64,000 nucleotides of DNA, from assembly GCF_002915595.1 (NCBI RefSeq), contig NZ_PQGG01000007.1:186001-250000 (forward strand). Direction: 5' to 3'. Position numbers and translations under genes: made by a program. The notes below the pieces were generated by a model, which searched no databases, was not told the DNA's origin, and saw only the letters and a program-made list of their open reading frames with translations. Shown here one piece after another: positions 1 through 64,000 of the stretch; position 1 is the first letter of the stretch; every line of letters starts with the position of its first letter. The DNA comes from Zhongshania marina. Lineage in GTDB: Bacteria > Pseudomonadota > Gammaproteobacteria > Pseudomonadales > Spongiibacteraceae.

Positions 1-196
1 GCATAACTAACCAACTGCGAAAGGTCTGATAATCTCCAGTATGGCGATCAATCACCACACGAATCTCAGAGTCTTCGTCATAACGCTTTTTGGCGGCTGT
101 TGCCAATGCCTGTTCAATCGCTTCGAAAATAATGCTTTTAGAAACACCTTTTTCGTTCGATACGGCCTCAACTACCAGCAATATTTCTTTACTCAT
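1..196 (-). CDS. nusA: NusA, transcription termination/antitermination factor (N-terminal part only)
   Basis: Reading the minus strand from the ATG at 194-196 gives [20 protein letters not shown] followed by a helix containing [16 protein letters not shown]. This is the conserved start of NusA, the RNA polymerase-binding domain. NusA binds elongating RNA polymerase and modulates pausing, Rho-independent termination and rRNA antitermination. Only about 65 codons are inside the window; the S1 and KH domains lie beyond position 1. The gene follows rimP with a 46-base gap on the same strand, which is the conserved rimP-nusA-infB order of gammaproteobacteria, so it is probably co-transcribed from the promoter at 889-917. 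Confidence 0.93.
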
Positions 197-242
197 TATC
201 CGCCTCTTTCCGCAGCCGGCTATTTGAAATCATTAACCCCGA

Positions 243-698
243 TTAAAACCGAGGCACGACATTCGCTTTATCAATCTGATCGAAGGGAAGCAAATATTCA
301 TGCTCCTCAACCATCACCACTACATCACCATCCTCAATCCCCATCAGGCGACCAAGAAATTTACGCCGTCCGTCAAACGAGGTGCGTAAACGAACACTTA
401 CATCACTACCTATATACTTCTCAAACTGCGCCAGAGTAAACAACGGTCTGTCCATTCCTGGCGACGACACCTCAAGGTTGTACTCGCCCGCAATAGGGTC
501 TTCAACATCCATGACACCACTAATCTGATGACTTGCCTTTGCACAGTCATCAACACCAATGCCATTTTCGCTATCAATATACACACGCAGCATGGTGTGA
601 CGGCCATGAGACTGGTAATCCAAGCCCCATAGCTCATAGCCGAGAGCTTCCACCCCCGGCCGCAATAATTCTTCTAACTTGACGGTCTTGTTGGACAA
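243..698 (-). CDS. rimP: RimP, 30S ribosomal subunit maturation factor
   Basis: The 151-residue product contains the RimP pattern: an N-terminal alpha/beta domain with LRPGVEALGYELWGLDYQ, a central DVEDPIAGEYNLEVSSPGMD segment ending in RPL, and a C-terminal Sm-like barrel ending in FDQIDKANVVP. RimP acts in assembly of the 30S head. I chose the TTG at 696-698 because it follows a GGTGGG ribosome-binding sequence and yields the usual family length. The longer frame back to 758 would translate through a terminator hairpin and adds residues that do not resemble the family. A TTG start fits low-level translation. It is the first gene of the rimP-nusA operon. Confidence 0.93.
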   Translation of the reverse strand: MSNKTVKLEELLRPGVEALGYELWGLDYQSHGRHTMLRVYIDSENGIGVDDCAKASHQISGVMDVEDPIAGEYNLEVSSPGMDRPLFTLAQFEKYIGSDVSVRLRTSFDGRRKFLGRLMGIEDGDVVVMVEEHEYLLPFDQIDKANVVPRF

Positions 699-713
699 GT
701 TCACTACCCACCA

Positions 714-736
714 ATAAAAAATGGGCCCAAGGCCCA
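714..736 (-). terminator. Second terminator hairpin of the rimP leader
   Basis: On the minus strand TGGGCC-TTG-GGCCCA is followed directly by a run of six T residues. This is a textbook intrinsic terminator, and it ends about 15 bases before the TTG start of rimP. Because it lies between the only obvious promoter (889-917) and the gene, it must be read through for rimP-nusA expression. That suggests attenuation rather than simple termination. Confidence 0.75.
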
Positions 737-773
737 CCATCGAAATTCTTTGACGCACGCCCTTTAGCGATAC

Positions 774-798
774 GAAAAAGCCCCTATGGAAGGGGCTT
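774..798 (-). terminator. First terminator hairpin of the rimP leader
   Basis: On the minus strand AAGCCCCT, a five-base loop and AGGGGCTT are followed by a TTTTT run. The stem is eight base pairs and perfect. It lies about 90 bases downstream of the expected transcription start and about 40 bases before the second hairpin, so the leader carries two intrinsic terminators in tandem. Confidence 0.7.
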
Positions 799-888
799 CT
801 AAAAACTTCTGATCAATATAAAGCGAAGTCACCCTACGCTCAGAGGAAGCCCTTAAAACCGTTGCTGCCACCCCATATCAGGAGGCGC

Positions 889-917
889 ATTATATTCGCC
901 AAGCGCGCGCAGGTCAA
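889..917 (-). promoter_or_regulatory. Near-consensus sigma-70 promoter of rimP-nusA
   Basis: On the minus strand TTGACC (912-917), a 17-base spacer and TATAAT (889-894) match the housekeeping promoter consensus at 11 of 12 positions. Transcription would begin near 882, giving a leader of roughly 180 bases before the rimP TTG. The leader holds two terminator hairpins. From memory, a rimP leader attenuator has been described for Pseudomonas; whether this one belongs to the same family is inference. Confidence 0.75.
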
Positions 918-947
918 GGTAAGTCCTCGCCCTCGAGCGCCGCCCGC

Positions 948-2717
948 CTATATATTTAGAACAACACCTAAGCGCTCCGCGATAATCTCAAAGTCAAAAG
1001 CCAGCTGATCCTCCCACAAGCTCACCAACCTTGGCAGCTGAGCCAAACCATCCTGCCCTGCGGGCAGCGCATACCTGCGCTGCGCCTCATCGGCCACCAC
1101 CAGCTCCTCCAACTCCAAATATACCGTTAGCTCCGGATAGCGCTTACATATGCGAATCAAACCAACTAAACACTGCTTCTTTTGCAGAGCCAGATCACGC
1201 TCCAAGCGCTCAAGTGCGAGACCGCGCTTTTCCGCTCGGTTAAACGTATTCTCCAATAAGCGCCCCAGCCCACCAGAAGGCGCCAACAGCTCCTCCTGTA
1301 TTTGCTGCCGTTTTTGCACGAGCTGACGAGCCTTCGGCACAAATGCTTTCACCAAGGCCCTAAACTCTTGCAATGGCAATTTAGCATCATCTAATGCCGA
1401 CGGGTCTTCTCGCAAACCAAGGGAGAAAACCTTATCTCGCCGCTTTTCTAGCAAACGCAGATAACTCAGTATACGTAACTCCAACTCCTCTACTGAATCA
1501 CTCAATAGCAAGGAGGATCGACTACTAAAATCGCGAATGTCCGCCGCCAGCTGGAGAAAATAGCTGCGCAAATTAAAAAACAAATAGTCGTGGTCGTCGT
1601 TTGTTCTCGCAAAAACACGCAGGGCCTGTGGCAATTTGACCAAGACATTATTGACCAGCAGCTCCTCAAACACCTTTAGCTTACCAGCAACCGCCATACC
1701 ATAGCCGGCGCCGTCAGCAGCGATATCTTCCGCCAGCAAGGGAAGCAACAGCTCAGCGCGCATCTTGTGCGCCGCATCCATAATCGCCATAACTCCAGCA
1801 CTTACCTGACGCTCCACCGTAACAACGCGACTGAGAGACCACGACAAGTGCTTTAAAATTTCGGGCTTATCCAGGGAGACAAACGGAATCGCCATGCCGT
1901 TAAAAAAAACAGCAGTACCATTCAACAACACATCCTCATGCAAAAATCGGCGCGCTGAATAAGGGTTAAGGGAAAAACTTTTTACCGGCCCAATTAAAAA
2001 CAGATATCGCTCGCAGGACACAAACTCACACTGCCGAACACAGGCCTCACCTGCAATTTCATTCCGAATAAATGCATTCGCGTGAAGTTTCAACTCTTCC
2101 GCCGGCCGCACCCGAAAGCGATAGCCCAACATTTGCTGCTTAAGGTAGACCTCAATCACGAAATCGCGCACCGCACCAGAACTAAGCCCTCTATGCGTCG
2201 TAGGCACAAGCATCGGCGCAGACCGCGTCAAGATCACTAGCTCATCCAAAAAGGCCTGCCGCAAGGCACGTTTTAGGCGAATCTGCTGCAGATCCTCTTC
2301 GGGATGGAAATCATTAACCAGGGAGAGGCTCGCCTCAAGTAAATCGACATAGGGAATCGCATCACGCAAATCACTTAAAGTCGTCAACACTCCCTCTAAC
2401 TTATTCGCGATGGCGATCAGCTTTGAAGAACCCAACTTCCCTTTAATTTCTGTCAGACTCGGCCGGCCTGCAAAGGTAAGGCGCTTATTTTCGGTATCAA
2501 TCCTTATCCCTTTTGGTGCCAGATAACGATAGTAGGCGTATTTGCGCTCCTCACCGCTCAGCTTTTTAAACGCCGCGCTGACAGTAAACTGCCACTTCGC
2601 ATTCAACAGAGGATCTAAATCCAAAAGCTCCGCTGAAATATCTGGAGAAATTCTAGGACGAAACTCCCGATTAGCCTGCCCACCGCGTAAAGCTCCCTGC
2701 GCACTCCCAGTGCTCAT
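948..2717 (-). CDS. Unrecognised 589-residue protein
   Basis: I do not recognise this protein. It is an intact 589-residue frame with ordinary codon use, no signal peptide and no obvious membrane segment, so it is probably cytoplasmic. It is rich in Leu, Arg and Glu and looks mostly helical. Residues around 420-540 (LRILSYLRLLEKRRDKVFSL through RAEKRGLALERLERDLALQK) have coiled-coil character. No nucleotide-binding loop or catalytic signature is visible. It lies between tRNA-Leu and the rimP promoter, a place where many relatives have no gene or only metY. It probably has its own promoter between 2718 and 2790, since the terminator behind tRNA-Leu lies just upstream. Confidence 0.8.
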   Translation of the reverse strand: MSTGSAQGALRGGQANREFRPRISPDISAELLDLDPLLNAKWQFTVSAAFKKLSGEERKYAYYRYLAPKGIRIDTENKRLTFAGRPSLTEIKGKLGSSKLIAIANKLEGVLTTLSDLRDAIPYVDLLEASLSLVNDFHPEEDLQQIRLKRALRQAFLDELVILTRSAPMLVPTTHRGLSSGAVRDFVIEVYLKQQMLGYRFRVRPAEELKLHANAFIRNEIAGEACVRQCEFVSCERYLFLIGPVKSFSLNPYSARRFLHEDVLLNGTAVFFNGMAIPFVSLDKPEILKHLSWSLSRVVTVERQVSAGVMAIMDAAHKMRAELLLPLLAEDIAADGAGYGMAVAGKLKVFEELLVNNVLVKLPQALRVFARTNDDHDYLFFNLRSYFLQLAADIRDFSSRSSLLLSDSVEELELRILSYLRLLEKRRDKVFSLGLREDPSALDDAKLPLQEFRALVKAFVPKARQLVQKRQQIQEELLAPSGGLGRLLENTFNRAEKRGLALERLERDLALQKKQCLVGLIRICKRYPELTVYLELEELVVADEAQRRYALPAGQDGLAQLPRLVSLWEDQLAFDFEIIAERLGVVLNI

Positions 2718-2791
2718 ATCTCACATCCCTTTCAATCGTCATGTCCAACATCCTTTTGAATATACTTATCGATCTAAAACAGAAAGACAAT

Positions 2792-2820
2792 AAAAAAGGG
2801 GATCTGCAAAGCAGATCCCC
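2792..2820 (-). terminator. Intrinsic terminator behind tRNA-Leu
   Basis: On the minus strand GGGGATCTGC-TTT-GCAGATCCCC is followed by TTTTTT. The ten-base-pair perfect stem and T-run make a strong terminator. It ends the secG/tRNA-Leu transcript about 12 bases past the mature tRNA. Confidence 0.85.
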
Positions 2821-2831
2821 TTTTCATTTTT

Positions 2832-2917
2832 TGGTGCCGAAGGCGGGACTTGAACCCGCACGAGCTATGCTCACCACCCCCTCAAGATGGCGTGTCTACC
2901 AATTCCACCACTTCGGC
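2832..2917 (-). tRNA. tRNA-Leu (anticodon GAG)
   Basis: The minus strand folds into a class II tRNA. The acceptor GCCGAAG pairs with CTTCGGC before an encoded ACCA end. The D arm contains GGAATTGGTAGACAC, and the anticodon stem CCATC/GGTGG encloses the loop TTGAGGG with anticodon GAG. A long variable arm (GTGAGCATAGCTCGT) precedes the T arm GCGGGTTCAAGTCCCGC. Its place directly after secG is the usual secG-leuU arrangement. Confidence 0.95.
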
Positions 2918-2923
2918 AAATTT

Positions 2924-3304
2924 TTACTCGGCTGCTGCCGGCATATCACTTGGCGCCGGCATATCTGACTCAACACCACCCGCTTGCGAAGGCATGCTGT
3001 CGTCACCTACTGGCGCAACATCGCGACTTTCCTGCAACACCGGCACATCGATAATATCTTCGTCAATGCCGCTGCGCTGCTTAGCAACATAGGCAAGAGA
3101 CAAACTAGTAATAAAAAACAAGGTAGCCAAAACTGCCGTGGCCCGCGTTAATGCATTACCGCTACCGCTACTACCAAATAAAGTTTGTGACGCACCAGAG
3201 CCAAACGAAGCCCCCATATCTGCGCCTTTACCTTGCTGAACTAAAATCAAGCCAATTATGGCAAGACCAGCCAACACGTGTACGATTAAAATAATCTGTT
3301 CCAT
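2924..3304 (-). CDS. secG: SecG, preprotein translocase subunit
   Basis: SecG is the small membrane subunit of the SecYEG channel and stimulates protein export. The protein starts MEQIILIVHVLAGLAIIGLI (first membrane segment). The hallmark cytoplasmic loop LVQQGKGADMGASFGSGASQ follows, then the second membrane segment AVLATLFFITSLSLAYVA. The acidic, low-complexity tail ends in PAPSDMPAAAE. The ATG at 3302-3304 overlaps the tpiA stop codon by one base (TAATG), so the pair is translationally coupled. A start six codons upstream is possible but would lie inside tpiA. Confidence 0.95.
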   Translation of the reverse strand: MEQIILIVHVLAGLAIIGLILVQQGKGADMGASFGSGASQTLFGSSGSGNALTRATAVLATLFFITSLSLAYVAKQRSGIDEDIIDVPVLQESRDVAPVGDDSMPSQAGGVESDMPAPSDMPAAAE

Positions 3305-4059
3305 TACTCCGCCGCCCGACATATTGCGGAAAATTCCTGTGCATCAAGTGACGCACCACCAACTAAACCGCCATCAATATCCGCCTGAGCGAACAATTCA
3401 CCTGCATTAGCAGCCTTAACACTGCCGCCGTACAGAATTCGCAACCCCTTCGCCAATTGCTCACTTTGCTTTGCAAACAGCGCACGTATAAACGCGTGCA
3501 CTTCTTGAGCTTGGGCAGGACTTGCCGTCTTACCTGTACCAATCGCCCAAACTGGTTCGTATGCAACCACGGTTGACTGCAGCTGCTCTACACTTAAAGC
3601 CGAAAAAATCGGCTTAAGTTGGGCTGAAATTACTTCTAGGGTTGCACCTTCATCACGCTGCATTTCGGTTTCACCGACACACACCAGAGGTATCAACCCA
3701 CGCAACAATGCCTGCTTGGCTTTTTGCGCAACCTGCTCGCTGGTTTCGCCGTATAAGGCACGGCGTTCAGAGTGACCAACAATGACATAACGGCAACCGA
3801 CATCTGCCAACATAGAGGCAGACACCTCACCCGTAAATGCACCGTCATCCGCTTGATCACACACATTCTGATTACCAACAGCAACCGGCGAACCGCTCAA
3901 ACCTGTTAGCACCTGCGCTAAATACACCGAGGGAGGAAAAACAGCGATATCAACTCCCGGCTCCGCAGGTAGTGACGTTCTTAATTCCGCCACCAACTTT
4001 TCAATGCTGGCGCTATCGCCACACATTTTCCAGTTTCCTGCTACGAGATTACTCCGCAT
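3304..4059 (-). CDS. tpiA: Triosephosphate isomerase
   Basis: TpiA interconverts dihydroxyacetone phosphate and glyceraldehyde 3-phosphate in glycolysis and gluconeogenesis. The 251-residue length is normal. The catalytic residues are visible: Lys11 in AGNWKM, His96 in IVGHSERR and Glu168 in AYEPVWAIGTG. The flexible loop lies just after Glu168, and the phosphate-binding YGGSVK comes near the C terminus. It sits between glmM and secG on the same strand, with a 72-base gap after glmM. Confidence 0.98.
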   Translation of the reverse strand: MRSNLVAGNWKMCGDSASIEKLVAELRTSLPAEPGVDIAVFPPSVYLAQVLTGLSGSPVAVGNQNVCDQADDGAFTGEVSASMLADVGCRYVIVGHSERRALYGETSEQVAQKAKQALLRGLIPLVCVGETEMQRDEGATLEVISAQLKPIFSALSVEQLQSTVVAYEPVWAIGTGKTASPAQAQEVHAFIRALFAKQSEQLAKGLRILYGGSVKAANAGELFAQADIDGGLVGGASLDAQEFSAICRAAE

Positions 4060-4131
4060 GCCATTTCCCTTAGCGCAAAATGGGCGCCAATCTTACATAA
4101 ACTTATAAATACATACAAGAACAGCCACCAC

Positions 4132-5466
4132 TTATGATGAAAGCTTTTGCACCTTGTCTGTCAGGCGCTGGCACAAGTCAGCGACCTGGGCACTATTCTC
4201 ACCCTCAACCATAACGCGCACCAAGGGCTCGGTGCCTGAGGCGCGCAATAATACCCTGCCTCGACCCGCTAATTCCAGCTCAACTTGCCCTACCGCTGCG
4301 CGCAATTCCGAATCATTGAGGTCCATCGGTTTTTGTATACGAATATTCTGCATAATTTGCGGGAATTTTTTTACCGGCTTACGCAATTCAAACAAACTCT
4401 TGCCACTTGCCTTCACCGCCTGAACCACTTTTAACGCAGCCACAATACCGTCGCCCGTGGTACTCACATCACCGCATATAATATGCCCGGAGTTTTCCCC
4501 TCCAAGCTGCCAACCCAGAGCATTCATTCGCTCTTTTACATAGCGGTCGCCAACTTGAGCGCGCTCAAAGGAAATACCAAGAGCCTTTATAGCAAGCTCA
4601 AAACCAAGATTTGACATCAAGGTACCGACAACACCGTCACAGCGCTCGCCGCGACGAAGCTGTTCCGCCGCAATGATATACAGCAACTCATCGCCATCCA
4701 CCAATTCACCGGAGGCGTCCGCGAATACAACACGATCGCCATCACCGTCAAAGGCTATACCAAAATCCGCGCACTCTTGAACCACCCGCTCCTGCATATC
4801 AGCAGGGTGGGTAGAGCCAACCTTAGCATTAATATTAAGGCCATCGGGCGATGCGCCCATGACCACAACCTCCGCCCCCAGCTCCGCAAAAACCGCAGGA
4901 GCAACGTGATAGGTCGCACCGTTAGCGCAGTCCAAAACAATTTTTAATCCCGCCAGCGACAAGCCAGTCTGAGCAGTAGACTTACAGTATTCAATGTAGC
5001 GCCCTGCAGCGTCATCAATACGACGCACCTTACCCAGTTTTGCAGACTCGACCGTCGTCATACTGACATCAATAGCTTCTTCAATCGCGATCTCTAGCTC
5101 GTCGGGTAATTTTGTGCCGTCAGCGGAAAAAAACTTAATCCCATTATCGTAATAAGGATTGTGGCTCGCGCTGATCACGATCCCCGCGCGCGCCTGAAAT
5201 GTTCTTGTTAAATAGGCAATTGCCGGCGTTGGCATCGGCCCCAATAACAAAACATCAACGCCAGCCGCAACCAGCCCCGCCTCCAATGCAGACTCAAACA
5301 TATAGCCTGAAATGCGGGTATCTTTGCCGATTAACACCTTGCTTCGGCCTTCGCGGGCAAACACCTGCCCCACAGCCCAACCCAATTTCAAGACAAACTC
5401 TGGGGTGATTGCACCTTCGCCAACGCGACCGCGCACACCATCGGTGCCGAAATATTTTCTAGTCAT
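4132..5466 (-). CDS. glmM: Phosphoglucosamine mutase
   Basis: GlmM converts glucosamine 6-phosphate to glucosamine 1-phosphate on the way to UDP-GlcNAc for peptidoglycan and lipopolysaccharide. The 444-residue protein has the family start [11 protein letters not shown]. The phosphorylated Ser101 lies in [12 protein letters not shown], the metal loop DGDGDR is at residues 240-245, and the C-terminal substrate phosphate loop is [14 protein letters not shown]. It overlaps the end of folP by eight bases, the conserved ftsH-folP-glmM order. Confidence 0.98.
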
Positions 5467-6340
5467 TATTACTATTCTCAGACTTCACTGCGCTTGCAAG
5501 TTTTACCGCATCGACGGTTTCTTTAACATCATGGACTCGAAGAATATGCGCCCCGCGCTCTACCGCCATCGCCGCCATCGCAACACTCGCCGCTAGCCGC
5601 TCATCCACCGCTCGGCCGGTAAGCGCACCCAACATTGATTTTCTTGAAACCCCAACCAATACCGGAAATCCCATTTCCATAAAACTCGGTAAGCGACGAA
5701 ATAATTCCAGATTATGCGCCACGGTTTTACCAAAACCAAAACCAGGATCGAGCAATACCTGCTCCTGCGGGATACCGACAGCAACACACGCAGCTACGCG
5801 GCTTTCTAAAAACGCCGCAACCTCATCATAAATATTTTGGTAGCTTGGGCTTTCCTGCATTGAACTAGGCTCGCCCTGCATATGCATTAAACACACTGGC
5901 AATCCTGTTTCTGCAGCGGCATCCAGCGCACCATGCCGCGATAATGCACGCACATCATTAATCAATCCCGCACCCAATTGGGCCGCGCCGCGCATTACCT
6001 GCGGTGTGCTAGTATCGACGGAAATAATAGTGTCAAAACGCTGGGCGATGGCCTCAACCACCGCCAGCACCCGCTCGCACTCCTCCTCAGGAGTAACTGG
6101 CTTAGAACCCGGCCTTGTTGATTCGCCACCTATATCGACCAGCGCAGCCCCCTGCTGGCACACCTCATCGACTCGGCGCAGTACTTTTTCCAGCAGGACG
6201 CAGCCGGCGTGAAATACACCGCCGTCGGAAAATGAATCAGGGGTAACATTAATAATCGCCATCACCTTTGGCTCACTTAAATCCAACAAGCGAGCACCGC
6301 AGCGAAGCTGCGGTGGCGATTTGCTTACAAAGGGGTTCAT
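5459..6340 (-). CDS. folP: Dihydropteroate synthase
   Basis: FolP condenses p-aminobenzoate with dihydropterin pyrophosphate in folate synthesis and is the sulfonamide target. Visible signatures are [15 protein letters not shown] near the N terminus, [11 protein letters not shown], and the pterin-binding DPGFGFGKT and GVSRKSMLG segments. I place the start at the ATG at 6338-6340, seven bases past the ftsH stop. A GTG six codons upstream, overlapping the ftsH end, is an alternative. It overlaps glmM by eight bases, so translation is probably coupled. Confidence 0.96.
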
Positions 6341-6347
6341 TGCAAAC

Positions 6348-8306
6348 TCAGTGATCACTCACCGAGCCAACAAAAGGATCTTCTGGACGATTCTTTTTAT
6401 CATCGCTAGGCCCAGCGTCAACATCACTCTCAGCAGCATCTGCCTTATGACCACCACGACGATCGTCGTCATCCCAGCCAGCAGGTTTGCGCGGAGTGCG
6501 GCCCGCCATAATATCGTCTATCTGCTTCGCATCGATGGTTTCATACATCATCAAGGCATCCGCCATAACATCTAGCTTGCCGCGATGTTCTTCAAGAATT
6601 TTCCGCGCACTTTCATAACACTCGTCAATAATGCGCCGAACTTCTTCATCGATCTGCCTAGCGGTTTCGCCAGAAAAACTTTTGCCTTGCTGACCCGCTG
6701 AACGACCAAGAAACACTTCTTCCTCGGCATCGTCATACATTAGCGGCCCCATCTTGTCAGATAGACCCCACTTGGTGACCATCTTGCGGGCAATATCAGT
6801 CGCGCGCTGAATATCATTAGAGGCGCCAGTGGTTACACCATCTGGCCCCAAGGTCATTTCTTCTGCGATTCGACCGCCAAATAGCGAGCAAATCTGACTG
6901 GTAATATGCCTGCGGCTCAAACTGTAGCGATCCTCTTCTGGCAGGAACATCGTCACACCCAAGGCGCGGCCGCGCGGAATAATACTCACCTTATAAACTG
7001 GATCATGCTCAGGCACAGTGCGACCAACAATGGCATGGCCCGCTTCATGATAGGCAGTATTTAATTTCTCTTTGTCTGACATCACCATCGATTTGCGCTC
7101 AGCGCCCATCATGATTTTATCTTTCGCAAGATTGAATTGCGCCATGCTAACCAAACGCGAATTACTGCGCGCAGCGAACAGCGCTGCCTCATTCGCCAAG
7201 TTAGCCAAATCTGCACCCGAGAAACCGGGGGTGCCGCGCGCAATAATCGATGCCTCAACATCATCACCCAGCGGCAATTTACGCATATGAACTTTTAGGA
7301 TTTGCTCGCGACCACGAATATCCGGCAAGCCGACCACTACCTGACGGTCAAAGCGGCCCGGACGCAGTAGCGCTGGGTCAAGTACGTCTGGGCGGTTAGT
7401 GGCAGCAATAACAATAACGCCGTCATTTGCCTCAAATCCATCCATCTCTACCAATAATTGGTTTAGCGTTTGCTCACGCTCATCGTGACCGCCGCCCATA
7501 CCTGCGCCACGATGACGACCTACCGCATCAATCTCGTCGATAAAGATAATACAGGGCGCCTGCTTTTTTGCTTGCTCAAACATGTCACGCACCCGCGAAG
7601 CGCCGACACCGACAAACATTTCAACAAAGTCAGAACCCGAGATAGAGAAAAATGGCACTTTCGCTTCGCCGGCAATAGCTTTTGCCAACAGCGTTTTACC
7701 AGTACCTGGCGGGCCCACCATCAATACGCCACGGGGGATACGACCACCCAAACGCTGAAACTTACCTGGGTCGCGCAGAAACTCTACTAGTTCCTGAACG
7801 TCTTCTTTGGCCTCATCAACACCCGCCACATCGGCGAAGGTGGTTTTAATTTGATCTTCACTTAATAGCCGCGCCTTGCTTTTGCCAAAGGCCATCGGGC
7901 CGCCCTTGCCACCACCAGCGCCGCCCTGCATTTGGCGCATAAAAAACATAAAAATGGCAAGAATAATCAGAATCGGGAAGCTGGCTACCAGCAACTGGGT
8001 CCACAAGCTCTGGCGCTCTGGTTTGGTACCCTCAACCACAACATTGTGCTGTAACAAATCGTCGATTAATTTTGGATCGTCGAGCAGCGGCCGCACGCTT
8101 TCAAAACGGCTATTGTCATTGCGCTCACCGCTAATCACCAAGCCATCAATAACAACTTTGCGAACACGCTCATTCTGCACTTCGGTTATGAACTGCGAGT
8201 AATTAAGCTGCTCAGTAGGTGACTGGACGCTGAAATTATTGAATACCGTCAACAAGACAGCAGCAATAACCAGCCACAACAGTAAATTCTTAGCCATATC
8301 GTTCAA
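6348..8306 (-). CDS. ftsH: FtsH, ATP-dependent membrane zinc protease
   Basis: FtsH is a membrane-anchored AAA+ protease that degrades sigma-32, LpxC and damaged membrane proteins. There are two membrane segments (residues about 8-22 and 105-123) flanking a periplasmic domain. The Walker A is GPPGTGKT (198-205), Walker B is [11 protein letters not shown], the second region of homology is [20 protein letters not shown], and the zinc site is HEAGH (420-424). The TTG at 8304-8306 has a well-placed GAGGAT ribosome-binding site. An ATG three codons later gives the E. coli-like MAKN start. It follows rlmE, a conserved and often heat-inducible pair. Confidence 0.97.
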
Positions 8307-8411
8307 AAACCGATCCTCACGCTACTCTGTTCGCATAGTACACAAAACGGGGAAATCGCCCCCAATACTTGCCCACTCTACTACATTAATTGGGCACCCT
8401 CTACGCAATAA

Positions 8412-9035
8412 TTAGCCGCGCAGACCAGTGGCTACTAGGTAAACCTCCCGCGATCTCGGCCTTGACGCAGCCGGCTTGCGGGTTACTACCTTACTAAAAT
8501 GCTCACGAAGAAGGCGCATATACTCATCAAAGCCCTCCCCCTGAAATATCTTGGTGACAAATCCACCGCCGGGCCTCAGCACGGAGATTGCCATGTCCAG
8601 CGCCAACTCACACAAATACATAGACTGTGGTTGATCGACATCTCTCATACCACTCATATTGGGGGCCATATCTGAAATTACAAGGTCTGCCTTTTGATTC
8701 CCCAAAAAAGCCATTAACTCATTAAAGACCTCTTCGTCGGTAAAATCACCCTGTATAAACTCAACACCGGCAAGGGTATCCATCTCTAAAATATCAGATG
8801 CCAGTACTTGGCCATTGTGCCCCACTAACATAGCCGCAACCTGCGACCAGCCCCCAGGGGCGCAACCTAAATCGACCACGCTCATACCTGGCTTAAACAG
8901 GCGGTCTTTTTCCTGTATTTCCAGCAACTTATAGCAAGCCCGCGAACGATAACCCTCTTTCTGGGCCATTTTGACGTAGTGATCGTCAAAATGTTCCTTC
9001 ATCCACGCGCCGCTTGATCCTGTACGTTTAACCAC
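8412..9035 (-). CDS. rlmE: 23S rRNA (uridine-2'-O-)-methyltransferase RlmE/FtsJ
   Basis: RlmE methylates U2552 of 23S rRNA in the 50S particle. The 207-residue protein has the basic N terminus, the SAM-binding loop [15 protein letters not shown], the acidic [11 protein letters not shown] and the C-terminal SREVYLVA of the family. The start is a GTG preceded by AAGGGAG at good spacing. It is divergent from yhbY across a 91-base gap and upstream of ftsH, as in E. coli. Confidence 0.97.
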
Positions 9036-9126
9036 GCCAGCTCCCTTAATAGCGAGAATTCATATTTCAGCGCAAGCGCCTTTCGAGTAAAATACTCGGC
9101 CACGCCTTTTTCGGTTTAGTAATATT

Positions 9127-9435
9127 ATGTCCAAATTCAGCGCCAGCGATAAAAAACACCTCCGCAGCATCGGTCACAAACTCAGCCCCGTTGTGATGAT
9201 CGCAGATCGCGGCTTAAGCGAAGGCGTGATGACCGAGATTGACCGCGCATTAGACGATCACGAACTCATTAAAGTTAAAGTAAATATAGCTGAACCAGCA
9301 GAGCGCCGAGCTTTAATTGATCAATTCTGTGCAGCCCACAAGGCGCAATTGGTACAAGCTATCGGCAAGATCGCACTGATTTACCGACCAGCCAAAAAGC
9401 CTAACCCAAAGCTATCTAATCTGCTTCGGGCCTAG
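9127..9435 (+). CDS. yhbY: YhbY-family (CRM domain) RNA-binding protein
   Basis: This 102-residue single CRM-domain protein associates with pre-50S ribosomal particles. The start KKHLRSIGHKLSPVVMIADR and the following GLSEGVMTEIDRALDDHELIKVKV are typical; the GxxG loop is here GKIA near residue 82. It is transcribed away from rlmE, the conserved rlmE/yhbY divergence. The gene ends 12 bases before the end of greA, which runs the opposite way. The palindrome CGAGTA-AAA-TACTCG at 9084-9098 lies in the shared upstream region and could hold the -10 box. Confidence 0.93.
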   Translation: MSKFSASDKKHLRSIGHKLSPVVMIADRGLSEGVMTEIDRALDDHELIKVKVNIAEPAERRALIDQFCAAHKAQLVQAIGKIALIYRPAKKPNPKLSNLLRA

Positions 9436-9447
9436 GCTAAAACGGAA

Positions 9448-9926
9448 TTACTCGGCGAGGTGTTGCACCTTGTCGATTTCGTATTCAATAGTCCCGCCAG
9501 GCGCAGCCACCAAAGCGACATCACCCTCTTCTTTACCGATCAAGGCGCGGGCAATTGGCGAAGTCACAGAAATTTTACCTGCCTTCACACTAGCCTCATC
9601 TTCACCAACGATACGGTAGGTCACCTCTTCATCGGTTTCGCAATTGATCAGCGTTACGGTAACACCAAAAATCACTTTTCCTGTGTAGGGAATCGTTGTG
9701 ATATCAATCACCCGCACACTGGCTAGCTTACCTTCGATTTCTTGAATTCGCCCTTCGCAAAACCCCTGCTGCTCGCGTGCAGCATGGTATTCCGCGTTCT
9801 CTTTTAAATCGCCGTGGGCACGCGCCTCTGCTATCGCCTGAGTAATGCGAGGGCGCTCTACCGATTTTAAATTCTTTAATTCATCACGCAGCGCTTTTTC
9901 GCCGGCAACCGTCATTGGCACCTGAT

Positions 9927-9930
<4 letters not shown>
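9448..9930 (-). CDS. greA: Transcript cleavage factor GreA
   Basis: GreA inserts its coiled coil into the RNA polymerase secondary channel and restarts backtracked complexes. The 160-residue protein has the N-terminal [20 protein letters not shown], the tip acidic motif in [17 protein letters not shown], and the C-terminal FKBP-like domain ending in [11 protein letters not shown]. Its ATG overlaps the carB TGA by four bases (ATGA), so carA-carB-greA are one transcription unit. Confidence 0.97.
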
Positions 9931-13148
<3,218 letters not shown>

Positions 13149-13186
13149 AAGTTCTAATCATCTGACTCTGTGCTTCGTTACAAAAA

Positions 13187-13274
13187 GTCGGACGTCGGAA
13201 GCTGGACGTCGGACGCTAAAGTCGGGCGCAGTATTGGGTTTTCTCATCCGACATCAGACTTCCGACGCCGGACC
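13187..13274. repeat. GTCGGA-type imperfect inverted repeat between carA and carB
   Basis: The left arm (13187-13228) reads GTCGGACGTCGGAAG, then CTGGACGTCGGACG and AGTCGGGCG. The right arm (13256-13274) carries the complementary TCCGACATCAGAC and TTCCGACGCCGGAC. The arms can form one long imperfect hairpin. Related copies lie at 22914-23033 and 58509-58740. It sits inside an operon, so it may affect carA/carB message stability or differential expression. Confidence 0.7.
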
Positions 13275-13314
13275 AACAAAAACCGCTTACAAAACCGCAA
13301 GGCCGGACTTCTTA

Positions 13315-14451
13315 CTAGGCCTGCTTTGAGGCTTTAATCAAATCTACAAACTGATTAAACAAGGGCGCAATATCATGCGGGCCTGGGCTCGCTTCTGGGT
13401 GCCCCTGAAATCCGAACGCCGGTGTATCTGTGCGCCGAATACCTTGCAAGGAACCGTCAAACAGGGACTTGTGGCTTACCACTAAGTTGTCGGGCAAGGA
13501 GCTTTCATCAACCGCAAATCCGTGGTTTTGGCTGGTGATATGCACTACCTTGGTCGTCAAATCTTGCACGGGGTGATTGGCGCCGTGGTGGCCAAACTTC
13601 ATTTTCTGAGTTTTAGCACCTGAGGCCAAGCCCAGTAACTGATGCCCCAAGCAAATACCAAATACTGGCAAGCCGGTCGTTAAAATTTCTTTAATCGCAG
13701 CGATAGCGTAATCGCAGGGCTCTGGATCACCAGGGCCATTGGACAGGAATACGCCGTCGGGATTCATTGCCAATACATCGGCAGCTGGGGTTTGCGCAGG
13801 CACCACCGTCAGGCGACAGCCGCGATCCGTCAACATCCGCAGAATATTGCGCTTTACACCAAAGTCATAGGCAACAACATGGTAAGGCAGCTCGGCATCG
13901 CTGAAGGTTTTGTGGCCCGCACCCAGCGCCCAGCTTCCCTCACGCCACTCGTAGCTTTTGGCAGTCGTCACTTCTTTGGCTAAATCCATGCCCTTGAGCC
14001 CAGCAAATTCCTTTGCCATCGTCAGCGCCTTGGCTTCGTCGATATCGCCAGCCATTAAACAGCCACCTTGAGCACCTTTGTCACGCAAAATTCGCGTTAG
14101 GCGGCGGGTATCTATATCTGCTATACCGATGATATTTCGCGCTTTTAAATAATCCGACAAGCTTTGCTCGCTGCGGAAACTAGATGCAAGCATTGGCAGA
14201 TCGCGAATAACCAAGCCAGCGGACCAAATTTGTTCCGCCTCTTCGTCTTCGCTATTCACACCGGTATTGCCAATATGGGGATACGTTAATGTAACGATTT
14301 GGCGAGCATATGAGGGATCGGTCAATATTTCTTGGTAACCGGTCATTGCCGTATTAAATACGACCTCACCAACCGAATGCCCTTCGGCACCAATGGCAAT
14401 GCCCCGAAAAATGCTGCCGTCTTCAAGGGCAAGTATGGCTGGAACCGTCAA
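13315..14451 (-). CDS. carA: Carbamoyl-phosphate synthase small subunit (glutaminase)
   Basis: CarA hydrolyses glutamine and channels ammonia to CarB. The 378-residue protein has the N-terminal CPSase domain ([16 protein letters not shown]) and a class I glutamine amidotransferase domain. The nucleophile Cys lies in [13 protein letters not shown], and the catalytic His/Glu lie in GHPEASPGP. The ATG sits behind a strong AGGAGG ribosome-binding site. The message has a leader of about 170 bases with a terminator-like hairpin. Confidence 0.97.
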
Positions 14452-14542
14452 GACTACCTCCTAGATCAAACTTGCGGCCGAGAGCCACCGCCGACACACC
14501 GCCGGAACGACAACCAAGGGACCACAGAGGAAAATACGCGTG

Positions 14543-14580
14543 CAAAAAAGCGAGATGAAGATTACCTCACCTCGCTTTTT
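14543..14580 (-). terminator. Terminator-like hairpin in the carA leader
   Basis: On the minus strand AAAAAGCGAG, a 16-base loop and CTCGCTTTTTT form a ten-base-pair stem ending in a T-run. It lies after dapB but also after a promoter-like sequence at 14628-14657, so it falls in the untranslated leader of carA, about 90 bases before the start codon. Its position suits attenuation of carAB. It could instead simply terminate dapB read-through. Confidence 0.6.
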
Positions 14581-14627
14581 GCGGGGCTGCTGAGCTAATT
14601 TAGCTCGACACCCTAATCTGATGCGCG

Positions 14628-14657
14628 ATTTTACGCGAAATGCCCCCCGCGCGTCCA
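14628..14657 (-). promoter_or_regulatory. Candidate carA promoter
   Basis: On the minus strand TAAAAT (14628-14633) lies 18 bases from TGGACG (14652-14657), within the 287-base gap between dapB and carA. Transcription would start near 14620 and give a leader of about 170 bases containing the hairpin at 14543-14580. The -35 match is modest. Confidence 0.5.
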
Positions 14658-14738
14658 CCGCAATAAATACCGCTAAAGCCCAAACAGGTTACATAGGCGC
14701 GTGCTGAGAAGCGATTTTCCTAGCCGCAAGTAACTGTT

Positions 14739-15560
<822 letters not shown>

Positions 15561-15574
15561 TTAATAATCTGTCT

Positions 15575-16969
15575 TTATTTCTCGTCGACGATGTCGCTGC
15601 CAGAATCAACCCCATCCTCTGCGCCGCCAGCATCCACCCCGCCAATAGCCATATCCCGTACGGTTGTCGACGCCAAAGCTGCATCTAATGCGGCGTCAAT
15701 TGCCGCCGTCACTTCTGCCACACCTTGCACCGGTTTGCGCGGCACCCGCAGCGCAATCATCGGCACTGTACCATCGCTACGTACCGCATCAATAACCGTC
15801 TTTAAAGACGTTTGCTCTAAAGGTGCATTTGGCAAATAACGCGGCGGATCTTCATTGTTTTCTGTCACCAAGCCCGCTTGCTTTAAAGCTCGCAGCACCC
15901 TTGTTACACCTTGTATCTGCACCCGCAAACGGTAGACAAAATCACTTGCCGAAAACGGCTTGCGCGACTGGTAATAGCGCTGAGCAATAATTGCCATTAC
16001 CTGTAAAGCCAAGGTTTCGCGCTGACGAATACTTAAATCACCACTGCGACGAATCGGCGCGATATATTCGGGGTGCTGCACATAAAATGCAACACTGCTG
16101 CCCACCAAGAGAATCAACCAGCTGATGTACATCCACATCATGAACAAAATCAAAATCGCAAAACCAGAGTAAATTGCGTAAGTACCGCTGCCACTGGCAG
16201 ACACCACCACACTACCAAAACCCCAGCCCAAACTCTGAAACAGCACACCCGACACCACCCCCGCGACCAAGCCTGCGCGAACCGTGACTCGGGTATTGGG
16301 AATAAACATGTAGAAGAAGGTGAACGCCGCAATAATCATTAAATACGGCGCGGCCTCGGTGGCAAAGCTAATTAAATGTTGAACAAAGGGCAGGTGCGTA
16401 CTAATAGTCTGCACAAAACCTCCGCTCAAAACACTGGCCGACAAACCAATTGCAGAGAAGACCAACAAGGGGCCAATAAGCATCACACTGCCGTAATCAG
16501 CAAATCGCCGGCCTATGCTGCGGTGTTGATCAAGGCGCCAAATATAATTAAACGTGGCCTCGATTTTTTGAATCAAAGAGATTGCCGTGTAAAACAATAG
16601 CGCCACGCCAAAAGTACCCAACACCCCAATTTTTACATTGTCGATAAAGCCAATAATCTTGTCGGTAATCTCAACGCCCTGCGCCCCCATTGGCGCCAAA
16701 AACTGCAGCATGATGGGTTCTAGCTGCTTGTTATGCATGCCAAACGCTTTGAGCACAGAGAAACTCACCGCCATCATTGGCACCAAAGACAATAAGGTGG
16801 TGTAGACCAAGCTCATTGCTCGCAGCGTTAACTCACCCTTGGTTAAATCATCGATCACCACATAGAGCAGACGCAGTGCGCCAATCAGCTTTTGTCGCCA
16901 GGGACTGTAATGAACGACTTTTTCTGACCACAAGTAGTCGGCCACGAATTTATTGAGGGTTTTATCCAT
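15575..16969 (-). CDS. YihY/BrkB-family inner membrane protein
   Basis: This is a 464-residue member of the family once annotated as ribonuclease BN or virulence factor BrkB. The true function of the family is not settled. About six membrane segments are visible between residues 40 and 300, including SLVYTTLLSLVPMMAVSFSV and GVALLFYTAISLIQKIEATF with the typical NYIWR after it. The cytoplasmic C-terminal domain (about 310-410) resembles a winged helix. The last 50 residues are low-complexity and acidic. It lies between dnaJ and dapB on the same strand, 29 bases before dapB, so it may be co-transcribed with dapB. Confidence 0.85.
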   Translation of the reverse strand: MDKTLNKFVADYLWSEKVVHYSPWRQKLIGALRLLYVVIDDLTKGELTLRAMSLVYTTLLSLVPMMAVSFSVLKAFGMHNKQLEPIMLQFLAPMGAQGVEITDKIIGFIDNVKIGVLGTFGVALLFYTAISLIQKIEATFNYIWRLDQHRSIGRRFADYGSVMLIGPLLVFSAIGLSASVLSGGFVQTISTHLPFVQHLISFATEAAPYLMIIAAFTFFYMFIPNTRVTVRAGLVAGVVSGVLFQSLGWGFGSVVVSASGSGTYAIYSGFAILILFMMWMYISWLILLVGSSVAFYVQHPEYIAPIRRSGDLSIRQRETLALQVMAIIAQRYYQSRKPFSASDFVYRLRVQIQGVTRVLRALKQAGLVTENNEDPPRYLPNAPLEQTSLKTVIDAVRSDGTVPMIALRVPRKPVQGVAEVTAAIDAALDAALASTTVRDMAIGGVDAGGAEDGVDSGSDIVDEK

Positions 16970-17145
16970 TATTAAGACGCCCTAATTCAAAATACCACTG
17001 GGCAGTGAGTTACACCTAAACAGGATATAACGCACAGCCGCCATGCCATTGCGAAGACATGCAGCCAAGAATGGAGAAAAAAGCGGGGGAAGTCGAGACT
17101 GGATTCAGCCAAACGGCCAAACCCAGTCATCAAAAGCGCTAAAAA

Positions 17146-18267
17146 TTAAAGCTTCATATCATCAAAAAAAGTTTTTACACCGTCAAACCATGTTTTTTTT
17201 CGCGGTGACTGTTTGTCATCACCTTCCATACTGGCCTGAAATTCTTGCAACAACTCTTTTTGACGCTTTGTGAGTGACACTGGCGTTTCCAAGGTTACCC
17301 TGCAGATTAAGTCACCCGTGCTACCACCGCGAACCGGCGTAATACCCTTGCCACGCAAGCGGAACGATTTTCCAGTTTGGGTTTCTGCTGGAATTTTTAG
17401 TTTTACGCGACCCTCCAAGGTCGGTACATCAAGCTCGCCACCCAAAGCTGCATCAGCAAAGCTAATGGGTACATCACAGTGCAAATTCTTACCATCGCGT
17501 TTAAAGATGGGATGTGGGCGCACCGACATCTGCACGTACAAATCGCCAGTTGGACCACCATTAGGACTCGCCTCACCCTCACCGGTTAAACGAATACGGT
17601 CGCCGGTATCGACACCCGCAGGCACCTTGACCGATAGGGTTTTGGTTTCTTCAACCAAACCTTGGCCACGGCACTCTGTACACGGGTCAGAGATAATTGT
17701 GCCCTTGCCGCGACAATTTGGACAAGCCTGCTGCACAGCGAAAAAGCCCTGCTGCATACGCACCTGACCAACACCGTTACAGGTATTACAGGTGATGGGC
17801 TTGCTGCCCTTCTTCGCCCCGCTGCCATCGCATGGCTTACACGCCACCAAGGTTGGGATGCGAATTTTAGCTGTTGAGCCGTGAACCGCCTGCTCTAAGT
17901 CAATTTCTAGGGTGTAGCGTAGATCTGAACCACGCTGAGGGCCGCGCTGGCGCCCGCCACCACCGCCACCAAAAATATCGCCAAATACATCACCAAAGAT
18001 GTCGCTAAACCCACCTGCGCCACCGCCACCACCGGCGCCGGCATTAACACCCTCATGACCAAAGCGATCGTAGGCCGCGCGCTTGTCGTCGTCAGACAGC
18101 ACTTCGTAGGCTTCGGTTGCCTCTTTAAAAATATCCTCAGCCTTCGGGTCATCGGGATTGCGATCGGGATGATTTTTCATCGCGATACGACGGTAGGCTT
18201 TTTTAATTTCCTTACTGTCAGTGTCTCGCGACACACCCAGAATTTCGTAATAATCTCGTTTTGACAT
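17146..18267 (-). CDS. dnaJ: Chaperone DnaJ (Hsp40)
   Basis: DnaJ delivers unfolded substrates to DnaK and stimulates its ATPase. The J domain (residues 1-70) contains the essential HPD in [11 protein letters not shown] long Gly-rich linker follows (about 75-110). Then come four zinc-binding repeats: [24 protein letters not shown] and CTECRGQG. The C-terminal substrate-binding domain completes a 373-residue protein. It is downstream of dnaK, with a repeat-filled gap of 178 bases. Confidence 0.98.
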
Positions 18268-18277
18268 AGCTTCGCTT

Positions 18278-18412
18278 CACGCTAGACGGGAACAGGAGGC
18301 CTCATTTAAGCGCCACCCACTACCCCTATAAATGGTTCTACCCCTCATGCCAAACGGGAGATCGCAAAACACGCTGACCTTGGCCTTTGCGTCTTCCGTC
18401 TCCCGTCCAGCG
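18278..18412. repeat. GACGGGA-type inverted repeat between dnaK and dnaJ
   Basis: ACGCTAGACGGGA near 18280 is matched by TCCCGTCCAGCGT near 18402, and CTTCCGTCTCCCG extends the right arm. The unit differs from the GTCGGA repeats elsewhere but has the same design: G-rich heptamer-like units facing each other across an intergenic gap. It lies within the dnaK-dnaJ transcription unit, where it could act as a message-processing or stabilising hairpin. Confidence 0.5.
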
Positions 18413-18445
18413 TTTCACCCAAGCGAGGCAAGCCCCGCGTCGAGC

Positions 18446-20368
18446 TTACTTCTTGTCGTCGTCTTTTACTTCTTCAAACTCAGCATCGACCACATCATCA
18501 CCGCCGGCTTGTTGCTGCTCTGCACCACCAGCCGCTTCTGCTTGCGCCGCTTGTTCAGCGTACATTTTTTGTGCCAAGCTGCCTGACGCTTCGGTTAACT
18601 TCTTAGTGGCTTCTTCGATTTTCTCGACGTCGTCACCTTTAACCGCCTCATCGACTTCAGCCAACGCAGCTTCGATTGCCGCCTTTTCTTCGTCGCTAGC
18701 TTTATCGCCTGCTTCTTCAACGGTTTTACGTGTCGCGTTCGCCAAGCCTTCTGCAGTGTTGCGAGCAGTTACCAAAGCCTCAAACTTCTTATCAGCTTCA
18801 GCATTTGCCTCAGCATCGCGCACCATTTGTTCGATCTCTTCCTCATTCAAACCACTAGAAGCGGTAATGCGGATAGACTGCTCTTTGCCCGTTGCCTTGT
18901 CTTTAGCAGATACATGCAAAATACCGTTGGCATCAATATCGAAGGTAACTTCGATTTGTGGCAAGCCGCGCGGTGCTGGCGGAATATCGGCCAAGTCAAA
19001 ACGACCTAGCGACTTGTTCGCCGACGCCTGCTTACGCTCACCCTGTACAACGTGAATCGTTACCGCAGTTTGGTTGTCGTCTGCTGTTGAGAACACCTGA
19101 GATTTCTTAGTAGGAATCGTGGTGTTTTTCTCGATCAATGGTGTAGCAACACCACCCATAGTCTCGATACCCAAGCTCAATGGGGTAACGTCTAGCAGCA
19201 ATACGTCTTTCACTTCGCCAGACAGTACCGCGCCTTGCAATGCTGCACCCATTGCTACCGCTTCATCAGGGTTTACATCGCGGCGCGCTTCTTTACCAAA
19301 GAACTCAGTTACCTTGGTTTGCACCAAAGGCATACGAGTCTGACCACCTACCAAAATAATTTCATCAACTTCTGAGGCTGACAAACCAGCATCTTTCAGT
19401 GCTACTTTCATTGGCTCAAGTGAACGAGCAACCAAATCAGCAACCAAAGACTCCAACTTCGCACGGCTCAGTTTTACAACCAAATGCTTAGGACCAGTAG
19501 CGTCGGCCGTAATGTATGGCAGATTAATCTCAGTTTGCTGACTAGAAGACAGCTCGATCTTAGCCTTTTCAGCCGCTTCTTTCAGACGCTGAACCGCTAG
19601 AGAATCGCCCTTTAAGTCGATGCTGTTTTCTTTCTTAAACTCTTCCGCCAAATAATCAATCAGGCGCATATCGAAATCTTCACCACCTAAGAAGGTGTCG
19701 CCGTTAGTCGACAGCACTTCAAACTGGTGCTCGCCATCAACCTCTGCGATTTCGATAATAGAGATATCGAAAGTACCGCCACCAAGGTCATATACCGCAA
19801 CAGTGCGATCGCCTTTGGCCTTGTCCATTCCATAAGCCAATGCCGCCGCAGTAGGCTCGTTAATAATACGTTTTACTTCTAGACCAGCAATGCGGCCAGC
19901 ATCTTTGGTAGCTTGACGCTGAGAGTCATTAAAGTAAGCAGGTACCGTGATAACCGCTTCGGTGACCTTTTCACCCAAGTAGTCTTCAGCGGTTTTCTTC
20001 ATTTTCTTAAGCACTTCAGCAGAGATTTGTGGCGGTGCTAATTTCTCACCCTTAACCTCAACCCATGCGTCGCCATTGTCGGCTTTGCAAATGCCGTAAG
20101 GCACCATTTTGATATCTTTTTGCACAACATCGTCTTCAAAGCGACGACCAATCAAACGCTTAACGGCATAAAGAGTATTATGCGGGTTAGTCACCGCCTG
20201 ACGCTTAGCGCTCTGACCAACCAAAATTTCTTTATCATCGGTGTACGCAACAATCGAAGGGGTAGTGCGCGTACCTTCTGAATTTTCAATTACCTTAACC
20301 TTGTCGCCATCCATTACAGCTACGCAAGAGTTAGTGGTACCCAAGTCAATACCAATAATTTTACCCAT
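18446..20368 (-). CDS. dnaK: Chaperone DnaK (Hsp70)
   Basis: DnaK is the ATP-driven Hsp70 chaperone. From the ATG at 20366-20368 the protein begins [20 protein letters not shown] and runs 640 residues. The phosphate-binding loops ([20 protein letters not shown]), the linker [13 protein letters not shown], the beta-sandwich substrate domain and the acidic tail [15 protein letters not shown] are all present. GGAGA precedes the start. A candidate heat-shock promoter lies upstream, and grpE is the preceding gene. Confidence 0.98.
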
Positions 20369-20428
20369 GATGATTCTCCACTTAATAACTGTCGCCACTT
20401 CCGGCGAAATTCTTTGTCTTGTTGACAG

Positions 20429-20456
20429 ATATTGGCCCTAATCCACACATTTCAAG
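20429..20456 (-). promoter_or_regulatory. Candidate sigma-32 promoter of dnaK
   Basis: On the minus strand CTTGAAA (20450-20456) is followed after about 14 bases by CCAATAT (20429-20435). This resembles the heat-shock consensus CTTGAA-N13-17-CCCCATNT, with a weaker -10 than the grpE copy but the same spacing. It would allow dnaK-dnaJ transcription independent of grpE. Confidence 0.5.
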
Positions 20457-20484
20457 TGGGCATAGGCCATTTTTACTACAATTA

Positions 20485-21051
20485 CTATGGCGCCTTAGCA
20501 ATCACGACCATTGCCGCACGCAGCAAGCGACCGTTTAGTGTGTAACCCTTTTGCATAACGTCCATGACCGAATTCGGCTCGGCATCAGGGTTAGGCACCA
20601 TTGCCATCGCCTCGTGATACTCTGGATTGAATGGTTCGCCAACAGGGTTTAGCTGCTCAACATTGTGGCGCGCCAAGGCGTCAACCAATGTTTTACGAGT
20701 TAACTCAACACCTTCTAATATCGGCTTTAGGGCCTCATCAGTAATATCAGCAGAAGCCAATGCGCGATCGAGGTTGTCGACAACCGGCAGCATATCGCCC
20801 GCAAATTTTTCCAGTGCGAACTTACGCGCATTCTCGGCGTCTTTCTCTGCGCGCCGACGACTATTCTGCGCCTCCGCGGCAGCGCGCAATGCCTGCTCCT
20901 GCGCATCTGCCACAGCCTGCTTGGCCGCCTCAAGCTGCTCTTCCAAACTGGGCTCTACGTCGCCACTCAGCTCAACGTCACCGTCTTGCTGCAGTTCCTC
21001 AGCCTGAAGCTCCTCTTCCTGCATTGCTGCCTTGTCTTGTTCCTCTGCCAC
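20485..21051 (-). CDS. grpE: Nucleotide exchange factor GrpE
   Basis: GrpE releases ADP from DnaK. The protein has an acidic N-terminal tail (residues about 10-40), a long helix ([20 protein letters not shown] and on) and the C-terminal beta domain with [20 protein letters not shown] and ending [13 protein letters not shown] prefer the GTG at 21049-21051 (188 residues) because GGAG lies nine bases upstream and a heat-shock promoter would start transcription near 21100. The ATG at 21090 would leave almost no leader. It is upstream of dnaK and divergent from recN. Confidence 0.93.
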
Positions 21052-21109
21052 GTATCCAATCTCCGTACACGTATTTGGTCTTGCGGACATTCGCCGCGTT
21101 GACGCATTT

Positions 21110-21135
21110 ATGGGGCTCAGCGCAAATAATTCAAG
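21110..21135 (-). promoter_or_regulatory. Sigma-32 heat-shock promoter of grpE
   Basis: On the minus strand CTTGAA (21130-21135), a 14-base spacer and CCCCAT (21110-21115), continuing AAA, match the sigma-32 consensus at all core positions. It lies about 60 bases before the preferred grpE start and points at grpE-dnaK-dnaJ. Heat-shock control of these genes is established in enteric bacteria; here it is read from the sequence. Confidence 0.8.
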
Positions 21136-21164
21136 GCAATGAGAAATATTTTTACGTCAGGCAA

Positions 21165-21212
21165 TTGACGACTAACACCAGCAGCAGTATTTTACTGTAT
21201 AAATATACAGAC
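21165..21212 (+). promoter_or_regulatory. recN promoter with LexA (SOS) box
   Basis: TTGACG (21165-21170), a 17-base spacer and TATTTT (21188-21193) form a promoter. Directly over its start site lies CTGTATAAATATACAG (21195-21210), the LexA operator pattern CTGT-N8-ACAG with an AT-rich core and TA before it. LexA bound here would block recN transcription until DNA damage. recN is a classic SOS gene, so the site and gene agree. Confidence 0.88.
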
Positions 21213-21240
21213 AAAATTTTCACAACCGTGAGAGAACACT

Positions 21241-22908
21241 ATGCTGAGCAATCTCAATATCAGCAATTACGCCATTACCGAACACCTAGACATTGAACTC
21301 AAAACCGGCATGACCGTGCTTACCGGCGAAACCGGCGCCGGTAAGTCCATCATGCTAGATGCGCTTGGGCTTGCCCTCGGCGACCGCGCCGACAGCAATA
21401 TTGTGCGCAGCGGTGCTGATCGCGCCGATATTCACGCACTATTCGACATCAGCGCCATCCCCGCAGCCCACGACTGGCTGAAGGAGCGCGATTTAGACGA
21501 CAGCAATGAGTGCATGTTAAGGCGCGTCATTACCGCAGATGGCCGCTCTCGCGCCTACATCAATGGCCAACCCGCAACACTGCAAGATGTTCGGGGGCTA
21601 GGCAGCCTACTCATCGACATTCACAGCCAGCATGCCCACCAATCCCTACTGCAAAAACCCTATCAACGGGAATTGCTAGACGCCTACGCCAGCACCACCG
21701 CACTTGCCAAACAAGTCAGCGAGCACTGCCATCAATACCAGCACTGCAAAAAAACCTTGGCCACACTAGAGACCAACTTGGCCGAGCAAAACGCGCAGGA
21801 ACAACTACTGCGCTATCAACTTGAAGAACTACATCGCCTAAACCTGAAAGCGGGCGAGCTTGAAGAACTCGAGGACCTACAAAAACAATTGGCGAATGCA
21901 GAGCAAATACTGGCCGCTAACCATCACAGCCTCAACCTTTGCCGCGAGGGCGAAGTCAATGCCATGGGCATTTTGCATCAGGCACTTTCATCGCTACAAA
22001 GCAGCCAACACCGCAGCAGCGCCCAAGAAAATGCCGCACAGCTTATAGAGAGTGCTCGCATCCAAATTGAAGAGGCCGCCGGCGAACTTCAACATGTTAT
22101 CGACAGCACCGAGCTCGACCCAGAACGCCTCATTGAAGTAGAGGCGAGACTAGACGCCATCTACCAAACTGCCCGCAAGCACCGTATACAAGCCGATGAA
22201 TTGCCGGCGCTGCAAGCCTCACTAGAAAGCCAGCTTGAGGCTATGGATGCTAGCGACGAGAAAATCGATCAACTGCGCAGCATGCAGGACGAGGCATTGA
22301 AAGCCTACCAAAGCAACGCCAAAGAGCTGAGCAAAAAGCGCGCTAAAGCCGCCAAGCTCATGAAAACGGGTATTGAAAAGCAGCTGCAAGCACTGGCAAT
22401 GAAGCATTGCGAAATCGAATTTGCGATGCACCCATTGCCTAGCGACGAACCTCACAGCCACGGCCAAGAGGAAATCGAAATATTAATTAGCACCAACCCC
22501 ACAAGCCCCAAAGGGCCCCTGAACAAAATTGCCTCCGGCGGCGAGCTCTCGCGCATCAGCCTAGCCATTCAGGTAATTACCGCGCAGGTTGCCGCGATAC
22601 CAACCGTAGTCTTCGACGAAATTGACGTTGGCATCGGTGGCGCCACCGCAGAAATTGTGGGGCAGCTCCTCAAAGCACTAGGAAAACGCAGCCAAGTGCT
22701 GTGCGTCACCCACCAGCCGCAGGTCGCCAGCCAAGGCGATCATCACATACGAGTGAAAAAGACCGGCAGCAAAACCAAGCTCACCACCTGCCTAGAACCC
22801 TTGGAAGACAATCAAAAAATTGAAGAAATTGCACGAATGCTAGGGGGTATCGCGATTACCGAGAACACCTTGGCGCACGCGCGGGAAATGCTGGGGATAA
22901 GGCATTAG
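21241..22908 (+). CDS. recN: DNA repair protein RecN
   Basis: RecN is an SMC-like ATPase that acts in double-strand break repair. The 555-residue protein has Walker A GETGAGKS at 29-36. Long coiled-coil arms lie around residues 150-375. The C-terminal ABC signature is KIASGGELSRISLAIQVI, and Walker B is PTVVFDEIDVGIGGATAEIV. It is divergent from grpE and follows a LexA box. The gene ends just before a GTCGGAA repeat cluster. Confidence 0.97.
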   Translation: MLSNLNISNYAITEHLDIELKTGMTVLTGETGAGKSIMLDALGLALGDRADSNIVRSGADRADIHALFDISAIPAAHDWLKERDLDDSNECMLRRVITADGRSRAYINGQPATLQDVRGLGSLLIDIHSQHAHQSLLQKPYQRELLDAYASTTALAKQVSEHCHQYQHCKKTLATLETNLAEQNAQEQLLRYQLEELHRLNLKAGELEELEDLQKQLANAEQILAANHHSLNLCREGEVNAMGILHQALSSLQSSQHRSSAQENAAQLIESARIQIEEAAGELQHVIDSTELDPERLIEVEARLDAIYQTARKHRIQADELPALQASLESQLEAMDASDEKIDQLRSMQDEALKAYQSNAKELSKKRAKAAKLMKTGIEKQLQALAMKHCEIEFAMHPLPSDEPHSHGQEEIEILISTNPTSPKGPLNKIASGGELSRISLAIQVITAQVAAIPTVVFDEIDVGIGGATAEIVGQLLKALGKRSQVLCVTHQPQVASQGDHHIRVKKTGSKTKLTTCLEPLEDNQKIEEIARMLGGIAITENTLAHAREMLGIRH

Positions 22909-22913
22909 GTTCG

Positions 22914-23033
22914 CCGGAAGTCGGAAGTCGGAAGTCGGAAGTCGGAAGTCGGAGCAATTGAAATGCAGCTGCAATGCTACATCAACATCGACACGGGTTT
23001 TCCGTCAGACCTCCGACGCCCGACATCAGACTA
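22914..23033. repeat. Tandem GTCGGAA units and opposing arm between recN and fur
   Basis: About five tandem seven-base units (GTCGGAA) run from 22914 to 22953. They are followed about 50 bases later by the complementary-type arm CCGTCAGACCTCCGACGC and CCGACATCAGAC (23001-23033). The whole can form a long imperfect hairpin between the convergent ends of recN and fur and may serve both as terminator. It is related to the copies at 13187 and 58509. Confidence 0.75.
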
Positions 23034-23037
23034 ATCC

Positions 23038-23454
23038 CTAGCCTTTCTTCGGCCTCACATACAATACCAAGCTGTGATCAACTAACTCATAGCCGCGTTC
23101 AGCCACTAATTGGCGCTGACGGGATTCGATTACCTCGTCAAAAAACTCAATAACGTCACCGGTTTCCATACACACAATATGATCGTGGTGATCACCTTTT
23201 TCTAATTCAAATACTGAGTGGCCGGTTTCAAAATTATGCCGAGTCACTAAGCCTGCCGCTTCGAACTGGGTTAAGACACGGTAAACGGTAGCTAAACCCA
23301 CATCTTCGCCAGACTCCATTAAAGCGCGATACACATCTTCTGCGCTGAAGTGTTGATTCTCGGTCTCAGCTTGTTCCAGCAACTGTAAAATCTTAACTCT
23401 TGGCAGAGTAACTTTGAGACCCGCTTTACGAAGCTCTTGATTTTCTATAGACAT
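23038..23454 (-). CDS. fur: Ferric uptake regulator Fur
   Basis: Fur is the iron-dependent repressor of iron uptake genes. The 138-residue protein has the winged-helix start ENQELRKAGLKVTLPRVKIL, the recognition helix VGLATVYRVLTQFEAAGLV and the metal site GDHHDHIVC. E. coli Fur has two Cys in this stretch (CxxC). Here only the first is kept, followed by MET, so structural zinc binding may differ; pseudomonad Fur lacks both. It is divergent from bamE, the usual arrangement. Confidence 0.96.
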   Translation of the reverse strand: MSIENQELRKAGLKVTLPRVKILQLLEQAETENQHFSAEDVYRALMESGEDVGLATVYRVLTQFEAAGLVTRHNFETGHSVFELEKGDHHDHIVCMETGDVIEFFDEVIESRQRQLVAERGYELVDHSLVLYVRPKKG

Positions 23455-23529
23455 ATGCCTTGGACCTTAGCGTTGCGATTGGGTTTGCGCTATTATCCCA
23501 CGCCTCTATAAGCGATTGGAACCCTTAGC

Positions 23530-23901
23530 ATGTATAGACAACTTGCCACAGCCTGCCTACTCGTCTCTTTGGCCGCCTGCAGCTCTTTGGAATTTCCTGG
23601 TGTTTACCGTTTGCCCATTGACCAGGGCAATATAATTACCCAAGAAATGGTAGATCAGCTAAAAATCGGCATGACCCGCAGTCAGGTTGAATACGTCATG
23701 GGCACACCTCTGGTGCGCGACACCTTCAATCCAGATCGCTGGGACTATGTTTATACACTAGACGATCGCAATAATGACAAAAAAGAGCGTCACCAACTGA
23801 CGGTGAAGTTTGTTGACGGCAAACTCGCCGAATTCACCACCGACATTAAGCCAAGTGCAGAAACGGCGCCAGCGGAACCGGTAAGCAGCGACACCGAATA
23901 A
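23530..23901 (+). CDS. bamE: Outer membrane protein assembly factor BamE
   Basis: BamE is the small lipoprotein of the BAM complex that inserts beta-barrel proteins. The signal peptide MYRQLATACLLVSLAAC ends in a lipobox with Cys17. The domain that follows contains QLKIGMTRSQVEYVMGTPLV and DRWDYVYTL, typical of the SmpA/OmlA family. It is 123 residues long. It is divergent from fur and convergent with rnfH, whose stop codon abuts it. Confidence 0.95.
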   Translation: MYRQLATACLLVSLAACSSLEFPGVYRLPIDQGNIITQEMVDQLKIGMTRSQVEYVMGTPLVRDTFNPDRWDYVYTLDDRNNDKKERHQLTVKFVDGKLAEFTTDIKPSAETAPAEPVSSDTE

Positions 23902-24228
23902 TTATTTGGCGTCTTTGCGGGCCTTCACTTTTGCGGCCCGCTGCTTGCGAACCTCTTTTGGGTCTGCAATGAGAGGCCGATAAATTTCAACGCGCTCGCC
24001 ATTCTTTAACGCCTGCGCGTCTGGCGCACTGACCGATTTGCCAAAAATACCAAGGTCTGCGGTCGCTAAGTCTAAATCTGGGAACTGCTTATCTAATGCA
24101 GATTGCATAACGGCAGCCCGCACGGTACAACCTTCGGGCACTTCCAAGGCCACAATACGCTGCCTATCAGGCAGGGCGTAGGCCACCTCAACATGAATAG
24201 TATTAGTATTATTTTCCATATTGCTCAT
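23902..24228 (-). CDS. rnfH: RnfH-family ubiquitin-like protein
   Basis: This is a small beta-grasp protein of unknown biochemical role found beside ratA and smpB. The conserved IHVEVAYALPDRQRIVALEV and the ending GERVEIYRPLIADPKEVRKQ with its basic tail identify it. I chose the ATG at 24226-24228 (start MSNMENN), which has AAGAGAG upstream and overlaps ratA by 20 bases. A second ATG three codons later is possible. Confidence 0.9.
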   Translation of the reverse strand: MSNMENNTNTIHVEVAYALPDRQRIVALEVPEGCTVRAAVMQSALDKQFPDLDLATADLGIFGKSVSAPDAQALKNGERVEIYRPLIADPKEVRKQRAAKVKARKDAK

Positions 24229-24643
24229 TCGCTCTCTTAACAAGGGCATCAACTAAATTATTGGCAACTGAGTTAAACAGCTGCCGCGTTGCCACGCCAA
24301 CAACACTATTTGTCAGGGCAAACTGCAAATGCAGGCTTACCTTGCATGCATCGGCCCCCAGCGCTAGTAAGGACCACTCACCAGTGAGATTCTCGAACGG
24401 GCCGTCTATTAATTTCAAGCGCACACTGCGGCTTGGCGTTAAAGTGTTGCGCGTAACAAAGCTGAGACGAATACCCGCACGGGACAAATCTAAACGCGCG
24501 TCCATAGAATCTTCCGTCCACGCTAATATCTCGGCACCAACACAGCCCTCCATATATTGCGGATAGGCTTCAACGTCGTTTATTAACTGATAAATAGCGT
24601 CAGCAGAATACGGCAGCAAGGCGCTACGGCGAATCTCGTTCAT
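24209..24643 (-). CDS. ratA: RatA/Coq10-family START-domain protein
   Basis: This 144-residue SRPBCC/START-like protein begins MNEIRRSALLPYSADAIYQL and continues NDVEAYPQYM, the family hallmark. Homologues are described as E. coli RatA, an inhibitor of ribosomal subunit association, and as Coq10-like ubiquinone-binding proteins. Which role applies here cannot be told from sequence. It is followed by rnfH with an overlap. The usual neighbour smpB is displaced by a transporter gene. Confidence 0.9.
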   Translation of the reverse strand: MNEIRRSALLPYSADAIYQLINDVEAYPQYMEGCVGAEILAWTEDSMDARLDLSRAGIRLSFVTRNTLTPSRSVRLKLIDGPFENLTGEWSLLALGADACKVSLHLQFALTNSVVGVATRQLFNSVANNLVDALVKRANEQYGK

Positions 24644-24695
24644 ACGGGGTTCCGAATCATTCCAGCGTGTTAGGGCCTTTTCTCAATATCAAAAC

Positions 24696-26066
24696 TCAAC
24701 TGCTAACACGCAAATACAAGCCAATGATTAACACAGCCAACACAGCTGGCGGCGCAATATACCGCAACAAGGCCTGCCAAAGCCAAAAAAATGCCCCTTC
24801 AAACCAGCCATCTCGCACACCATACACCGATTTCGGCACTCGCCAAGCGGCAAATAACACAAAGCCAAATACGCACATTGGCAGAAAAACATTGGCCGCT
24901 AAAATATCTAGCCACTCCATAAAACTGCGGGAAAACCAGTGCAAGCCGGTATCTGGCATCATTGACGATATCGACAAATCACCCAGTACAAATACCAGGC
25001 CACCCACCATCAACGCCGCCAACCAACGCTGTACCGCCCAGCGCTCTACCAAATACGCTACCACCGGTTCCATCAAGGCAACCACCGTGGTTAATGACAA
25101 AATAAATAACAATAAATAGAAGGCTGTGCCAGCAATGTCGCCAAACACAAGATTGCCAAAGGAAAAAGGCAGACTGATAAATAGCAGCGCATGACCCGAA
25201 CCAGAGACAATATGCTGATCAAACACCAGCGCTAAAATTGCCACACCGGCAATAATCAACACCGCCGTATCAAATACCGCCAAAGCAATAAGCTGACGAC
25301 TCACCGAACGCCCCGAGGGAAAATACGCCCCGTAGGCCATCAAGGCGCCAGTGCCAATACTTAGCGTATAAAATGCGTGCTGCAAAGCCGAAAAGCCACC
25401 CCGCCACGTTAAGTCTTCTAGCCGCATATCAAACATCCAACTTAGCGCCGAAGGAAAATCCCCCAACGCATAGCCGTAATAAAGCAGCCCCAGCAAGACG
25501 AGCAATAGCACCGGCAACACAATCCGCAGCACCGCAGCCATGCCCTTCACAACATTCAAGGCTGACAGGGCAACGGCCATGACCAAAAATATCTGCTGCC
25601 ACAAGCTCATAAGATCTGCGCTTGCTAATAAGCCTTGAAACTCCTTGGCGACAACATCCAAACTGGCCGCCTCTAGCGTGCCGAGCGCCATTTTACTCAC
25701 ATAGGCTAATAGCCAGCCGGACACGACCGAATAAATTGCAGCCAATAATAATGCCGCGACACAGGCGAACTGGGTGACTAATGACCAGTATTTGCTGGCC
25801 TTGGAATAATGCGCTAACTGGTCAATGGCATGCACGGGGTTACCGCGGGCGCGCACAGCAATACGCACCTCGGCAACCGCAATGGGCAACATAATAAGAA
25901 ACAAACAGGCTATATAGGCAATAAGATAGGCACCACCGCCATTTTGACCGAGCTCCTGTGGTGTCCTCCAGAAATTCCCCAGACTCACCACCAATCCAGT
26001 GGCGGCAGCAAGGAAAGTCCAACGGCTAGACCAAATTCCCTGTATTTTTCTTTTTTGTAAAGCCAT
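24696..26066 (-). CDS. Sodium-dependent transporter, NSS (LeuT-fold) family
   Basis: The 456-residue integral membrane protein has about eleven to twelve hydrophobic segments. The first carries the NSS signature AAATGLVVSLGNFWRTPQEL followed by GQNGGGAYLIAYIACLFLIM, corresponding to the unwound helix 1 and helix 2 of LeuT that bind sodium and substrate. Family members import amino acids or related amines with sodium; the substrate here is unknown. It sits between ratA and smpB, divergent from smpB. Confidence 0.9.
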   Translation of the reverse strand: MALQKRKIQGIWSSRWTFLAAATGLVVSLGNFWRTPQELGQNGGGAYLIAYIACLFLIMLPIAVAEVRIAVRARGNPVHAIDQLAHYSKASKYWSLVTQFACVAALLLAAIYSVVSGWLLAYVSKMALGTLEAASLDVVAKEFQGLLASADLMSLWQQIFLVMAVALSALNVVKGMAAVLRIVLPVLLLVLLGLLYYGYALGDFPSALSWMFDMRLEDLTWRGGFSALQHAFYTLSIGTGALMAYGAYFPSGRSVSRQLIALAVFDTAVLIIAGVAILALVFDQHIVSGSGHALLFISLPFSFGNLVFGDIAGTAFYLLLFILSLTTVVALMEPVVAYLVERWAVQRWLAALMVGGLVFVLGDLSISSMMPDTGLHWFSRSFMEWLDILAANVFLPMCVFGFVLFAAWRVPKSVYGVRDGWFEGAFFWLWQALLRYIAPPAVLAVLIIGLYLRVSS

Positions 26067-26141
26067 ACGTCGGCAACATCAATTTCAGCAAAGCAGACGT
26101 CTTTTTACCTGAGCCCAATAGGTTTTGCCAGCAACTCCCTC

Positions 26142-26147
26142 TATAAT
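26142..26147 (+). promoter_or_regulatory. -10 box immediately before smpB
   Basis: A perfect TATAAT lies only seven bases before the smpB ATG, and no convincing -35 is seen. If it is used, transcription starts at or next to the start codon and the message is leaderless. There is no Shine-Dalgarno sequence between it and the ATG (CGCCCCC only), which agrees. Confidence 0.55.
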
Positions 26148-26154
26148 CGCCCCC

Positions 26155-26631
26155 ATGAGCAAAAACAAATCAAAAAACACCAGCGGCACGATCGCCCAAA
26201 ACAAAAAGGCGCGTCACGACTACAGCCTCACCGACAAATTTGAAGCCGGCATTGTGCTTCGCGGCTGGGAGGTCAAAAGTCTTCGCCAAGGCAAAATTCA
26301 AATTACGGACACCTATGTCATCTTAAAAGATGGCGAGGCGTTTCTGCTTGGCTGCAATATCACGCCCCTACTCAGCGTGTCGACGCATTACGTGACAGAC
26401 CCAACCCGCACCCGCAAACTCTTGCTACATGCCAAAGAACTCAGCAAACTACAGGAGGCCGTTCAGCAAAAAGGCTACACCTGTGTATGCACGGCGCTGT
26501 ACTGGAAAAAGCACTTAATTAAAGCGGAAATTTGTTTGGCCAAGGGCAAGCAAGATCACGACAAACGTGAAACCGAGAAAAACCGTGATTGGGAACGACA
26601 AAAAATGCGCATTGTGCGCGATCATAACTAA
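26155..26631 (+). CDS. smpB: SsrA-binding protein SmpB
   Basis: SmpB binds tmRNA and is required for trans-translation rescue of stalled ribosomes. From the ATG at 26155 the 158-residue protein has [19 protein letters not shown], the RNA-binding [19 protein letters not shown] and the C-terminal basic tail [20 protein letters not shown] that inserts in the mRNA channel. The frame extends upstream to a TTG but would then include the TATAAT box. Its RNA partner ssrA is about 5 kb downstream. Confidence 0.96.
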
Positions 26632-26654
26632 GACGAGCTAAACGCCACTCGACC

Positions 26655-27152
26655 ATGAAAACTCTCTATTTACTGCGTCACGCTAAATCCGACTGGAATG
26701 ATGATCAACTAACGGACGCAGATCGCCCGATCACCAAGCGGGGTAAACGGGACTGCCAACTGGTCGCAGCAGAACTTCAGCGCAGCGGGCGCCGTTTCAA
26801 ATACGTGTATTGCAGCACCGCAAAACGCGCGCAAGAAACACTCAAGCGCTTTCAAGGTGACTCTGATGTGTTTGACGATGCCGAGATTATCCATGAAAAC
26901 GCGGTATACACCTTCGAAGCAGCAAAATTGCTCGCATGGTTAAAAGAACTTCCGCAATCCCAAGACAGCGCCGTGGTAATCGGACACAACCCCGCCCTAG
27001 CCGAACTCGCCAACTATTTATACGATGGCAAGCTAGGTCATGTTGGCACATGCACCTTCATGGAATTAGAAATTAACATTGAATACTGGGATCAACTCCG
27101 AGCCGATAGCGCGAAACTTACCGACATTATTCGCCCCAAGCAATTTCGTTAA
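26655..27152 (+). CDS. SixA-type histidine phosphatase
   Basis: This 165-residue histidine phosphatase superfamily protein begins MKTLYLLRHAKSDWNDDQLT, with the catalytic His in RHAKSDW and the second His in VVIGHNPALAELANYL. SixA in E. coli dephosphorylates phospho-His on a PTS/ArcB-type domain; the target here is not known. It lies 23 bases after smpB and 33 bases before a methyltransferase gene, so the three probably form one unit. Confidence 0.88.
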   Translation: MKTLYLLRHAKSDWNDDQLTDADRPITKRGKRDCQLVAAELQRSGRRFKYVYCSTAKRAQETLKRFQGDSDVFDDAEIIHENAVYTFEAAKLLAWLKELPQSQDSAVVIGHNPALAELANYLYDGKLGHVGTCTFMELEINIEYWDQLRADSAKLTDIIRPKQFR

Positions 27153-27185
27153 TTCGCACACTGCGACAAAGGATAATCACCGACA

Positions 27186-27809
27186 ATGACCGCGCACTCG
27201 GCATTAAAAGATATCAGCATTGTTAACGACGTACTCATCCTCAAAAAAAATCACAAACTTATTCGCCGCATGCAAAACGCCCTGCCAGGGCCGGAAATTC
27301 ATGGCTACCAAGTTTGGGGCTCGTCATTTTTGATCATGGATTACTTGCTGGAAAACCCGCCTAAGAAGAAATCGAAAATAACTGAAATTGGCTGCGGCTG
27401 GGGAATTTTAGGAATTTCCTGTGCCCAGCACTTTAAAGCAAAAGTTACAGCGGTAGACGCCGACGAACACGTGTTTCCCTATCTCGACGCCCACGCCCTA
27501 CTAAACGACGTTAAAATCACCACCCGCACAGCGCGTTACGAACACCTAAAAGCCGCTGACCTAAAAGGTCATAGCCACATGCTAGGCGGTGATATCTGCT
27601 TTTGGGACAATTTAGTAAAGCCACTATTCTCTGCAATCGAAGCCGCCCGCGAAGCCGGTGTCGGCACCATTATTATCGCCGATCCGGGGCGCCCGCCTTT
27701 CCATAAATTAGCCAAGCGCTGCCAAAAAGCCTTTGGCGCTGAACTCATCACCAGAGAGATCAGCACCCCCAAAAAGCTAAGCGGCGAATTACTGATTATT
27801 TCTCAGTAA
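27186..27809 (+). CDS. Class I SAM-dependent methyltransferase
   Basis: The 207-residue protein has the SAM-binding loop in KITEIGCGWGILGISCAQHF, followed by the acidic VTAVDADEHVFPYLD. After it come LGGDICFWDNL and IIIADPGRPPFHKLA. The fold resembles small protein- or metabolite-methyltransferases of the METTL21/NNMT-like type. The substrate cannot be assigned. It is convergent with ppk1, with only three bases between the stops. Confidence 0.75.
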   Translation: MTAHSALKDISIVNDVLILKKNHKLIRRMQNALPGPEIHGYQVWGSSFLIMDYLLENPPKKKSKITEIGCGWGILGISCAQHFKAKVTAVDADEHVFPYLDAHALLNDVKITTRTARYEHLKAADLKGHSHMLGGDICFWDNLVKPLFSAIEAAREAGVGTIIIADPGRPPFHKLAKRCQKAFGAELITREISTPKKLSGELLIISQ

Positions 27810-27812
27810 ATA

Positions 27813-29942
27813 TTATTTTTTGGCTTTCGACTTTACCGCTTTAAGCTTCAATCTAGACCTGTAGTCCAACTTCGCCATGCGCGGCAATTTACCCGTGCTC
27901 AAATATTTATGAGTCAGTAATTGCGAGCGAACTTTCGCTGAACTCTTCTTTCTTGGTCTAAATGTATTGCTTTGCGAGGCGTCAATAATTCGCGCTTTTA
28001 CGTTATCAGCCCACTGCAAATCAATAATAGCCTGCAGGGTTTCCTGCAAGGGTTTGCTGTATATCGGGCAGGTTACTTCCACTCGGAAGTCGATATTGCG
28101 CGTCATCAAATCTGCCGACGAAATAAAATAACGCGGTTCGCCGCTATTATGAAAAACATAAATCCGTGGATGCTCCAAAAAACCATCCACAATACTTATG
28201 GCTTCAATATTTTCACTTAGGCCTTTTACCCCAGGCACCAAAGAACACATACCGCGTACAATCAACCTTACCGGCACACCCGCCGAACTCGCCTCGTATA
28301 ATTTATCGATCAATTCACGGTCGACCAAATTATTGCACTTCAGCGTTATACCGCACTCCCGCCCCTTACTTCCCTGCCGTATTTCATGTTCGACCAAGGC
28401 CAGCAAGCGCTCACGACTATTTAAAGGCGACACGCCAAGATGCTTAAATTCGTGTCGCTTATAGTTGTAGGCAATAAAATCAAAAACCTTGGCAACCTCG
28501 TCACCAAGCGCCTGATCATAGGTGAGCAAGCTAAAGTCGGTGTATACCGTCGCGGTTTTTTCGTTGAAATTTCCGGTACCAATATGCGAATAATATTTTT
28601 GAACACTGCCTTCCTGACGCACAATAGAAATCAATTTACTGTGCACTTTTAAACCAGGCACTCCCAGAATCACATTCACACCACCATCGGTAAGACGTTG
28701 CGACAAGGCAATATTTGCCTCTTCGTCAAAGCGTGCTTGCAACTCAACCACCACCGTCACTTCTTTGTGATTCGCCACCGCATTTAGCAAGGCATCGACC
28801 ACATGGGAGTTAGAAGCCACCCGATAAAGGCTGGCCTTAATGCTTTTAACCGCAGGATCAATCGCGGCAGTTTTAAGCAGATCAGTGAGGTAATTAAAAC
28901 TGTGGTAAGGGTAATGCAATAAAACATCCTGCTCGCGCAGGCAACTTAAAATATTTTGCGCCTTATCAATAGCCGGCACAGGGATTACCGGTAGCTGCTT
29001 ATTATCTAAATACGCAGGGCCCAAATTTGGGAAGCGCATAAAATCCTTTGAGTTATGATAGCGGCCACCGGGAATCATAGAGTCCAAGCGACCCAAACCT
29101 AAACGCCTGACCAAATAATCCAGCAAGTCATTGGGCATGGCACTGTCGTACACAAAGCGAACCGGATCACCTTTTTTGCGGCGCTTTAAGCTCTGCGTCA
29201 TTTTTTCTACAAAGGTGTGCGTGACCTCTTCACCTAGTTCCAAGTCCGCATCGCGGGTAAGTTTTATGGTGTAAGCGGAGGCCTCATCCATCGGAAAAAT
29301 ACCGCGAAAAACCTCAGGCAAACACACCCGAATCATGTTCTCTAAAGCAATAAGAACCTTGCCGCGCTTGCCCTTACGGCCGGGAATACGGATGAAACGG
29401 TCTAGTCTCGTAGTGGGAATTTCTAGCAGCGCGAAACGCGTCTGCTGTTCGCTACTCAGCTTTATGGCCAAATAAATCGAGGCATCATTTAATTCGGGAA
29501 TGGGGTTCGCATCATCCAATACAATCGGCACCAACTCCTGCTGAATATGTGAATGGAAGTAGCCCCGCACAAATGCCGTTTGCGTCTCGTCTAACTGGCG
29601 CTCATTAATTAAGTATATCTTGCGGCGCTGCAGCTCTTTTAAGTTTTCTCGGTACATGGCATCAAAGCGATGCTGCAACTTAAGAACAGATTGGCGAATT
29701 TCCTCCAATAGCGCCTTATACTCCTCCTGCTTAGACGGCGGTGAAAACGCCGCAAGACGCCGCACATCCGCCACCCGTACTCGGAAAAATTCGTCGAGGT
29801 TATTTGAGAAAATACCAAGATAGCGAATCCGCTGTATCACCGGCACCTCTGGGTCTGCAGCCTCTTGCAGTACCCGCTCATTAAAAGAGAGCCAACTCAA
29901 TTCTTTAGCAATCCACGCCGTTCCTTCGCTCTGCCCGCTCAT
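27813..29942 (-). CDS. ppk1: Polyphosphate kinase PPK1
   Basis: PPK1 reversibly polymerises the gamma phosphate of ATP into polyphosphate. The 709-residue protein has the N-terminal domain (ELSWLSFNERVLQEAADPEV), RYLGIFSNNLDEFFRVRVAD, and the catalytic PLD-like C-terminal domains. Those contain KVHSKLISIVR and the HIGTGNFNEKTATVYTDFSL segment near the autophosphorylated His. The long basic tail ends in KAVKSKAKK. I start at the ATG at 29940-29942; one four codons earlier has no ribosome-binding site. It is divergent from ppx. Confidence 0.96.
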   Translation of the reverse strand: MSGQSEGTAWIAKELSWLSFNERVLQEAADPEVPVIQRIRYLGIFSNNLDEFFRVRVADVRRLAAFSPPSKQEEYKALLEEIRQSVLKLQHRFDAMYRENLKELQRRKIYLINERQLDETQTAFVRGYFHSHIQQELVPIVLDDANPIPELNDASIYLAIKLSSEQQTRFALLEIPTTRLDRFIRIPGRKGKRGKVLIALENMIRVCLPEVFRGIFPMDEASAYTIKLTRDADLELGEEVTHTFVEKMTQSLKRRKKGDPVRFVYDSAMPNDLLDYLVRRLGLGRLDSMIPGGRYHNSKDFMRFPNLGPAYLDNKQLPVIPVPAIDKAQNILSCLREQDVLLHYPYHSFNYLTDLLKTAAIDPAVKSIKASLYRVASNSHVVDALLNAVANHKEVTVVVELQARFDEEANIALSQRLTDGGVNVILGVPGLKVHSKLISIVRQEGSVQKYYSHIGTGNFNEKTATVYTDFSLLTYDQALGDEVAKVFDFIAYNYKRHEFKHLGVSPLNSRERLLALVEHEIRQGSKGRECGITLKCNNLVDRELIDKLYEASSAGVPVRLIVRGMCSLVPGVKGLSENIEAISIVDGFLEHPRIYVFHNSGEPRYFISSADLMTRNIDFRVEVTCPIYSKPLQETLQAIIDLQWADNVKARIIDASQSNTFRPRKKSSAKVRSQLLTHKYLSTGKLPRMAKLDYRSRLKLKAVKSKAKK

Positions 29943-30001
29943 CACCAATCCCATTTCTTAAAAGTGTAATAAAAACTACACGCCAGCTTAATAAAGAATG
30001 A

Positions 30002-30017
30002 TGTCATTAATATGACA
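30002..30017. promoter_or_regulatory. Perfect palindrome between ppk1 and ppx
   Basis: TGTCAT-TAAT-ATGACA is a perfect 16-base palindrome in the 143-base gap between the divergent ppk1 and ppx genes. It looks like a dimeric repressor or activator site. The half sites resemble the PhoB heptamer CTGTCAT, but the arrangement is inverted rather than direct, so PhoB is not a clear match. Confidence 0.4.
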
Positions 30018-30085
30018 CATTTAAGCAGTCGATTTTGCTCTGTCCAGCCGATACACTAAACCCTCACCAAGGAATTTTTATTACA

Positions 30086-31585
30086 ATGGCTCAAAATAGT
30101 GACTCTTACGCGGCCCTCGACCTGGGCTCCAATAGCTTCCACCTACTTATTGCTAGCTTCCATGAAGATAAACTCCGCGTCATAGATCGCCATAAAGACA
30201 TGGTTAGACTAGCCGCCGGTTTAGACGATGACGGCCGCCTAAGCGACACCGCGCAAGAACGCGCCCTAGAAAGCCTCGCCAAAATGGCAGATCGCCTGCG
30301 CGGCGTGCCCCGCCGGCAAATTCGCGTTGTCGGCACCAACACTCTTCGCGCAGCAACAAATGCCAACGAGTTTATGGCGAAAGCCGAAACCGTGCTTGGC
30401 CTGCCCATTAACATCATCTCTGGCACAGAAGAGGCCCGCCTCGTCTACCTCGGCGTCGCCAATGATTTTGCACCAGAAAAGCAGCGCCGCTTGGTCATCG
30501 ACATTGGCGGAGGATCAACCGAACTCGTCATTGGCACCAACACACCGCGCCAATTAGAAAGCCTACCAATGGGCTGCGTGAGCTTTAGCATGCGCTATTT
30601 TAAAAATGGCGACATCAGCGAAAAAGCCTTTAAAAAAGCAGTTAACGCCGCAAGACAAATGATAGGCCCCTACGTTGAACCCTTCCGCGCCCAATGGGAC
30701 GAAGCCGTTGGCTCCTCAGGTACCATCCGTAGCATCGGCAAAATACTGGCAGAACAGCAATTCAGCGAAGCCGGTTATATCTCGGCCGACGGCCTAGAAA
30801 AGCTCAAAGACCAAGTAATAGCTACAGACAACAGCCGTAACCTAAATATCCCCGGCCTCAGCGATGACCGCAAAGAAGTTTTCGTAGGCGGCTTTGCCGT
30901 GCTCTACGCACTTTTCCAAGAGCTAGACATGCAGGGCTTACACGTTTCTGCCTACGCCATTCGCGAAGGTATTGTTCACGACCTTGCCGGTCGCCTGCAC
31001 CATCGCGACAAACGCGAAGACACGATCAAACAATTTATTATTCAATACGGCATCGACGGCGCCCAAGGCGATCGCATAGCAGAACTATGTACACGCCTTT
31101 TACCCGCCGTCACCCAACACCTAAGCACACCAGAACAAGAGGCAGAAGCCCTGTTGCGCTGGGCAGCGCAACTACACGAACTCGGCCTCGCCATCGCCCA
31201 CGGCGGCTACCACAAACACGGCGCCTACATTCTTGGTAATGCCGACATGCCAGGATTCTCTCGACAGGAGCAAGCGCGCCTTAGCTTTTTAGTCGCCAAT
31301 CATCGTCGCAAACCTAAGCAACCAAGCACACAAACCTACGGCATTACCGCCGACTGGCCACTAATCTGCATACTGCGTCTTGCCTGCATTTTCTACCGCC
31401 GTCGCCAACCCAAAAAACTGCCCGATGCCATTAGTCTTAACAGCCCCCAAGCAGACCAGCTAATCCTCTCGATACCGGAGGACTGGCTCAATATGAACCC
31501 GCTCATTGCCGCCGACTTAGAAGATGAAGCAGAACTACTTAATAAGTCACTAAACATCACTCTCAGCATCGAACGTAAAAACTAA
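30086..31585 (+). CDS. ppx: Exopolyphosphatase (Ppx/GppA family)
   Basis: Ppx removes terminal phosphates from polyphosphate and, in relatives, from pppGpp. The protein starts YAALDLGSNSFHLLIASFHE after a short lead, with the second ATP-grip-like loop VIDIGGGSTELVIGT, SSGTIRSIGKIL, and a C-terminal HD-like helical domain with HELGLAIAHGGYHKHGAYIL. I use the ATG at 30086, preceded by AAGGA. The longer frame from 30035 lacks a site. It is 499 residues and paired divergently with ppk1. Confidence 0.95.
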   Translation: MAQNSDSYAALDLGSNSFHLLIASFHEDKLRVIDRHKDMVRLAAGLDDDGRLSDTAQERALESLAKMADRLRGVPRRQIRVVGTNTLRAATNANEFMAKAETVLGLPINIISGTEEARLVYLGVANDFAPEKQRRLVIDIGGGSTELVIGTNTPRQLESLPMGCVSFSMRYFKNGDISEKAFKKAVNAARQMIGPYVEPFRAQWDEAVGSSGTIRSIGKILAEQQFSEAGYISADGLEKLKDQVIATDNSRNLNIPGLSDDRKEVFVGGFAVLYALFQELDMQGLHVSAYAIREGIVHDLAGRLHHRDKREDTIKQFIIQYGIDGAQGDRIAELCTRLLPAVTQHLSTPEQEAEALLRWAAQLHELGLAIAHGGYHKHGAYILGNADMPGFSRQEQARLSFLVANHRRKPKQPSTQTYGITADWPLICILRLACIFYRRRQPKKLPDAISLNSPQADQLILSIPEDWLNMNPLIAADLEDEAELLNKSLNITLSIERKN

Positions 31586-31599
31586 GCAGGCAAAGCCAC

Positions 31600-31628
31600 T
31601 GGCCGCAAGCAGCGCAAAGCGTTACACT
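31600..31628 (+). promoter_or_regulatory. Candidate ssrA promoter
   Basis: TACACT (31623-31628) lies ten bases before the first base of tmRNA, with TGGCCG (31600-31605) 17 bases further upstream. The -10 is good and the -35 weak. The position relative to the RNA 5' end is right. Confidence 0.4.
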
Positions 31629-31637
31629 TACCGGTCT

Positions 31638-32000
31638 GGGGCCGATTTGGATTCGACGCCGGTTACAACGCTCTGAGGTGCATGCCGTGATGACAGCCAA
31701 TCACGTAAATCCAAAGCTGTAAACCTAATAGTTGCCAACGACGACAACTACGCTCTAGCCGCTTAAACCCCGGTTAGCGGTCGCTACCAGATGCTTGTAA
31801 ATGGGACGCGACCGTCATATAGAACAAGCTAGCGAGTAAGGTTTGTCTGAGACCGAGCCGCGAAACACCTAATCAGAATCGCCAATAACGTCCTGACCGT
31901 CGGGCTGTTTGCGGCTAAATCAATTGACGGAGACCAAGCATGTGAAGAGCCCTGAGTGGCGGACTGACGGACGCGGGTTCAATTCCCGCCGGCTCCACCA
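31638..32000 (+). ncRNA. ssrA: tmRNA (SsrA)
   Basis: tmRNA rescues stalled ribosomes and tags their products. The 5' GGGGCCGATTTGGATTCGAC pairs with the 3' end GGCTCCACCA as a tRNA-Ala-like acceptor. The T arm is GCGGGTTCAATTCCCGC. The resume codon GCC at 31734 opens the tag frame A-ANDDNYALAA ending in TAA at 31766, allowing for the first alanine from the charged tRNA part. That tag is the Pseudomonas form. The last 15 or so bases serve as the attachment site for the adjoining island, which restores the 3' end. Confidence 0.96.
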
Positions 32001-32001
32001 A
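31987..32001. other. Probable left attachment core at the ssrA 3' end
   Basis: The 3' end of ssrA (CGCCGGCTCCACCAA) has an imperfect counterpart CGCCGACCCACCAA at 45248-45261. An integrase gene begins about 160 bases downstream, and ssrA 3' ends are well-known tyrosine-recombinase targets. The match is not perfect, so the exact crossover is inferred. Confidence 0.5.
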
Positions 32002-32034
32002 AACATCTTCCAAGGGAGACCACGGAAGGCCCAG

Positions 32035-32059
32035 AACCCCAGTAAATCTGGGGTTTTTT
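32035..32059 (+). terminator. Terminator downstream of ssrA (island-borne copy)
   Basis: CCCCAG, a five-base loop and CTGGGG are followed by TTTTTT. It terminates tmRNA transcription. A similar hairpin with the same GGGGTTTTTT ending, followed by TGCCTGC, lies at 45268-45297, beyond the right island junction. This suggests the island brought a replacement for the displaced native terminator. Confidence 0.8.
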
Positions 32060-32083
32060 GTGCCTGCACCGTCCACGGTGGGC

Positions 32084-32163
32084 TGGGGGCATCTATTGCC
32101 TTCCAGCATACTATGGGGGCACAATTGGGGGCATAAACGGATTTAACAAAACAGGTGCCCCCA
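32084..32163. repeat. Left-end TGGGGGCA arm-site cluster
   Basis: Direct copies of TGGGGGCA start at 32084, 32114 and 32126, and one inverted copy (TGCCCCCA) occupies 32156-32163, one base before the integrase ATG. The 12-base spacing of the second and third matches the spacing of the pair at the right end (45165, 45177). They look like arm-type sites for the integrase or its directionality factor. The inverted copy lies where it could repress integrase expression. Confidence 0.6.
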
Positions 32164-32164
32164 A

Positions 32165-33382
32165 ATGCCGCTAACAGATACCGCAGCAAAACAAGCCAAG
32201 CCTAAAGACAAAACCTACCGCCTTAGCGATGAAAAAGGCATGTACTTGGAAGTCACGCCAAAAGGACAAAAATACTGGCGCATGAAGTACCGCATAGGCA
32301 AACAAGAAAAACGGCTTTCTATCGGCGTGTACCCCACCACCTCACTCAAGAAAGCCCGCCAGATTCGCGAACAAGCCCGGCAACAGCTTCTCGACGGTAT
32401 CGACCCATCCGCACTGAAGCAAGCCAAAAAACTTGCCAGCGAATCAGCCTCAGAGAGCAGTTTCAAAGTTGTTGCTCTTGAATGGTTCTCAAAACAGAAG
32501 CCTACCTGGTCGGAGAACCACTGGACAAAAGTTGAACGAATGATGACCAAGGACCTCTTTCCCTACCTAGGTACTCGCCCACTTAAAGAAATCACACCAC
32601 CTGAACTACTAGCTGTACTCCGCAAGATTGAAAGCCGCGGCGCTTTAGAATCTGCAAAACGAACAAAGCAGATAGCCGGGCAAATATTTCGCTACGGCGT
32701 AGCAACAGGTCGCTGCGAGCGTGATGCATCCCAAGACCTTACTGGCGCCCTAGCCAACCCCATAAAACAACACCGCGCGGCGATCACTGACCCAAAAGCT
32801 GTAGGCCCACTTCTCAACGCCCTTGATGGTTATCAGGGCACCGCGGTAGTTAAGGCAGCACTTCGCCTCGCACCACTAACCTTTGTTCGCCCAGGAGAGC
32901 TACGAAAAGCCAAATGGGCCGACATTGATTTTGAAAAAGCAGAATGGCGCTATTACGTCACCAAAACTAAGTCTGACCATATCGTACCACTCTCGAATCA
33001 AGCAATTGCCATACTAAGAGATATTCAACCCCTTACCTGCAACAGCGAATATGTCTTTCCCGGCGCAAGAACACTGAGCCGCCCTATGAGTGACAACGCG
33101 GTGCTATCAGCAATGCGACGCATGGGGATAGGTAAAGACGAAATGTGCGGCCATGGCTTCCGTGCTATGGCACGCACGATAATGGACGAAGAGTTAAATA
33201 TTCGGCCGGACTGGCTAGAACAGCAGTTAGCCCACGCAGTTAAGGACGTGCACGGCAGAGCCTACAACCGGACAGCCCACTTACTAGAACGTAAAAAAAT
33301 GATGCAAATTTGGGCGGACTATCTAGACAATTTAAAAATACAAGCTGACGACACCAATGTAATCACTGCAAGATTCGGCTAG
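32165..33382 (+). CDS. Tyrosine-type site-specific integrase (DUF4102/P4-like)
   Basis: The integrase inserts and excises the island at ssrA. The N-terminal arm-binding domain (about 1-90) contains TYRLSDEKGMYLEVTPKGQK and WRMKYRIGKQEKRLSIGVYP, the P4-integrase type. A SAM-like core-binding domain follows (about 100-185). Catalytic residues are Arg242 (FVRPGEL), His330 and Arg333 (HGFR), His357 and Tyr367 (GRAYNR). All are present over 405 residues, so it should be active. It starts right after an inverted arm-like site. Confidence 0.95.
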   Translation: MPLTDTAAKQAKPKDKTYRLSDEKGMYLEVTPKGQKYWRMKYRIGKQEKRLSIGVYPTTSLKKARQIREQARQQLLDGIDPSALKQAKKLASESASESSFKVVALEWFSKQKPTWSENHWTKVERMMTKDLFPYLGTRPLKEITPPELLAVLRKIESRGALESAKRTKQIAGQIFRYGVATGRCERDASQDLTGALANPIKQHRAAITDPKAVGPLLNALDGYQGTAVVKAALRLAPLTFVRPGELRKAKWADIDFEKAEWRYYVTKTKSDHIVPLSNQAIAILRDIQPLTCNSEYVFPGARTLSRPMSDNAVLSAMRRMGIGKDEMCGHGFRAMARTIMDEELNIRPDWLEQQLAHAVKDVHGRAYNRTAHLLERKKMMQIWADYLDNLKIQADDTNVITARFG

Positions 33383-33550
33383 TGCAGCCCCCAAGCAAGG
33401 AGAGCTTTTTGAAGGATGCTTACTACGCTAGAACAATCGAAGTAGAGCAATGAACCGAATGATCTATAGTAAAATAAAAATTACTACCGATTACCCACAG
33501 GGATATAGGCCCGCATCGGGTCTCGCAATAGAAACAATAAAACGGTAATC

Positions 33551-34459
33551 ATGGACTACACTCTAAGAATTTCAAGCGCCCATCAAGTAATGCGTACATT
33601 CGATATGCTAAAAAATCTTGAGCAGCCAGACAATTTAGACCGAAAAGACATATTTCGTAACTTCCAGGATGATGTAGACGCAAATATTGCGCTAAGGCGA
33701 TGCTCTCACTCAACAGACTATATAGAGCGAATTCTCGCAGGATTAGTAGACATTGCGACCCTAGGTTATCACCAGCCGTTTAAAACAGTCACTGACGAAG
33801 AATTAGCACAATACCGACTTGACGCATCTAAACTTCATGAGCTAATAAAAAAAGGTAATCTTGAATCAATGCATAGATTATTAACTAGCTCGCGCAATGC
33901 AATACTTTCTAGAAATAAAGGAATTATTAATGAACTTTCAGAAAACCAATATTTTGCGCGAGCTCACTCCAACTTTCTTAGAAAGCAATACAAAATAAGG
34001 TTCTACCATACAGGAGAATTTACCGATGATGAACTTTTAGAAGAGGTGCTATTTAGGTTTTGCTATATAGCAATAGATGGACTGGCACTAGTAGATCAAC
34101 TCAAAAATCCGGCAAAAGAGTATCCGATCACACAAAAGGCGATGCGATTAGCTAGGCAATTGCAGCAGGAGCTTGAAGGGATACAGGGACCCAAGTTATT
34201 TAACGAGTACTTGACTCAGCTTATAGATCCCAATTCCAAACGAACCCGCTGGCGAATTCCACACACCGCAAATGAAAAAAGACAATTAATTTTACGAAAA
34301 TTAGGGCGAAGTCTTAGCAACTATTTTCTAATTTCTGGAACAAAGAAAGGAAGACCCTCACCAGATGTAGTGATGGATCTACTAATGCTCTGTGGCTACG
34401 AAATAGATTTGCGCCAAGCCAATCGCTTATTAGCCATACTAGACCGAAAAGAGATATGA
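33551..34459 (+). CDS. Unrecognised 302-residue island protein
   Basis: I do not recognise this protein. It is soluble, mostly charged and probably all-helical, and its gene is clearly richer in A+T than the hsd genes, which points to a separate origin. Segments such as DDVDANIALRRCSHSTDYIE and DDELLEEVLFRFCYIAIDGL show no known catalytic pattern. The C-terminal KKGRPSPDVVMDLLMLCGYE followed by IDLRQANRLLAILDRK could be a helix-turn-helix-like end. It stands alone between the integrase and the AlpA gene, a common slot for phage-defence cargo. Confidence 0.7.
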   Translation: MDYTLRISSAHQVMRTFDMLKNLEQPDNLDRKDIFRNFQDDVDANIALRRCSHSTDYIERILAGLVDIATLGYHQPFKTVTDEELAQYRLDASKLHELIKKGNLESMHRLLTSSRNAILSRNKGIINELSENQYFARAHSNFLRKQYKIRFYHTGEFTDDELLEEVLFRFCYIAIDGLALVDQLKNPAKEYPITQKAMRLARQLQQELEGIQGPKLFNEYLTQLIDPNSKRTRWRIPHTANEKRQLILRKLGRSLSNYFLISGTKKGRPSPDVVMDLLMLCGYEIDLRQANRLLAILDRKEI

Positions 34460-34587
34460 CATATTAATCGATTTTCGCATCCCCCCTGACATGTCATCCC
34501 GTTTAAATTCCTACATACTAAATCCATAACCTCACCTTCAAATCCGTGATGTCATAGGACCTCCTACAACACCGCGGAGCACCAAGC

Positions 34588-34794
34588 ATGACAGAGCAGA
34601 TCCGAGAAACACTTTTACGCCGCAAGCAAATAGAGGCCTGTACTGGCCTATCCCGCAGCACAATTTACGCCCTAATAAGCGAGGGTAAATTCCCCAAACC
34701 AATACCACTAACTAGTCGAACAGTTGCTTGGACACAAAGTAGCATCGACCAATGGATTGCCGGGCGCATTGCCGCCGCGAAAGCCAAAACCTAA
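34588..34794 (+). CDS. AlpA-like DNA-binding regulator/excisionase
   Basis: The 68-residue MerR-like winged helix has LLRRKQIEACTGLSRSTIYA followed by LISEGKFPKPIPLTSRTVAW, then TQSSIDQWIAGR, the AlpA pattern. Relatives activate integrase expression or act as recombination directionality factors of P4-type islands. Its presence with arm-like repeats at both ends suggests a role in excision. The next gene begins seven bases after its stop. Confidence 0.88.
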   Translation: MTEQIRETLLRRKQIEACTGLSRSTIYALISEGKFPKPIPLTSRTVAWTQSSIDQWIAGRIAAAKAKT

Positions 34795-34801
34795 AGTCGA
34801 C

Positions 34802-35641
34802 ATGACGTTGCTAGGCAGGCTCCTTGCGCGAGCCGATCATATTGAGATCTCAAATGGCAGGTTAATTATCTCACCGGCAAGCGGGAAGCCAGTACCTACT
34901 TTGTGGCTGAAGAAAAACCAGGTACAGCTTCTACGCGAGATTGCGATTTGCACCGACTCCAATCTATTTTCATACGATAGCTACTCAACAGGACGCTACT
35001 CAGTTAGCGAAAAATCCTCAGTTAAGTCCGCCGGAGTAACGTTGAGCTACTACGCGATACGATCTGATGAATTCGTGTATGTAACCTTCAATGCAGAGCT
35101 ACACCGCAAGCGCACAACAAAAGGGGGCAAGCAGGGCTCCCCGCTCCCACCCGGTCAGTTCAGAGTAACCAATCGACATAAGTTTCTCCGCTACTGGGAC
35201 AATACCGGAATCGAAAGGCCGCTACGACTCTCATCCTTTCACGACTGCATGGGCAAGCTTCGCGACGTCGTTATGACCGCTGAGTTCCAAAAAGCAAAAC
35301 GACTAAATAAAGACACCATTTGCCCAGCGGAGATAACCTCCACCCAACTCCGACAGGCATTAGGATTATCAGGCAATATCCAGACAAATCCCCTACAAAC
35401 ACCTGACAACTACCATACAACATTACCCGACAAGGATGTCGCGCAAAGCCACGTCACGAAAGGCTTTCATGACAATGAAAGTACGTGGCCCATTTACCGA
35501 GTACCAAGTAATCAAGGAGGCAAGTATATAAGTGATGTTAAGCCTGTAATGCAGAGGACTTCAGACCCGGCAAATCAAACCCATGAAGAATGGCTTGCCG
35601 AGTATGAAGCCGAGAGCAAGGCCTCTGATACCGCCCAATAA
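34802..35641 (+). CDS. Unrecognised 279-residue island protein
   Basis: I do not recognise this protein. The ATG at 34802 lies seven bases after the AlpA stop, so the two are likely translated together; the longer frame overlaps AlpA and is unlikely. The N-terminal half has alternating strand-like segments (DHIEISNGRLIISPASGKPV, SAGVTLSYYAIRSDEFVYVT). The middle is basic (ELHRKRTTKGGKQGSPLPPG), and the C-terminal third is polar and probably disordered. No catalytic motif is seen. It may be an accessory DNA-binding or replication factor of the island, but this is a guess. Confidence 0.65.
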   Translation: MTLLGRLLARADHIEISNGRLIISPASGKPVPTLWLKKNQVQLLREIAICTDSNLFSYDSYSTGRYSVSEKSSVKSAGVTLSYYAIRSDEFVYVTFNAELHRKRTTKGGKQGSPLPPGQFRVTNRHKFLRYWDNTGIERPLRLSSFHDCMGKLRDVVMTAEFQKAKRLNKDTICPAEITSTQLRQALGLSGNIQTNPLQTPDNYHTTLPDKDVAQSHVTKGFHDNESTWPIYRVPSNQGGKYISDVKPVMQRTSDPANQTHEEWLAEYEAESKASDTAQ

Positions 35642-35858
35642 ACATCCATTACACGACTAGTATATTGGAGCCCCAATACCGCATTTTTTACCTATAATTT
35701 CACTACTATTTTACAATACCAAACCAATACCAATTACAGGCACCAAAGACCTTTAGTAGCCATAGTGATCGCCTATACGAACATTTCACCGCACCCGCAT
35801 TTCAGTAAGCAATGTATTGATGTACCGTTACAGGCAAGCCAACTCATTCGAGGTAATC

Positions 35859-36158
35859 ATGAAATCCAAAATGGAATTCACAGAAGAGCTCCAACGACAA
35901 ATCACTCGCATATGCCGTGCATCAAAAGAAGGTTACAAAACCTCTGCTGTAGACCGACACCGACTGGAAGGGTTTATTCATGCCGGTGTATTTCTCGGCT
36001 TAACGACAAATGCAGCAGCCAAAAATTTACTTGAAAGCACTTACCTTGCAATCACCGGTGAAACGCTCAATCAAGCGAGTACAAAACCCAATGAAACAAT
36101 GTCGGTAGACCTACCAAACTATGAACGATTCGACACGCCCACCTACTTACGAAAATAA
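35859..36158 (+). CDS. Unrecognised 99-residue protein upstream of hsdR
   Basis: The small soluble protein starts MKSKMEFTEELQRQITRICR behind a GAGGT site, 217 bases after the previous gene. It contains an amphipathic helical part and the stretch VFLGLTTNAAAKNLLESTYL. I do not recognise a family. Its location directly before the restriction genes would suit a controller or anti-toxin-like partner, but nothing in the sequence proves that. Confidence 0.55.
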   Translation: MKSKMEFTEELQRQITRICRASKEGYKTSAVDRHRLEGFIHAGVFLGLTTNAAAKNLLESTYLAITGETLNQASTKPNETMSVDLPNYERFDTPTYLRK

Positions 36159-36269
36159 GCATTTGCCGTCTGAAGCGCCAGTGCTATACATTAGCTACAG
36201 CGGTGGACCTTATATTTAGTCCAAACAGGAATATGGACACACATAACAATCATAAGCATTGAGGGAACA

Positions 36270-39200
36270 ATGGCGACAAACACCAACCAAGGACAGGAAA
36301 GCAACTTCGCCTTTCTTAGCGAACACGACCCCATCCTAATTCAGCTCGCCACCACTGCTGAAAACGCCTTCTATGCCGACCCCAATACCACGCTAATTAA
36401 ACTACGTCAGTTTGGCGAAGCCCTCGCTCAAGATGTATCGCTGCGGGCCGGCATCGACTTTGACGATACCACCAGCCAAGCTGACCTACTCTATCGTTTG
36501 AATCGCGACATTAGCCTAGAACCCGATGTACGCAATCTCTTCCATGTACTACGCATCGAGGGCAATAAGGCCACTCACCAATTCCAAACCCAGCACAGAG
36601 AAGCGATGCAGGGCTTAAAGGTCGCTCGGCAGCTCGCTATTTGGTATCACAAGTCCTTTGGCAAGCAAGGCAGCACATTTAAAGCTGGCGCTTTTATAGC
36701 GCCGCAGGACCCAAGCCTGAAGCTCCGAGAGCTGCAAACACACATCGACCAGCTCAATGCTGAACTAAGTAGCAAAGCTGGTCAGCAAGAAGTAGAACAG
36801 CAACGTGACGCCCTGCTAGAGCAGGAGAAAGCCGAATACCAGCAGCTTGCCGAACTAATGGACGAAGAAGCCCAGCAGTTTAAACAGCAGGCCCAGGCAG
36901 CGGAACAGGCGCTTGCCGCACAGAAGGCAAAGTTTGAAGCGCAGATCACCGCACTAAAACAACAGCTCGTCAGCAACGCCGCACCAATAGAAAAACAGCG
37001 CCAGTCAGTTCTCAACAAAACCCAATCTGCCAGCAAAACACTGGTGCTCGATGAAGAGCTCACTCGGGTATTTATCGACCAGCTCTTGATCGATGCTGGC
37101 TGGGAGGCAGACACCCAAGAACTTACCTACAAATCTGGCGCCCGCCCCGAAAAAGGCAAGAACAAAGCCATTGCCGAATGGCCAACCCAGACTGGCCCCG
37201 CTGACTACATGCTATTCGCTGGACTGACGCCCATCGCCGTTGTAGAAGCCAAACGCGAAAACAAAAACGTTGCGGGCATGATTCCCCAAGCCGAGCGCTA
37301 CGCCAAGGGCTTTAAGCCCGACGCCACGGTAACGCCAGCATGGCAACTCGCGGGCCGCACAATTGCGTGGCCAGACGAGAGCGACGGCCATTATCAGATT
37401 CCCTTTGTGTACTCCTGCAATGGCCGCGAATACATCAAACAACTGAAAGAACAGTCTGGCACATGGTTTCGGGATGTACGAGAAACCAGCAATCTTAGCC
37501 GCGCACTGCAAAGCTTTCACAGCCCCTCAGGCCTTTTGGATTTACTCGCCAGAGATAAAGAAAAAGCCCAGCAATTATTACAGGGGGAAGGCTTCGCCTA
37601 TCTGCGCCTGCGCGACTATCAAGAAAAAGCCATTGTCGCCGTTGAATCCGCCCTAGAACGCGATCAGCGCGAATGCCTGCTCGCGATGGCAACCGGTACC
37701 GGTAAAACCCACACTATCATTGGTTTGATGTACCGTTTTCTCAAAGCAGAGCGCTTCAAACGTATTCTTTTCTTAGTCGATCGCAGTGCACTGGGCCAGC
37801 AGGCTATCGACGCATTCAATGAAGCGCCGCTGGAGCAGAACCAGCCCCTCAGCAAAATCTACAACATAAAAAAACTGGGTGACATGGCTGCCGAGGCGGA
37901 GACCCGCATTCAGGTGGCCACGGTGCAAGCAATGGTGAAGCGGATATTTATGTCCGACACCCCACCACCGGTTGACCAGTTCGACTGCATCATCATTGAC
38001 GAAGCGCATCGCGGCTATACCCTCGACCAAGAGATGACCGAAGGTGAACTCGCCCTGCGTGACACCAGCCAATACCTGTCGAGCTACCGCCGCGTATTAG
38101 ATTACTTCGATGCGATCAAGGTCGGGCTCACCGCCACCCCCGCCAAACACACCAGCGATATTTTCGGCAAACCGGTCTACACCTACTCCTACCGCGAAGC
38201 CGTCGCCGACGACTGGCTAATCGACCACGAGCCGCCAATCCGTTATGAAACCTTACTCAGCCAGAACGGCATTCAGTTTGAAAAAGGCGACACCGTTAGC
38301 GCAATCAACACCGCCACCGGCGAAGTAGAAGCTTCTGAATTAGAAGACGACTTAGGGTTTGAGGTCGACGCATTTAATCGTGGCGTGATTAGCGAGAACT
38401 TCAACAACGTCATCTGCCAACAGCTAGTACAAGAGCTCGACCCCTTTGGCGACGAAAAGACCCTGATCTTCTGCGCCACCGACTTGCATGCCGACATGGT
38501 CAAACGCCTGCTGGATGAGGCCTTTGTAGACATTTACAACGGCGACTACCCCCAAGCCGCCGTCGCCAAAATCACCGGCCAAAGCGACAAAGTCGACCAA
38601 CTCATTCGCCGCTACAAAAACGAACGCTACCCCAATATCGCGATAACCGTCGATTTGCTCACCACCGGCATCGACGTGCCCAAGATCGCCCACTTGGTGT
38701 TTATGCGCCGAGTGCGCTCACGCATTCTTTACGAGCAAATGGTCGGCCGCGCGACTCGCCGCTGCGACGACATTGGCAAGACCGTGTTTCGCATATACGA
38801 CCCCGTTGGTATCTATGCTGCGCTACAGGAGGTTTCTACCATGAAGCCGCTGGTGCGCAACCCCAACATCACCCTCGAACAACTCTGCGACGAACTGACC
38901 GACCCAGACAAACTAGAACAAAGTCTGAATGCCCCCGGCGAAGCCCACGACAGCAGCCACGCTGACACCGTTTTGAGCCAGCTCGGCCAAAAGGTCATGC
39001 AAGTGCTGCGCAAGGCCGAAAAGAAAGCAGAGAACAATCCGCAGGTGCGCCAAAAGCTAGATGAGCTGCAATACAGCTGGGGCGTTGAACCCGCCAAGCT
39101 ACACCAGCACCTGCACAGCCTCGGCCCCAAACAAGCTGCCAGCTTTCTTAATCAGCACAGCGGGTTTATAGACCAGCTCGCCCAAGTAAAAGCGATTATG

Positions 39201-39779
39201 GGCAGTGAGCGCATGCCAGTAATTTCGGAGCACGAAGACGAGCTACGAGTGCGGGAGCAAAACTACGGGGTGTACGACAAACCCCAAGACTACCTCGACA
39301 GCTTCAATCAGTTTATTCGCCAGCAGCTCAATGACTCGGCCGCCCTCAGCGCCGTGGTTAACCGGCCCCGCGACCTGACCCGCCAGCAGCTCAAAGACAT
39401 TCGCCTGCTCTTAGACAGCAACGGTTTTAGCGAAGCCACACTGCAATCGGCATGGCGACAGCAAACCAACCAAGACATTGCCGCCAGTATCATCGGCCAC
39501 ATTCGCCGCGCCGCCATCGGCGAAGCCATGATTCCCTTTGAGCAGCGGGTACAAAAAACAGTGGAGAAAATACTTAGCCAACACAGCTGGACACCACCCC
39601 AGCGCAATTGGCTGACTCGGCTTGGCAAACAACTCACCCACGAAATTATCATCAACCGCGACACCATAAACCAGATTCCCGCCTTTCCGGGTGGCGCTAA
39701 GCAACTCGACAAAGCGCTTGGCAACCAACTCGATACCGTACTCGACGCCATTAACGACGCGTTGTGGGCAGCGTCTTAA
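36270..39779 (+). CDS. hsdR: Type I restriction enzyme R subunit (HsdR)
   Basis: HsdR is the motor and nuclease subunit that cuts unmethylated foreign DNA. The 1169-residue protein starts with a DUF4145-like helical domain (about 1-130). A coiled coil follows (about 150-250). The PD-ExK nuclease has Asp312 in PADYMLF and Glu326/Lys328 in AVVEAKRE. The SF2 helicase has Walker A ATGTGKT near 475 and DEAH near 575, then the motif VI segment QMVGRATRRCD, and the C-terminal EcoEI-type region. It is intact. The other hsd genes follow after a 183-base regulatory gap and fic. Confidence 0.95.
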   Translation: MATNTNQGQESNFAFLSEHDPILIQLATTAENAFYADPNTTLIKLRQFGEALAQDVSLRAGIDFDDTTSQADLLYRLNRDISLEPDVRNLFHVLRIEGNKATHQFQTQHREAMQGLKVARQLAIWYHKSFGKQGSTFKAGAFIAPQDPSLKLRELQTHIDQLNAELSSKAGQQEVEQQRDALLEQEKAEYQQLAELMDEEAQQFKQQAQAAEQALAAQKAKFEAQITALKQQLVSNAAPIEKQRQSVLNKTQSASKTLVLDEELTRVFIDQLLIDAGWEADTQELTYKSGARPEKGKNKAIAEWPTQTGPADYMLFAGLTPIAVVEAKRENKNVAGMIPQAERYAKGFKPDATVTPAWQLAGRTIAWPDESDGHYQIPFVYSCNGREYIKQLKEQSGTWFRDVRETSNLSRALQSFHSPSGLLDLLARDKEKAQQLLQGEGFAYLRLRDYQEKAIVAVESALERDQRECLLAMATGTGKTHTIIGLMYRFLKAERFKRILFLVDRSALGQQAIDAFNEAPLEQNQPLSKIYNIKKLGDMAAEAETRIQVATVQAMVKRIFMSDTPPPVDQFDCIIIDEAHRGYTLDQEMTEGELALRDTSQYLSSYRRVLDYFDAIKVGLTATPAKHTSDIFGKPVYTYSYREAVADDWLIDHEPPIRYETLLSQNGIQFEKGDTVSAINTATGEVEASELEDDLGFEVDAFNRGVISENFNNVICQQLVQELDPFGDEKTLIFCATDLHADMVKRLLDEAFVDIYNGDYPQAAVAKITGQSDKVDQLIRRYKNERYPNIAITVDLLTTGIDVPKIAHLVFMRRVRSRILYEQMVGRATRRCDDIGKTVFRIYDPVGIYAALQEVSTMKPLVRNPNITLEQLCDELTDPDKLEQSLNAPGEAHDSSHADTVLSQLGQKVMQVLRKAEKKAENNPQVRQKLDELQYSWGVEPAKLHQHLHSLGPKQAASFLNQHSGFIDQLAQVKAIMGSERMPVISEHEDELRVREQNYGVYDKPQDYLDSFNQFIRQQLNDSAALSAVVNRPRDLTRQQLKDIRLLLDSNGFSEATLQSAWRQQTNQDIAASIIGHIRRAAIGEAMIPFEQRVQKTVEKILSQHSWTPPQRNWLTRLGKQLTHEIIINRDTINQIPAFPGGAKQLDKALGNQLDTVLDAINDALWAAS

Positions 39780-39798
39780 TTCACAGGAAAACAGCACA

Positions 39799-39948
39799 TG
39801 TATAGAAAACGCGATTTTTTATGCACGTCGACAGAACGTGTACATTTTTTGCAATTTTTTAAGCATGACATGAAAACATGCATAAATTTTTGCATTTTCT
39901 ATACACGTCACGATCGATATGTATAAACTATCCAAAATTCTATACATA
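39799..39948. promoter_or_regulatory. Cluster of TGTATA inverted repeats before fic
   Basis: The 183-base gap between hsdR and fic holds two inverted pairs. TGTATAGAAAA (39799-39809) faces TTTTCTATACA (39895-39905), a perfect 11-base match. TATGTATA (39918-39925) faces TATACATA (39941-39948). Further palindromic pieces (GCATG/CATGC, ATGCA/TGCAT) lie between 39862 and 39895. The TATAAAAT at 39947-39954 is about nine bases before the fic ATG, and no ribosome-binding site is seen. This is likely the control region of fic-hsdM-hsdS. Confidence 0.55.
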
Positions 39949-39962
39949 TAAAATGACTGCCA

Positions 39963-41036
39963 ATGACAACGCTAATTGCCCCGCTACCCTTTCCTGACAT
40001 GCCGCAGCTGGAAACCCGCAACGTGCTTAAAAAATGTGCGGAAGCCCATCGCTACCTCGCGGAACTTAAAGGTGTTGCGGCAAGCATCCACAACGAAGCC
40101 ATTCTTATTAATACCCTCACCCTTCAAGAGGCAAAGGACAGCTCCGCAATAGAAAACATTGTCACCACCCAAGACGAGCTCTTCAAAGCGACACTCTTTA
40201 ATGAGGGCACCACCAACCCCGCCGCTAAAGAAGTCCAAGACTACGCTATCGCGCTACGGGCAGGATTTAGCAGTATTCGCGGCAAAGGCATTATCCGACT
40301 GGCCGACGTATTAGACACTCAAGAAATTATCGAGAAGAACCGCGCCGGACTTAGACGCCTACCGGGCACTGTTCTCAAAAATGCCCTCACTGGCGAGGTC
40401 GTCTACACACCACCACAAGACCCTAACGACGTCGAAAGGCTAGTGAGCAATCTGCTCGACTACATTAACGATGACCAGCTCTGCGATGCCGACCCGCTAA
40501 TTAAAATGGCCATCATTCACCACCAGTTTGAGAGCATTCACCCCTTTTACGACGGCAATGGCCGAACTGGCCGCATCATCAATATTCTCTACCTCGTGGC
40601 CAAGGGGCTGTTAGACCTGCCGGTGTTGTACTTGAGCCGCTACATGATTCAAGACAAAAGTGCCTATTACCGTGAACTGCAAGCCGTGCGCGACGACAAC
40701 AATTGGGAGCCGTGGCTACTCTACATGCTAGAAGGCGTGTCACAAACCGCCCAAACCACCATTCGCCTGGTGAACGAAATCAAGCAACTAATGGCACAGT
40801 TCAAAAACACAATACGCACAGAACTGCCTAAAATTTACCGCCAAGAACTACTAAACAACTTATTCAATCACCCCTATACCAAAATCGAATTTATGATGGA
40901 CGACCTGCAAATCACCAGACTCACGGCAAGCAAATACCTAGAACAACTCGTGGAACTTGGCCTACTTCGCAAAGAAAAAATTGGCCGCAGCAATTACTAC
41001 ATTAACCATGCACTGGTTTCACTGTTTCTCAATTAA
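39963..41036 (+). CDS. Fic-family protein with autoinhibitory helix and C-terminal winged helix
   Basis: Fic enzymes usually transfer AMP from ATP to a protein hydroxyl. The active-site loop HPFYDGNGRTGR is at residues 193-204, fully canonical. An N-terminal inhibitory motif SSAIEN (60-65) fits the S/TxxxE(G/N) pattern of class II, self-inhibited Fic proteins. The C-terminal part, about 290-350 (KIEFMMDDLQITRLTASKYL then EQLVELGLLRKEKIGRSNYY), is a winged helix that could bind DNA. It sits between hsdR and hsdM, 10 bases before hsdM, so it is part of that operon. Confidence 0.92.
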   Translation: MTTLIAPLPFPDMPQLETRNVLKKCAEAHRYLAELKGVAASIHNEAILINTLTLQEAKDSSAIENIVTTQDELFKATLFNEGTTNPAAKEVQDYAIALRAGFSSIRGKGIIRLADVLDTQEIIEKNRAGLRRLPGTVLKNALTGEVVYTPPQDPNDVERLVSNLLDYINDDQLCDADPLIKMAIIHHQFESIHPFYDGNGRTGRIINILYLVAKGLLDLPVLYLSRYMIQDKSAYYRELQAVRDDNNWEPWLLYMLEGVSQTAQTTIRLVNEIKQLMAQFKNTIRTELPKIYRQELLNNLFNHPYTKIEFMMDDLQITRLTASKYLEQLVELGLLRKEKIGRSNYYINHALVSLFLN

Positions 41037-41046
41037 GGCCTAATAA

Positions 41047-42696
41047 ATGACCAACAACGACATTGTTCAAAAACTCTGGAATCTCTGCGACGTACTCCGC
41101 GACGACGGCATTAACTACAGCGACTACGTCACCGAGCTGGTGATGCTGCTGTTTATGAAAATGGTGCACGAGAACACCGAGTCAGACCTCCTCAAAACCC
41201 ACATTCTGCCCGAGGGTTGCCGCTGGACCGACCTCAGCAGCAAGTCGGGTTTAAATTTACTCGACGACTACAAACGCATACTGCTGGCGCTGTCTTCCGG
41301 CAAAGACGCAAACGGCAAGCAAGTCCACAACGACCTCTTAATTTCTGCCGTGTATGCCGACGCCCAAACTCGGCTGCGCGAACCTCGTCACCTAGAGCAG
41401 CTGGTAAAAGCCCTCGACCAAATCGACTGGTATAGCGCCCAGCAAGATGGCTTGGGGGATTTATACGAAGGCCTGCTCGAAAAAAACGCCAGCGAAACCA
41501 AATCTGGCGCAGGGCAATACTTCACCCCTCGCGCGCTCATCAATAGCATGGTGCGCTGCATTCAGCCCCAAGCCGGTGAAACCGTGCAAGACCCCGCGGC
41601 GGGCACCGCCGGTTTTTTGATTGCCGCCGACGCCTATATTAAACAGCACACCGACGACCTATTTGACCTGCCAGCAAAAGATCAAAAATTTCAACGCAAC
41701 AACGCCTTTCTCGGTGTAGAACTAGTGCCCAGCACCCGCCGCATGGCCTTAATGAACTGCCTGCTGCACGGTATGGAAGGCGACGACGAAGGCGTGGTTC
41801 ACCTTGGCAACGCGCTGGGCATGGTCGGCGCCAATCTCGCCAAGGCCGACATAATATTAGCCAACCCGCCCTTTGGCACATCCAAAGGCGGCGATGCCAG
41901 CATCACCCGCGACGACCTCACTTATAAAACCAGCAACAAGCAGCTGGCCTTCTTGCAACACATTTACCGCAATCTTAAACCCGGTGGCCGCGCCGCCGTG
42001 GTCTTGCCAGACAATGTTTTATTTGAAGCCGGCGTGGGCAACGAGGTGCGCCGCGACCTAATGAACAAGTGCAATCTGCACACCATACTGCGCCTACCCA
42101 CTGGCATTTTTTACGCCCAAGGCGTTAAAACCAATGTACTGTTTTTTACCAAAGGCCACCCTAAAGACAAACTCCAAGACGAAAACTGCACCGCCAATGT
42201 ATGGGTTTACGACCTGCGCACCAATATGCCCAGCTTTGGCAAACGCACGCCCTTTACCGAAGAACATCTAAAACCCTTTGAAGACTGCTACTTTGCTAAG
42301 AACAAGAAGGCGACCGCCAAGGATGGCGGAAGTGTCGAAAATGCAGGAGCAATTTTCGACCGAATGGAAGGAGATTATAGTTTCAACGCCAAAGAAGCCG
42401 ACACTACCGAAGAGGCTGGCAGTAACGACGACCTAGCCAAAAGCCGCTGGCGGGTATTCAGCCGCGACTGGATACGCGACAGCAAAGGCGACTCACTCGA
42501 CATAAGCTGGCTAAAAGACAAAGACAGCGTCGATGCCGCCAATCTGCCAGAACCAGAAGTGCTGGCCGCAGAGGCCATGTCAGAACTCACCGAAGCACTG
42601 CGCGAAATGGATGGCTTGATGCAGGCCTTGGGCGCTGGGGACGAGGCCGCGGTGCAAAGAATGCTAGTTCATGAAATTCTATGTGAGTCTAAGTAA
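41047..42696 (+). CDS. hsdM: Type I restriction-modification methyltransferase subunit (HsdM)
   Basis: HsdM methylates adenine N6 in the recognition site. The 549-residue protein has the N-terminal helical domain (IVQKLWNLCDVLRDDGINYS), the SAM motif DPAAGTAGF (from residue 182) and the catalytic NPPFG (from residue 273). A C-terminal helical tail is used for subunit contacts. Its stop overlaps the hsdS ATG by one base (TAATG), fixing the HsdM-HsdS ratio by coupling. Confidence 0.97.
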   Translation: MTNNDIVQKLWNLCDVLRDDGINYSDYVTELVMLLFMKMVHENTESDLLKTHILPEGCRWTDLSSKSGLNLLDDYKRILLALSSGKDANGKQVHNDLLISAVYADAQTRLREPRHLEQLVKALDQIDWYSAQQDGLGDLYEGLLEKNASETKSGAGQYFTPRALINSMVRCIQPQAGETVQDPAAGTAGFLIAADAYIKQHTDDLFDLPAKDQKFQRNNAFLGVELVPSTRRMALMNCLLHGMEGDDEGVVHLGNALGMVGANLAKADIILANPPFGTSKGGDASITRDDLTYKTSNKQLAFLQHIYRNLKPGGRAAVVLPDNVLFEAGVGNEVRRDLMNKCNLHTILRLPTGIFYAQGVKTNVLFFTKGHPKDKLQDENCTANVWVYDLRTNMPSFGKRTPFTEEHLKPFEDCYFAKNKKATAKDGGSVENAGAIFDRMEGDYSFNAKEADTTEEAGSNDDLAKSRWRVFSRDWIRDSKGDSLDISWLKDKDSVDAANLPEPEVLAAEAMSELTEALREMDGLMQALGAGDEAAVQRMLVHEILCESK

Positions 42697-44150
42697 TGGT
42701 CGAAGACACTAAAAATATATGGCCTAAAGCTAACTTGCTTGATGTTTGTGATGTAAAAACTGGGAAAGTTGACGCTAATCATGCGACTGAAGATGGTGAG
42801 TATACATTCTTCACTTGCGCCCTTGAACCTTTCAAATCGAACACATTTAGCTTTGATGGCGAATTAATTATTCTTCCGGGCAATGGCGCAAATGTTGGAC
42901 ATGTCAGGTTCTATAAAGGAAAAATAGAGGCATACCAAAGAACTTATATTCTGCACCACATCCATATTATCCCAAAGTATTTGTATTACAACTTACTTAA
43001 AAATTGGCGAAGAATTAACGTCGAGAAGCAATTTGGATCTGCTACAAACTACATAAAAATGGGGAATTTTGAAAGCTATAGCCTATCACTTCCCCCCCTA
43101 GCCGAACAAAAAGTCATCGCCGACAAACTCGACGAACTACTGGCGCAGGTCGACACACTAAAAGCCCGACTCGACGCCATCCCCGCCATTCTCAAACGCT
43201 TCCGCCAATCCGTACTCGCTGCGGCAGTAAGTGGGAAATTGACGGAGGATTGGCGGAGCAACAACTCTTTATCCAATACCAAGGAGCTAATAGAAAATTT
43301 AGGGAACGAGCGAAGGAAAGTCTTAGAACAAGAAATTACACAAGGGAATAAAGAGACTGCTAGGCTTTTAAAGAAAATTCAATCTCACGCACCAAAGTTT
43401 CCAAACGAAACCCTACCCACAAGTTGGGAATGGACAACTTTCATGCAAGCTATGGAAAGAGTGGTTGACTGTCACAACAAAACTGCTCCATACATCAACG
43501 ATGGAATTCCTTTAATAAGAACAACTGACATTCGAGATGGAAAAATTTCCCTCGACGGCGCGAGGTACATTTCTCAAGAAACTTATGACTACTGGTCTCG
43601 AAGGTGCCCCCCTAAACAAGGCGATATAATTTTCACTAGAGAAGCTCCAATGGGCGAAGCTGGTATCGTCCCAAAGGGAGTAACCCTTTGTATGGGCCAA
43701 AGAATGATGCTTCTACGCCCAATGCCCGCATTCATAAATGCGGAGTACGTATTACTTAATATCCAGTCATTGCAATTTCAGCAACGAATGTCCAGACAAG
43801 CTATTGGTACAGGTGTAAAGCATTTAAGAGTGGCAGACGTTGAAGCGCTGCCATTCCCTTTACCACCAAAAGCCGAACAAACCGAAATAGTCCGCCGCGT
43901 AGAACAACTCCTCACCTACGCCGACCAAGTCGAGCAGCAAGTCAAAAACGCCCAAGCCCGCGTTAACCAGCTCACCCAGTCCATACTCGCCAAAGCATTC
44001 AGAGGCGAGCTCACCGAGCAATGGCGCCAAGACAATCCCGAACTCATCAGCGGCGACAATAGCGCCGCCGCCCTACTGCAACACATCAAGGCCGAGCGGT
44101 CTGCGGCCAAACCGGCCAAGAAAACCAAAGGCAGGAAGAGCGATGCCTGA
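42696..44150 (+). CDS. hsdS: Type I restriction-modification specificity subunit (HsdS)
   Basis: HsdS sets the DNA recognition sequence. It has two target recognition domains (about residues 1-128 and 220-388). Each is followed by a conserved helical spacer: LPPLAEQKVIADKLDELLAQ with ILKRFRQSVLAAAVSGKLTE, and LPPKAEQTEIVRRVEQLLTY with LTQSILAKAFRGELTEQWRQ. The recognition domains are A+T-rich, while the helical parts match the G+C of hsdM, a mosaic pattern suggesting domain exchange. It overlaps the DUF3800 gene by eight bases. Confidence 0.95.
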   Translation: MVEDTKNIWPKANLLDVCDVKTGKVDANHATEDGEYTFFTCALEPFKSNTFSFDGELIILPGNGANVGHVRFYKGKIEAYQRTYILHHIHIIPKYLYYNLLKNWRRINVEKQFGSATNYIKMGNFESYSLSLPPLAEQKVIADKLDELLAQVDTLKARLDAIPAILKRFRQSVLAAAVSGKLTEDWRSNNSLSNTKELIENLGNERRKVLEQEITQGNKETARLLKKIQSHAPKFPNETLPTSWEWTTFMQAMERVVDCHNKTAPYINDGIPLIRTTDIRDGKISLDGARYISQETYDYWSRRCPPKQGDIIFTREAPMGEAGIVPKGVTLCMGQRMMLLRPMPAFINAEYVLLNIQSLQFQQRMSRQAIGTGVKHLRVADVEALPFPLPPKAEQTEIVRRVEQLLTYADQVEQQVKNAQARVNQLTQSILAKAFRGELTEQWRQDNPELISGDNSAAALLQHIKAERSAAKPAKKTKGRKSDA

Positions 44151-45036
44151 TAACGACGAGCAGCAATTACCCCTCTTTGATCTGGAACTTAGCCCAAGCG
44201 AAAGGCAGCCTGCTGCAGCGAGTATTGCCGACCACAGAGACGCGGCCCCATCAACGGAGTCGCGTTACAGCAAGTACATTGTGTTTGTTGACGAAAGCGG
44301 CGATCACGGAATGCAGACGATCGATCCTAATTACCCGCTATTCGTCTTGGCTCTGTGTGTTTTTCATAAACGGCACTACAGCGAGAAAGTCGTTTCAGCC
44401 TTAGAAAAATTCAAGTTCAATCACTTCGGCCATGATCAAGTGGTGCTTCACGAAAACGAGATCAGAAAGGAAAAAGGAGAGTTCAACATCTTCCGCAGTA
44501 GGGAAGAAAAATTTGCGTTTATGGATGAACTCACCCAAATCATTGAGCGCAGCAATTTCATTCTAATCAGCTGCGTCATCGATAAGCGCCAACTAAAGGG
44601 CAACATCGATACTAACGCCAACCCCTACCATATTGCGCTCGGCTTTTGCTTAGAGACGCTTTTTGAGTTTTTGCAGGAAAAAGGCCAAGAGGAAAAGCAA
44701 ACTCATGTGGTGGTTGAGTGTCGCGGTCGGAAAGAAGATAACGAATTAGAGCTGGAGTTTCGCCGTATTTGTGACGGCGCCAATAGACTTTCGCAGCAAC
44801 TACCCTTTGACGTTCGGTTCTCAGATAAAAAAGCCATGTCGTCCGGCTTGCAGTTAGCTGACCTCGTTGCCCGACCAATAGGACTGAGCGTTTTCAAACC
44901 CGCACAAGAAAACCGAGCATTTGACGTACTAAAACGGAAATTTTACTGCGCAGGAGGTCGAGACGCTGTCGGAAATGACTTTGAAGGCTATGGCTTGAAG
45001 ATTTTCCCAAGCCCAGAAAGCGAAAAGCCCCGATGA
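44143..45036 (+). CDS. DUF3800 domain protein
   Basis: The 297-residue protein has the DUF3800 start YIVFVDESGDHG with Asp50, Glu51 and Asp54, a possible metal site of an RNase H-like fold. The conserved QLADLVARPIGL lies near the C terminus. The acidic pattern suggests nuclease activity, but no function has been fixed for the family. It is translationally coupled to hsdS, so it belongs to the restriction operon rather than being random cargo. The first 40 residues are polar and probably disordered. Confidence 0.87.
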   Translation: MPDNDEQQLPLFDLELSPSERQPAAASIADHRDAAPSTESRYSKYIVFVDESGDHGMQTIDPNYPLFVLALCVFHKRHYSEKVVSALEKFKFNHFGHDQVVLHENEIRKEKGEFNIFRSREEKFAFMDELTQIIERSNFILISCVIDKRQLKGNIDTNANPYHIALGFCLETLFEFLQEKGQEEKQTHVVVECRGRKEDNELELEFRRICDGANRLSQQLPFDVRFSDKKAMSSGLQLADLVARPIGLSVFKPAQENRAFDVLKRKFYCAGGRDAVGNDFEGYGLKIFPSPESEKPR

Positions 45037-45164
45037 TACTCACCGAGGCTGCGACGCCGACCAGGAACCCCCAATCCACTTGCGTAAATTATAGGCCACC
45101 CCCGCCAACCAGATCAACCTCCCCACCTTCATCTTGACGAACAATCGCCTCAGTCTCGCGGGAC

Positions 45165-45184
45165 TGGGGGCACTTATGGGGGCA
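45165..45184. repeat. Right-end TGGGGGCA arm-site pair
   Basis: Two copies of TGGGGGCA start at 45165 and 45177, 12 bases apart, as in the left-end pair at 32114 and 32126. The flanking TATGGGGGCACAA (45175-45187) is identical to 32112-32124. Apart from this and the terminators, I see no gene in 45037-45422. Confidence 0.6.
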
Positions 45185-45247
45185 CAAACAAAAAACCAAA
45201 ATAAATCTTACTTACTTATCAATAAGATAGGCCACCTATTAGAGTGA

Positions 45248-45261
45248 CGCCGACCCACCAA
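45248..45261. other. Probable right attachment core
   Basis: CGCCGACCCACCAA resembles the last bases of ssrA plus one base (CGCCGGCTCCACCAA, 31987-32001) with one missing base and two substitutions. It is followed seven bases later by a terminator that ends like the one behind ssrA. The pairing of relict ssrA end plus native terminator marks the right junction. Divergence of the copy makes the exact border uncertain. Confidence 0.45.
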
Positions 45262-45267
45262 GTATCA

Positions 45268-45297
45268 AACCTCAACTCGAAAGAGTTGGGGTTTTTT
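45268..45297 (+). terminator. Probable original ssrA terminator, displaced by the island
   Basis: CCTCAACTC-GAAA-GAGTTGGGG followed by TTTTTT forms a nine-base-pair stem with a stable GNRA loop. No gene reads into it closely on the plus strand. Its likeness to the hairpin at 32035-32059 suggests it was the native terminator of ssrA before integration. Confidence 0.7.
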
Positions 45298-45365
45298 ATT
45301 GCCTGCTTAATGGAGCCCCGTGAATCTGCCTCAATTTCTATATATAAGCCAGTACGATAATCGCA

Positions 45366-45396
45366 TAAAAAAGGCGAGCCATTCACTGCTCGCCTT
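45366..45396 (-). terminator. Terminator of the oxidoreductase gene
   Basis: On the minus strand AAAGGCGAG, a ten-base loop and CTCGCCTTT are followed by further T residues (TTTTTT). It lies 27 bases beyond the stop of the gene at 45423-46397. Confidence 0.75.
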
Positions 45397-45422
45397 TCCA
45401 ACTCCCATTTTTTAAATCGAAA

Positions 45423-46397
45423 TTAACCTACAATTAATATCTTACCGTCTCGACCACCTTCGGCCGCCGCCGCTACTGCTTGTTTAATTTCGCTCACGGG
45501 ATATTCGGCGTGGATTTTTGTCTTTAATTTACCTTCAATAATGTATTTGGTGATTTGGCCGAATAGCGCCATTTGCTTTTCAGGCGTGGCGGTGCGGAAC
45601 CAGCGGGCCAGCCAGAAGCCTTTGAGGGTGACATCTCGAAACACTAGGGATTTTGCTGATAACTGACACGACTCGCCGCTCATCAATCCGTAGTTGACCA
45701 AGGTACCACCGGTGGCAAGGCAGGCGCCCACGCTATCGGTAGCGGCGCCACCTATGGCATCAATCGCCAGCTTAGGCAGATTGTCGCTGCATATTTTGGC
45801 AACGTCTTTGGCGAGTGCGGGGCCATCTACCAATACCACATCACCGCCTAGGGCTTTCACGCCTTCAACGGCAGATTCACGGCGAACCACGTTGATCGTT
45901 TTCAGGCCCTTAATTTTTGCCAATTGAATCAGGTAGCTGCCTACGCCAGAGTTGGCCGCATTTTGTATTACCCAGTCACCCGGTTTTAAATCAACAAATT
46001 CTTCCAACATTAGTAGTGCTGTTGGCGGGTTAATGGTCATCATGGCCAGCTGTTTAGCGTCGGCTTCATTGGGCACAGGAATCAGCTGCGCTGTTTTGCA
46101 TACCATGTGGGTAGCCCAGCTACCAATACCAACTGGCAACATTACCGTTTGACCAATCGCAGGCCCCTTGCCCCCAAGCTTAACTATCTTACCCACACCT
46201 TCGTTGCCACCAATTGCGGGCAACGGCGGCAATATGCCGTACTCACCGGTTAGGGTGAGGACGTCTGAGGGATTTATTGGCGAGGCGATTAACTCTACCA
46301 GCGCCTCATCTTCGGCAAGCTCGGCAATATCAAACTCGACGGCGCAAATCGAGTTCTGCGGAATGGGTCCGCGCTCGGTGTACTGTGCTTTTAACAT
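45423..46397 (-). CDS. Zinc-type (MDR superfamily) oxidoreductase, quinone/enoyl reductase-like
   Basis: The 324-residue medium-chain dehydrogenase/reductase has a GroES-like N-terminal domain (VELIASPINPSDVLTLTGEY) and a Rossmann domain with WVIQNAANSGVGSYLIQLAK. The catalytic zinc ligands of alcohol dehydrogenases are absent. The pattern is closer to 2-enoyl thioester or quinone reductases of the Etr1/MECR type. I chose the ATG at 46395-46397, which has GGAG upstream. It is divergent from a MarR-family regulator, which probably controls it. Confidence 0.82.
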   Translation of the reverse strand: MLKAQYTERGPIPQNSICAVEFDIAELAEDEALVELIASPINPSDVLTLTGEYGILPPLPAIGGNEGVGKIVKLGGKGPAIGQTVMLPVGIGSWATHMVCKTAQLIPVPNEADAKQLAMMTINPPTALLMLEEFVDLKPGDWVIQNAANSGVGSYLIQLAKIKGLKTINVVRRESAVEGVKALGGDVVLVDGPALAKDVAKICSDNLPKLAIDAIGGAATDSVGACLATGGTLVNYGLMSGESCQLSAKSLVFRDVTLKGFWLARWFRTATPEKQMALFGQITKYIIEGKLKTKIHAEYPVSEIKQAVAAAAEGGRDGKILIVG

Positions 46398-46564
46398 AAT
46401 GACTCCTTCGCATTTTGCCGGCCGCATTAGTGCAAGCAGCAGGACGATAAACTACTATTTCGCGTCCATCGCCGCTCACCACCGGCAGTAACAATGCCGC
46501 TGATAAGCTCCGCGATGGTTCTCACAGATCTTTTCACACTCAATATTAAAACGCGCAAATTTAC

Positions 46565-46620
46565 TTTGCGCGCAAAATAATGGCAGCTCATTCTTGACCC
46601 GTCAATGATTTGCGCGCAAA
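46565..46620. promoter_or_regulatory. Two identical palindromic operators for the MarR-family regulator
   Basis: TTTGCGCGCAAA, a perfect 12-base palindrome, occurs at 46565-46576 and 46609-46620, with centres 44 bases apart (about four helical turns). Flanking bases are also shared (AAAT follows both). A promoter-like TTGACC (46594-46599) lies between them, 17 bases before CAAAAT (46617-46622), so the second copy would cover the -10 of the regulator gene. Confidence 0.7.
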
Positions 46621-46644
46621 ATATTTTCTTCTCGGAGAATGACA

Positions 46645-47100
46645 TTGACTGACATCCCAGCCCTCAAGCTCAAAAATCAAGTTTGCCACTCACTCTATTC
46701 GGCAACTAATGCGCTCATTAGAGCCTATCGCCCGATACTAGATCAGCTCGGCCTCACCTATGCTCAATACTTAGTCATGCTGGCCTTATGGGATGAGGAC
46801 GGCGTAATGATCAAAAGCCTTGTCGAGCGAACGCGCTTTGACGCAGGAACATTGACGCCTATATTGAAACGCCTAGAAAGCAAACAGCTACTGACTATCG
46901 TTAAATCGAGTAATGACTCTCGGCAAAAACTGGTTGTGCTGACCGCCGCCGGAAAACATCTAGCAGACCGCGCCAAGAAAATCCCCGACAATATCAAAGG
47001 CCAAATTAATATGCCTGCACAAGATGTGCAGCAACTCAAGGCGCTCGCCGAACAGCTATACACCCTGATCAATACCAACATAGCAGCCGACACAGAATAA
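46645..47100 (+). CDS. MarR/OhrR-family transcriptional regulator
   Basis: The winged-helix dimeric regulator contains VCHSLYSATNALIRAYRPIL followed by LTYAQYLVMLALWDEDGVM. The recognition helix is LTPILKRLESKQLLT, and a wing with SSNDSRQKLVVLT follows. The Cys near residue 14 is in the place of the redox-sensing Cys of OhrR. I prefer the TTG at 46645 because GGAG lies seven bases upstream. For the ATG at 46639 that site is only one base away. It is divergent from the oxidoreductase. Confidence 0.88.
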   Translation: MTDIPALKLKNQVCHSLYSATNALIRAYRPILDQLGLTYAQYLVMLALWDEDGVMIKSLVERTRFDAGTLTPILKRLESKQLLTIVKSSNDSRQKLVVLTAAGKHLADRAKKIPDNIKGQINMPAQDVQQLKALAEQLYTLINTNIAADTE

Positions 47101-47380
47101 GCCCGCCCCATATAGACCGATGCTCTCGTTCACCAAGCCACCACAGCTAGGGCTTTTGCTTCAGAACCAAACTCCCGCCGAGCCCTGAAAGCTACCCACC
47201 TTCAAGAAAAGTTATAGAACTATTACCATACCGTTACAAATAGCGACTTTTGTGCAGTAGCGTGATAGCTTACGAGTTGCTATTAAGCACGCTGTCAGCG
47301 CGACCGATTCAATAAAAAATACGCGATAGCTCCCCAACAAAACGATAAAAAGCACCACCAAACAGCCAGCAGGTTCAAGA

Positions 47381-49597
47381 ATGAAAATACGATTACTCGC
47401 TCTAATGTTATGCTCGTCAACGCTTATATCCTGCGGCGGTTCTAGCTCATCTAACTCCGGCGGCAGCCAAGGTGGCAACAATCCGCCACCCGCCACAGAA
47501 ACCCCTGTTACCCGCTACGACATGGCCAACGGCTGCTACGCTATTCAGTCGACACAAACTGAGAAATACGTCGCCGCTAGTGACGGTATTTACAATAGCA
47601 ATGCGGAATCCATTGGCGCTGGCGATGCCTTTTTCATGCAGCCCGCCAATTTAGGCAAATACCTGTTTTATACCGAAGACCGTAAATTACTCACCCCTGC
47701 CGGTGGCTCGGTCAATACCCAAGACGTCGCAACTGACGCTGCAATTTGGACAATTGATATTGCATCGGGGAGCGACAGCTTCACCATAGTGTCCGACAGC
47801 ACCTCGCAAGCTCTGCAGGTAAATGAGAACGGCGCGCTAATTACTGCAGAAAATGCCGACGGACCCGCCGCACAATTCAAATTTGCACCAAGTAGCGGTT
47901 GCAGCAGCTATCCCGAAATGCCCACCGCAGTGAGCGGAAATACATTTAAAGGCAATGGTGTTGATAAGCCACTCATCGGTTTTGCGGACATCCACACCCA
48001 CATGGGTATGTCTAGCGAGATGTCTTATGCGGGCGATGTCGGCCCCTCAGCCGGTGGCGTACTCTACGGCGAAGTCATTCATCGCTTTGGGGTGGATCAC
48101 GCCTTAGAAAACTGCGAGAACATTCACGGCCCCAACGGCATTCGCGATGGGAACAACGTGCTTAACATGACGCCAACCGAAACCCATAACACCGAAGGTT
48201 GGCCGACCTTTGTCGATTGGCCGCGCCGCGACTATTTGACCCACCAAGTAATGTATTACAAGTGGGTAGAGCGCGCCTACCTATCTGGCCTGCGCCTAAT
48301 GGTAAACCACGGCACCAATATCGCCGCCCTGTGTAATGTCGGCAAAGTGCTGGCAACCAATCCGCAAGCTGACTGCAACGACATGAGCGTAGCGGTGAAA
48401 CAGTTAGAATATTTATATGACGTACAAGACTACATCGACGCGCAATCCGGCGGCCCCGGCAAAGGCTGGTATCGCATTGTTAAAAGCCCTCAGGAAGCAC
48501 GGCAAGTCATTAACGATGGCAAAATGGCGGTGGTACTTGGTGTAGAGGTTGCCCAAGTATTTGACTGCGGTGTCACCATGTTGCCCGGTGGTATGGAGCA
48601 GCGCAAATGTGATCAAGCACAAATAGACAGTGAAATTCAGCGCCTATGGGATCTTGGTGTACGCCACGTTTACCCCTTCCACGACATCGACAGTTCACTA
48701 GGCGGCGCGGGCATCTTTAGCGGCGATGTCATAAATGTTCTCAATTTCCTCGACACCGGCGCGTTTTGGAAAACCACTGAGTGCCGCGACTACCCAGTAG
48801 ACGAGCCTTCGGTTCGCACCCCCGGTACGGAAATGACCACAGCCATCCCCGGCAGCGGCAACGACCCACTCACTCAGCTATTGTTTGAAGCCACCGGCGG
48901 CATCACGCCACTCTACCCACCAGGCAAACGCTGCAATGCCCGCACCGTTACCGACCTTGGTGAATACGCACTGCACGCGCTAATGCAACGCGGCATGGTG
49001 ATCGACATAGACCACGCCGCCTACCACAGCAAGGACATCATGCTGGATATTGCCGACCAGCAAACCCCTGCCTACCCGCTGTCATCCGGCCATGATGCCC
49101 ACGGCGGCCTAACCAGCGACCAAGTTGTGCGCATGCTCAAAAACGGCGGCGTCATCTACCCCTATAAAGGTACAGGCGTAAAACACACCGAGTTTTTAGA
49201 AAAATTAAAATTCTGGCGCAACAAAGCAGGCATTAGCGGCAACGATCAAATTCTAGGCTTGGGCTACGGCGCAGACGCCAATGGCTTCGGCGGCCACCCT
49301 GGGCCACGCGGCGGCGACTCAGAACCCGTCATTTACCCATTCACATTATTTAGCGGTGAGGATTGGGGATCGCAATTTACAGGATTCGACCCCGTTACCG
49401 TCGACATGCTATTAATTCCAGAAAGCGGCAAGTATTGGCATATTGACGAAACCGGTATGTCGCACTACGGTCTAGTTGCAGACTTCGTTGAAGAAGTAAG
49501 ATTAGAGGGTGGCAAAGAAGCCCTAGACGCTCTGTATAATTCCGCCGAAGCCTATGTACAAATGTGGGAGCGCGCCTACAACCGCAACGGAAACTAA
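47381..49597 (+). CDS. Lipoprotein of the metal-dependent amidohydrolase type
   Basis: The 738-residue protein begins with a lipoprotein signal, MKIRLLALMLCSSTLISCGG, Cys at 18, then a Ser/Gly/Pro linker. A small N-terminal module (about 40-180) looks like a beta-trefoil/fascin-type domain (YAIQSTQTEKYVAASDGIYN). The catalytic part begins near 200 with GFADIHTHMGM, an HxH metal motif. VVLGVEVAQVFDCG, VIDIDHAAYHSKDIM and SSGHDAHGG follow, which look like peptidase M19/dipeptidase or other amidohydrolase ligands. The substrate is unknown. The 280 bases upstream (47101-47380) show no gene. It is four bases from the next gene. Confidence 0.75.
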   Translation: MKIRLLALMLCSSTLISCGGSSSSNSGGSQGGNNPPPATETPVTRYDMANGCYAIQSTQTEKYVAASDGIYNSNAESIGAGDAFFMQPANLGKYLFYTEDRKLLTPAGGSVNTQDVATDAAIWTIDIASGSDSFTIVSDSTSQALQVNENGALITAENADGPAAQFKFAPSSGCSSYPEMPTAVSGNTFKGNGVDKPLIGFADIHTHMGMSSEMSYAGDVGPSAGGVLYGEVIHRFGVDHALENCENIHGPNGIRDGNNVLNMTPTETHNTEGWPTFVDWPRRDYLTHQVMYYKWVERAYLSGLRLMVNHGTNIAALCNVGKVLATNPQADCNDMSVAVKQLEYLYDVQDYIDAQSGGPGKGWYRIVKSPQEARQVINDGKMAVVLGVEVAQVFDCGVTMLPGGMEQRKCDQAQIDSEIQRLWDLGVRHVYPFHDIDSSLGGAGIFSGDVINVLNFLDTGAFWKTTECRDYPVDEPSVRTPGTEMTTAIPGSGNDPLTQLLFEATGGITPLYPPGKRCNARTVTDLGEYALHALMQRGMVIDIDHAAYHSKDIMLDIADQQTPAYPLSSGHDAHGGLTSDQVVRMLKNGGVIYPYKGTGVKHTEFLEKLKFWRNKAGISGNDQILGLGYGADANGFGGHPGPRGGDSEPVIYPFTLFSGEDWGSQFTGFDPVTVDMLLIPESGKYWHIDETGMSHYGLVADFVEEVRLEGGKEALDALYNSAEAYVQMWERAYNRNGN

Positions 49598-49600
49598 GTA

Positions 49601-49963
49601 ATGCGTCAAAAACTATTGTTTTTAATATGTGCTACAGCGGTGCTTGCCAGCTTGTGGCTGGTGATGAAACCCGCCCCAGCAGTGCACGACACTAGCGAAA
49701 CACAGGCTTTTTACTTTGCCCTGCTTGACGGCAGCATTCCCGAGCCAATGGTGATTCAGCTCAAGCTTGGCGACACCGCCAAGCTGAGTTTCGTCAGCGA
49801 CAAAGACGCCGCCGTGCATATACACGGCGTCGAAATGCATATCGTAATAGAGGCCGGCATTAAAAAAGATGTCGAGTTTGTTGCGACGCAAACGGGACGA
49901 TTCGCCATGGAAGTCCACGTCAGCGAAATACAACTTGGCACTATTGAAGTCTATCCACGCTAA
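49601..49963 (+). CDS. Cupredoxin-like exported protein
   Basis: The 120-residue protein has an N-terminal hydrophobic helix (LLFLICATAVLASLWLVMKP) that may be an anchor or signal. A Greek-key beta domain follows, with VIQLKLGDTAKLSFVSDKDA, VHIHGVEMHIVIEAGIKKDV and FAMEVHVSEIQLGTIEVYPR. His residues in HIHG and the C-terminal EVH could bind copper, but the usual Cys ligand is missing, so it may be a metal-free or unusual cupredoxin. It overlaps the next gene by one base. Confidence 0.7.
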   Translation: MRQKLLFLICATAVLASLWLVMKPAPAVHDTSETQAFYFALLDGSIPEPMVIQLKLGDTAKLSFVSDKDAAVHIHGVEMHIVIEAGIKKDVEFVATQTGRFAMEVHVSEIQLGTIEVYPR

Positions 49964-51408
49964 TGCGCGGCAAACTTCTACTCCTCGTGGCCATAGCCGG
50001 CCAACTTCCTCAAATCAGCTTTGCACACTCCTTTGGCGAACCTTACAAATTACCCATTCCCTACTGGATGTACATCTATGGGGCAATGGCAGCACTCGTG
50101 CTGTCATTTTTAATTCTAGGCTATTTTTATAGCGCCGAGGAGGCCAGTCGACCGCCAAGGAAATTTACGCTCGGCGGAAAAAAACTAAACATTTTTGTTA
50201 AAAAATTCCACATCGTTACACTATTCAAATTAATCATATTGTTCTGTTTTGGCCTCGCCATTTTAAGCGGCCTTATTGGTAATCAAGACAGCTATAGAAA
50301 TTTCAATATGACTTTTTTTTGGATTAGCTTTGCCCTCGGCGCCAACTACCTGAGTTTTGTTTTTGGGAATTGGTACCACTTTTTAAATCCGTGGAAATGT
50401 ATAAGCGCGCGCTTCGCTAATTTCAACGCCGGCCGCCACAACTACCCCAGCGCGCTTGCTTATTGGCCCGCCGTTATTCTGTATATGGCGTTTATTTGCC
50501 TGGAGTTATTTGGTAATACTCAACCGTTTTCGCTGTCACTTATTTTAATTGGCTATACCGCTATCAATCTAATCGCCGTGTATTTGGTGGGTGCTGCAGC
50601 ATGGTTCCGCTATGGCGAATTATTCTCTGTTATGTTTAGGCTGATCGCTAAAATGTCGCCGGTTGACTATCAAAGAGATAAGACCGGCAATTGGCATATC
50701 TCACTGCGCGCCCCTTTTAGCGGACTAATTCATGAACGCATTGAACACCGCAGCTTACTTGTTTTTATATTATTCATGCTGTCATCCACCGCTTATGACG
50801 GCCTGCGCGAAACGCGCCTATGGTTTAATATTTTTTGGCAGGACCCGCTCCAAATATTAGAGGCCATACTCGGCAAACATCCACTACATGCGTATATAAC
50901 ATTGCGACCGTGGTACATCGGCTTCGAAACTCTGTGCCTGCTAATCTCGCCCTTCATTTATTTGGGATTATTTTTATTTTTTTTATGGCTAGGCAAAGCC
51001 CTCACCCGAAGCACTTTGAGCGTCACTGAATTATCGCTGCGCTTTGGCTACAGCTTGCTACCCATCGCCTTGGTATACCACATCACCCATTACTACACGC
51101 TGGTTCTTAGCCAGGGAATAAAATTACGCGGATTATTTTCCGACCCCTTCGGCTGGGGCTGGAACATTTTTGGTAACGCCATCAGTGGCAGGCTGCCCAT
51201 CCTTCCCGACATGGGATTTATCTGGAATAGCCAAGTGTGGCTAATTTTAATTGGTCACGTCGCCAGTGTTTATTTAGCCCACGCAGAAGCCCTTCGCAGC
51301 TTTGTTAATCCTAGGCAGGCAAGCGTCAGCCAAGTACCCATGCTGCTACTCATGGTGATTTTTACTGGCGTTGGACTTTGGATACTCGCCCAACCCCTGC
51401 AGGGTTAA
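49963..51408 (+). CDS. Multi-pass membrane protein (family sometimes labelled fenitrothion hydrolase)
   Basis: The 481-residue protein has a signal-like start, MRGKLLLLVAIAGQLPQISF, and then HSFGEPYKLPIPYWMYIYGA. About ten to twelve hydrophobic segments follow. From memory, proteins with this AHSFG-x-PYxLPxPxWMY opening are often labelled fenitrothion hydrolase, but I see no hydrolase motif and treat the name as unreliable. Conserved His residues in YHFLNPWKC and YHITHYYTL suggest metal or heme contact. It is coupled to the cupredoxin-like gene, so a membrane metal or electron-transfer function is plausible. Confidence 0.65.
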   Translation: MRGKLLLLVAIAGQLPQISFAHSFGEPYKLPIPYWMYIYGAMAALVLSFLILGYFYSAEEASRPPRKFTLGGKKLNIFVKKFHIVTLFKLIILFCFGLAILSGLIGNQDSYRNFNMTFFWISFALGANYLSFVFGNWYHFLNPWKCISARFANFNAGRHNYPSALAYWPAVILYMAFICLELFGNTQPFSLSLILIGYTAINLIAVYLVGAAAWFRYGELFSVMFRLIAKMSPVDYQRDKTGNWHISLRAPFSGLIHERIEHRSLLVFILFMLSSTAYDGLRETRLWFNIFWQDPLQILEAILGKHPLHAYITLRPWYIGFETLCLLISPFIYLGLFLFFLWLGKALTRSTLSVTELSLRFGYSLLPIALVYHITHYYTLVLSQGIKLRGLFSDPFGWGWNIFGNAISGRLPILPDMGFIWNSQVWLILIGHVASVYLAHAEALRSFVNPRQASVSQVPMLLLMVIFTGVGLWILAQPLQG

Positions 51409-51411
51409 GGT

Positions 51412-51870
51412 TTATTTCTTTGGCGATATATGCATTGCTATCTCAGCGTCAAAGACAACTGTGCCGACCTCGTTTTTAACTTCAACAATCACCGGCACAA
51501 CACCTTTTTCACCCACAACAATATCACGCATTTTCGCGTAACCGCGCAATACACCTTTTGCTGGCCCCAAGTATCGCACCGTCATCCCCGCGGGAATCCA
51601 ACGCATGCCGTCTGGCATTGAGGCCTCGCTGACCACCCCCGCGCAAAACTCCGCCAAGTTACACATTGCAATCGCGTGCACGCTGCCAATATGGTTATGC
51701 ACAGCTCGGCGGTCTTTTATTTTTGCCACCGCCCAGCCAGTGTCGAGCTCTTCCAAGACAGGCTGGATACTGGCGAAATATGGTGCTCTGTGACAAACAA
51801 CCCGAGAGAATACTGTTTTCCCTAAGGGATACGCTGCCGCCCGCTGCCACATCTTCAAAACTGGATTCAT
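51412..51870 (-). CDS. DUF4442 hotdog-fold thioesterase-like protein
   Basis: This 152-residue protein is of the PaaI/DUF4442 type, whose members hydrolyse acyl-CoA thioesters. Visible are AVHNHIGSVHAIAMCNLAEF, the conserved HNH-G helix region, and IPAGMTVRYLGPAKG. I chose the ATG at 51868-51870, preceded by AGGGTGA; the longer frame adds 34 unrelated residues. It is convergent with the membrane protein gene, three bases apart, and divergent from the DUF4856 gene. Confidence 0.8.
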   Translation of the reverse strand: MNPVLKMWQRAAAYPLGKTVFSRVVCHRAPYFASIQPVLEELDTGWAVAKIKDRRAVHNHIGSVHAIAMCNLAEFCAGVVSEASMPDGMRWIPAGMTVRYLGPAKGVLRGYAKMRDIVVGEKGVVPVIVEVKNEVGTVVFDAEIAMHISPKK

Positions 51871-51996
51871 ATCATCACCCTGCGAGATCAAAAGAAGTAA
51901 GTCTAAGCCACCACCAATGCCCTCACATTGGCTCAAAACCCCAATAAACTCGCCATCTGGGTCAGTAAGCAATCAGAAGTAGCAAAACGAACACTA

Positions 51997-52025
51997 TTGA
52001 TAACTATTCTTATTTTTGTTTAACT
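51997..52025 (+). promoter_or_regulatory. Promoter with Fur-box-like sequence before the DUF4856/imelysin locus
   Basis: TTGATA (51997-52002) lies 17 bases before TTAACT (52020-52025). Overlapping it, GATAACTATTCTTATTTTT (51999-52017) matches 12 of 19 positions of the classic Fur box by my count. Fur control would suit the imelysin and TonB genes downstream. It is a moderate match, so binding is inferred. Confidence 0.45.
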
Positions 52026-52070
52026 TAGCCCCATTTTAGGATAGACGACGTAATTCACATAGGACGCATA

Positions 52071-53567
52071 ATGCAAAACATTCCCGCCTCATTTGTAAAA
52101 GCAACGCTTCCAGCTCTCATCGTTTTAGTTTCTGCCTGTGGTGGCGGTGGTGGCGGTGGTGGCGGTGGTTCAGCCAATAATGGCGACGACAACGCCGCTG
52201 CGCCAAGCACTTACACTTTTGAAAGCCAAATTACCGCTGGAGAAAGCTCTGTCAACTACGGCGGCCAAACCGCTCGTCATATTTTGATTGAAGACCTCGT
52301 TATCGCATTACAAGGCTTATCTGAACAACCCGGCGGCACTGCCAGCACTATCGAAACTGACTTAACGTTTTACGTCAGCGGCGATGCCGACAACGTCAAT
52401 TACAGCTACAGCCTAGATGGCGAAACCCTTGTTCCAGGCCCGACCTTTGGCGATATCTCTACCGGTAAAAACCTGTCTGATAAGATCGCTGGTGGTAACG
52501 GCGTTGGCGGTGGTGAAACGGGCAAGCTAATTGGCGGTGAATTTTTCGGCTGGTCTGAGCTGTCATCCCCATCACTCCCCATCGACTTGGTTGAGCTGTT
52601 TATAGAGCGCATTGCCGCTGAAGCGGTAGACGGTATTGACCCTTCTGTTATTACAAGCGGCGGTGCCTCAGCCAATATCGGTTCCGTTACAGTTGACGCT
52701 TTTGGCCGAGACTACCGCCAACTAGTCCAAAAATTTCTGCTAGGGGCCGTTACTTTCTCCCAAGGTACTAACGACTACCTGCAAACGGATTTCAGCGACG
52801 ACACCAATCACGACCAAGACGGCGATGCACCTTATTCCTTTGCCGAGCACAAGTGGGATGAAGCATTTGGTTATTTCGGCGCAGCTCGTGATTACAACGA
52901 CTATAGCGATGCAGAAATAGCGGGCACTGACTTCTACAAAGACAGCAATAACGATGGTGATATTGATCTGCGCAGCGAAGTCAATTTTGGCAACGCCACA
53001 AATTGCGCCAAGCGCGACGCGGGCAGCACTACCAACACCGACTTTAGCAAAACAACCTTCGATGCCTTTTTAGCTGGGCGCTTTTTGATTAGCCAAGCCG
53101 CAGCCAACGGCAGCTTGAGCGCAACTGAACTAGCCGAACTAAATGGACATATTGAGGTTGCAGCAAAAACTTGGGAAAAATGTATTGCCGCGACAGTTGT
53201 TCACTACATCAATGACGTAGTGGGTGATATGGGCAACTTCAACAACGGCGAATTCGCCGACGTTAACAACTTCCTTGACCTGGCCAAACACTGGGCCGAG
53301 ATGAAAGGCTTTGCGCTAGGCTTGCAGTTCAGCCCTAACTCGCCTTTCCGCGACGGCAGCGTAACTGGTATAGATCTTGACGATCTAAAAGATCTGCTCG
53401 ACACCATGGGTGTAGCGCCCGTACTGGCAGACGGTTCACAAGCCGGCACGGCACCAAGTGGCACTGCACAAGAAGCTATCGACGCCTATATCGCCGATCT
53501 GCTAGCAGTACGTGCGACGTTGCAAACGGCTTACGGTTTTGACAGCCAAGATGTAGAAAACTGGTAA
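52071..53567 (+). CDS. DUF4856 lipoprotein
   Basis: The 498-residue protein has a lipoprotein signal ending at Cys23 (VLVSACGG) followed by a run of nine or so Gly residues, an unusual flexible tether. The body has the DUF4856 pattern, including EHKWDEAFGYFGAARDYNDY and conserved Asn/Asp segments (DSNNDGDIDLRSEVNFGNAT). The family commonly occurs beside imelysins and TonB receptors in marine bacteria, which points to a periplasmic or surface role in metal uptake. A terminator follows the gene. Confidence 0.82.
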   Translation: MQNIPASFVKATLPALIVLVSACGGGGGGGGGGSANNGDDNAAAPSTYTFESQITAGESSVNYGGQTARHILIEDLVIALQGLSEQPGGTASTIETDLTFYVSGDADNVNYSYSLDGETLVPGPTFGDISTGKNLSDKIAGGNGVGGGETGKLIGGEFFGWSELSSPSLPIDLVELFIERIAAEAVDGIDPSVITSGGASANIGSVTVDAFGRDYRQLVQKFLLGAVTFSQGTNDYLQTDFSDDTNHDQDGDAPYSFAEHKWDEAFGYFGAARDYNDYSDAEIAGTDFYKDSNNDGDIDLRSEVNFGNATNCAKRDAGSTTNTDFSKTTFDAFLAGRFLISQAAANGSLSATELAELNGHIEVAAKTWEKCIAATVVHYINDVVGDMGNFNNGEFADVNNFLDLAKHWAEMKGFALGLQFSPNSPFRDGSVTGIDLDDLKDLLDTMGVAPVLADGSQAGTAPSGTAQEAIDAYIADLLAVRATLQTAYGFDSQDVENW

Positions 53568-53600
53568 GATACATCAACAAAAAAGTAGTACCACTCCCGT

Positions 53601-53627
53601 AAAAGGCGCATCACGCGCCTTTTTTAC
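53601..53627 (+). terminator. Terminator between DUF4856 and imelysin genes
   Basis: AAAAGGCGC-ATCAC-GCGCCTTTT followed by TT forms a nine-base-pair stem with a T-run. It lies 34 bases after the DUF4856 stop and just before the imelysin gene. It should lower, but perhaps not stop, transcription of the downstream genes. Confidence 0.8.
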
Positions 53628-53645
53628 GTACGTAAGAGAAAGAGT

Positions 53646-54881
53646 ATGAAGACCTTCGCTTTTGGCTTTGCCCTAGCTGCACTACTCCCCATTGCCGGTT
53701 GTGTCGACAATAGCGGTGGTAGCAACCGCGCCGTAACAGCGGACAATTTCGATTTTGTTGCCATGCTTGCCAACTACGCAGACAGCATAATTGTGCCAAA
53801 TTATGAGAGCCTCGCTGACACAAGCAGCCTTCTTGCGGCTGAGAACGGTAGCATCGCCGCCTACTGCAGCGCGATCGGTAGCGACAATGAAGCCAGCGCC
53901 CGCGGTGCAGCCCAAGCCGCGTGGAAAACGACAATGGATGCTTGGCAAACGACCACCCTGCATGAACTTGGTCCGATTCAAGCAAACAACAATGCCCTGC
54001 GTAACCGCATATCTTCTTTTGCCAGAGGTAGCTCCCTGAGCACCTGCGGTGTCGATCAAGCGGTGGTGTTAGCCAATAGCAACCCCAACTTTAGTTTAAG
54101 CTCCCGCTCGGCCAACCAGCGCGGTTTAGGGGCAGTCGAATATCTTCTATTCAGCGACAATCTAGAGCACAGCTGCTCCAGCCAAATTACTGAAACCACG
54201 GATTGGAATACGCGCCCAGAAATTGAGCGCAAGCAATTGCGCTGTGCTTACGCTCAAACATTGGCTGGCGATATTAACGCTGCCGCGCAAAGAGTCGTTA
54301 AAGCGTGGTTAATCGACGCCGATAATTACCGCTCCGAATTCATAAACCCTTCCTCACTAGATACCAACCTCAAGGCCTTGTCTGACGCCTTGTTCTATCT
54401 AGACACCGAAACAAAAGACACCAAACTCGGCATTCCACTTGGCATCAATGCGACCTGCAGCCAACCCAGCTGCCCCGAGGTTATAGAGTCACCCTATGCC
54501 GAATACAGCCTCAATAACATCGCACAAAATCTGCGGTCTTTTTTAAACCTATTACAAGGCGGCAGCGGTTTAGGCTTTGACGACATTATTGCCCAAGCTG
54601 GGGTCGCAGAAGTCACCGAGCTGATGCGACAAAATACCGAAGCCGCCATTGGCGAAATAAATACCATGAGCACTAGTTTGCGCCAACAAGCAGAGGGCAT
54701 TAGCAACGAGGAAGCCGCTCAAACCTGCCTTACCGCCGCCAACACTCCCGACAGCCAACGCAGCATCCCGGCCTGTAATTTATACGGCTACCTGCGCAGG
54801 GTAACCGACACACTAAAAGTGGGCTTTGTAGCTGCGGTAGATGTTGATCTACCTGATCGTGCCCAATCGGACAACGACTAG
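53646..54881 (+). CDS. Imelysin-family lipoprotein
   Basis: Imelysins (peptidase M75/IPPA) are iron-regulated periplasmic or outer-membrane proteins linked to iron uptake; no peptidase activity is certain. The signal MKTFAFGFALAALLPIAGC ends in a lipobox with Cys19. The two-fold helical body has AAWKTTMDAWQTTTLHELGP and the hallmark RGLGAVEYLLFSDN. Cys pairs near 55 and 135 and in the loop TCSQPSCPEVIE may form disulfides. It is followed 21 bases later by a TonB receptor. Confidence 0.88.
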   Translation: MKTFAFGFALAALLPIAGCVDNSGGSNRAVTADNFDFVAMLANYADSIIVPNYESLADTSSLLAAENGSIAAYCSAIGSDNEASARGAAQAAWKTTMDAWQTTTLHELGPIQANNNALRNRISSFARGSSLSTCGVDQAVVLANSNPNFSLSSRSANQRGLGAVEYLLFSDNLEHSCSSQITETTDWNTRPEIERKQLRCAYAQTLAGDINAAAQRVVKAWLIDADNYRSEFINPSSLDTNLKALSDALFYLDTETKDTKLGIPLGINATCSQPSCPEVIESPYAEYSLNNIAQNLRSFLNLLQGGSGLGFDDIIAQAGVAEVTELMRQNTEAAIGEINTMSTSLRQQAEGISNEEAAQTCLTAANTPDSQRSIPACNLYGYLRRVTDTLKVGFVAAVDVDLPDRAQSDND

Positions 54882-54902
54882 AATTAGGACATTAACTGCA
54901 AG

Positions 54903-57068
54903 ATGAACACTCTACGCTACCCCATTATTTTTAGCGCACTGCTCACATCGACAGCTGTTCTAGCGGAACCCGCTAAAGCGCCAGAAGAGGTGCTGGTTAC
55001 CGGCGGCCGCAATGCCATTCTAAGTCTTGGTGGCTCTGCCCAAATCATCGATGAGGCCATGCTGGAACAGTTTGACTTTTCAGACCTCAACCAAGTCATG
55101 TCTTCTTTGCCCGGCGTCTATATTCGAGAAGAAGACGGCTACGGCCTGCGACCCAATATCGGGATTCGCGGCGCCACCTCTGAGCGCAGCCAAAAGATCA
55201 CCATTATGGAAGACGGTGTATTGATTACGCCTGCGCCCTACTCAGCGCCTGCAGCTTATTACATCCCCAACATCAGCAGGATGAGCGCCGTCGAACTTGT
55301 TAAAGGCCCCGCTGCCATTTTGCACGGCCCTCACACCGTGGGTGGCGCAATCAATTTTGCCTCGCGCCCCATTAGCGACGATCCGCTTCGCGAAATCGAT
55401 ATTAGCTACGGCAGCGACAACTACCAAAAACTGCAGTTTTTTAGCAGCGAGAAAATAGGCGAATACGGCTACGCCATTGACCTGCTGCGCTTTAGTGGTG
55501 ACGGTTTTAAAGAACTCGACGGCGGCGGTGATACCGGTTTTGAACGCAACGACATCAACCTTAAATTTAGTTGGCAGCCCGAGATGCAGGGCGAACAAAG
55601 CCAAACCTTTACCCTCAAACTAGGCTATGCCGACGAAGATGCTGACGAAACGTATCTGGGCCTAACTGACTCGGACTTCAGTGCCGACCCAACACGCCGT
55701 TACGCCGCCAGTCAACTGGATCACTTCACCTCAGATCACAGCCAAGTCCACCTTGGCCACGTCTTCGATTTTAACGATTCCCTCAGTGTTCACAGCACTG
55801 CGTATTGGAACCAATTTAATCGTAGCTGGAACAAACTAGACGGCTTTATCGCCGGCATCGCCATTCGAGACGTACTCAACAACCCCGACATTTTCACCCG
55901 AGAAATTGGGATTATCCGTGGCGAGATCGACTCTAACGGCAGCGAGGCTGAAACCCTAGACGTGACGGAAAACGCTCGGGAATACGGTTCAATGGGTGTT
56001 CAAACAGCCGTCAAATTGCAATTGACGCAGGGCGATATCGAGCACGATATTGACGTGGGACTACGCCTACACCAAGACTACGTAGAGCGAGATCACAGCA
56101 TTCAAGGTTACTTAATGACCAGCGGCCGGATGACAGCCGACGGCCAACAGCGCGGTGATAAATTACTAGACGAAGCGGAAACCGACGCCATCGCCGTCCA
56201 TATCATGGACACCATTTCTTGGCGTGACTTTAAATTTACCGTGGGACTGCGCCACGAAAACATCAGTGGCGACGCCGACGACTTTCTCAACAATACCAGC
56301 AACAGTAAATCACAATCTGAAACGCTGCCGGGCATCGCTGTATTTTGGCAATACAGCGACACACTTGGCTTGCTGGCAGGGGTCAACCGTGGCTTTTCTC
56401 CCGCCTCGCCTTCGGCCGGCAGTGGCGTAGATCCAGAGCTGAGCACCAACTATGAATATGGCTTTCGTTACAATAGCCAAAACCTGAGCCTTGAAGCCAT
56501 TGGCTTTTTTAGTGACTACGAAAACCTGCTTGGCCGCTGCCGAGTCAGCGACCCCAGCTGTACTCCAGGTGAGGAATTTAACGGCGGCGAAGCTGAAATC
56601 GCTGGGGTTGAAATTATTAGCCAATGGACAAAAGAGCTAAGCCAAACCCTTACCGGTGAGGTGTCGCTGAGCTACACCTATACTGAAACTGCTTTTCAAA
56701 GTGATTTCAGCAGCGGCTTCTCCCAGTGGGGCGATGTCGAATCAGGTGACGAACTACCTTATATTCCCGAGCAAATTGCTCGCCTGCAACTAGGTGCCAA
56801 AGCCACCCAATGGGAAGCATTTATTGCCTTGAGCTATCAAAGTGAAATGCGTGATCAGGCCGGCAAGCAAGCGATTAGTCAAGTTACGCACACCGATGCC
56901 TATTCAACGGTAGACGCCTCAGGAAGCTGGTTTATTAATACTCAATGGACGGTCCAGCTCAGTGTAGACAATCTGCTAGATGAAGAGGCCGTTGTATCTC
57001 TGCGTCCCTTTGGCGCTAGGCCCAACAAGCCTCGCACCTTTCGGTTGCGGGCAAAATACAGTTTTTAA
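54903..57068 (+). CDS. TonB-dependent outer membrane receptor, FecA-like
   Basis: The 721-residue protein has a signal peptide ending near LTSTAVLAEPA, the TonB box EEVLVTGG and a plug domain (LNQVMSSLPGVYIREEDGYG, LRPNIGIRGATSERSQKITI) resembling FecA-type siderophore or citrate receptors. The 22-strand barrel closes with RTFRLRAKYSF, ending in the aromatic residue needed for BAM insertion. The neighbouring imelysin, DUF4856 and Fur-box-like site support an iron chelate or a similar metal complex as cargo. Confidence 0.92.
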   Translation: MNTLRYPIIFSALLTSTAVLAEPAKAPEEVLVTGGRNAILSLGGSAQIIDEAMLEQFDFSDLNQVMSSLPGVYIREEDGYGLRPNIGIRGATSERSQKITIMEDGVLITPAPYSAPAAYYIPNISRMSAVELVKGPAAILHGPHTVGGAINFASRPISDDPLREIDISYGSDNYQKLQFFSSEKIGEYGYAIDLLRFSGDGFKELDGGGDTGFERNDINLKFSWQPEMQGEQSQTFTLKLGYADEDADETYLGLTDSDFSADPTRRYAASQLDHFTSDHSQVHLGHVFDFNDSLSVHSTAYWNQFNRSWNKLDGFIAGIAIRDVLNNPDIFTREIGIIRGEIDSNGSEAETLDVTENAREYGSMGVQTAVKLQLTQGDIEHDIDVGLRLHQDYVERDHSIQGYLMTSGRMTADGQQRGDKLLDEAETDAIAVHIMDTISWRDFKFTVGLRHENISGDADDFLNNTSNSKSQSETLPGIAVFWQYSDTLGLLAGVNRGFSPASPSAGSGVDPELSTNYEYGFRYNSQNLSLEAIGFFSDYENLLGRCRVSDPSCTPGEEFNGGEAEIAGVEIISQWTKELSQTLTGEVSLSYTYTETAFQSDFSSGFSQWGDVESGDELPYIPEQIARLQLGAKATQWEAFIALSYQSEMRDQAGKQAISQVTHTDAYSTVDASGSWFINTQWTVQLSVDNLLDEEAVVSLRPFGARPNKPRTFRLRAKYSF

Positions 57069-57077
57069 ACTCAGGCA

Positions 57078-58028
57078 ATGGACAGTCTAGCGGGCTTACT
57101 TAATGCGCTCATGTCGCCACTTCTCATGCCGACCGATCCCGGTCGGCGCTTGTTTTGGCTGTTTATTCTTTCTGCCGTCATCCTCGCCTCTATCACTGTT
57201 AGCCTGCAGCAAAAACGCTTTGATCTAGCCGCACAATGCCGAGCACTACTAAACCCCCAATATTGGTTCAATCGCTCTACCGCGGTCGATTACAGCTTGC
57301 TGATTGGCAACAACGTACTGCGACTGCTGCTGCTAGTCCCGCTGCTGGGTGGGCATCTTGCAGGCACTATCGCCGTGGGCAGTTGGTTACAAGGAACGCT
57401 GGGCGACCCTCCGTCGCTGGCCCTGCCTTTAGCTGCTATTGCGATTAGCTACACCCTATTATTTTTTATTTTTGAAGATCTCAGCCGCTTCTCGCTGCAC
57501 TTAGCCATGCATAAAATTCCATTGCTTTGGCGCTTTCACCGCACCCACCACAGCGCCACAACGCTCACCCCGCTGACCTTGTTTCGGGTTCATCCATTAG
57601 AAATGGCAATTTACTATCTACGTGGTTTGCTGGTGTTTAGCGTATTCAGCGGCGTGTTTGTATATCTGTTTCGAGGACAGGTTTCAGGCATCGACATACT
57701 TGGCGTAGACTGCCTTGGCTTTCTATTTAATGCGCTGGGCGCCAACCTTCGCCACTCGCCGGTGTTTCTGTCATTTGGCCGTGCAGAATCGCTCTTCATA
57801 AGCCCTGCACAACACCAGCTACATCACTCTTGCGCCGCTGAACACCGCGACATCAATTTTGGCACTTGCCTAGCGATATGGGACCGCATGCTAAAAAGCT
57901 GGCGCGCTTCAGGTAAAGCTCGGCCCATCGAATTTGGCCTTATCGACACATCAACAAGCGAGCACAACCCCGTCATTAGCCCAGACGAAGGCATAAAAAA
58001 ACTCGGCACTAGGCCGAGTTTTAATTAA
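57078..58028 (+). CDS. Sterol desaturase/fatty acid hydroxylase family membrane protein
   Basis: The 316-residue membrane protein has several hydrophobic segments and the His clusters of the diiron hydroxylase family: HLAMH, HRTHHS and HQLHHS. Members hydroxylate or desaturate lipids and need iron. The gene starts ten bases after the TonB receptor. Its last codons form a terminator hairpin. The substrate is unknown; a link to the upstream receptor (for instance modification of a lipid-like ligand) is possible. Confidence 0.85.
   Translation: MDSLAGLLNALMSPLLMPTDPGRRLFWLFILSAVILASITVSLQQKRFDLAAQCRALLNPQYWFNRSTAVDYSLLIGNNVLRLLLLVPLLGGHLAGTIAVGSWLQGTLGDPPSLALPLAAIAISYTLLFFIFEDLSRFSLHLAMHKIPLLWRFHRTHHSATTLTPLTLFRVHPLEMAIYYLRGLLVFSVFSGVFVYLFRGQVSGIDILGVDCLGFLFNALGANLRHSPVFLSFGRAESLFISPAQHQLHHSCAAEHRDINFGTCLAIWDRMLKSWRASGKARPIEFGLIDTSTSEHNPVISPDEGIKKLGTRPSFN
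57998..58024 (+). terminator. Terminator embedded in the 3' end of the sterol-desaturase-like gene
   Basis: ACTCGGC (58001-58007), a five-base loop and GCCGAGT (58013-58019), with outer A and T residues pairing, are followed by TTTT. The hairpin is partly coding, specifying the last residues of the protein. Confidence 0.7.
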
Positions 58029-58062
58029 GAAACAACTAAGACAACGCCAAGGGCGAGCAGAA

Positions 58063-58392
58063 TTACTCTGCGCTTTGCGCGGCTGCCGTCTCTTGTACCA
58101 ATGTCTTTAATTCGCCGCTTTCGTGCATTTCGCAAATAATGTCACAGCCGCCAACTAATTCACCGGCAACCCACAATTGCGGAAATGTTGGCCAGTTAGC
58201 AAATTCTGGCATTTTTGCGCGAATATCTGGATTAGACAGAATATCCACAAACGCAAAACGCTCGCCACACTCCATTAATGCCTGTGACGCCCGCGCCGAA
58301 AAACCGCACTGGGGCTGATTAGGCGAGCCTTTCATATAAAGGATGATTGGGTTAGCTGAAATCTGCTGCTTAATTGCTTCAATAGTGTCCAT
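58063..58392 (-). CDS. grxD: Monothiol glutaredoxin (Grx4 type)
   Basis: Grx4 carries a [2Fe-2S] cluster and acts in iron-sulfur delivery. The 109-residue protein has IILYMKGSPNQPQCGFSARA, with the CGFS active site, and TFPQLWVAGELVGGCDIICE. It starts at the ATG at 58390-58392. The 345 bases upstream hold only repeats. Confidence 0.95.
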   Translation of the reverse strand: MDTIEAIKQQISANPIILYMKGSPNQPQCGFSARASQALMECGERFAFVDILSNPDIRAKMPEFANWPTFPQLWVAGELVGGCDIICEMHESGELKTLVQETAAAQSAE

Positions 58393-58508
58393 GGACCACC
58401 TGCTTGTCGGATAACGGTGATAAGGCCTGATTCACGGGGCGCTTATCCGGAGATTGTTGGCGCTATTCTAGCAATATCAAGGGCAAAAGTAATGGCTCTG
58501 GTTGAAAC

Positions 58509-58740
58509 CGTCGGAGGTCTGGCGTCGGATGTCGGACGTAAGGCTACCGTATACTAAGCCCGTGGATGCTAAATCACGTTTTGGTCTAGTGTTATGTAAT
58601 CGTGCTGAGAACTTCTTTTGACCTTATCCTCAGTCGTCCGACATCCGACTAAGAGTCTTAAAAAAGCGTCCCTCTCCAGCGTTCCGCCGCACCAGCTACT
58701 ATCGCCTCGTCCGACGTCAGACCTCCGACTTCCGACGTCA
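58509..58740. repeat. GTCGGA-type inverted repeats between grxD and hyuB-like gene
   Basis: GTCGGAGGTCTGGCGTCGGA with TGTCGGACG (58510-58540) is opposed by GTCGTCCGACATCCGACT near 58633 and by TCGTCCGACGTCAGACC with TCCGACTTCCGACGTCA (58707-58740). The last arm runs into the end of the hyuB-like gene. The gap 58393-58737 shows no gene; short frames there follow the repeat and have no family features. Confidence 0.7.
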
Positions 58741-60276
58741 CTTCCCCCAACCACCCCCGCCAGGGGTTTCTATCGTCAGTACGTCGCCCGCTGCTGCGCT
58801 CATGCTGATCTTGCCGGCCAAGGTTTGACCATTAAATAGGTTGCGACCTAGCTGTGCATTGCCGCCCCCCGCCAAGCCCCAGGGTGAGAGGGAGCGTCGT
58901 TCGGTCAGCAAGGTGAATTGCGTCGGTGAGAGAAACTCAAATTCACGAATAACACCTTCTCCACCAACAAATTGGCCTTCGCCGCCAGAATGGGTGCGCA
59001 ATGCGTATCGACGCACCCGCAGCGGATAGTGCATTTCTAAACTTTCTACCGGCGTATTCAATGTATTAGTCATGTGGCTTTGCACGCCGCTCAAGCCTCG
59101 CCCCGCAGAGTGAGCCCCCATCCCGCCGGCGATGGTTTCGTAATAGTCCCAATGCGCACCAGCGCCACGGCCACCCATAGCAACATTATTCATGCTACCT
59201 TGGCTCGCGGCTGGAATAAGCTCCGGCGCAGCCTGTGCTAAGGCCCCCAATACCGCATCGGTAATTCTCATAGAGGTTTCAACATTTCCCGCCGCCACCG
59301 CGGCGGGCCGCTCTGCATTCAATAGACAGCCCTTCGGCGCAGTGATACTGATTGGCCGAAACAGCCCCGCACACACGGGCACCTCGCTGGGCATAAGGCA
59401 GCGAAAGACGTAGTACACCGCGGCGGCGGCAACCGAGAGCGGGCAGTTGATATTGCCCGCCACCTGCCGCGCGCTGCCATCAAAATCCACAGCCACATTG
59501 TCATCACCCAATTTAATACTGACCGCGATAGGCAACTCGCTGTTACCAAAGCCGTCGTCATCCATATAGTCGGTAAATTGGTAGCTGCCTTTCGGCAACT
59601 CCGCCAAGCGACGACGCGCAATACTTTCTGCATAGTCCTGCAATTGCGTCACCGCCGCACTAAACGGCACGGGCAAGGCCTCAAGCAGTTCAGCTAGACG
59701 ATGCAAGCCACTGCGATTAGCACTGATCTGCGCAATAAAATCACCATGTTGCCCATCGCCAAACCACGCATCAAGTAAGCCTTTATCTAAATTGCCACCG
59801 CGAACCAATACCGTGGGGGGAATCACCACACCTTCTTCTGCAAGCGTTTTAGACAGCGGCATAGAGCCCGGCGTCGACCCTCCAATATCGGCGTGATGCG
59901 CGCGATTTACGACAAAAGCCAGCAGCGTACCGCGACGGTCAAAGTAAGGCGCTATAACGGTAACGTCGGGGAGGTGGGTGCCGCCAAGAAAAGGATCATT
60001 TACGACGACCATATCGCCAGCTCGCCACTCGCAAGCGCTAACGATATCTGCCATAGCGTAAGCCATGCTGCCAAGATGCACAGGAATATGCGCCGCTTGC
60101 GCACATAAATCGCCGCGGGCATCAAAAATGGCACAGGAGAAATCTAAGCGATCTTTTATATTTGGCGAGAAGGCCGCACGCTGCAATACGGCCCCCATTT
60201 CCTCGCACACTGACTCCAGACGACTCACAAAAAGACCGAGTTTAACGGGGTCGAGCGTAGAAGATTGCATCGCCAT
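58738..60276 (-). CDS. Hydantoinase B/oxoprolinase-family subunit, without visible partner
   Basis: The 512-residue protein is the HyuB-type subunit of ATP-dependent hydantoinases, acetone carboxylases or 5-oxoprolinases. Signatures are CEEMGAVLQRAAFSPNIKDR with LDFSCAIFDARGDLCAQAAH, VVNDPFLGGTHLPDVT and the C-terminal GGAGEGVIREFEFL-type region (HSGGEGQFVGGEGVIREFEF). The HyuA partner, normally adjacent, is absent from both sides here. The start is unsure: ATG at 60276 or 60270, or a GTG at 60288; none has a strong ribosome-binding site. Confidence 0.88.
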   Translation of the reverse strand: MAMQSSTLDPVKLGLFVSRLESVCEEMGAVLQRAAFSPNIKDRLDFSCAIFDARGDLCAQAAHIPVHLGSMAYAMADIVSACEWRAGDMVVVNDPFLGGTHLPDVTVIAPYFDRRGTLLAFVVNRAHHADIGGSTPGSMPLSKTLAEEGVVIPPTVLVRGGNLDKGLLDAWFGDGQHGDFIAQISANRSGLHRLAELLEALPVPFSAAVTQLQDYAESIARRRLAELPKGSYQFTDYMDDDGFGNSELPIAVSIKLGDDNVAVDFDGSARQVAGNINCPLSVAAAAVYYVFRCLMPSEVPVCAGLFRPISITAPKGCLLNAERPAAVAAGNVETSMRITDAVLGALAQAAPELIPAASQGSMNNVAMGGRGAGAHWDYYETIAGGMGAHSAGRGLSGVQSHMTNTLNTPVESLEMHYPLRVRRYALRTHSGGEGQFVGGEGVIREFEFLSPTQFTLLTERRSLSPWGLAGGGNAQLGRNLFNGQTLAGKISMSAAAGDVLTIETPGGGGWGK

Positions 60277-60344
60277 AGAAAATACCACGAAAAGAGAAAG
60301 ACGCTATTATCGCCAATATCGGCGCGCTTACCAGCTCGACACAA

Positions 60345-60369
60345 ACAAAAACGGCCCGAATGGGCCGTT
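60345..60369 (-). terminator. Terminator of the second TonB receptor gene
   Basis: On the minus strand AACGGCCC-ATTC-GGGCCGTT is followed by TTT, then GTTTG. The eight-base-pair stem lies 22 bases past the receptor's stop codon. Confidence 0.75.
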
Positions 60370-60390
60370 AATCGAAGAGCTAGCCCTTCG

Positions 60391-62796
60391 CTAAAAATTA
60401 TAACGGGCGCTGATACCAATAGTGCGCGGCTGATTCACGTGATAAGCAACACGTCCGCGACCATCTCGCTCAGTATCTAAAGATAGAATCGCCTTCTCAT
60501 CCGCCGCATTATTAATAAATAACGCCGTATCCCACTGCTCCGTTTTAGCACCTAAACGCAGGTTTACAATCTGATATGCAGGCAGCTCGCGATCATACTC
60601 GTAGCTCGCTTGCGACAGCGGTCCACCGACGCCAGGGAAAAGTGTCGCACTGCCCTGACCACCATTTTCTTGGTCGGCTATCTGAGTAAAGCGAGCACCA
60701 ATATTTTGGTAAGTTGCCGTAAGATAGCCCTCCCAGGCTTCAGCGATAGGGAAGTAATAGGTCGCCGTTACAGCCATTTGAAAGCCGGGCGCGGTTGGCA
60801 GCTCATTGCCGTCACGGATGCCGCCCACAATACTGGTCACGCCACCGGTAGTAGACGTCACCTCAGAATCTAGCTCCGCCTGCACATAGCTGCCAGACAA
60901 ACCAAACTCTAAATTATCTAATGGGCGACTAAACAGCTCCACCTCAAAACCTTGGCTGTGAGCTTCAGGGACGTTATAGACCAATCTAGACGAGCACGAC
61001 CCCGCAACGACCGTTGCCTGCAGATCCTTAATATCGCTATAAAAGGCCGACATATTTAAGGTCGCCGCTCCACCAAAGATCGTGGTTTTAGCGCCCACCT
61101 CATAGTTAGTTAGTTTTTCATCCTCCCAGGTATCATTGCCGCCAAAGGTGGTTAAATCTGTGGGGCTACAGAGCGGGACATTGAGTGGATCGTTAATTCC
61201 CCCAAGACGAAAACCTTGGGACACTTGCGCATTAAGCATTACTTCATCGTTAAGGTCATAGCGCACCATAACTCGCGGTGAAACACCGTCAGAAGAGACC
61301 TTACCTTTTTTAGCAATAACCGACGCCGCATAAATACCATCGAACGTGAGTTCACGGGTTTCTTCATAATCAAACCAGCGCGCCCCTAGGATAACGGTCG
61401 TCTTGTCATTCACGTCGTAAGACAATTCACCAAACACTGCAAACTGCTCAAGCTTGTAGGGCACCTCAGAAAAATACAACTCGTCAGTTCCCGCTCGCGC
61501 CCCCGCAGTTGGCCCAGACAAATCTGCGGCCACCGGCCCTGACGCCTCGAAGCCGCTAACCAGTAATGACTGCGCATAATCGCGGCGAACGTCACTATAA
61601 AATATACCGGCAACCCACTGGAGAGCCGATTCACCAGTAGAGCTTAAACGAAACTCCTGGGTAGTTACCTCAGCTGCCGTAGTATCAAAAAGCGGCGCAT
61701 CCAGTGTGTAGATCGACTCAGCCTCACCGTAAGAGCCGCCAACAATACTCGCGTTCAATGTTGTGGCATCCCGCAAAACCAAAACATCGCGATCAGTATA
61801 AGAGGTGACCGATGTGAGTGTCAGAGTGTCTGACAGATCATAATTCACGGTTAAATCAAACAGGGTAAAGTCGTCTTCAAATTTTTCTTCTAGCTGGGTG
61901 AACTGCTCGTATTCGCCAAGCGTAACCGGCGCACGACTAGCGGGGTCTGTGTACGGGTTCGCAAGAATATTGTATTGATCCTCGCGATTGAAGCCGTCCA
62001 TTTCAATGGACTGATAGATGACCCTAGGGGTGATGGTTAAGGCGTCACTGGGCTGGAATGTCATCGCTAAACGCAGACCTTCGCGACTGCCCTCATTCAC
62101 ATCTTTATTCACACTGCCGTCGGGCTGAAGGGCATCTACATACCCAGCATATTGCTGATAATACCCAACAGCACGCAAAGCCACAGTATCGCTCAAAGGC
62201 ACATTCCAATGGCCCTTGATGTTTCCACCTTCGCTGCCTTCTTTTACTGTCTCGCCGCCCACCTGAACCGAACCGCTCTGCTCTTCAAAATTGGGTTGGT
62301 TGCTAATATAGCGAATGGTGCCCGACAAAGAGCCCGAACCAAATAAGGTACCTTGAGGGCCGCGCAATACCTCCACCCGATTGATATCGTAAAAATCTAA
62401 ATCAGGCGTAAACAGTGACATGGAGATCACAGATTCATCCATGTATACCCCAACCTGTTCTTTTACACCCGGCTGGTCACGCACTATTTGGCCAGCGGAG
62501 ATACCCCTTATCGCGACCTGACTCTGGCCAGGCCCTAAATTCTGAATGGATATACCGGCCACATTATTTGCCATGGACTCAAGATCGGTCGCGCCGCTTT
62601 GCTGCAACTTGCCCTCTGTCATTGCCGCAATAGAAAATGGTACATCCTGCAAGGTCTCAGACTGCTTACGAGCCGTAACAAGCACCTCCTCAATCACTCG
62701 CACCGACTCAGCGTGAACCGTCGGCGCAGCAACAACAAACCCCATCGCCACCGCCAAGCTCAAGCTAGTCCGTATATATCTTGGATGTTTTATCAT
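60391..62796 (-). CDS. TonB-dependent outer membrane receptor
   Basis: The 801-residue protein has a signal peptide ending near TVHAESV, a TonB box region EEVLVTARKQSETLQDVPFS, the plug with GPGQSQVAIRGISAG and EVLRGPQGTLFGSGSLSGTI, and a barrel closing with QPRTIGISARYNF. This is the large receptor class common in sphingomonads and marine gammaproteobacteria, used for diverse ligands including sterols, aromatic compounds and plant polymers. The ligand cannot be assigned. It is divergent from an iron-type alcohol dehydrogenase, which hints at catabolic use. Confidence 0.93.
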   Translation of the reverse strand: MIKHPRYIRTSLSLAVAMGFVVAAPTVHAESVRVIEEVLVTARKQSETLQDVPFSIAAMTEGKLQQSGATDLESMANNVAGISIQNLGPGQSQVAIRGISAGQIVRDQPGVKEQVGVYMDESVISMSLFTPDLDFYDINRVEVLRGPQGTLFGSGSLSGTIRYISNQPNFEEQSGSVQVGGETVKEGSEGGNIKGHWNVPLSDTVALRAVGYYQQYAGYVDALQPDGSVNKDVNEGSREGLRLAMTFQPSDALTITPRVIYQSIEMDGFNREDQYNILANPYTDPASRAPVTLGEYEQFTQLEEKFEDDFTLFDLTVNYDLSDTLTLTSVTSYTDRDVLVLRDATTLNASIVGGSYGEAESIYTLDAPLFDTTAAEVTTQEFRLSSTGESALQWVAGIFYSDVRRDYAQSLLVSGFEASGPVAADLSGPTAGARAGTDELYFSEVPYKLEQFAVFGELSYDVNDKTTVILGARWFDYEETRELTFDGIYAASVIAKKGKVSSDGVSPRVMVRYDLNDEVMLNAQVSQGFRLGGINDPLNVPLCSPTDLTTFGGNDTWEDEKLTNYEVGAKTTIFGGAATLNMSAFYSDIKDLQATVVAGSCSSRLVYNVPEAHSQGFEVELFSRPLDNLEFGLSGSYVQAELDSEVTSTTGGVTSIVGGIRDGNELPTAPGFQMAVTATYYFPIAEAWEGYLTATYQNIGARFTQIADQENGGQGSATLFPGVGGPLSQASYEYDRELPAYQIVNLRLGAKTEQWDTALFINNAADEKAILSLDTERDGRGRVAYHVNQPRTIGISARYNF

Positions 62797-63005
62797 CGCA
62801 TTCTCCCCGTTGTTATTTTTTCTTCTTATTTAAGCACTTCAAGCCTCACCGCATTTACCACGGCAAAACAACTCTCCTTTGGTATAGCAGATAGGAGAAA
62901 AAATGCACTGTATTGTGGCGATAACAACCAAGACCACCAACGGAATTTGTGTTTCAAACCCACTCCATATTAAATGCCCTGATAAATAAGAAAGAGAGCT
63001 CAATC
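62797..63005. other. Shared upstream region of TonB receptor and alcohol dehydrogenase
   Basis: This 209-base divergent gap holds no gene and no recognised riboswitch. I see no convincing Fur box. GAAAGAGAG just before 63006 is the ribosome-binding site for the dehydrogenase, and the GGGGAGAA on the minus strand next to 62796 serves the receptor. Confidence 0.5.
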
Positions 63006-64000
63006 ATGACCGCGAACATCAACCTGCCGAGAATACTTCGCATCGGCGCAGAAGCCAGCCAAATGCTGCCCGCCACCTTAAAAGAGCTTGGCTTGTCTCG
63101 TCCGCTTTTAGTAAGCGATGCCTTTATTGTTAGCCTGGGGTGGCTTACCAAGCTGCAACAGCAGCTAGACCAAGAAGGTATTTTTCATCGCAGTTTTACC
63201 GGCGTGGTGCCAGACCCCACCACCGACGCTATTTACGAGGGCTTGGCGGTATTACGCGAAAATCAGCACGACTGCGTGGTAGCCCTCGGCGGCGGCAGCG
63301 CCATCGACACCGCAAAAACCATCGCCGCAATGGCTGAGCGCGATCAGCCAATCCGACACTATAAAGTGCCGCAAACTCTGGACGACGGCTTGCCCATTAT
63401 CGCCATCCCCACCACCGCCGGCACCGGCTCAGAAACAACCCGAGTCGCCGTCATCACGGACACCGAAACCCATGAGAAAATGCTGTGCATGGGTTTCGGC
63501 TTGATGCCGGTAGCCGCGCTGGTGGATTTTGAACTCACCATGACTATGCCGCTGCGCTTAACCGCCGACACCGGTATCGACAGCCTCTGTCATGCCTTAG
63601 AGGCCTACGTTAGCCGACGCGCCAATCCGTTCACCGACACCATCGCCCTCGCCTCGATGACGGCAATTGCAAAACATCTTCGAACCGCCTGCCGCGAACC
63701 TGACAACCGCGTCGCCCGCGAAGCCATGATGCTCGCGGCGACCCAAGGCGGCATCGCCTTCTCAAACGCCTCGGTCACTCTTATTCACGGCATGAGCAGA
63801 CCGATTGGCGGTTTATTCCACGTACCCCACGGCATGAGTAACGCCATGTTATTGCCCGCCATTACAGAGTGGTCGATTAGTGGCGCACCCTCACGCTATG
63901 CCGACTGCGCCCGCGCCATGCAGCTCGCCAACGCTAGCGACAGTGACGACCAAGCAAATCAAAAGCTGGTCGCAGGTTTACGTCAGCTCTGCGCTGATTT
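63006..64000 (+). CDS. Iron-containing alcohol dehydrogenase (3' end beyond the window)
   Basis: The frame from the ATG at 63006 is open to the end of the window (331 codons of a family near 385). It has CVVALGGGSAIDTAKTIAAM, the NAD-binding GGGS, and IPTTAGTGSETTRVAVITDT. The iron-ligand region is DTGIDSLCHALEAYVSRRAN, and SRPIGGLFHVPHGMSNAMLL follows. Members oxidise short alcohols, lactaldehyde or similar with NAD. The missing part would carry the C-terminal helices. It is divergent from a TonB receptor. Confidence 0.93.
   Translation, partial: MTANINLPRILRIGAEASQMLPATLKELGLSRPLLVSDAFIVSLGWLTKLQQQLDQEGIFHRSFTGVVPDPTTDAIYEGLAVLRENQHDCVVALGGGSAIDTAKTIAAMAERDQPIRHYKVPQTLDDGLPIIAIPTTAGTGSETTRVAVITDTETHEKMLCMGFGLMPVAALVDFELTMTMPLRLTADTGIDSLCHALEAYVSRRANPFTDTIALASMTAIAKHLRTACREPDNRVAREAMMLAATQGGIAFSNASVTLIHGMSRPIGGLFHVPHGMSNAMLLPAITEWSISGAPSRYADCARAMQLANASDSDDQANQKLVAGLRQLCAD

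Follow-up and report, generated by a model that had tools for sequence, protein, structure and literature searches.

The gap between hsdR and fic in a type I restriction-modification (R-M) locus of Zhongshania marina holds an array of 27-bp palindromes. This array is a new finding, and across loci the half-site of such palindromes follows the clade of the Fic protein encoded beside them. The locus as a whole is probably best explained by an exchangeable cargo slot at the hsdR/hsdM junction, whose usual cargo is an operator array together with a SoFic-type fic gene, with Fic serving as autorepressor and toxin and the DUF3800 protein as a nuclease. The original prediction, which regarded Fic and DUF3800 as functional parts of the R-M system, is partly supported.

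The window, that is, the whole stretch of 64,000 nucleotides that was analysed, contains hsdR, fic, hsdM, hsdS, and a DUF3800 gene on the same (plus) strand at 36270-45036 (Table 1). The ORF coordinates confirm the gene order, gaps, and overlaps first described: 183 b between hsdR and fic, 10 b between fic and hsdM, and overlaps of 1 b for hsdM-hsdS and 8 b for hsdS-DUF3800. The range given at that time was right for the genes but omitted the tmRNA gene and integrase in front of them and the palindromes between hsdR and fic. The genes hsdR, hsdM, and hsdS occur together, with two recognition domains in HsdS, as in type I R-M systems, and restriction and methylation activity are predicted from them. 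The system forms an island at the tmRNA gene. Positions 31001-32001, around the tmRNA gene, match positions 3965-4965 of another Zhongshania locus, L063, at 86.7%. There, hsdR starts about 260 b behind the tmRNA gene, and the segment resembling the probable right attachment copy is the end of that tmRNA gene with the bases just behind it.

Table 1. Features of the island and of the hsdR-fic gap (positions in the window).
Feature	Position	Strand	Basis
ssrA tmRNA gene, integration site of the island	31638-32000	+	ARAGORN
Tyrosine integrase of the island	32165-33382	+	Pfam Arm-DNA-bind_3 / Phage_integrase; PHROG 1
hsdR, 1169 aa	36270-39779	+	Pfam ResIII, HSDR_N, EcoEI_R_C; NF008521 at 1606 bits
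Operator 1, TGTATA-N15-TATGCA	39799-39825		1 mismatch
Operator 2, degenerate	half-site at 39839		inferred between operators 1 and 3
Operator 3, TGCATA-N15-TATACA	39879-39905		1 mismatch
Operator 4, TGTATA-N15-TATACA	39920-39946		exact
fic, class II SoFic-type, 357 aa	39963-41036	+	Pfam Fic_N, Fic, SoFic-like_C; PADLOC SoFic E 4e-118
hsdM	41047-42696	+	Pfam N6_Mtase, HsdM_N
hsdS, two target-recognition regions	42696-44150	+	Pfam Methylase_S, 2 stretches
DUF3800 gene, RNase H-like fold, 297 aa	44143-45036	+	Pfam DUF3800, E 2.5e-20
Probable right attachment copy	45248-45303	n/a	86% match to L063 4951-5007

How common is this arrangement? In 76 related loci whose contig carries both hsdR and hsdM (L112, L119, and L064 and L106, whose slot is off the contig, were left out), the slot holds Fic in 41, an RloAB-like pair alone in 8, other cargo in 4, and nothing in 23, the hsdR-hsdM gap in these last being 13-189 b. 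The slot is occupied by an Abi_2 gene in L085 and by a PIN gene in L098, and in L128 an RloAB-like pair accompanies Fic; a match to RloB was also found. The DUF3800 gene lies directly behind hsdS in 5 of 80 related loci. Such recurrence, on which the original prediction was staked, shows that the arrangement is not due to chance. The fic-hsdM gaps across slot loci range from -41 to 148 b and are exactly -4 in 7 of 42 (L102 is absent from this list and L128 from the list of hsdR-fic gaps; the longest reading frame was used in both).

Fic and DUF3800 could nevertheless be mere neighbours, if selfish or defensive genes insert at the slot independently and have no regulatory or functional link to hsd. 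The mixed or missing cargo and the frequent exchanges described below favour this explanation, as does the presence of SoFic-type genes in many other places: R-M genes adjoin 10 of 37 survey genes, with neighbours scanned in part. However, in almost every slot locus fic either overlaps hsdM or lies close to it, and DUF3800 genes stand behind target-recognition genes in unrelated R-M types. Furthermore, slot Fics belong to few clades, clustering in the Fic tree (rows below 250 aa left out) with 5 label changes against a shuffled mean of 25.5, though hsdM-based sampling favours clustering. We consider the mere-neighbour explanation unlikely. A recheck of the L009, L023, and L038 neighbourhoods found hsdM adjoining L023 only. 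In 48 genomes of G145's family, Fic occurs at only three places, a small basis for judging whether the slot clades also lie elsewhere: two are slot copies, and the remaining one (L146) has no hsd match in the 14 kb examined.

The half-sites in the window's hsdR-fic gap are about 20.5 bp apart and the operators mostly 41 bp apart. The candidate operator nearest to fic, operator 4, is the sole exact N15 site in the 4.1-Mb assembly. Searches of the same genome, with spacer 17 first and then spacers 14-16, found exact half-sites with spacer 14 or 17 at three further places. A promoter scan of 39600-40000 gave no sigma-70-like site above chance. The palindrome array, together with the surveys of clades and genomes, gives good support to the earlier claim of a separate control region ahead of fic. 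This region was thought to part restriction from modification plus Fic; the region itself stands, and the evidence additionally suggests that Fic is its reader.

The half-site tracks the Fic clade, being TGTATA for clade A and TGTCGA for clade B, also at Fic genes outside the hsdR/hsdM slot. With at most one mismatch allowed within 150 b of fic, A-type operators were found at 14 of 15 clade A Fics in the slot and 11 of 20 elsewhere, and B-type operators at 15 of 21 clade B Fics in the slot and 7 of 9 elsewhere (L024, L025, L026, L033, L039, and L042 are outside these counts). Fisher tests, which ignore relatedness, give 1.4e-5 for the A type and 9e-10 for the B type; the A motif was first noticed in part of the loci later tested. 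The background per 400 b is 0.003 (A) and 0.004 (B), and at control positions operators occur behind hsdS in 0 of 73 and before hsdR in 3 of 73. A clade C motif passed in 3 of 7 loci only. The genome G316, fetched later, has two clade-B-like Fics, one in the hsdR-hsdM slot and one elsewhere, both with B operators and neither with an A operator. Among 12 plasmid Fics, four have the A operator, two a variant of the same geometry, and six neither. The 9 of 20 clade A Fics outside the slot without an A operator include six in R-M loci (L006, L012, L015, L018, L021, and L023), which may be read from another promoter, and three (L013, L020, and L022) for which an hsd gene was not found.

We rejected the idea that the palindromes are a property of the hsd system alone, because L004, L007, L008, L010, L011, L014, L016, and L017 have them too, Fic genes whose listed neighbours include no hsd match, although other R-M types beside them are not fully excluded.

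A reverse search of 274 genomes gave 13 exact A sites. Eight of these lie a short way upstream of a Fic gene, and another separates fic from a type ISP R-M gene; the reversed control gave one site. Are the palindromes instead read by an unrelated regulator, encoded elsewhere and controlling many defence genes? A 41-b pair of A sites in G198 has no Fic match nearby, a stricter 29-mer was found in 10 viral contigs, none with a Fic match in the stretch examined, and operators precede hsdM in 3 of 37 Fic-less loci, all of which would fit such a regulator. Against it, the half-site varies with the Fic clade in and out of the slot, and the exact TGTATA-N15-TATACA of the window's own genome occurs only at fic. 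An unrelated regulator is quite improbable. We read the operators in Fic-less loci, and the A operators that accompany 10 of 21 clade B Fics in the slot, as non-cognate ghosts that may record past swaps, although they could have a functional role.

The exchange of cassettes is seen within the genus. The DNA of the window matches that of L063 from 36260 to 39861 (91.5%), the match ends inside the hsdR-fic gap, and it resumes at 41047, the ATG of hsdM; inside fic only 104 b match, and the two Fic proteins are 42% identical. By contrast, L065 retains the window Fic at 99%. Both target-recognition regions of hsdS differ from the Zhongshania copies, with 42648-43087 and 43256-43855 lacking a DNA match in L063. 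More widely, slot Fics fall into four clades, and sister hsd loci carry different ones. The HsdM tree of 82 rows (without L064 and L106) needs 37 slot changes, and sister sets with different cargo have SH-aLRT values of 97-100.

Fic clades and RloAB-like genes thus alternate beside closely related hsdM and hsdR, making a Fic tailored to one HsdR unlikely. We do not favour a Fic that modifies or is matched to HsdR, and the earlier suggestion that Fic controls HsdR has this swapping against it. The same alternation shows no specific Fic-R-M interface and so speaks against a further alternative, in which the R-M complex guards Fic in the way EcoprrI guards PrrC. HsdM/HsdS would then silence Fic, and phage anti-restriction would free it. 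The position within the operon fits, and PMC12629846 mentions type I loci that contain PrrC. The SoFic of Escherichia coli H397 is described as toxic on expression and countered by AS1, a 47-residue antagonist encoded downstream (PMC12249575); in the window, fic and hsdM are only 10 b apart, too close for an AS1-type gene directly behind fic. However, slot Fics keep their own inhibitory motif in 45 of 45 cases, and we consider a guarded Fic very unlikely. More than one of the three alternative explanations could hold at the same time.

The window Fic has all three domains, Fic_N, Fic, and SoFic-like_C, and both the Fic motif HxFx(D/E)GNGRxxR and the N-terminal inhibitory motif (S/T)xxxE(G/N) are intact; in the clade rows, these are present in 74 of 74 and 71 of 74, respectively. 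PDB relatives match at E 3e-83 to 3e-78. Because its score of 382.8 bits is below the NF046030 equivalog cut-off of 550, we name it SoFic-type rather than a SoFic equivalog. Residues that separate the clades occupy 4 of 86 positions in the C-terminal domain and 7 of 271 elsewhere, with no clear concentration in the former. By analogy with SoFic, which is counted as an anti-phage protein in PMC12249575, the window Fic would be toxic and protect against phage, and the second-line abortive killing proposed for it would likewise follow from other SoFic proteins.

What is the function of DUF3800? The structural model (pLDDT 79.6, pTM 0.79) has an RNase H-like fold; its sole Foldseek hits at E <=0.001 are three RNase HII chains, the best of them at E 3.2e-5 with a TM of 0.39 by query and 0.50 by target. 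Asp-50, Glu-51, Glu-104, Glu-171, Glu-192, Glu-198, Asp-199, and Asp-240 are invariant in 12 sequences. The suggestion that DUF3800 is a nuclease is plausible from this modelled fold, and the protein probably supplies RNase H-fold nuclease activity. In an independent survey of 274 genomes, 7 cases of the subfamily were well covered; 5 of these belong to R-M loci, 4 of them directly behind the gene carrying the target-recognition part, in mutually unrelated R-M types. This position makes the subfamily a testable R-M accessory.

Fic is likely an autorepressor of fic-hsdM-hsdS as well as a toxin, since CccR, also a FIC protein, autorepresses from a palindrome. In the proposed mechanism, a Fic dimer would bind the 27-bp palindromes, most likely through its C-terminal domain, and repress the transcript fic-hsdM-hsdS(-DUF3800), while hsdR would be expressed separately from upstream. 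Gain of a cassette would place modification and specificity under the control of the FIC enzyme itself. A change in the state of Fic during infection would link toxin activity to derepression of the operon, so that restriction would be backed by an abortive second line of defence. DUF3800, translationally coupled to HsdS, would probably add nuclease activity. More tentatively, SoFic-type FICs may in general be dual toxins and transcription factors that serve as control proteins for the modification genes of R-M systems. Cassettes of operators and fic, with two specificities at least and perhaps four, would swap in place at hsdR/hsdM and re-wire hsdM-hsdS each time, so that one phage-sensing event would switch both AMPylation and methyltransferase supply.

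The clade-specific operator provides a direct handle on SoFic and predicts that the C-terminal domain is the DNA reader and that binding to DNA may be coupled to toxicity. If this is correct, type I modification genes are under a control mechanism carried by the toxin itself, and ghost operators are a readable record of cargo exchange within a defence operon.

Toxin and accessory genes are known in hsd operons: PrrC is guarded by EcoprrI, and Rlo genes are linked to type I R-M. Here the effector differs, and a single slot takes either Fic or an RloAB-like pair in different loci. A 2024 preprint by Payne et al. on defences genetically embedded in immune systems reportedly also concerns defence genes within R-M operons. 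The single-gene anti-phage SoFic system (SO_4266, PDB 3eqx; EcSofic, PMC12249575) is described as having the same family and domain architecture, whereas the window fic lies within an R-M operon, between hsdR and hsdM, and has an operator array; the main text of that 2025 paper makes no mention of a winged or helix-turn-helix domain, DNA binding, or transcription. CccR of Yersinia pseudotuberculosis, a class II FIC with an HTH, is likewise a toxin and palindrome autorepressor, acting from AGATAATCAT-N26-ATGATAATCT (PMC9755527). However, it is given there as 29% identical to SO_4266 over 45% and as a T6SS effector, its operator is longer with a 26-bp spacer, and the relevant passages describe no R-M genes with it. 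The RptR-controlled type I R-M island with DarTG2 (PMC12255303) also combines a toxin system inside the operon with an autorepressor that has several palindromes. There, however, RptR is a small repressor separate from the toxin, with the site TAGCTA, and the cargo lies between hsdS and hsdR, whereas in the window repression is proposed for the toxin itself and the cargo occupies the hsdR/hsdM junction.

The gene coordinates, gaps and overlaps originally predicted for the hsdR-fic-hsdM-hsdS-DUF3800 locus were all correct on re-checking. Domain scans show a type I restriction system with an EcoEI_R_C domain in HsdR, a SoFic-type class II FIC protein (Fic_N, Fic and SoFic-like_C) and a DUF3800 protein. 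We use the term "SoFic-type" because the window Fic, at 383 bits, misses the NCBIfam SoFic equivalog cut-off of 550 bits. The locus is an island at a tmRNA gene and carries an integrase. In L063, another Zhongshania locus, this tmRNA gene is likewise followed by the hsd operon, and the window integrase segment has no match anywhere in 21.6 kb of L063; L065, a further hsd locus, showed no tmRNA gene. The two ORFs behind the integrase (302 and 305 aa) have no Pfam, PHROG, NCBIfam or PADLOC match, and none in L063.

Coordinates of the features, in the window or in retrieved loci (L-numbers)
Feature	Sequence	Position	Strand
Integrase segment	window	32002-36259	
Integrase	window	32165-33382	
Two island ORFs	window	33551-35641	
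hsdR	window	36270-39779	+
Type-A palindromes	window	39799, 39879, 39920	
fic	window	39963-41036	+
hsdM	window	41047-42696	+
hsdS	window	42696-44150	+
DUF3800 gene	window	44143-45036	+
Plasmid operon fic-hsdM-hsdS-ATPase	L159	6001-12788	
Azotobacter plasmid type I locus	L163	6001-9455	
Azotobacter plasmid type I locus	L166	5971-9493	
AAA ATPase pair	L103	13056-15871	
Operator beside type ISP gene	L006	9893-9921	
Operator pair	L170	5333-5402	

Fic had been proposed as a functional part of the system, and fic does recur in the same slot, the hsdR/hsdM junction. The best 80 of 294 confirmed hsdM relatives from named genomes were examined; chosen as the closest hsdM loci, they represent kin of the window hsdM rather than all type I systems. 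Among the 76 with hsdR and hsdM both on the contig, the slot holds Fic in 41 (in L128 together with an RloAB-like pair), an RloAB-like pair alone in 8 and other genes in 4 (Abi_2 in L085, a PIN protein in L098; also L099 and L120), and is empty, with a gap of ≤200 b, in 23. With hsdR off the contig, fic also precedes hsdM in L112 and L119. The nine RloAB-like pairs are mutually related (70–95% for the first gene and 49–88% for the second, against L076); the L076 pair matches AAA_21 and, at E 1.7e-5, below the family's curated cut-off, RloB. Of 274 genomes drawn evenly at class level, 103 contain a Fic relative (E ≤ 1e-20). R-M genes (type I, ISP or type III-like) adjoin at least 10 of the 37 Fic places retrieved at ≥36% identity, short fragments excluded (G077, G145, G169, G220, G266, G119, G154, G097, G032 and G068), the neighbours of the other places having been scanned in part. 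Two further arrangements were seen on plasmids. The L159 operon carries two exact operators, its upstream stretch has no annotated hsdR, and it is perhaps a Fic-modification unit without restriction; in L163 and L166, two annotated Fic genes flank hsdS, one per side.

The slot Fics fall into four clades, A (including the window), B, C and D, and the catalytic and inhibitory motifs are intact in all 45 slot Fics of the clade sets. The window hsdR-fic gap contains three palindromes TGTATA-N15-TATACA (type A) and, among them, a further, degenerate copy; the half-sites are spaced by about 20.5 b. This putative operator was first noticed in clade-A slot loci and afterwards counted everywhere with ≤1 mismatch. 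It lies ≤150 b from fic in 14/15 clade-A slot loci and 11/20 other clade-A genes, while type B (TGTCGA-N15-TCGACA) is so placed in 15/21 clade-B slot loci and 7/9 other clade-B genes. Successive type-A operators are 41 b apart in 9 of 13 intervals in clade A, and successive type-B operators 70–71 b apart in 6 of 7 in clade B. The palindrome GTTAAA..TTTAAC passes in 3/7 clade-C loci and CATACG..CGTATG in 2/2 of clade D. Control counts were 0/73 behind hsdS, 3/73 before hsdR and 3/37 before hsdM in Fic-less loci, with a background per 400 b of about 0.003 (type A) and 0.004 (type B). Because the half-site matches the Fic clade, Fic itself is the best candidate, on this sequence evidence, for the reader of the palindromes.

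As a reverse test, the 274 survey genomes were searched for the exact pattern ATGTATA-N15-TATACAT: 13 sites were found, spread over 10 genomes, against one site for the reversed control. Eight are immediately upstream of Fic genes (two each in G144 and G077, one each in G000, G050, G034 and G227), for which a rough calculation with assumed genome sizes gives a negligible chance probability; the G034 gene has in-frame stops and the G227 Fic only 30% identity. One site (G032) separates fic from a type ISP R-M gene, and four lie elsewhere (two in G198, 41 b apart; G179; G140). In L006, a SoFic-type gene and a type ISP R-M gene flank a perfect operator, which precedes the R-M gene, not fic. Two operators 41 b apart in L170, behind a GNAT-like gene in a region that is prophage-like by eye and without Fic match, are possibly a lost cassette. 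In G316, retrieved after the motif was fixed, both Fic genes, one within hsdR-fic-hsdM-hsdS and the other without hsd match in the stretch searched, carry type-B operators and lack type A. Twelve plasmid Fics, from 261 plasmid records with a match, gave type A in 4 (L158, L159, L161, L166), a same-geometry variant in 2 (L163, L165) and neither in 6. A stricter 29-mer of the exact clade-A type matched 10 viral contigs (L148-L157), and no Fic was found in the retrieved stretch of any of them, which is evidence against the operator being exclusive to Fic. A second, imperfect copy adjoins the exact one in L149, and the operator's neighbour in L148 resembles, by eye, a single-strand binding protein gene.

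The window and L065 Fics are 99% identical. Window and L063 share 95% identity in HsdR and 92% in HsdM, but only 42% in Fic. Their DNA match ends at 39861, within the palindrome array, and restarts at the hsdM start codon, the sole match between being a 104-b stretch in fic (79%). On a quick HsdM tree of 82 rows, slot content requires 37 changes (minimum possible 6; shuffled mean 48.6), and supported sister sets carry differing cargo: the window with L065 against L063 (A/B), L113 against L102 (A/C), L130 against L127, L131, L136 and L139 (B/C), L137 against L077 (A/RloAB-like), and L129 against L132 (D/none). From these counts and sister sets, slot cargo is kept by descent for a time and frequently exchanged at the same site. 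The two recognition regions of HsdS likewise differ between window and L063, as is usual in type I systems.

Operators that do not match the resident Fic also occur. A type-A operator occurs within 400 b in 10/21 clade-B slot loci, compared with 0/9 other clade-B loci, and type B in 2/15 clade-A slot loci. The clade-C loci L127, L131, L136 and L139 have B-like half-sites far upstream that fail the B count (≤1 mismatch), and their kin L130 carries a B Fic. L115 and L120, near the B-bearing L094 in the tree, have no Fic and keep a B operator; in L104, where the slot holds an RloAB-like pair, both A and B persist. Such sites might serve a live second regulator, although we favour reading them as leftovers of replaced cassettes.

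DUF3800, also predicted to belong to the system, recurs as well: it is directly behind hsdS in 5 of the 80 loci (L063, L065, L121, L133, L141; the hsdS end is off the contig in a few) and 2.9 kb behind it in L124. Sixteen of the 274 survey genomes have a match. Seven matches outside the window, one in two frames, span most of the domain, and five of these genes belong to R-M loci: two immediately follow hsdS (G202, G127), two follow an MmeI-like gene (G236, G260) and one lies between an OLD-like gene and hsdR (G019). G110 has an AAA ATPase neighbour on a short contig, and no R-M gene was found near the G046 gene. No PADLOC model matches the window protein, whose structure model has a predicted RNase H-like fold, as reported for DUF3800 of Cas12-linked systems (PMC10910872). 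Another recurring pair behind hsdS, an AAA ATPase (~570 aa) and a ~370-aa protein, occurs in 14 of the 80 loci (L103, and similarly L089, L095, L101, L105, L111, L112, L114, L119, L121, L123, L126, L133 and L141); in L121, L133 and L141 it sits behind DUF3800.

We propose that the window Fic may be an autorepressor as well as a toxin. Since hsdM starts 10 b after fic, Fic-mediated repression from the array should extend to hsdM and hsdS; this reach, the sign of the regulation, its trigger and the killing are what we infer. Among the matches listed, which cover few subscription papers, none deals with SoFic operators or with control of hsd genes by Fic; novelty would be reduced if a DNA complex is among the SoFic structures PDB 9tc4, 9tch, 9tcl and 9tb0. 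Type I operons with embedded defence genes are already known (PMC12255303, PMC12629846), and a Histophilus somni Fic gene, already named, is listed between hsdS and hsdM (PMC3339403). A 2009 analysis classed the S. oneidensis protein's C-terminal domain as a winged helix-turn-helix and suggested a possible role in controlling fic for FIC-fused HTH domains (PMC2686095). CccR, a class II FIC protein with an HTH, for which PMC9755527 gives measured toxin and autorepressor activities in one protein, is a precedent for the dual role proposed here.
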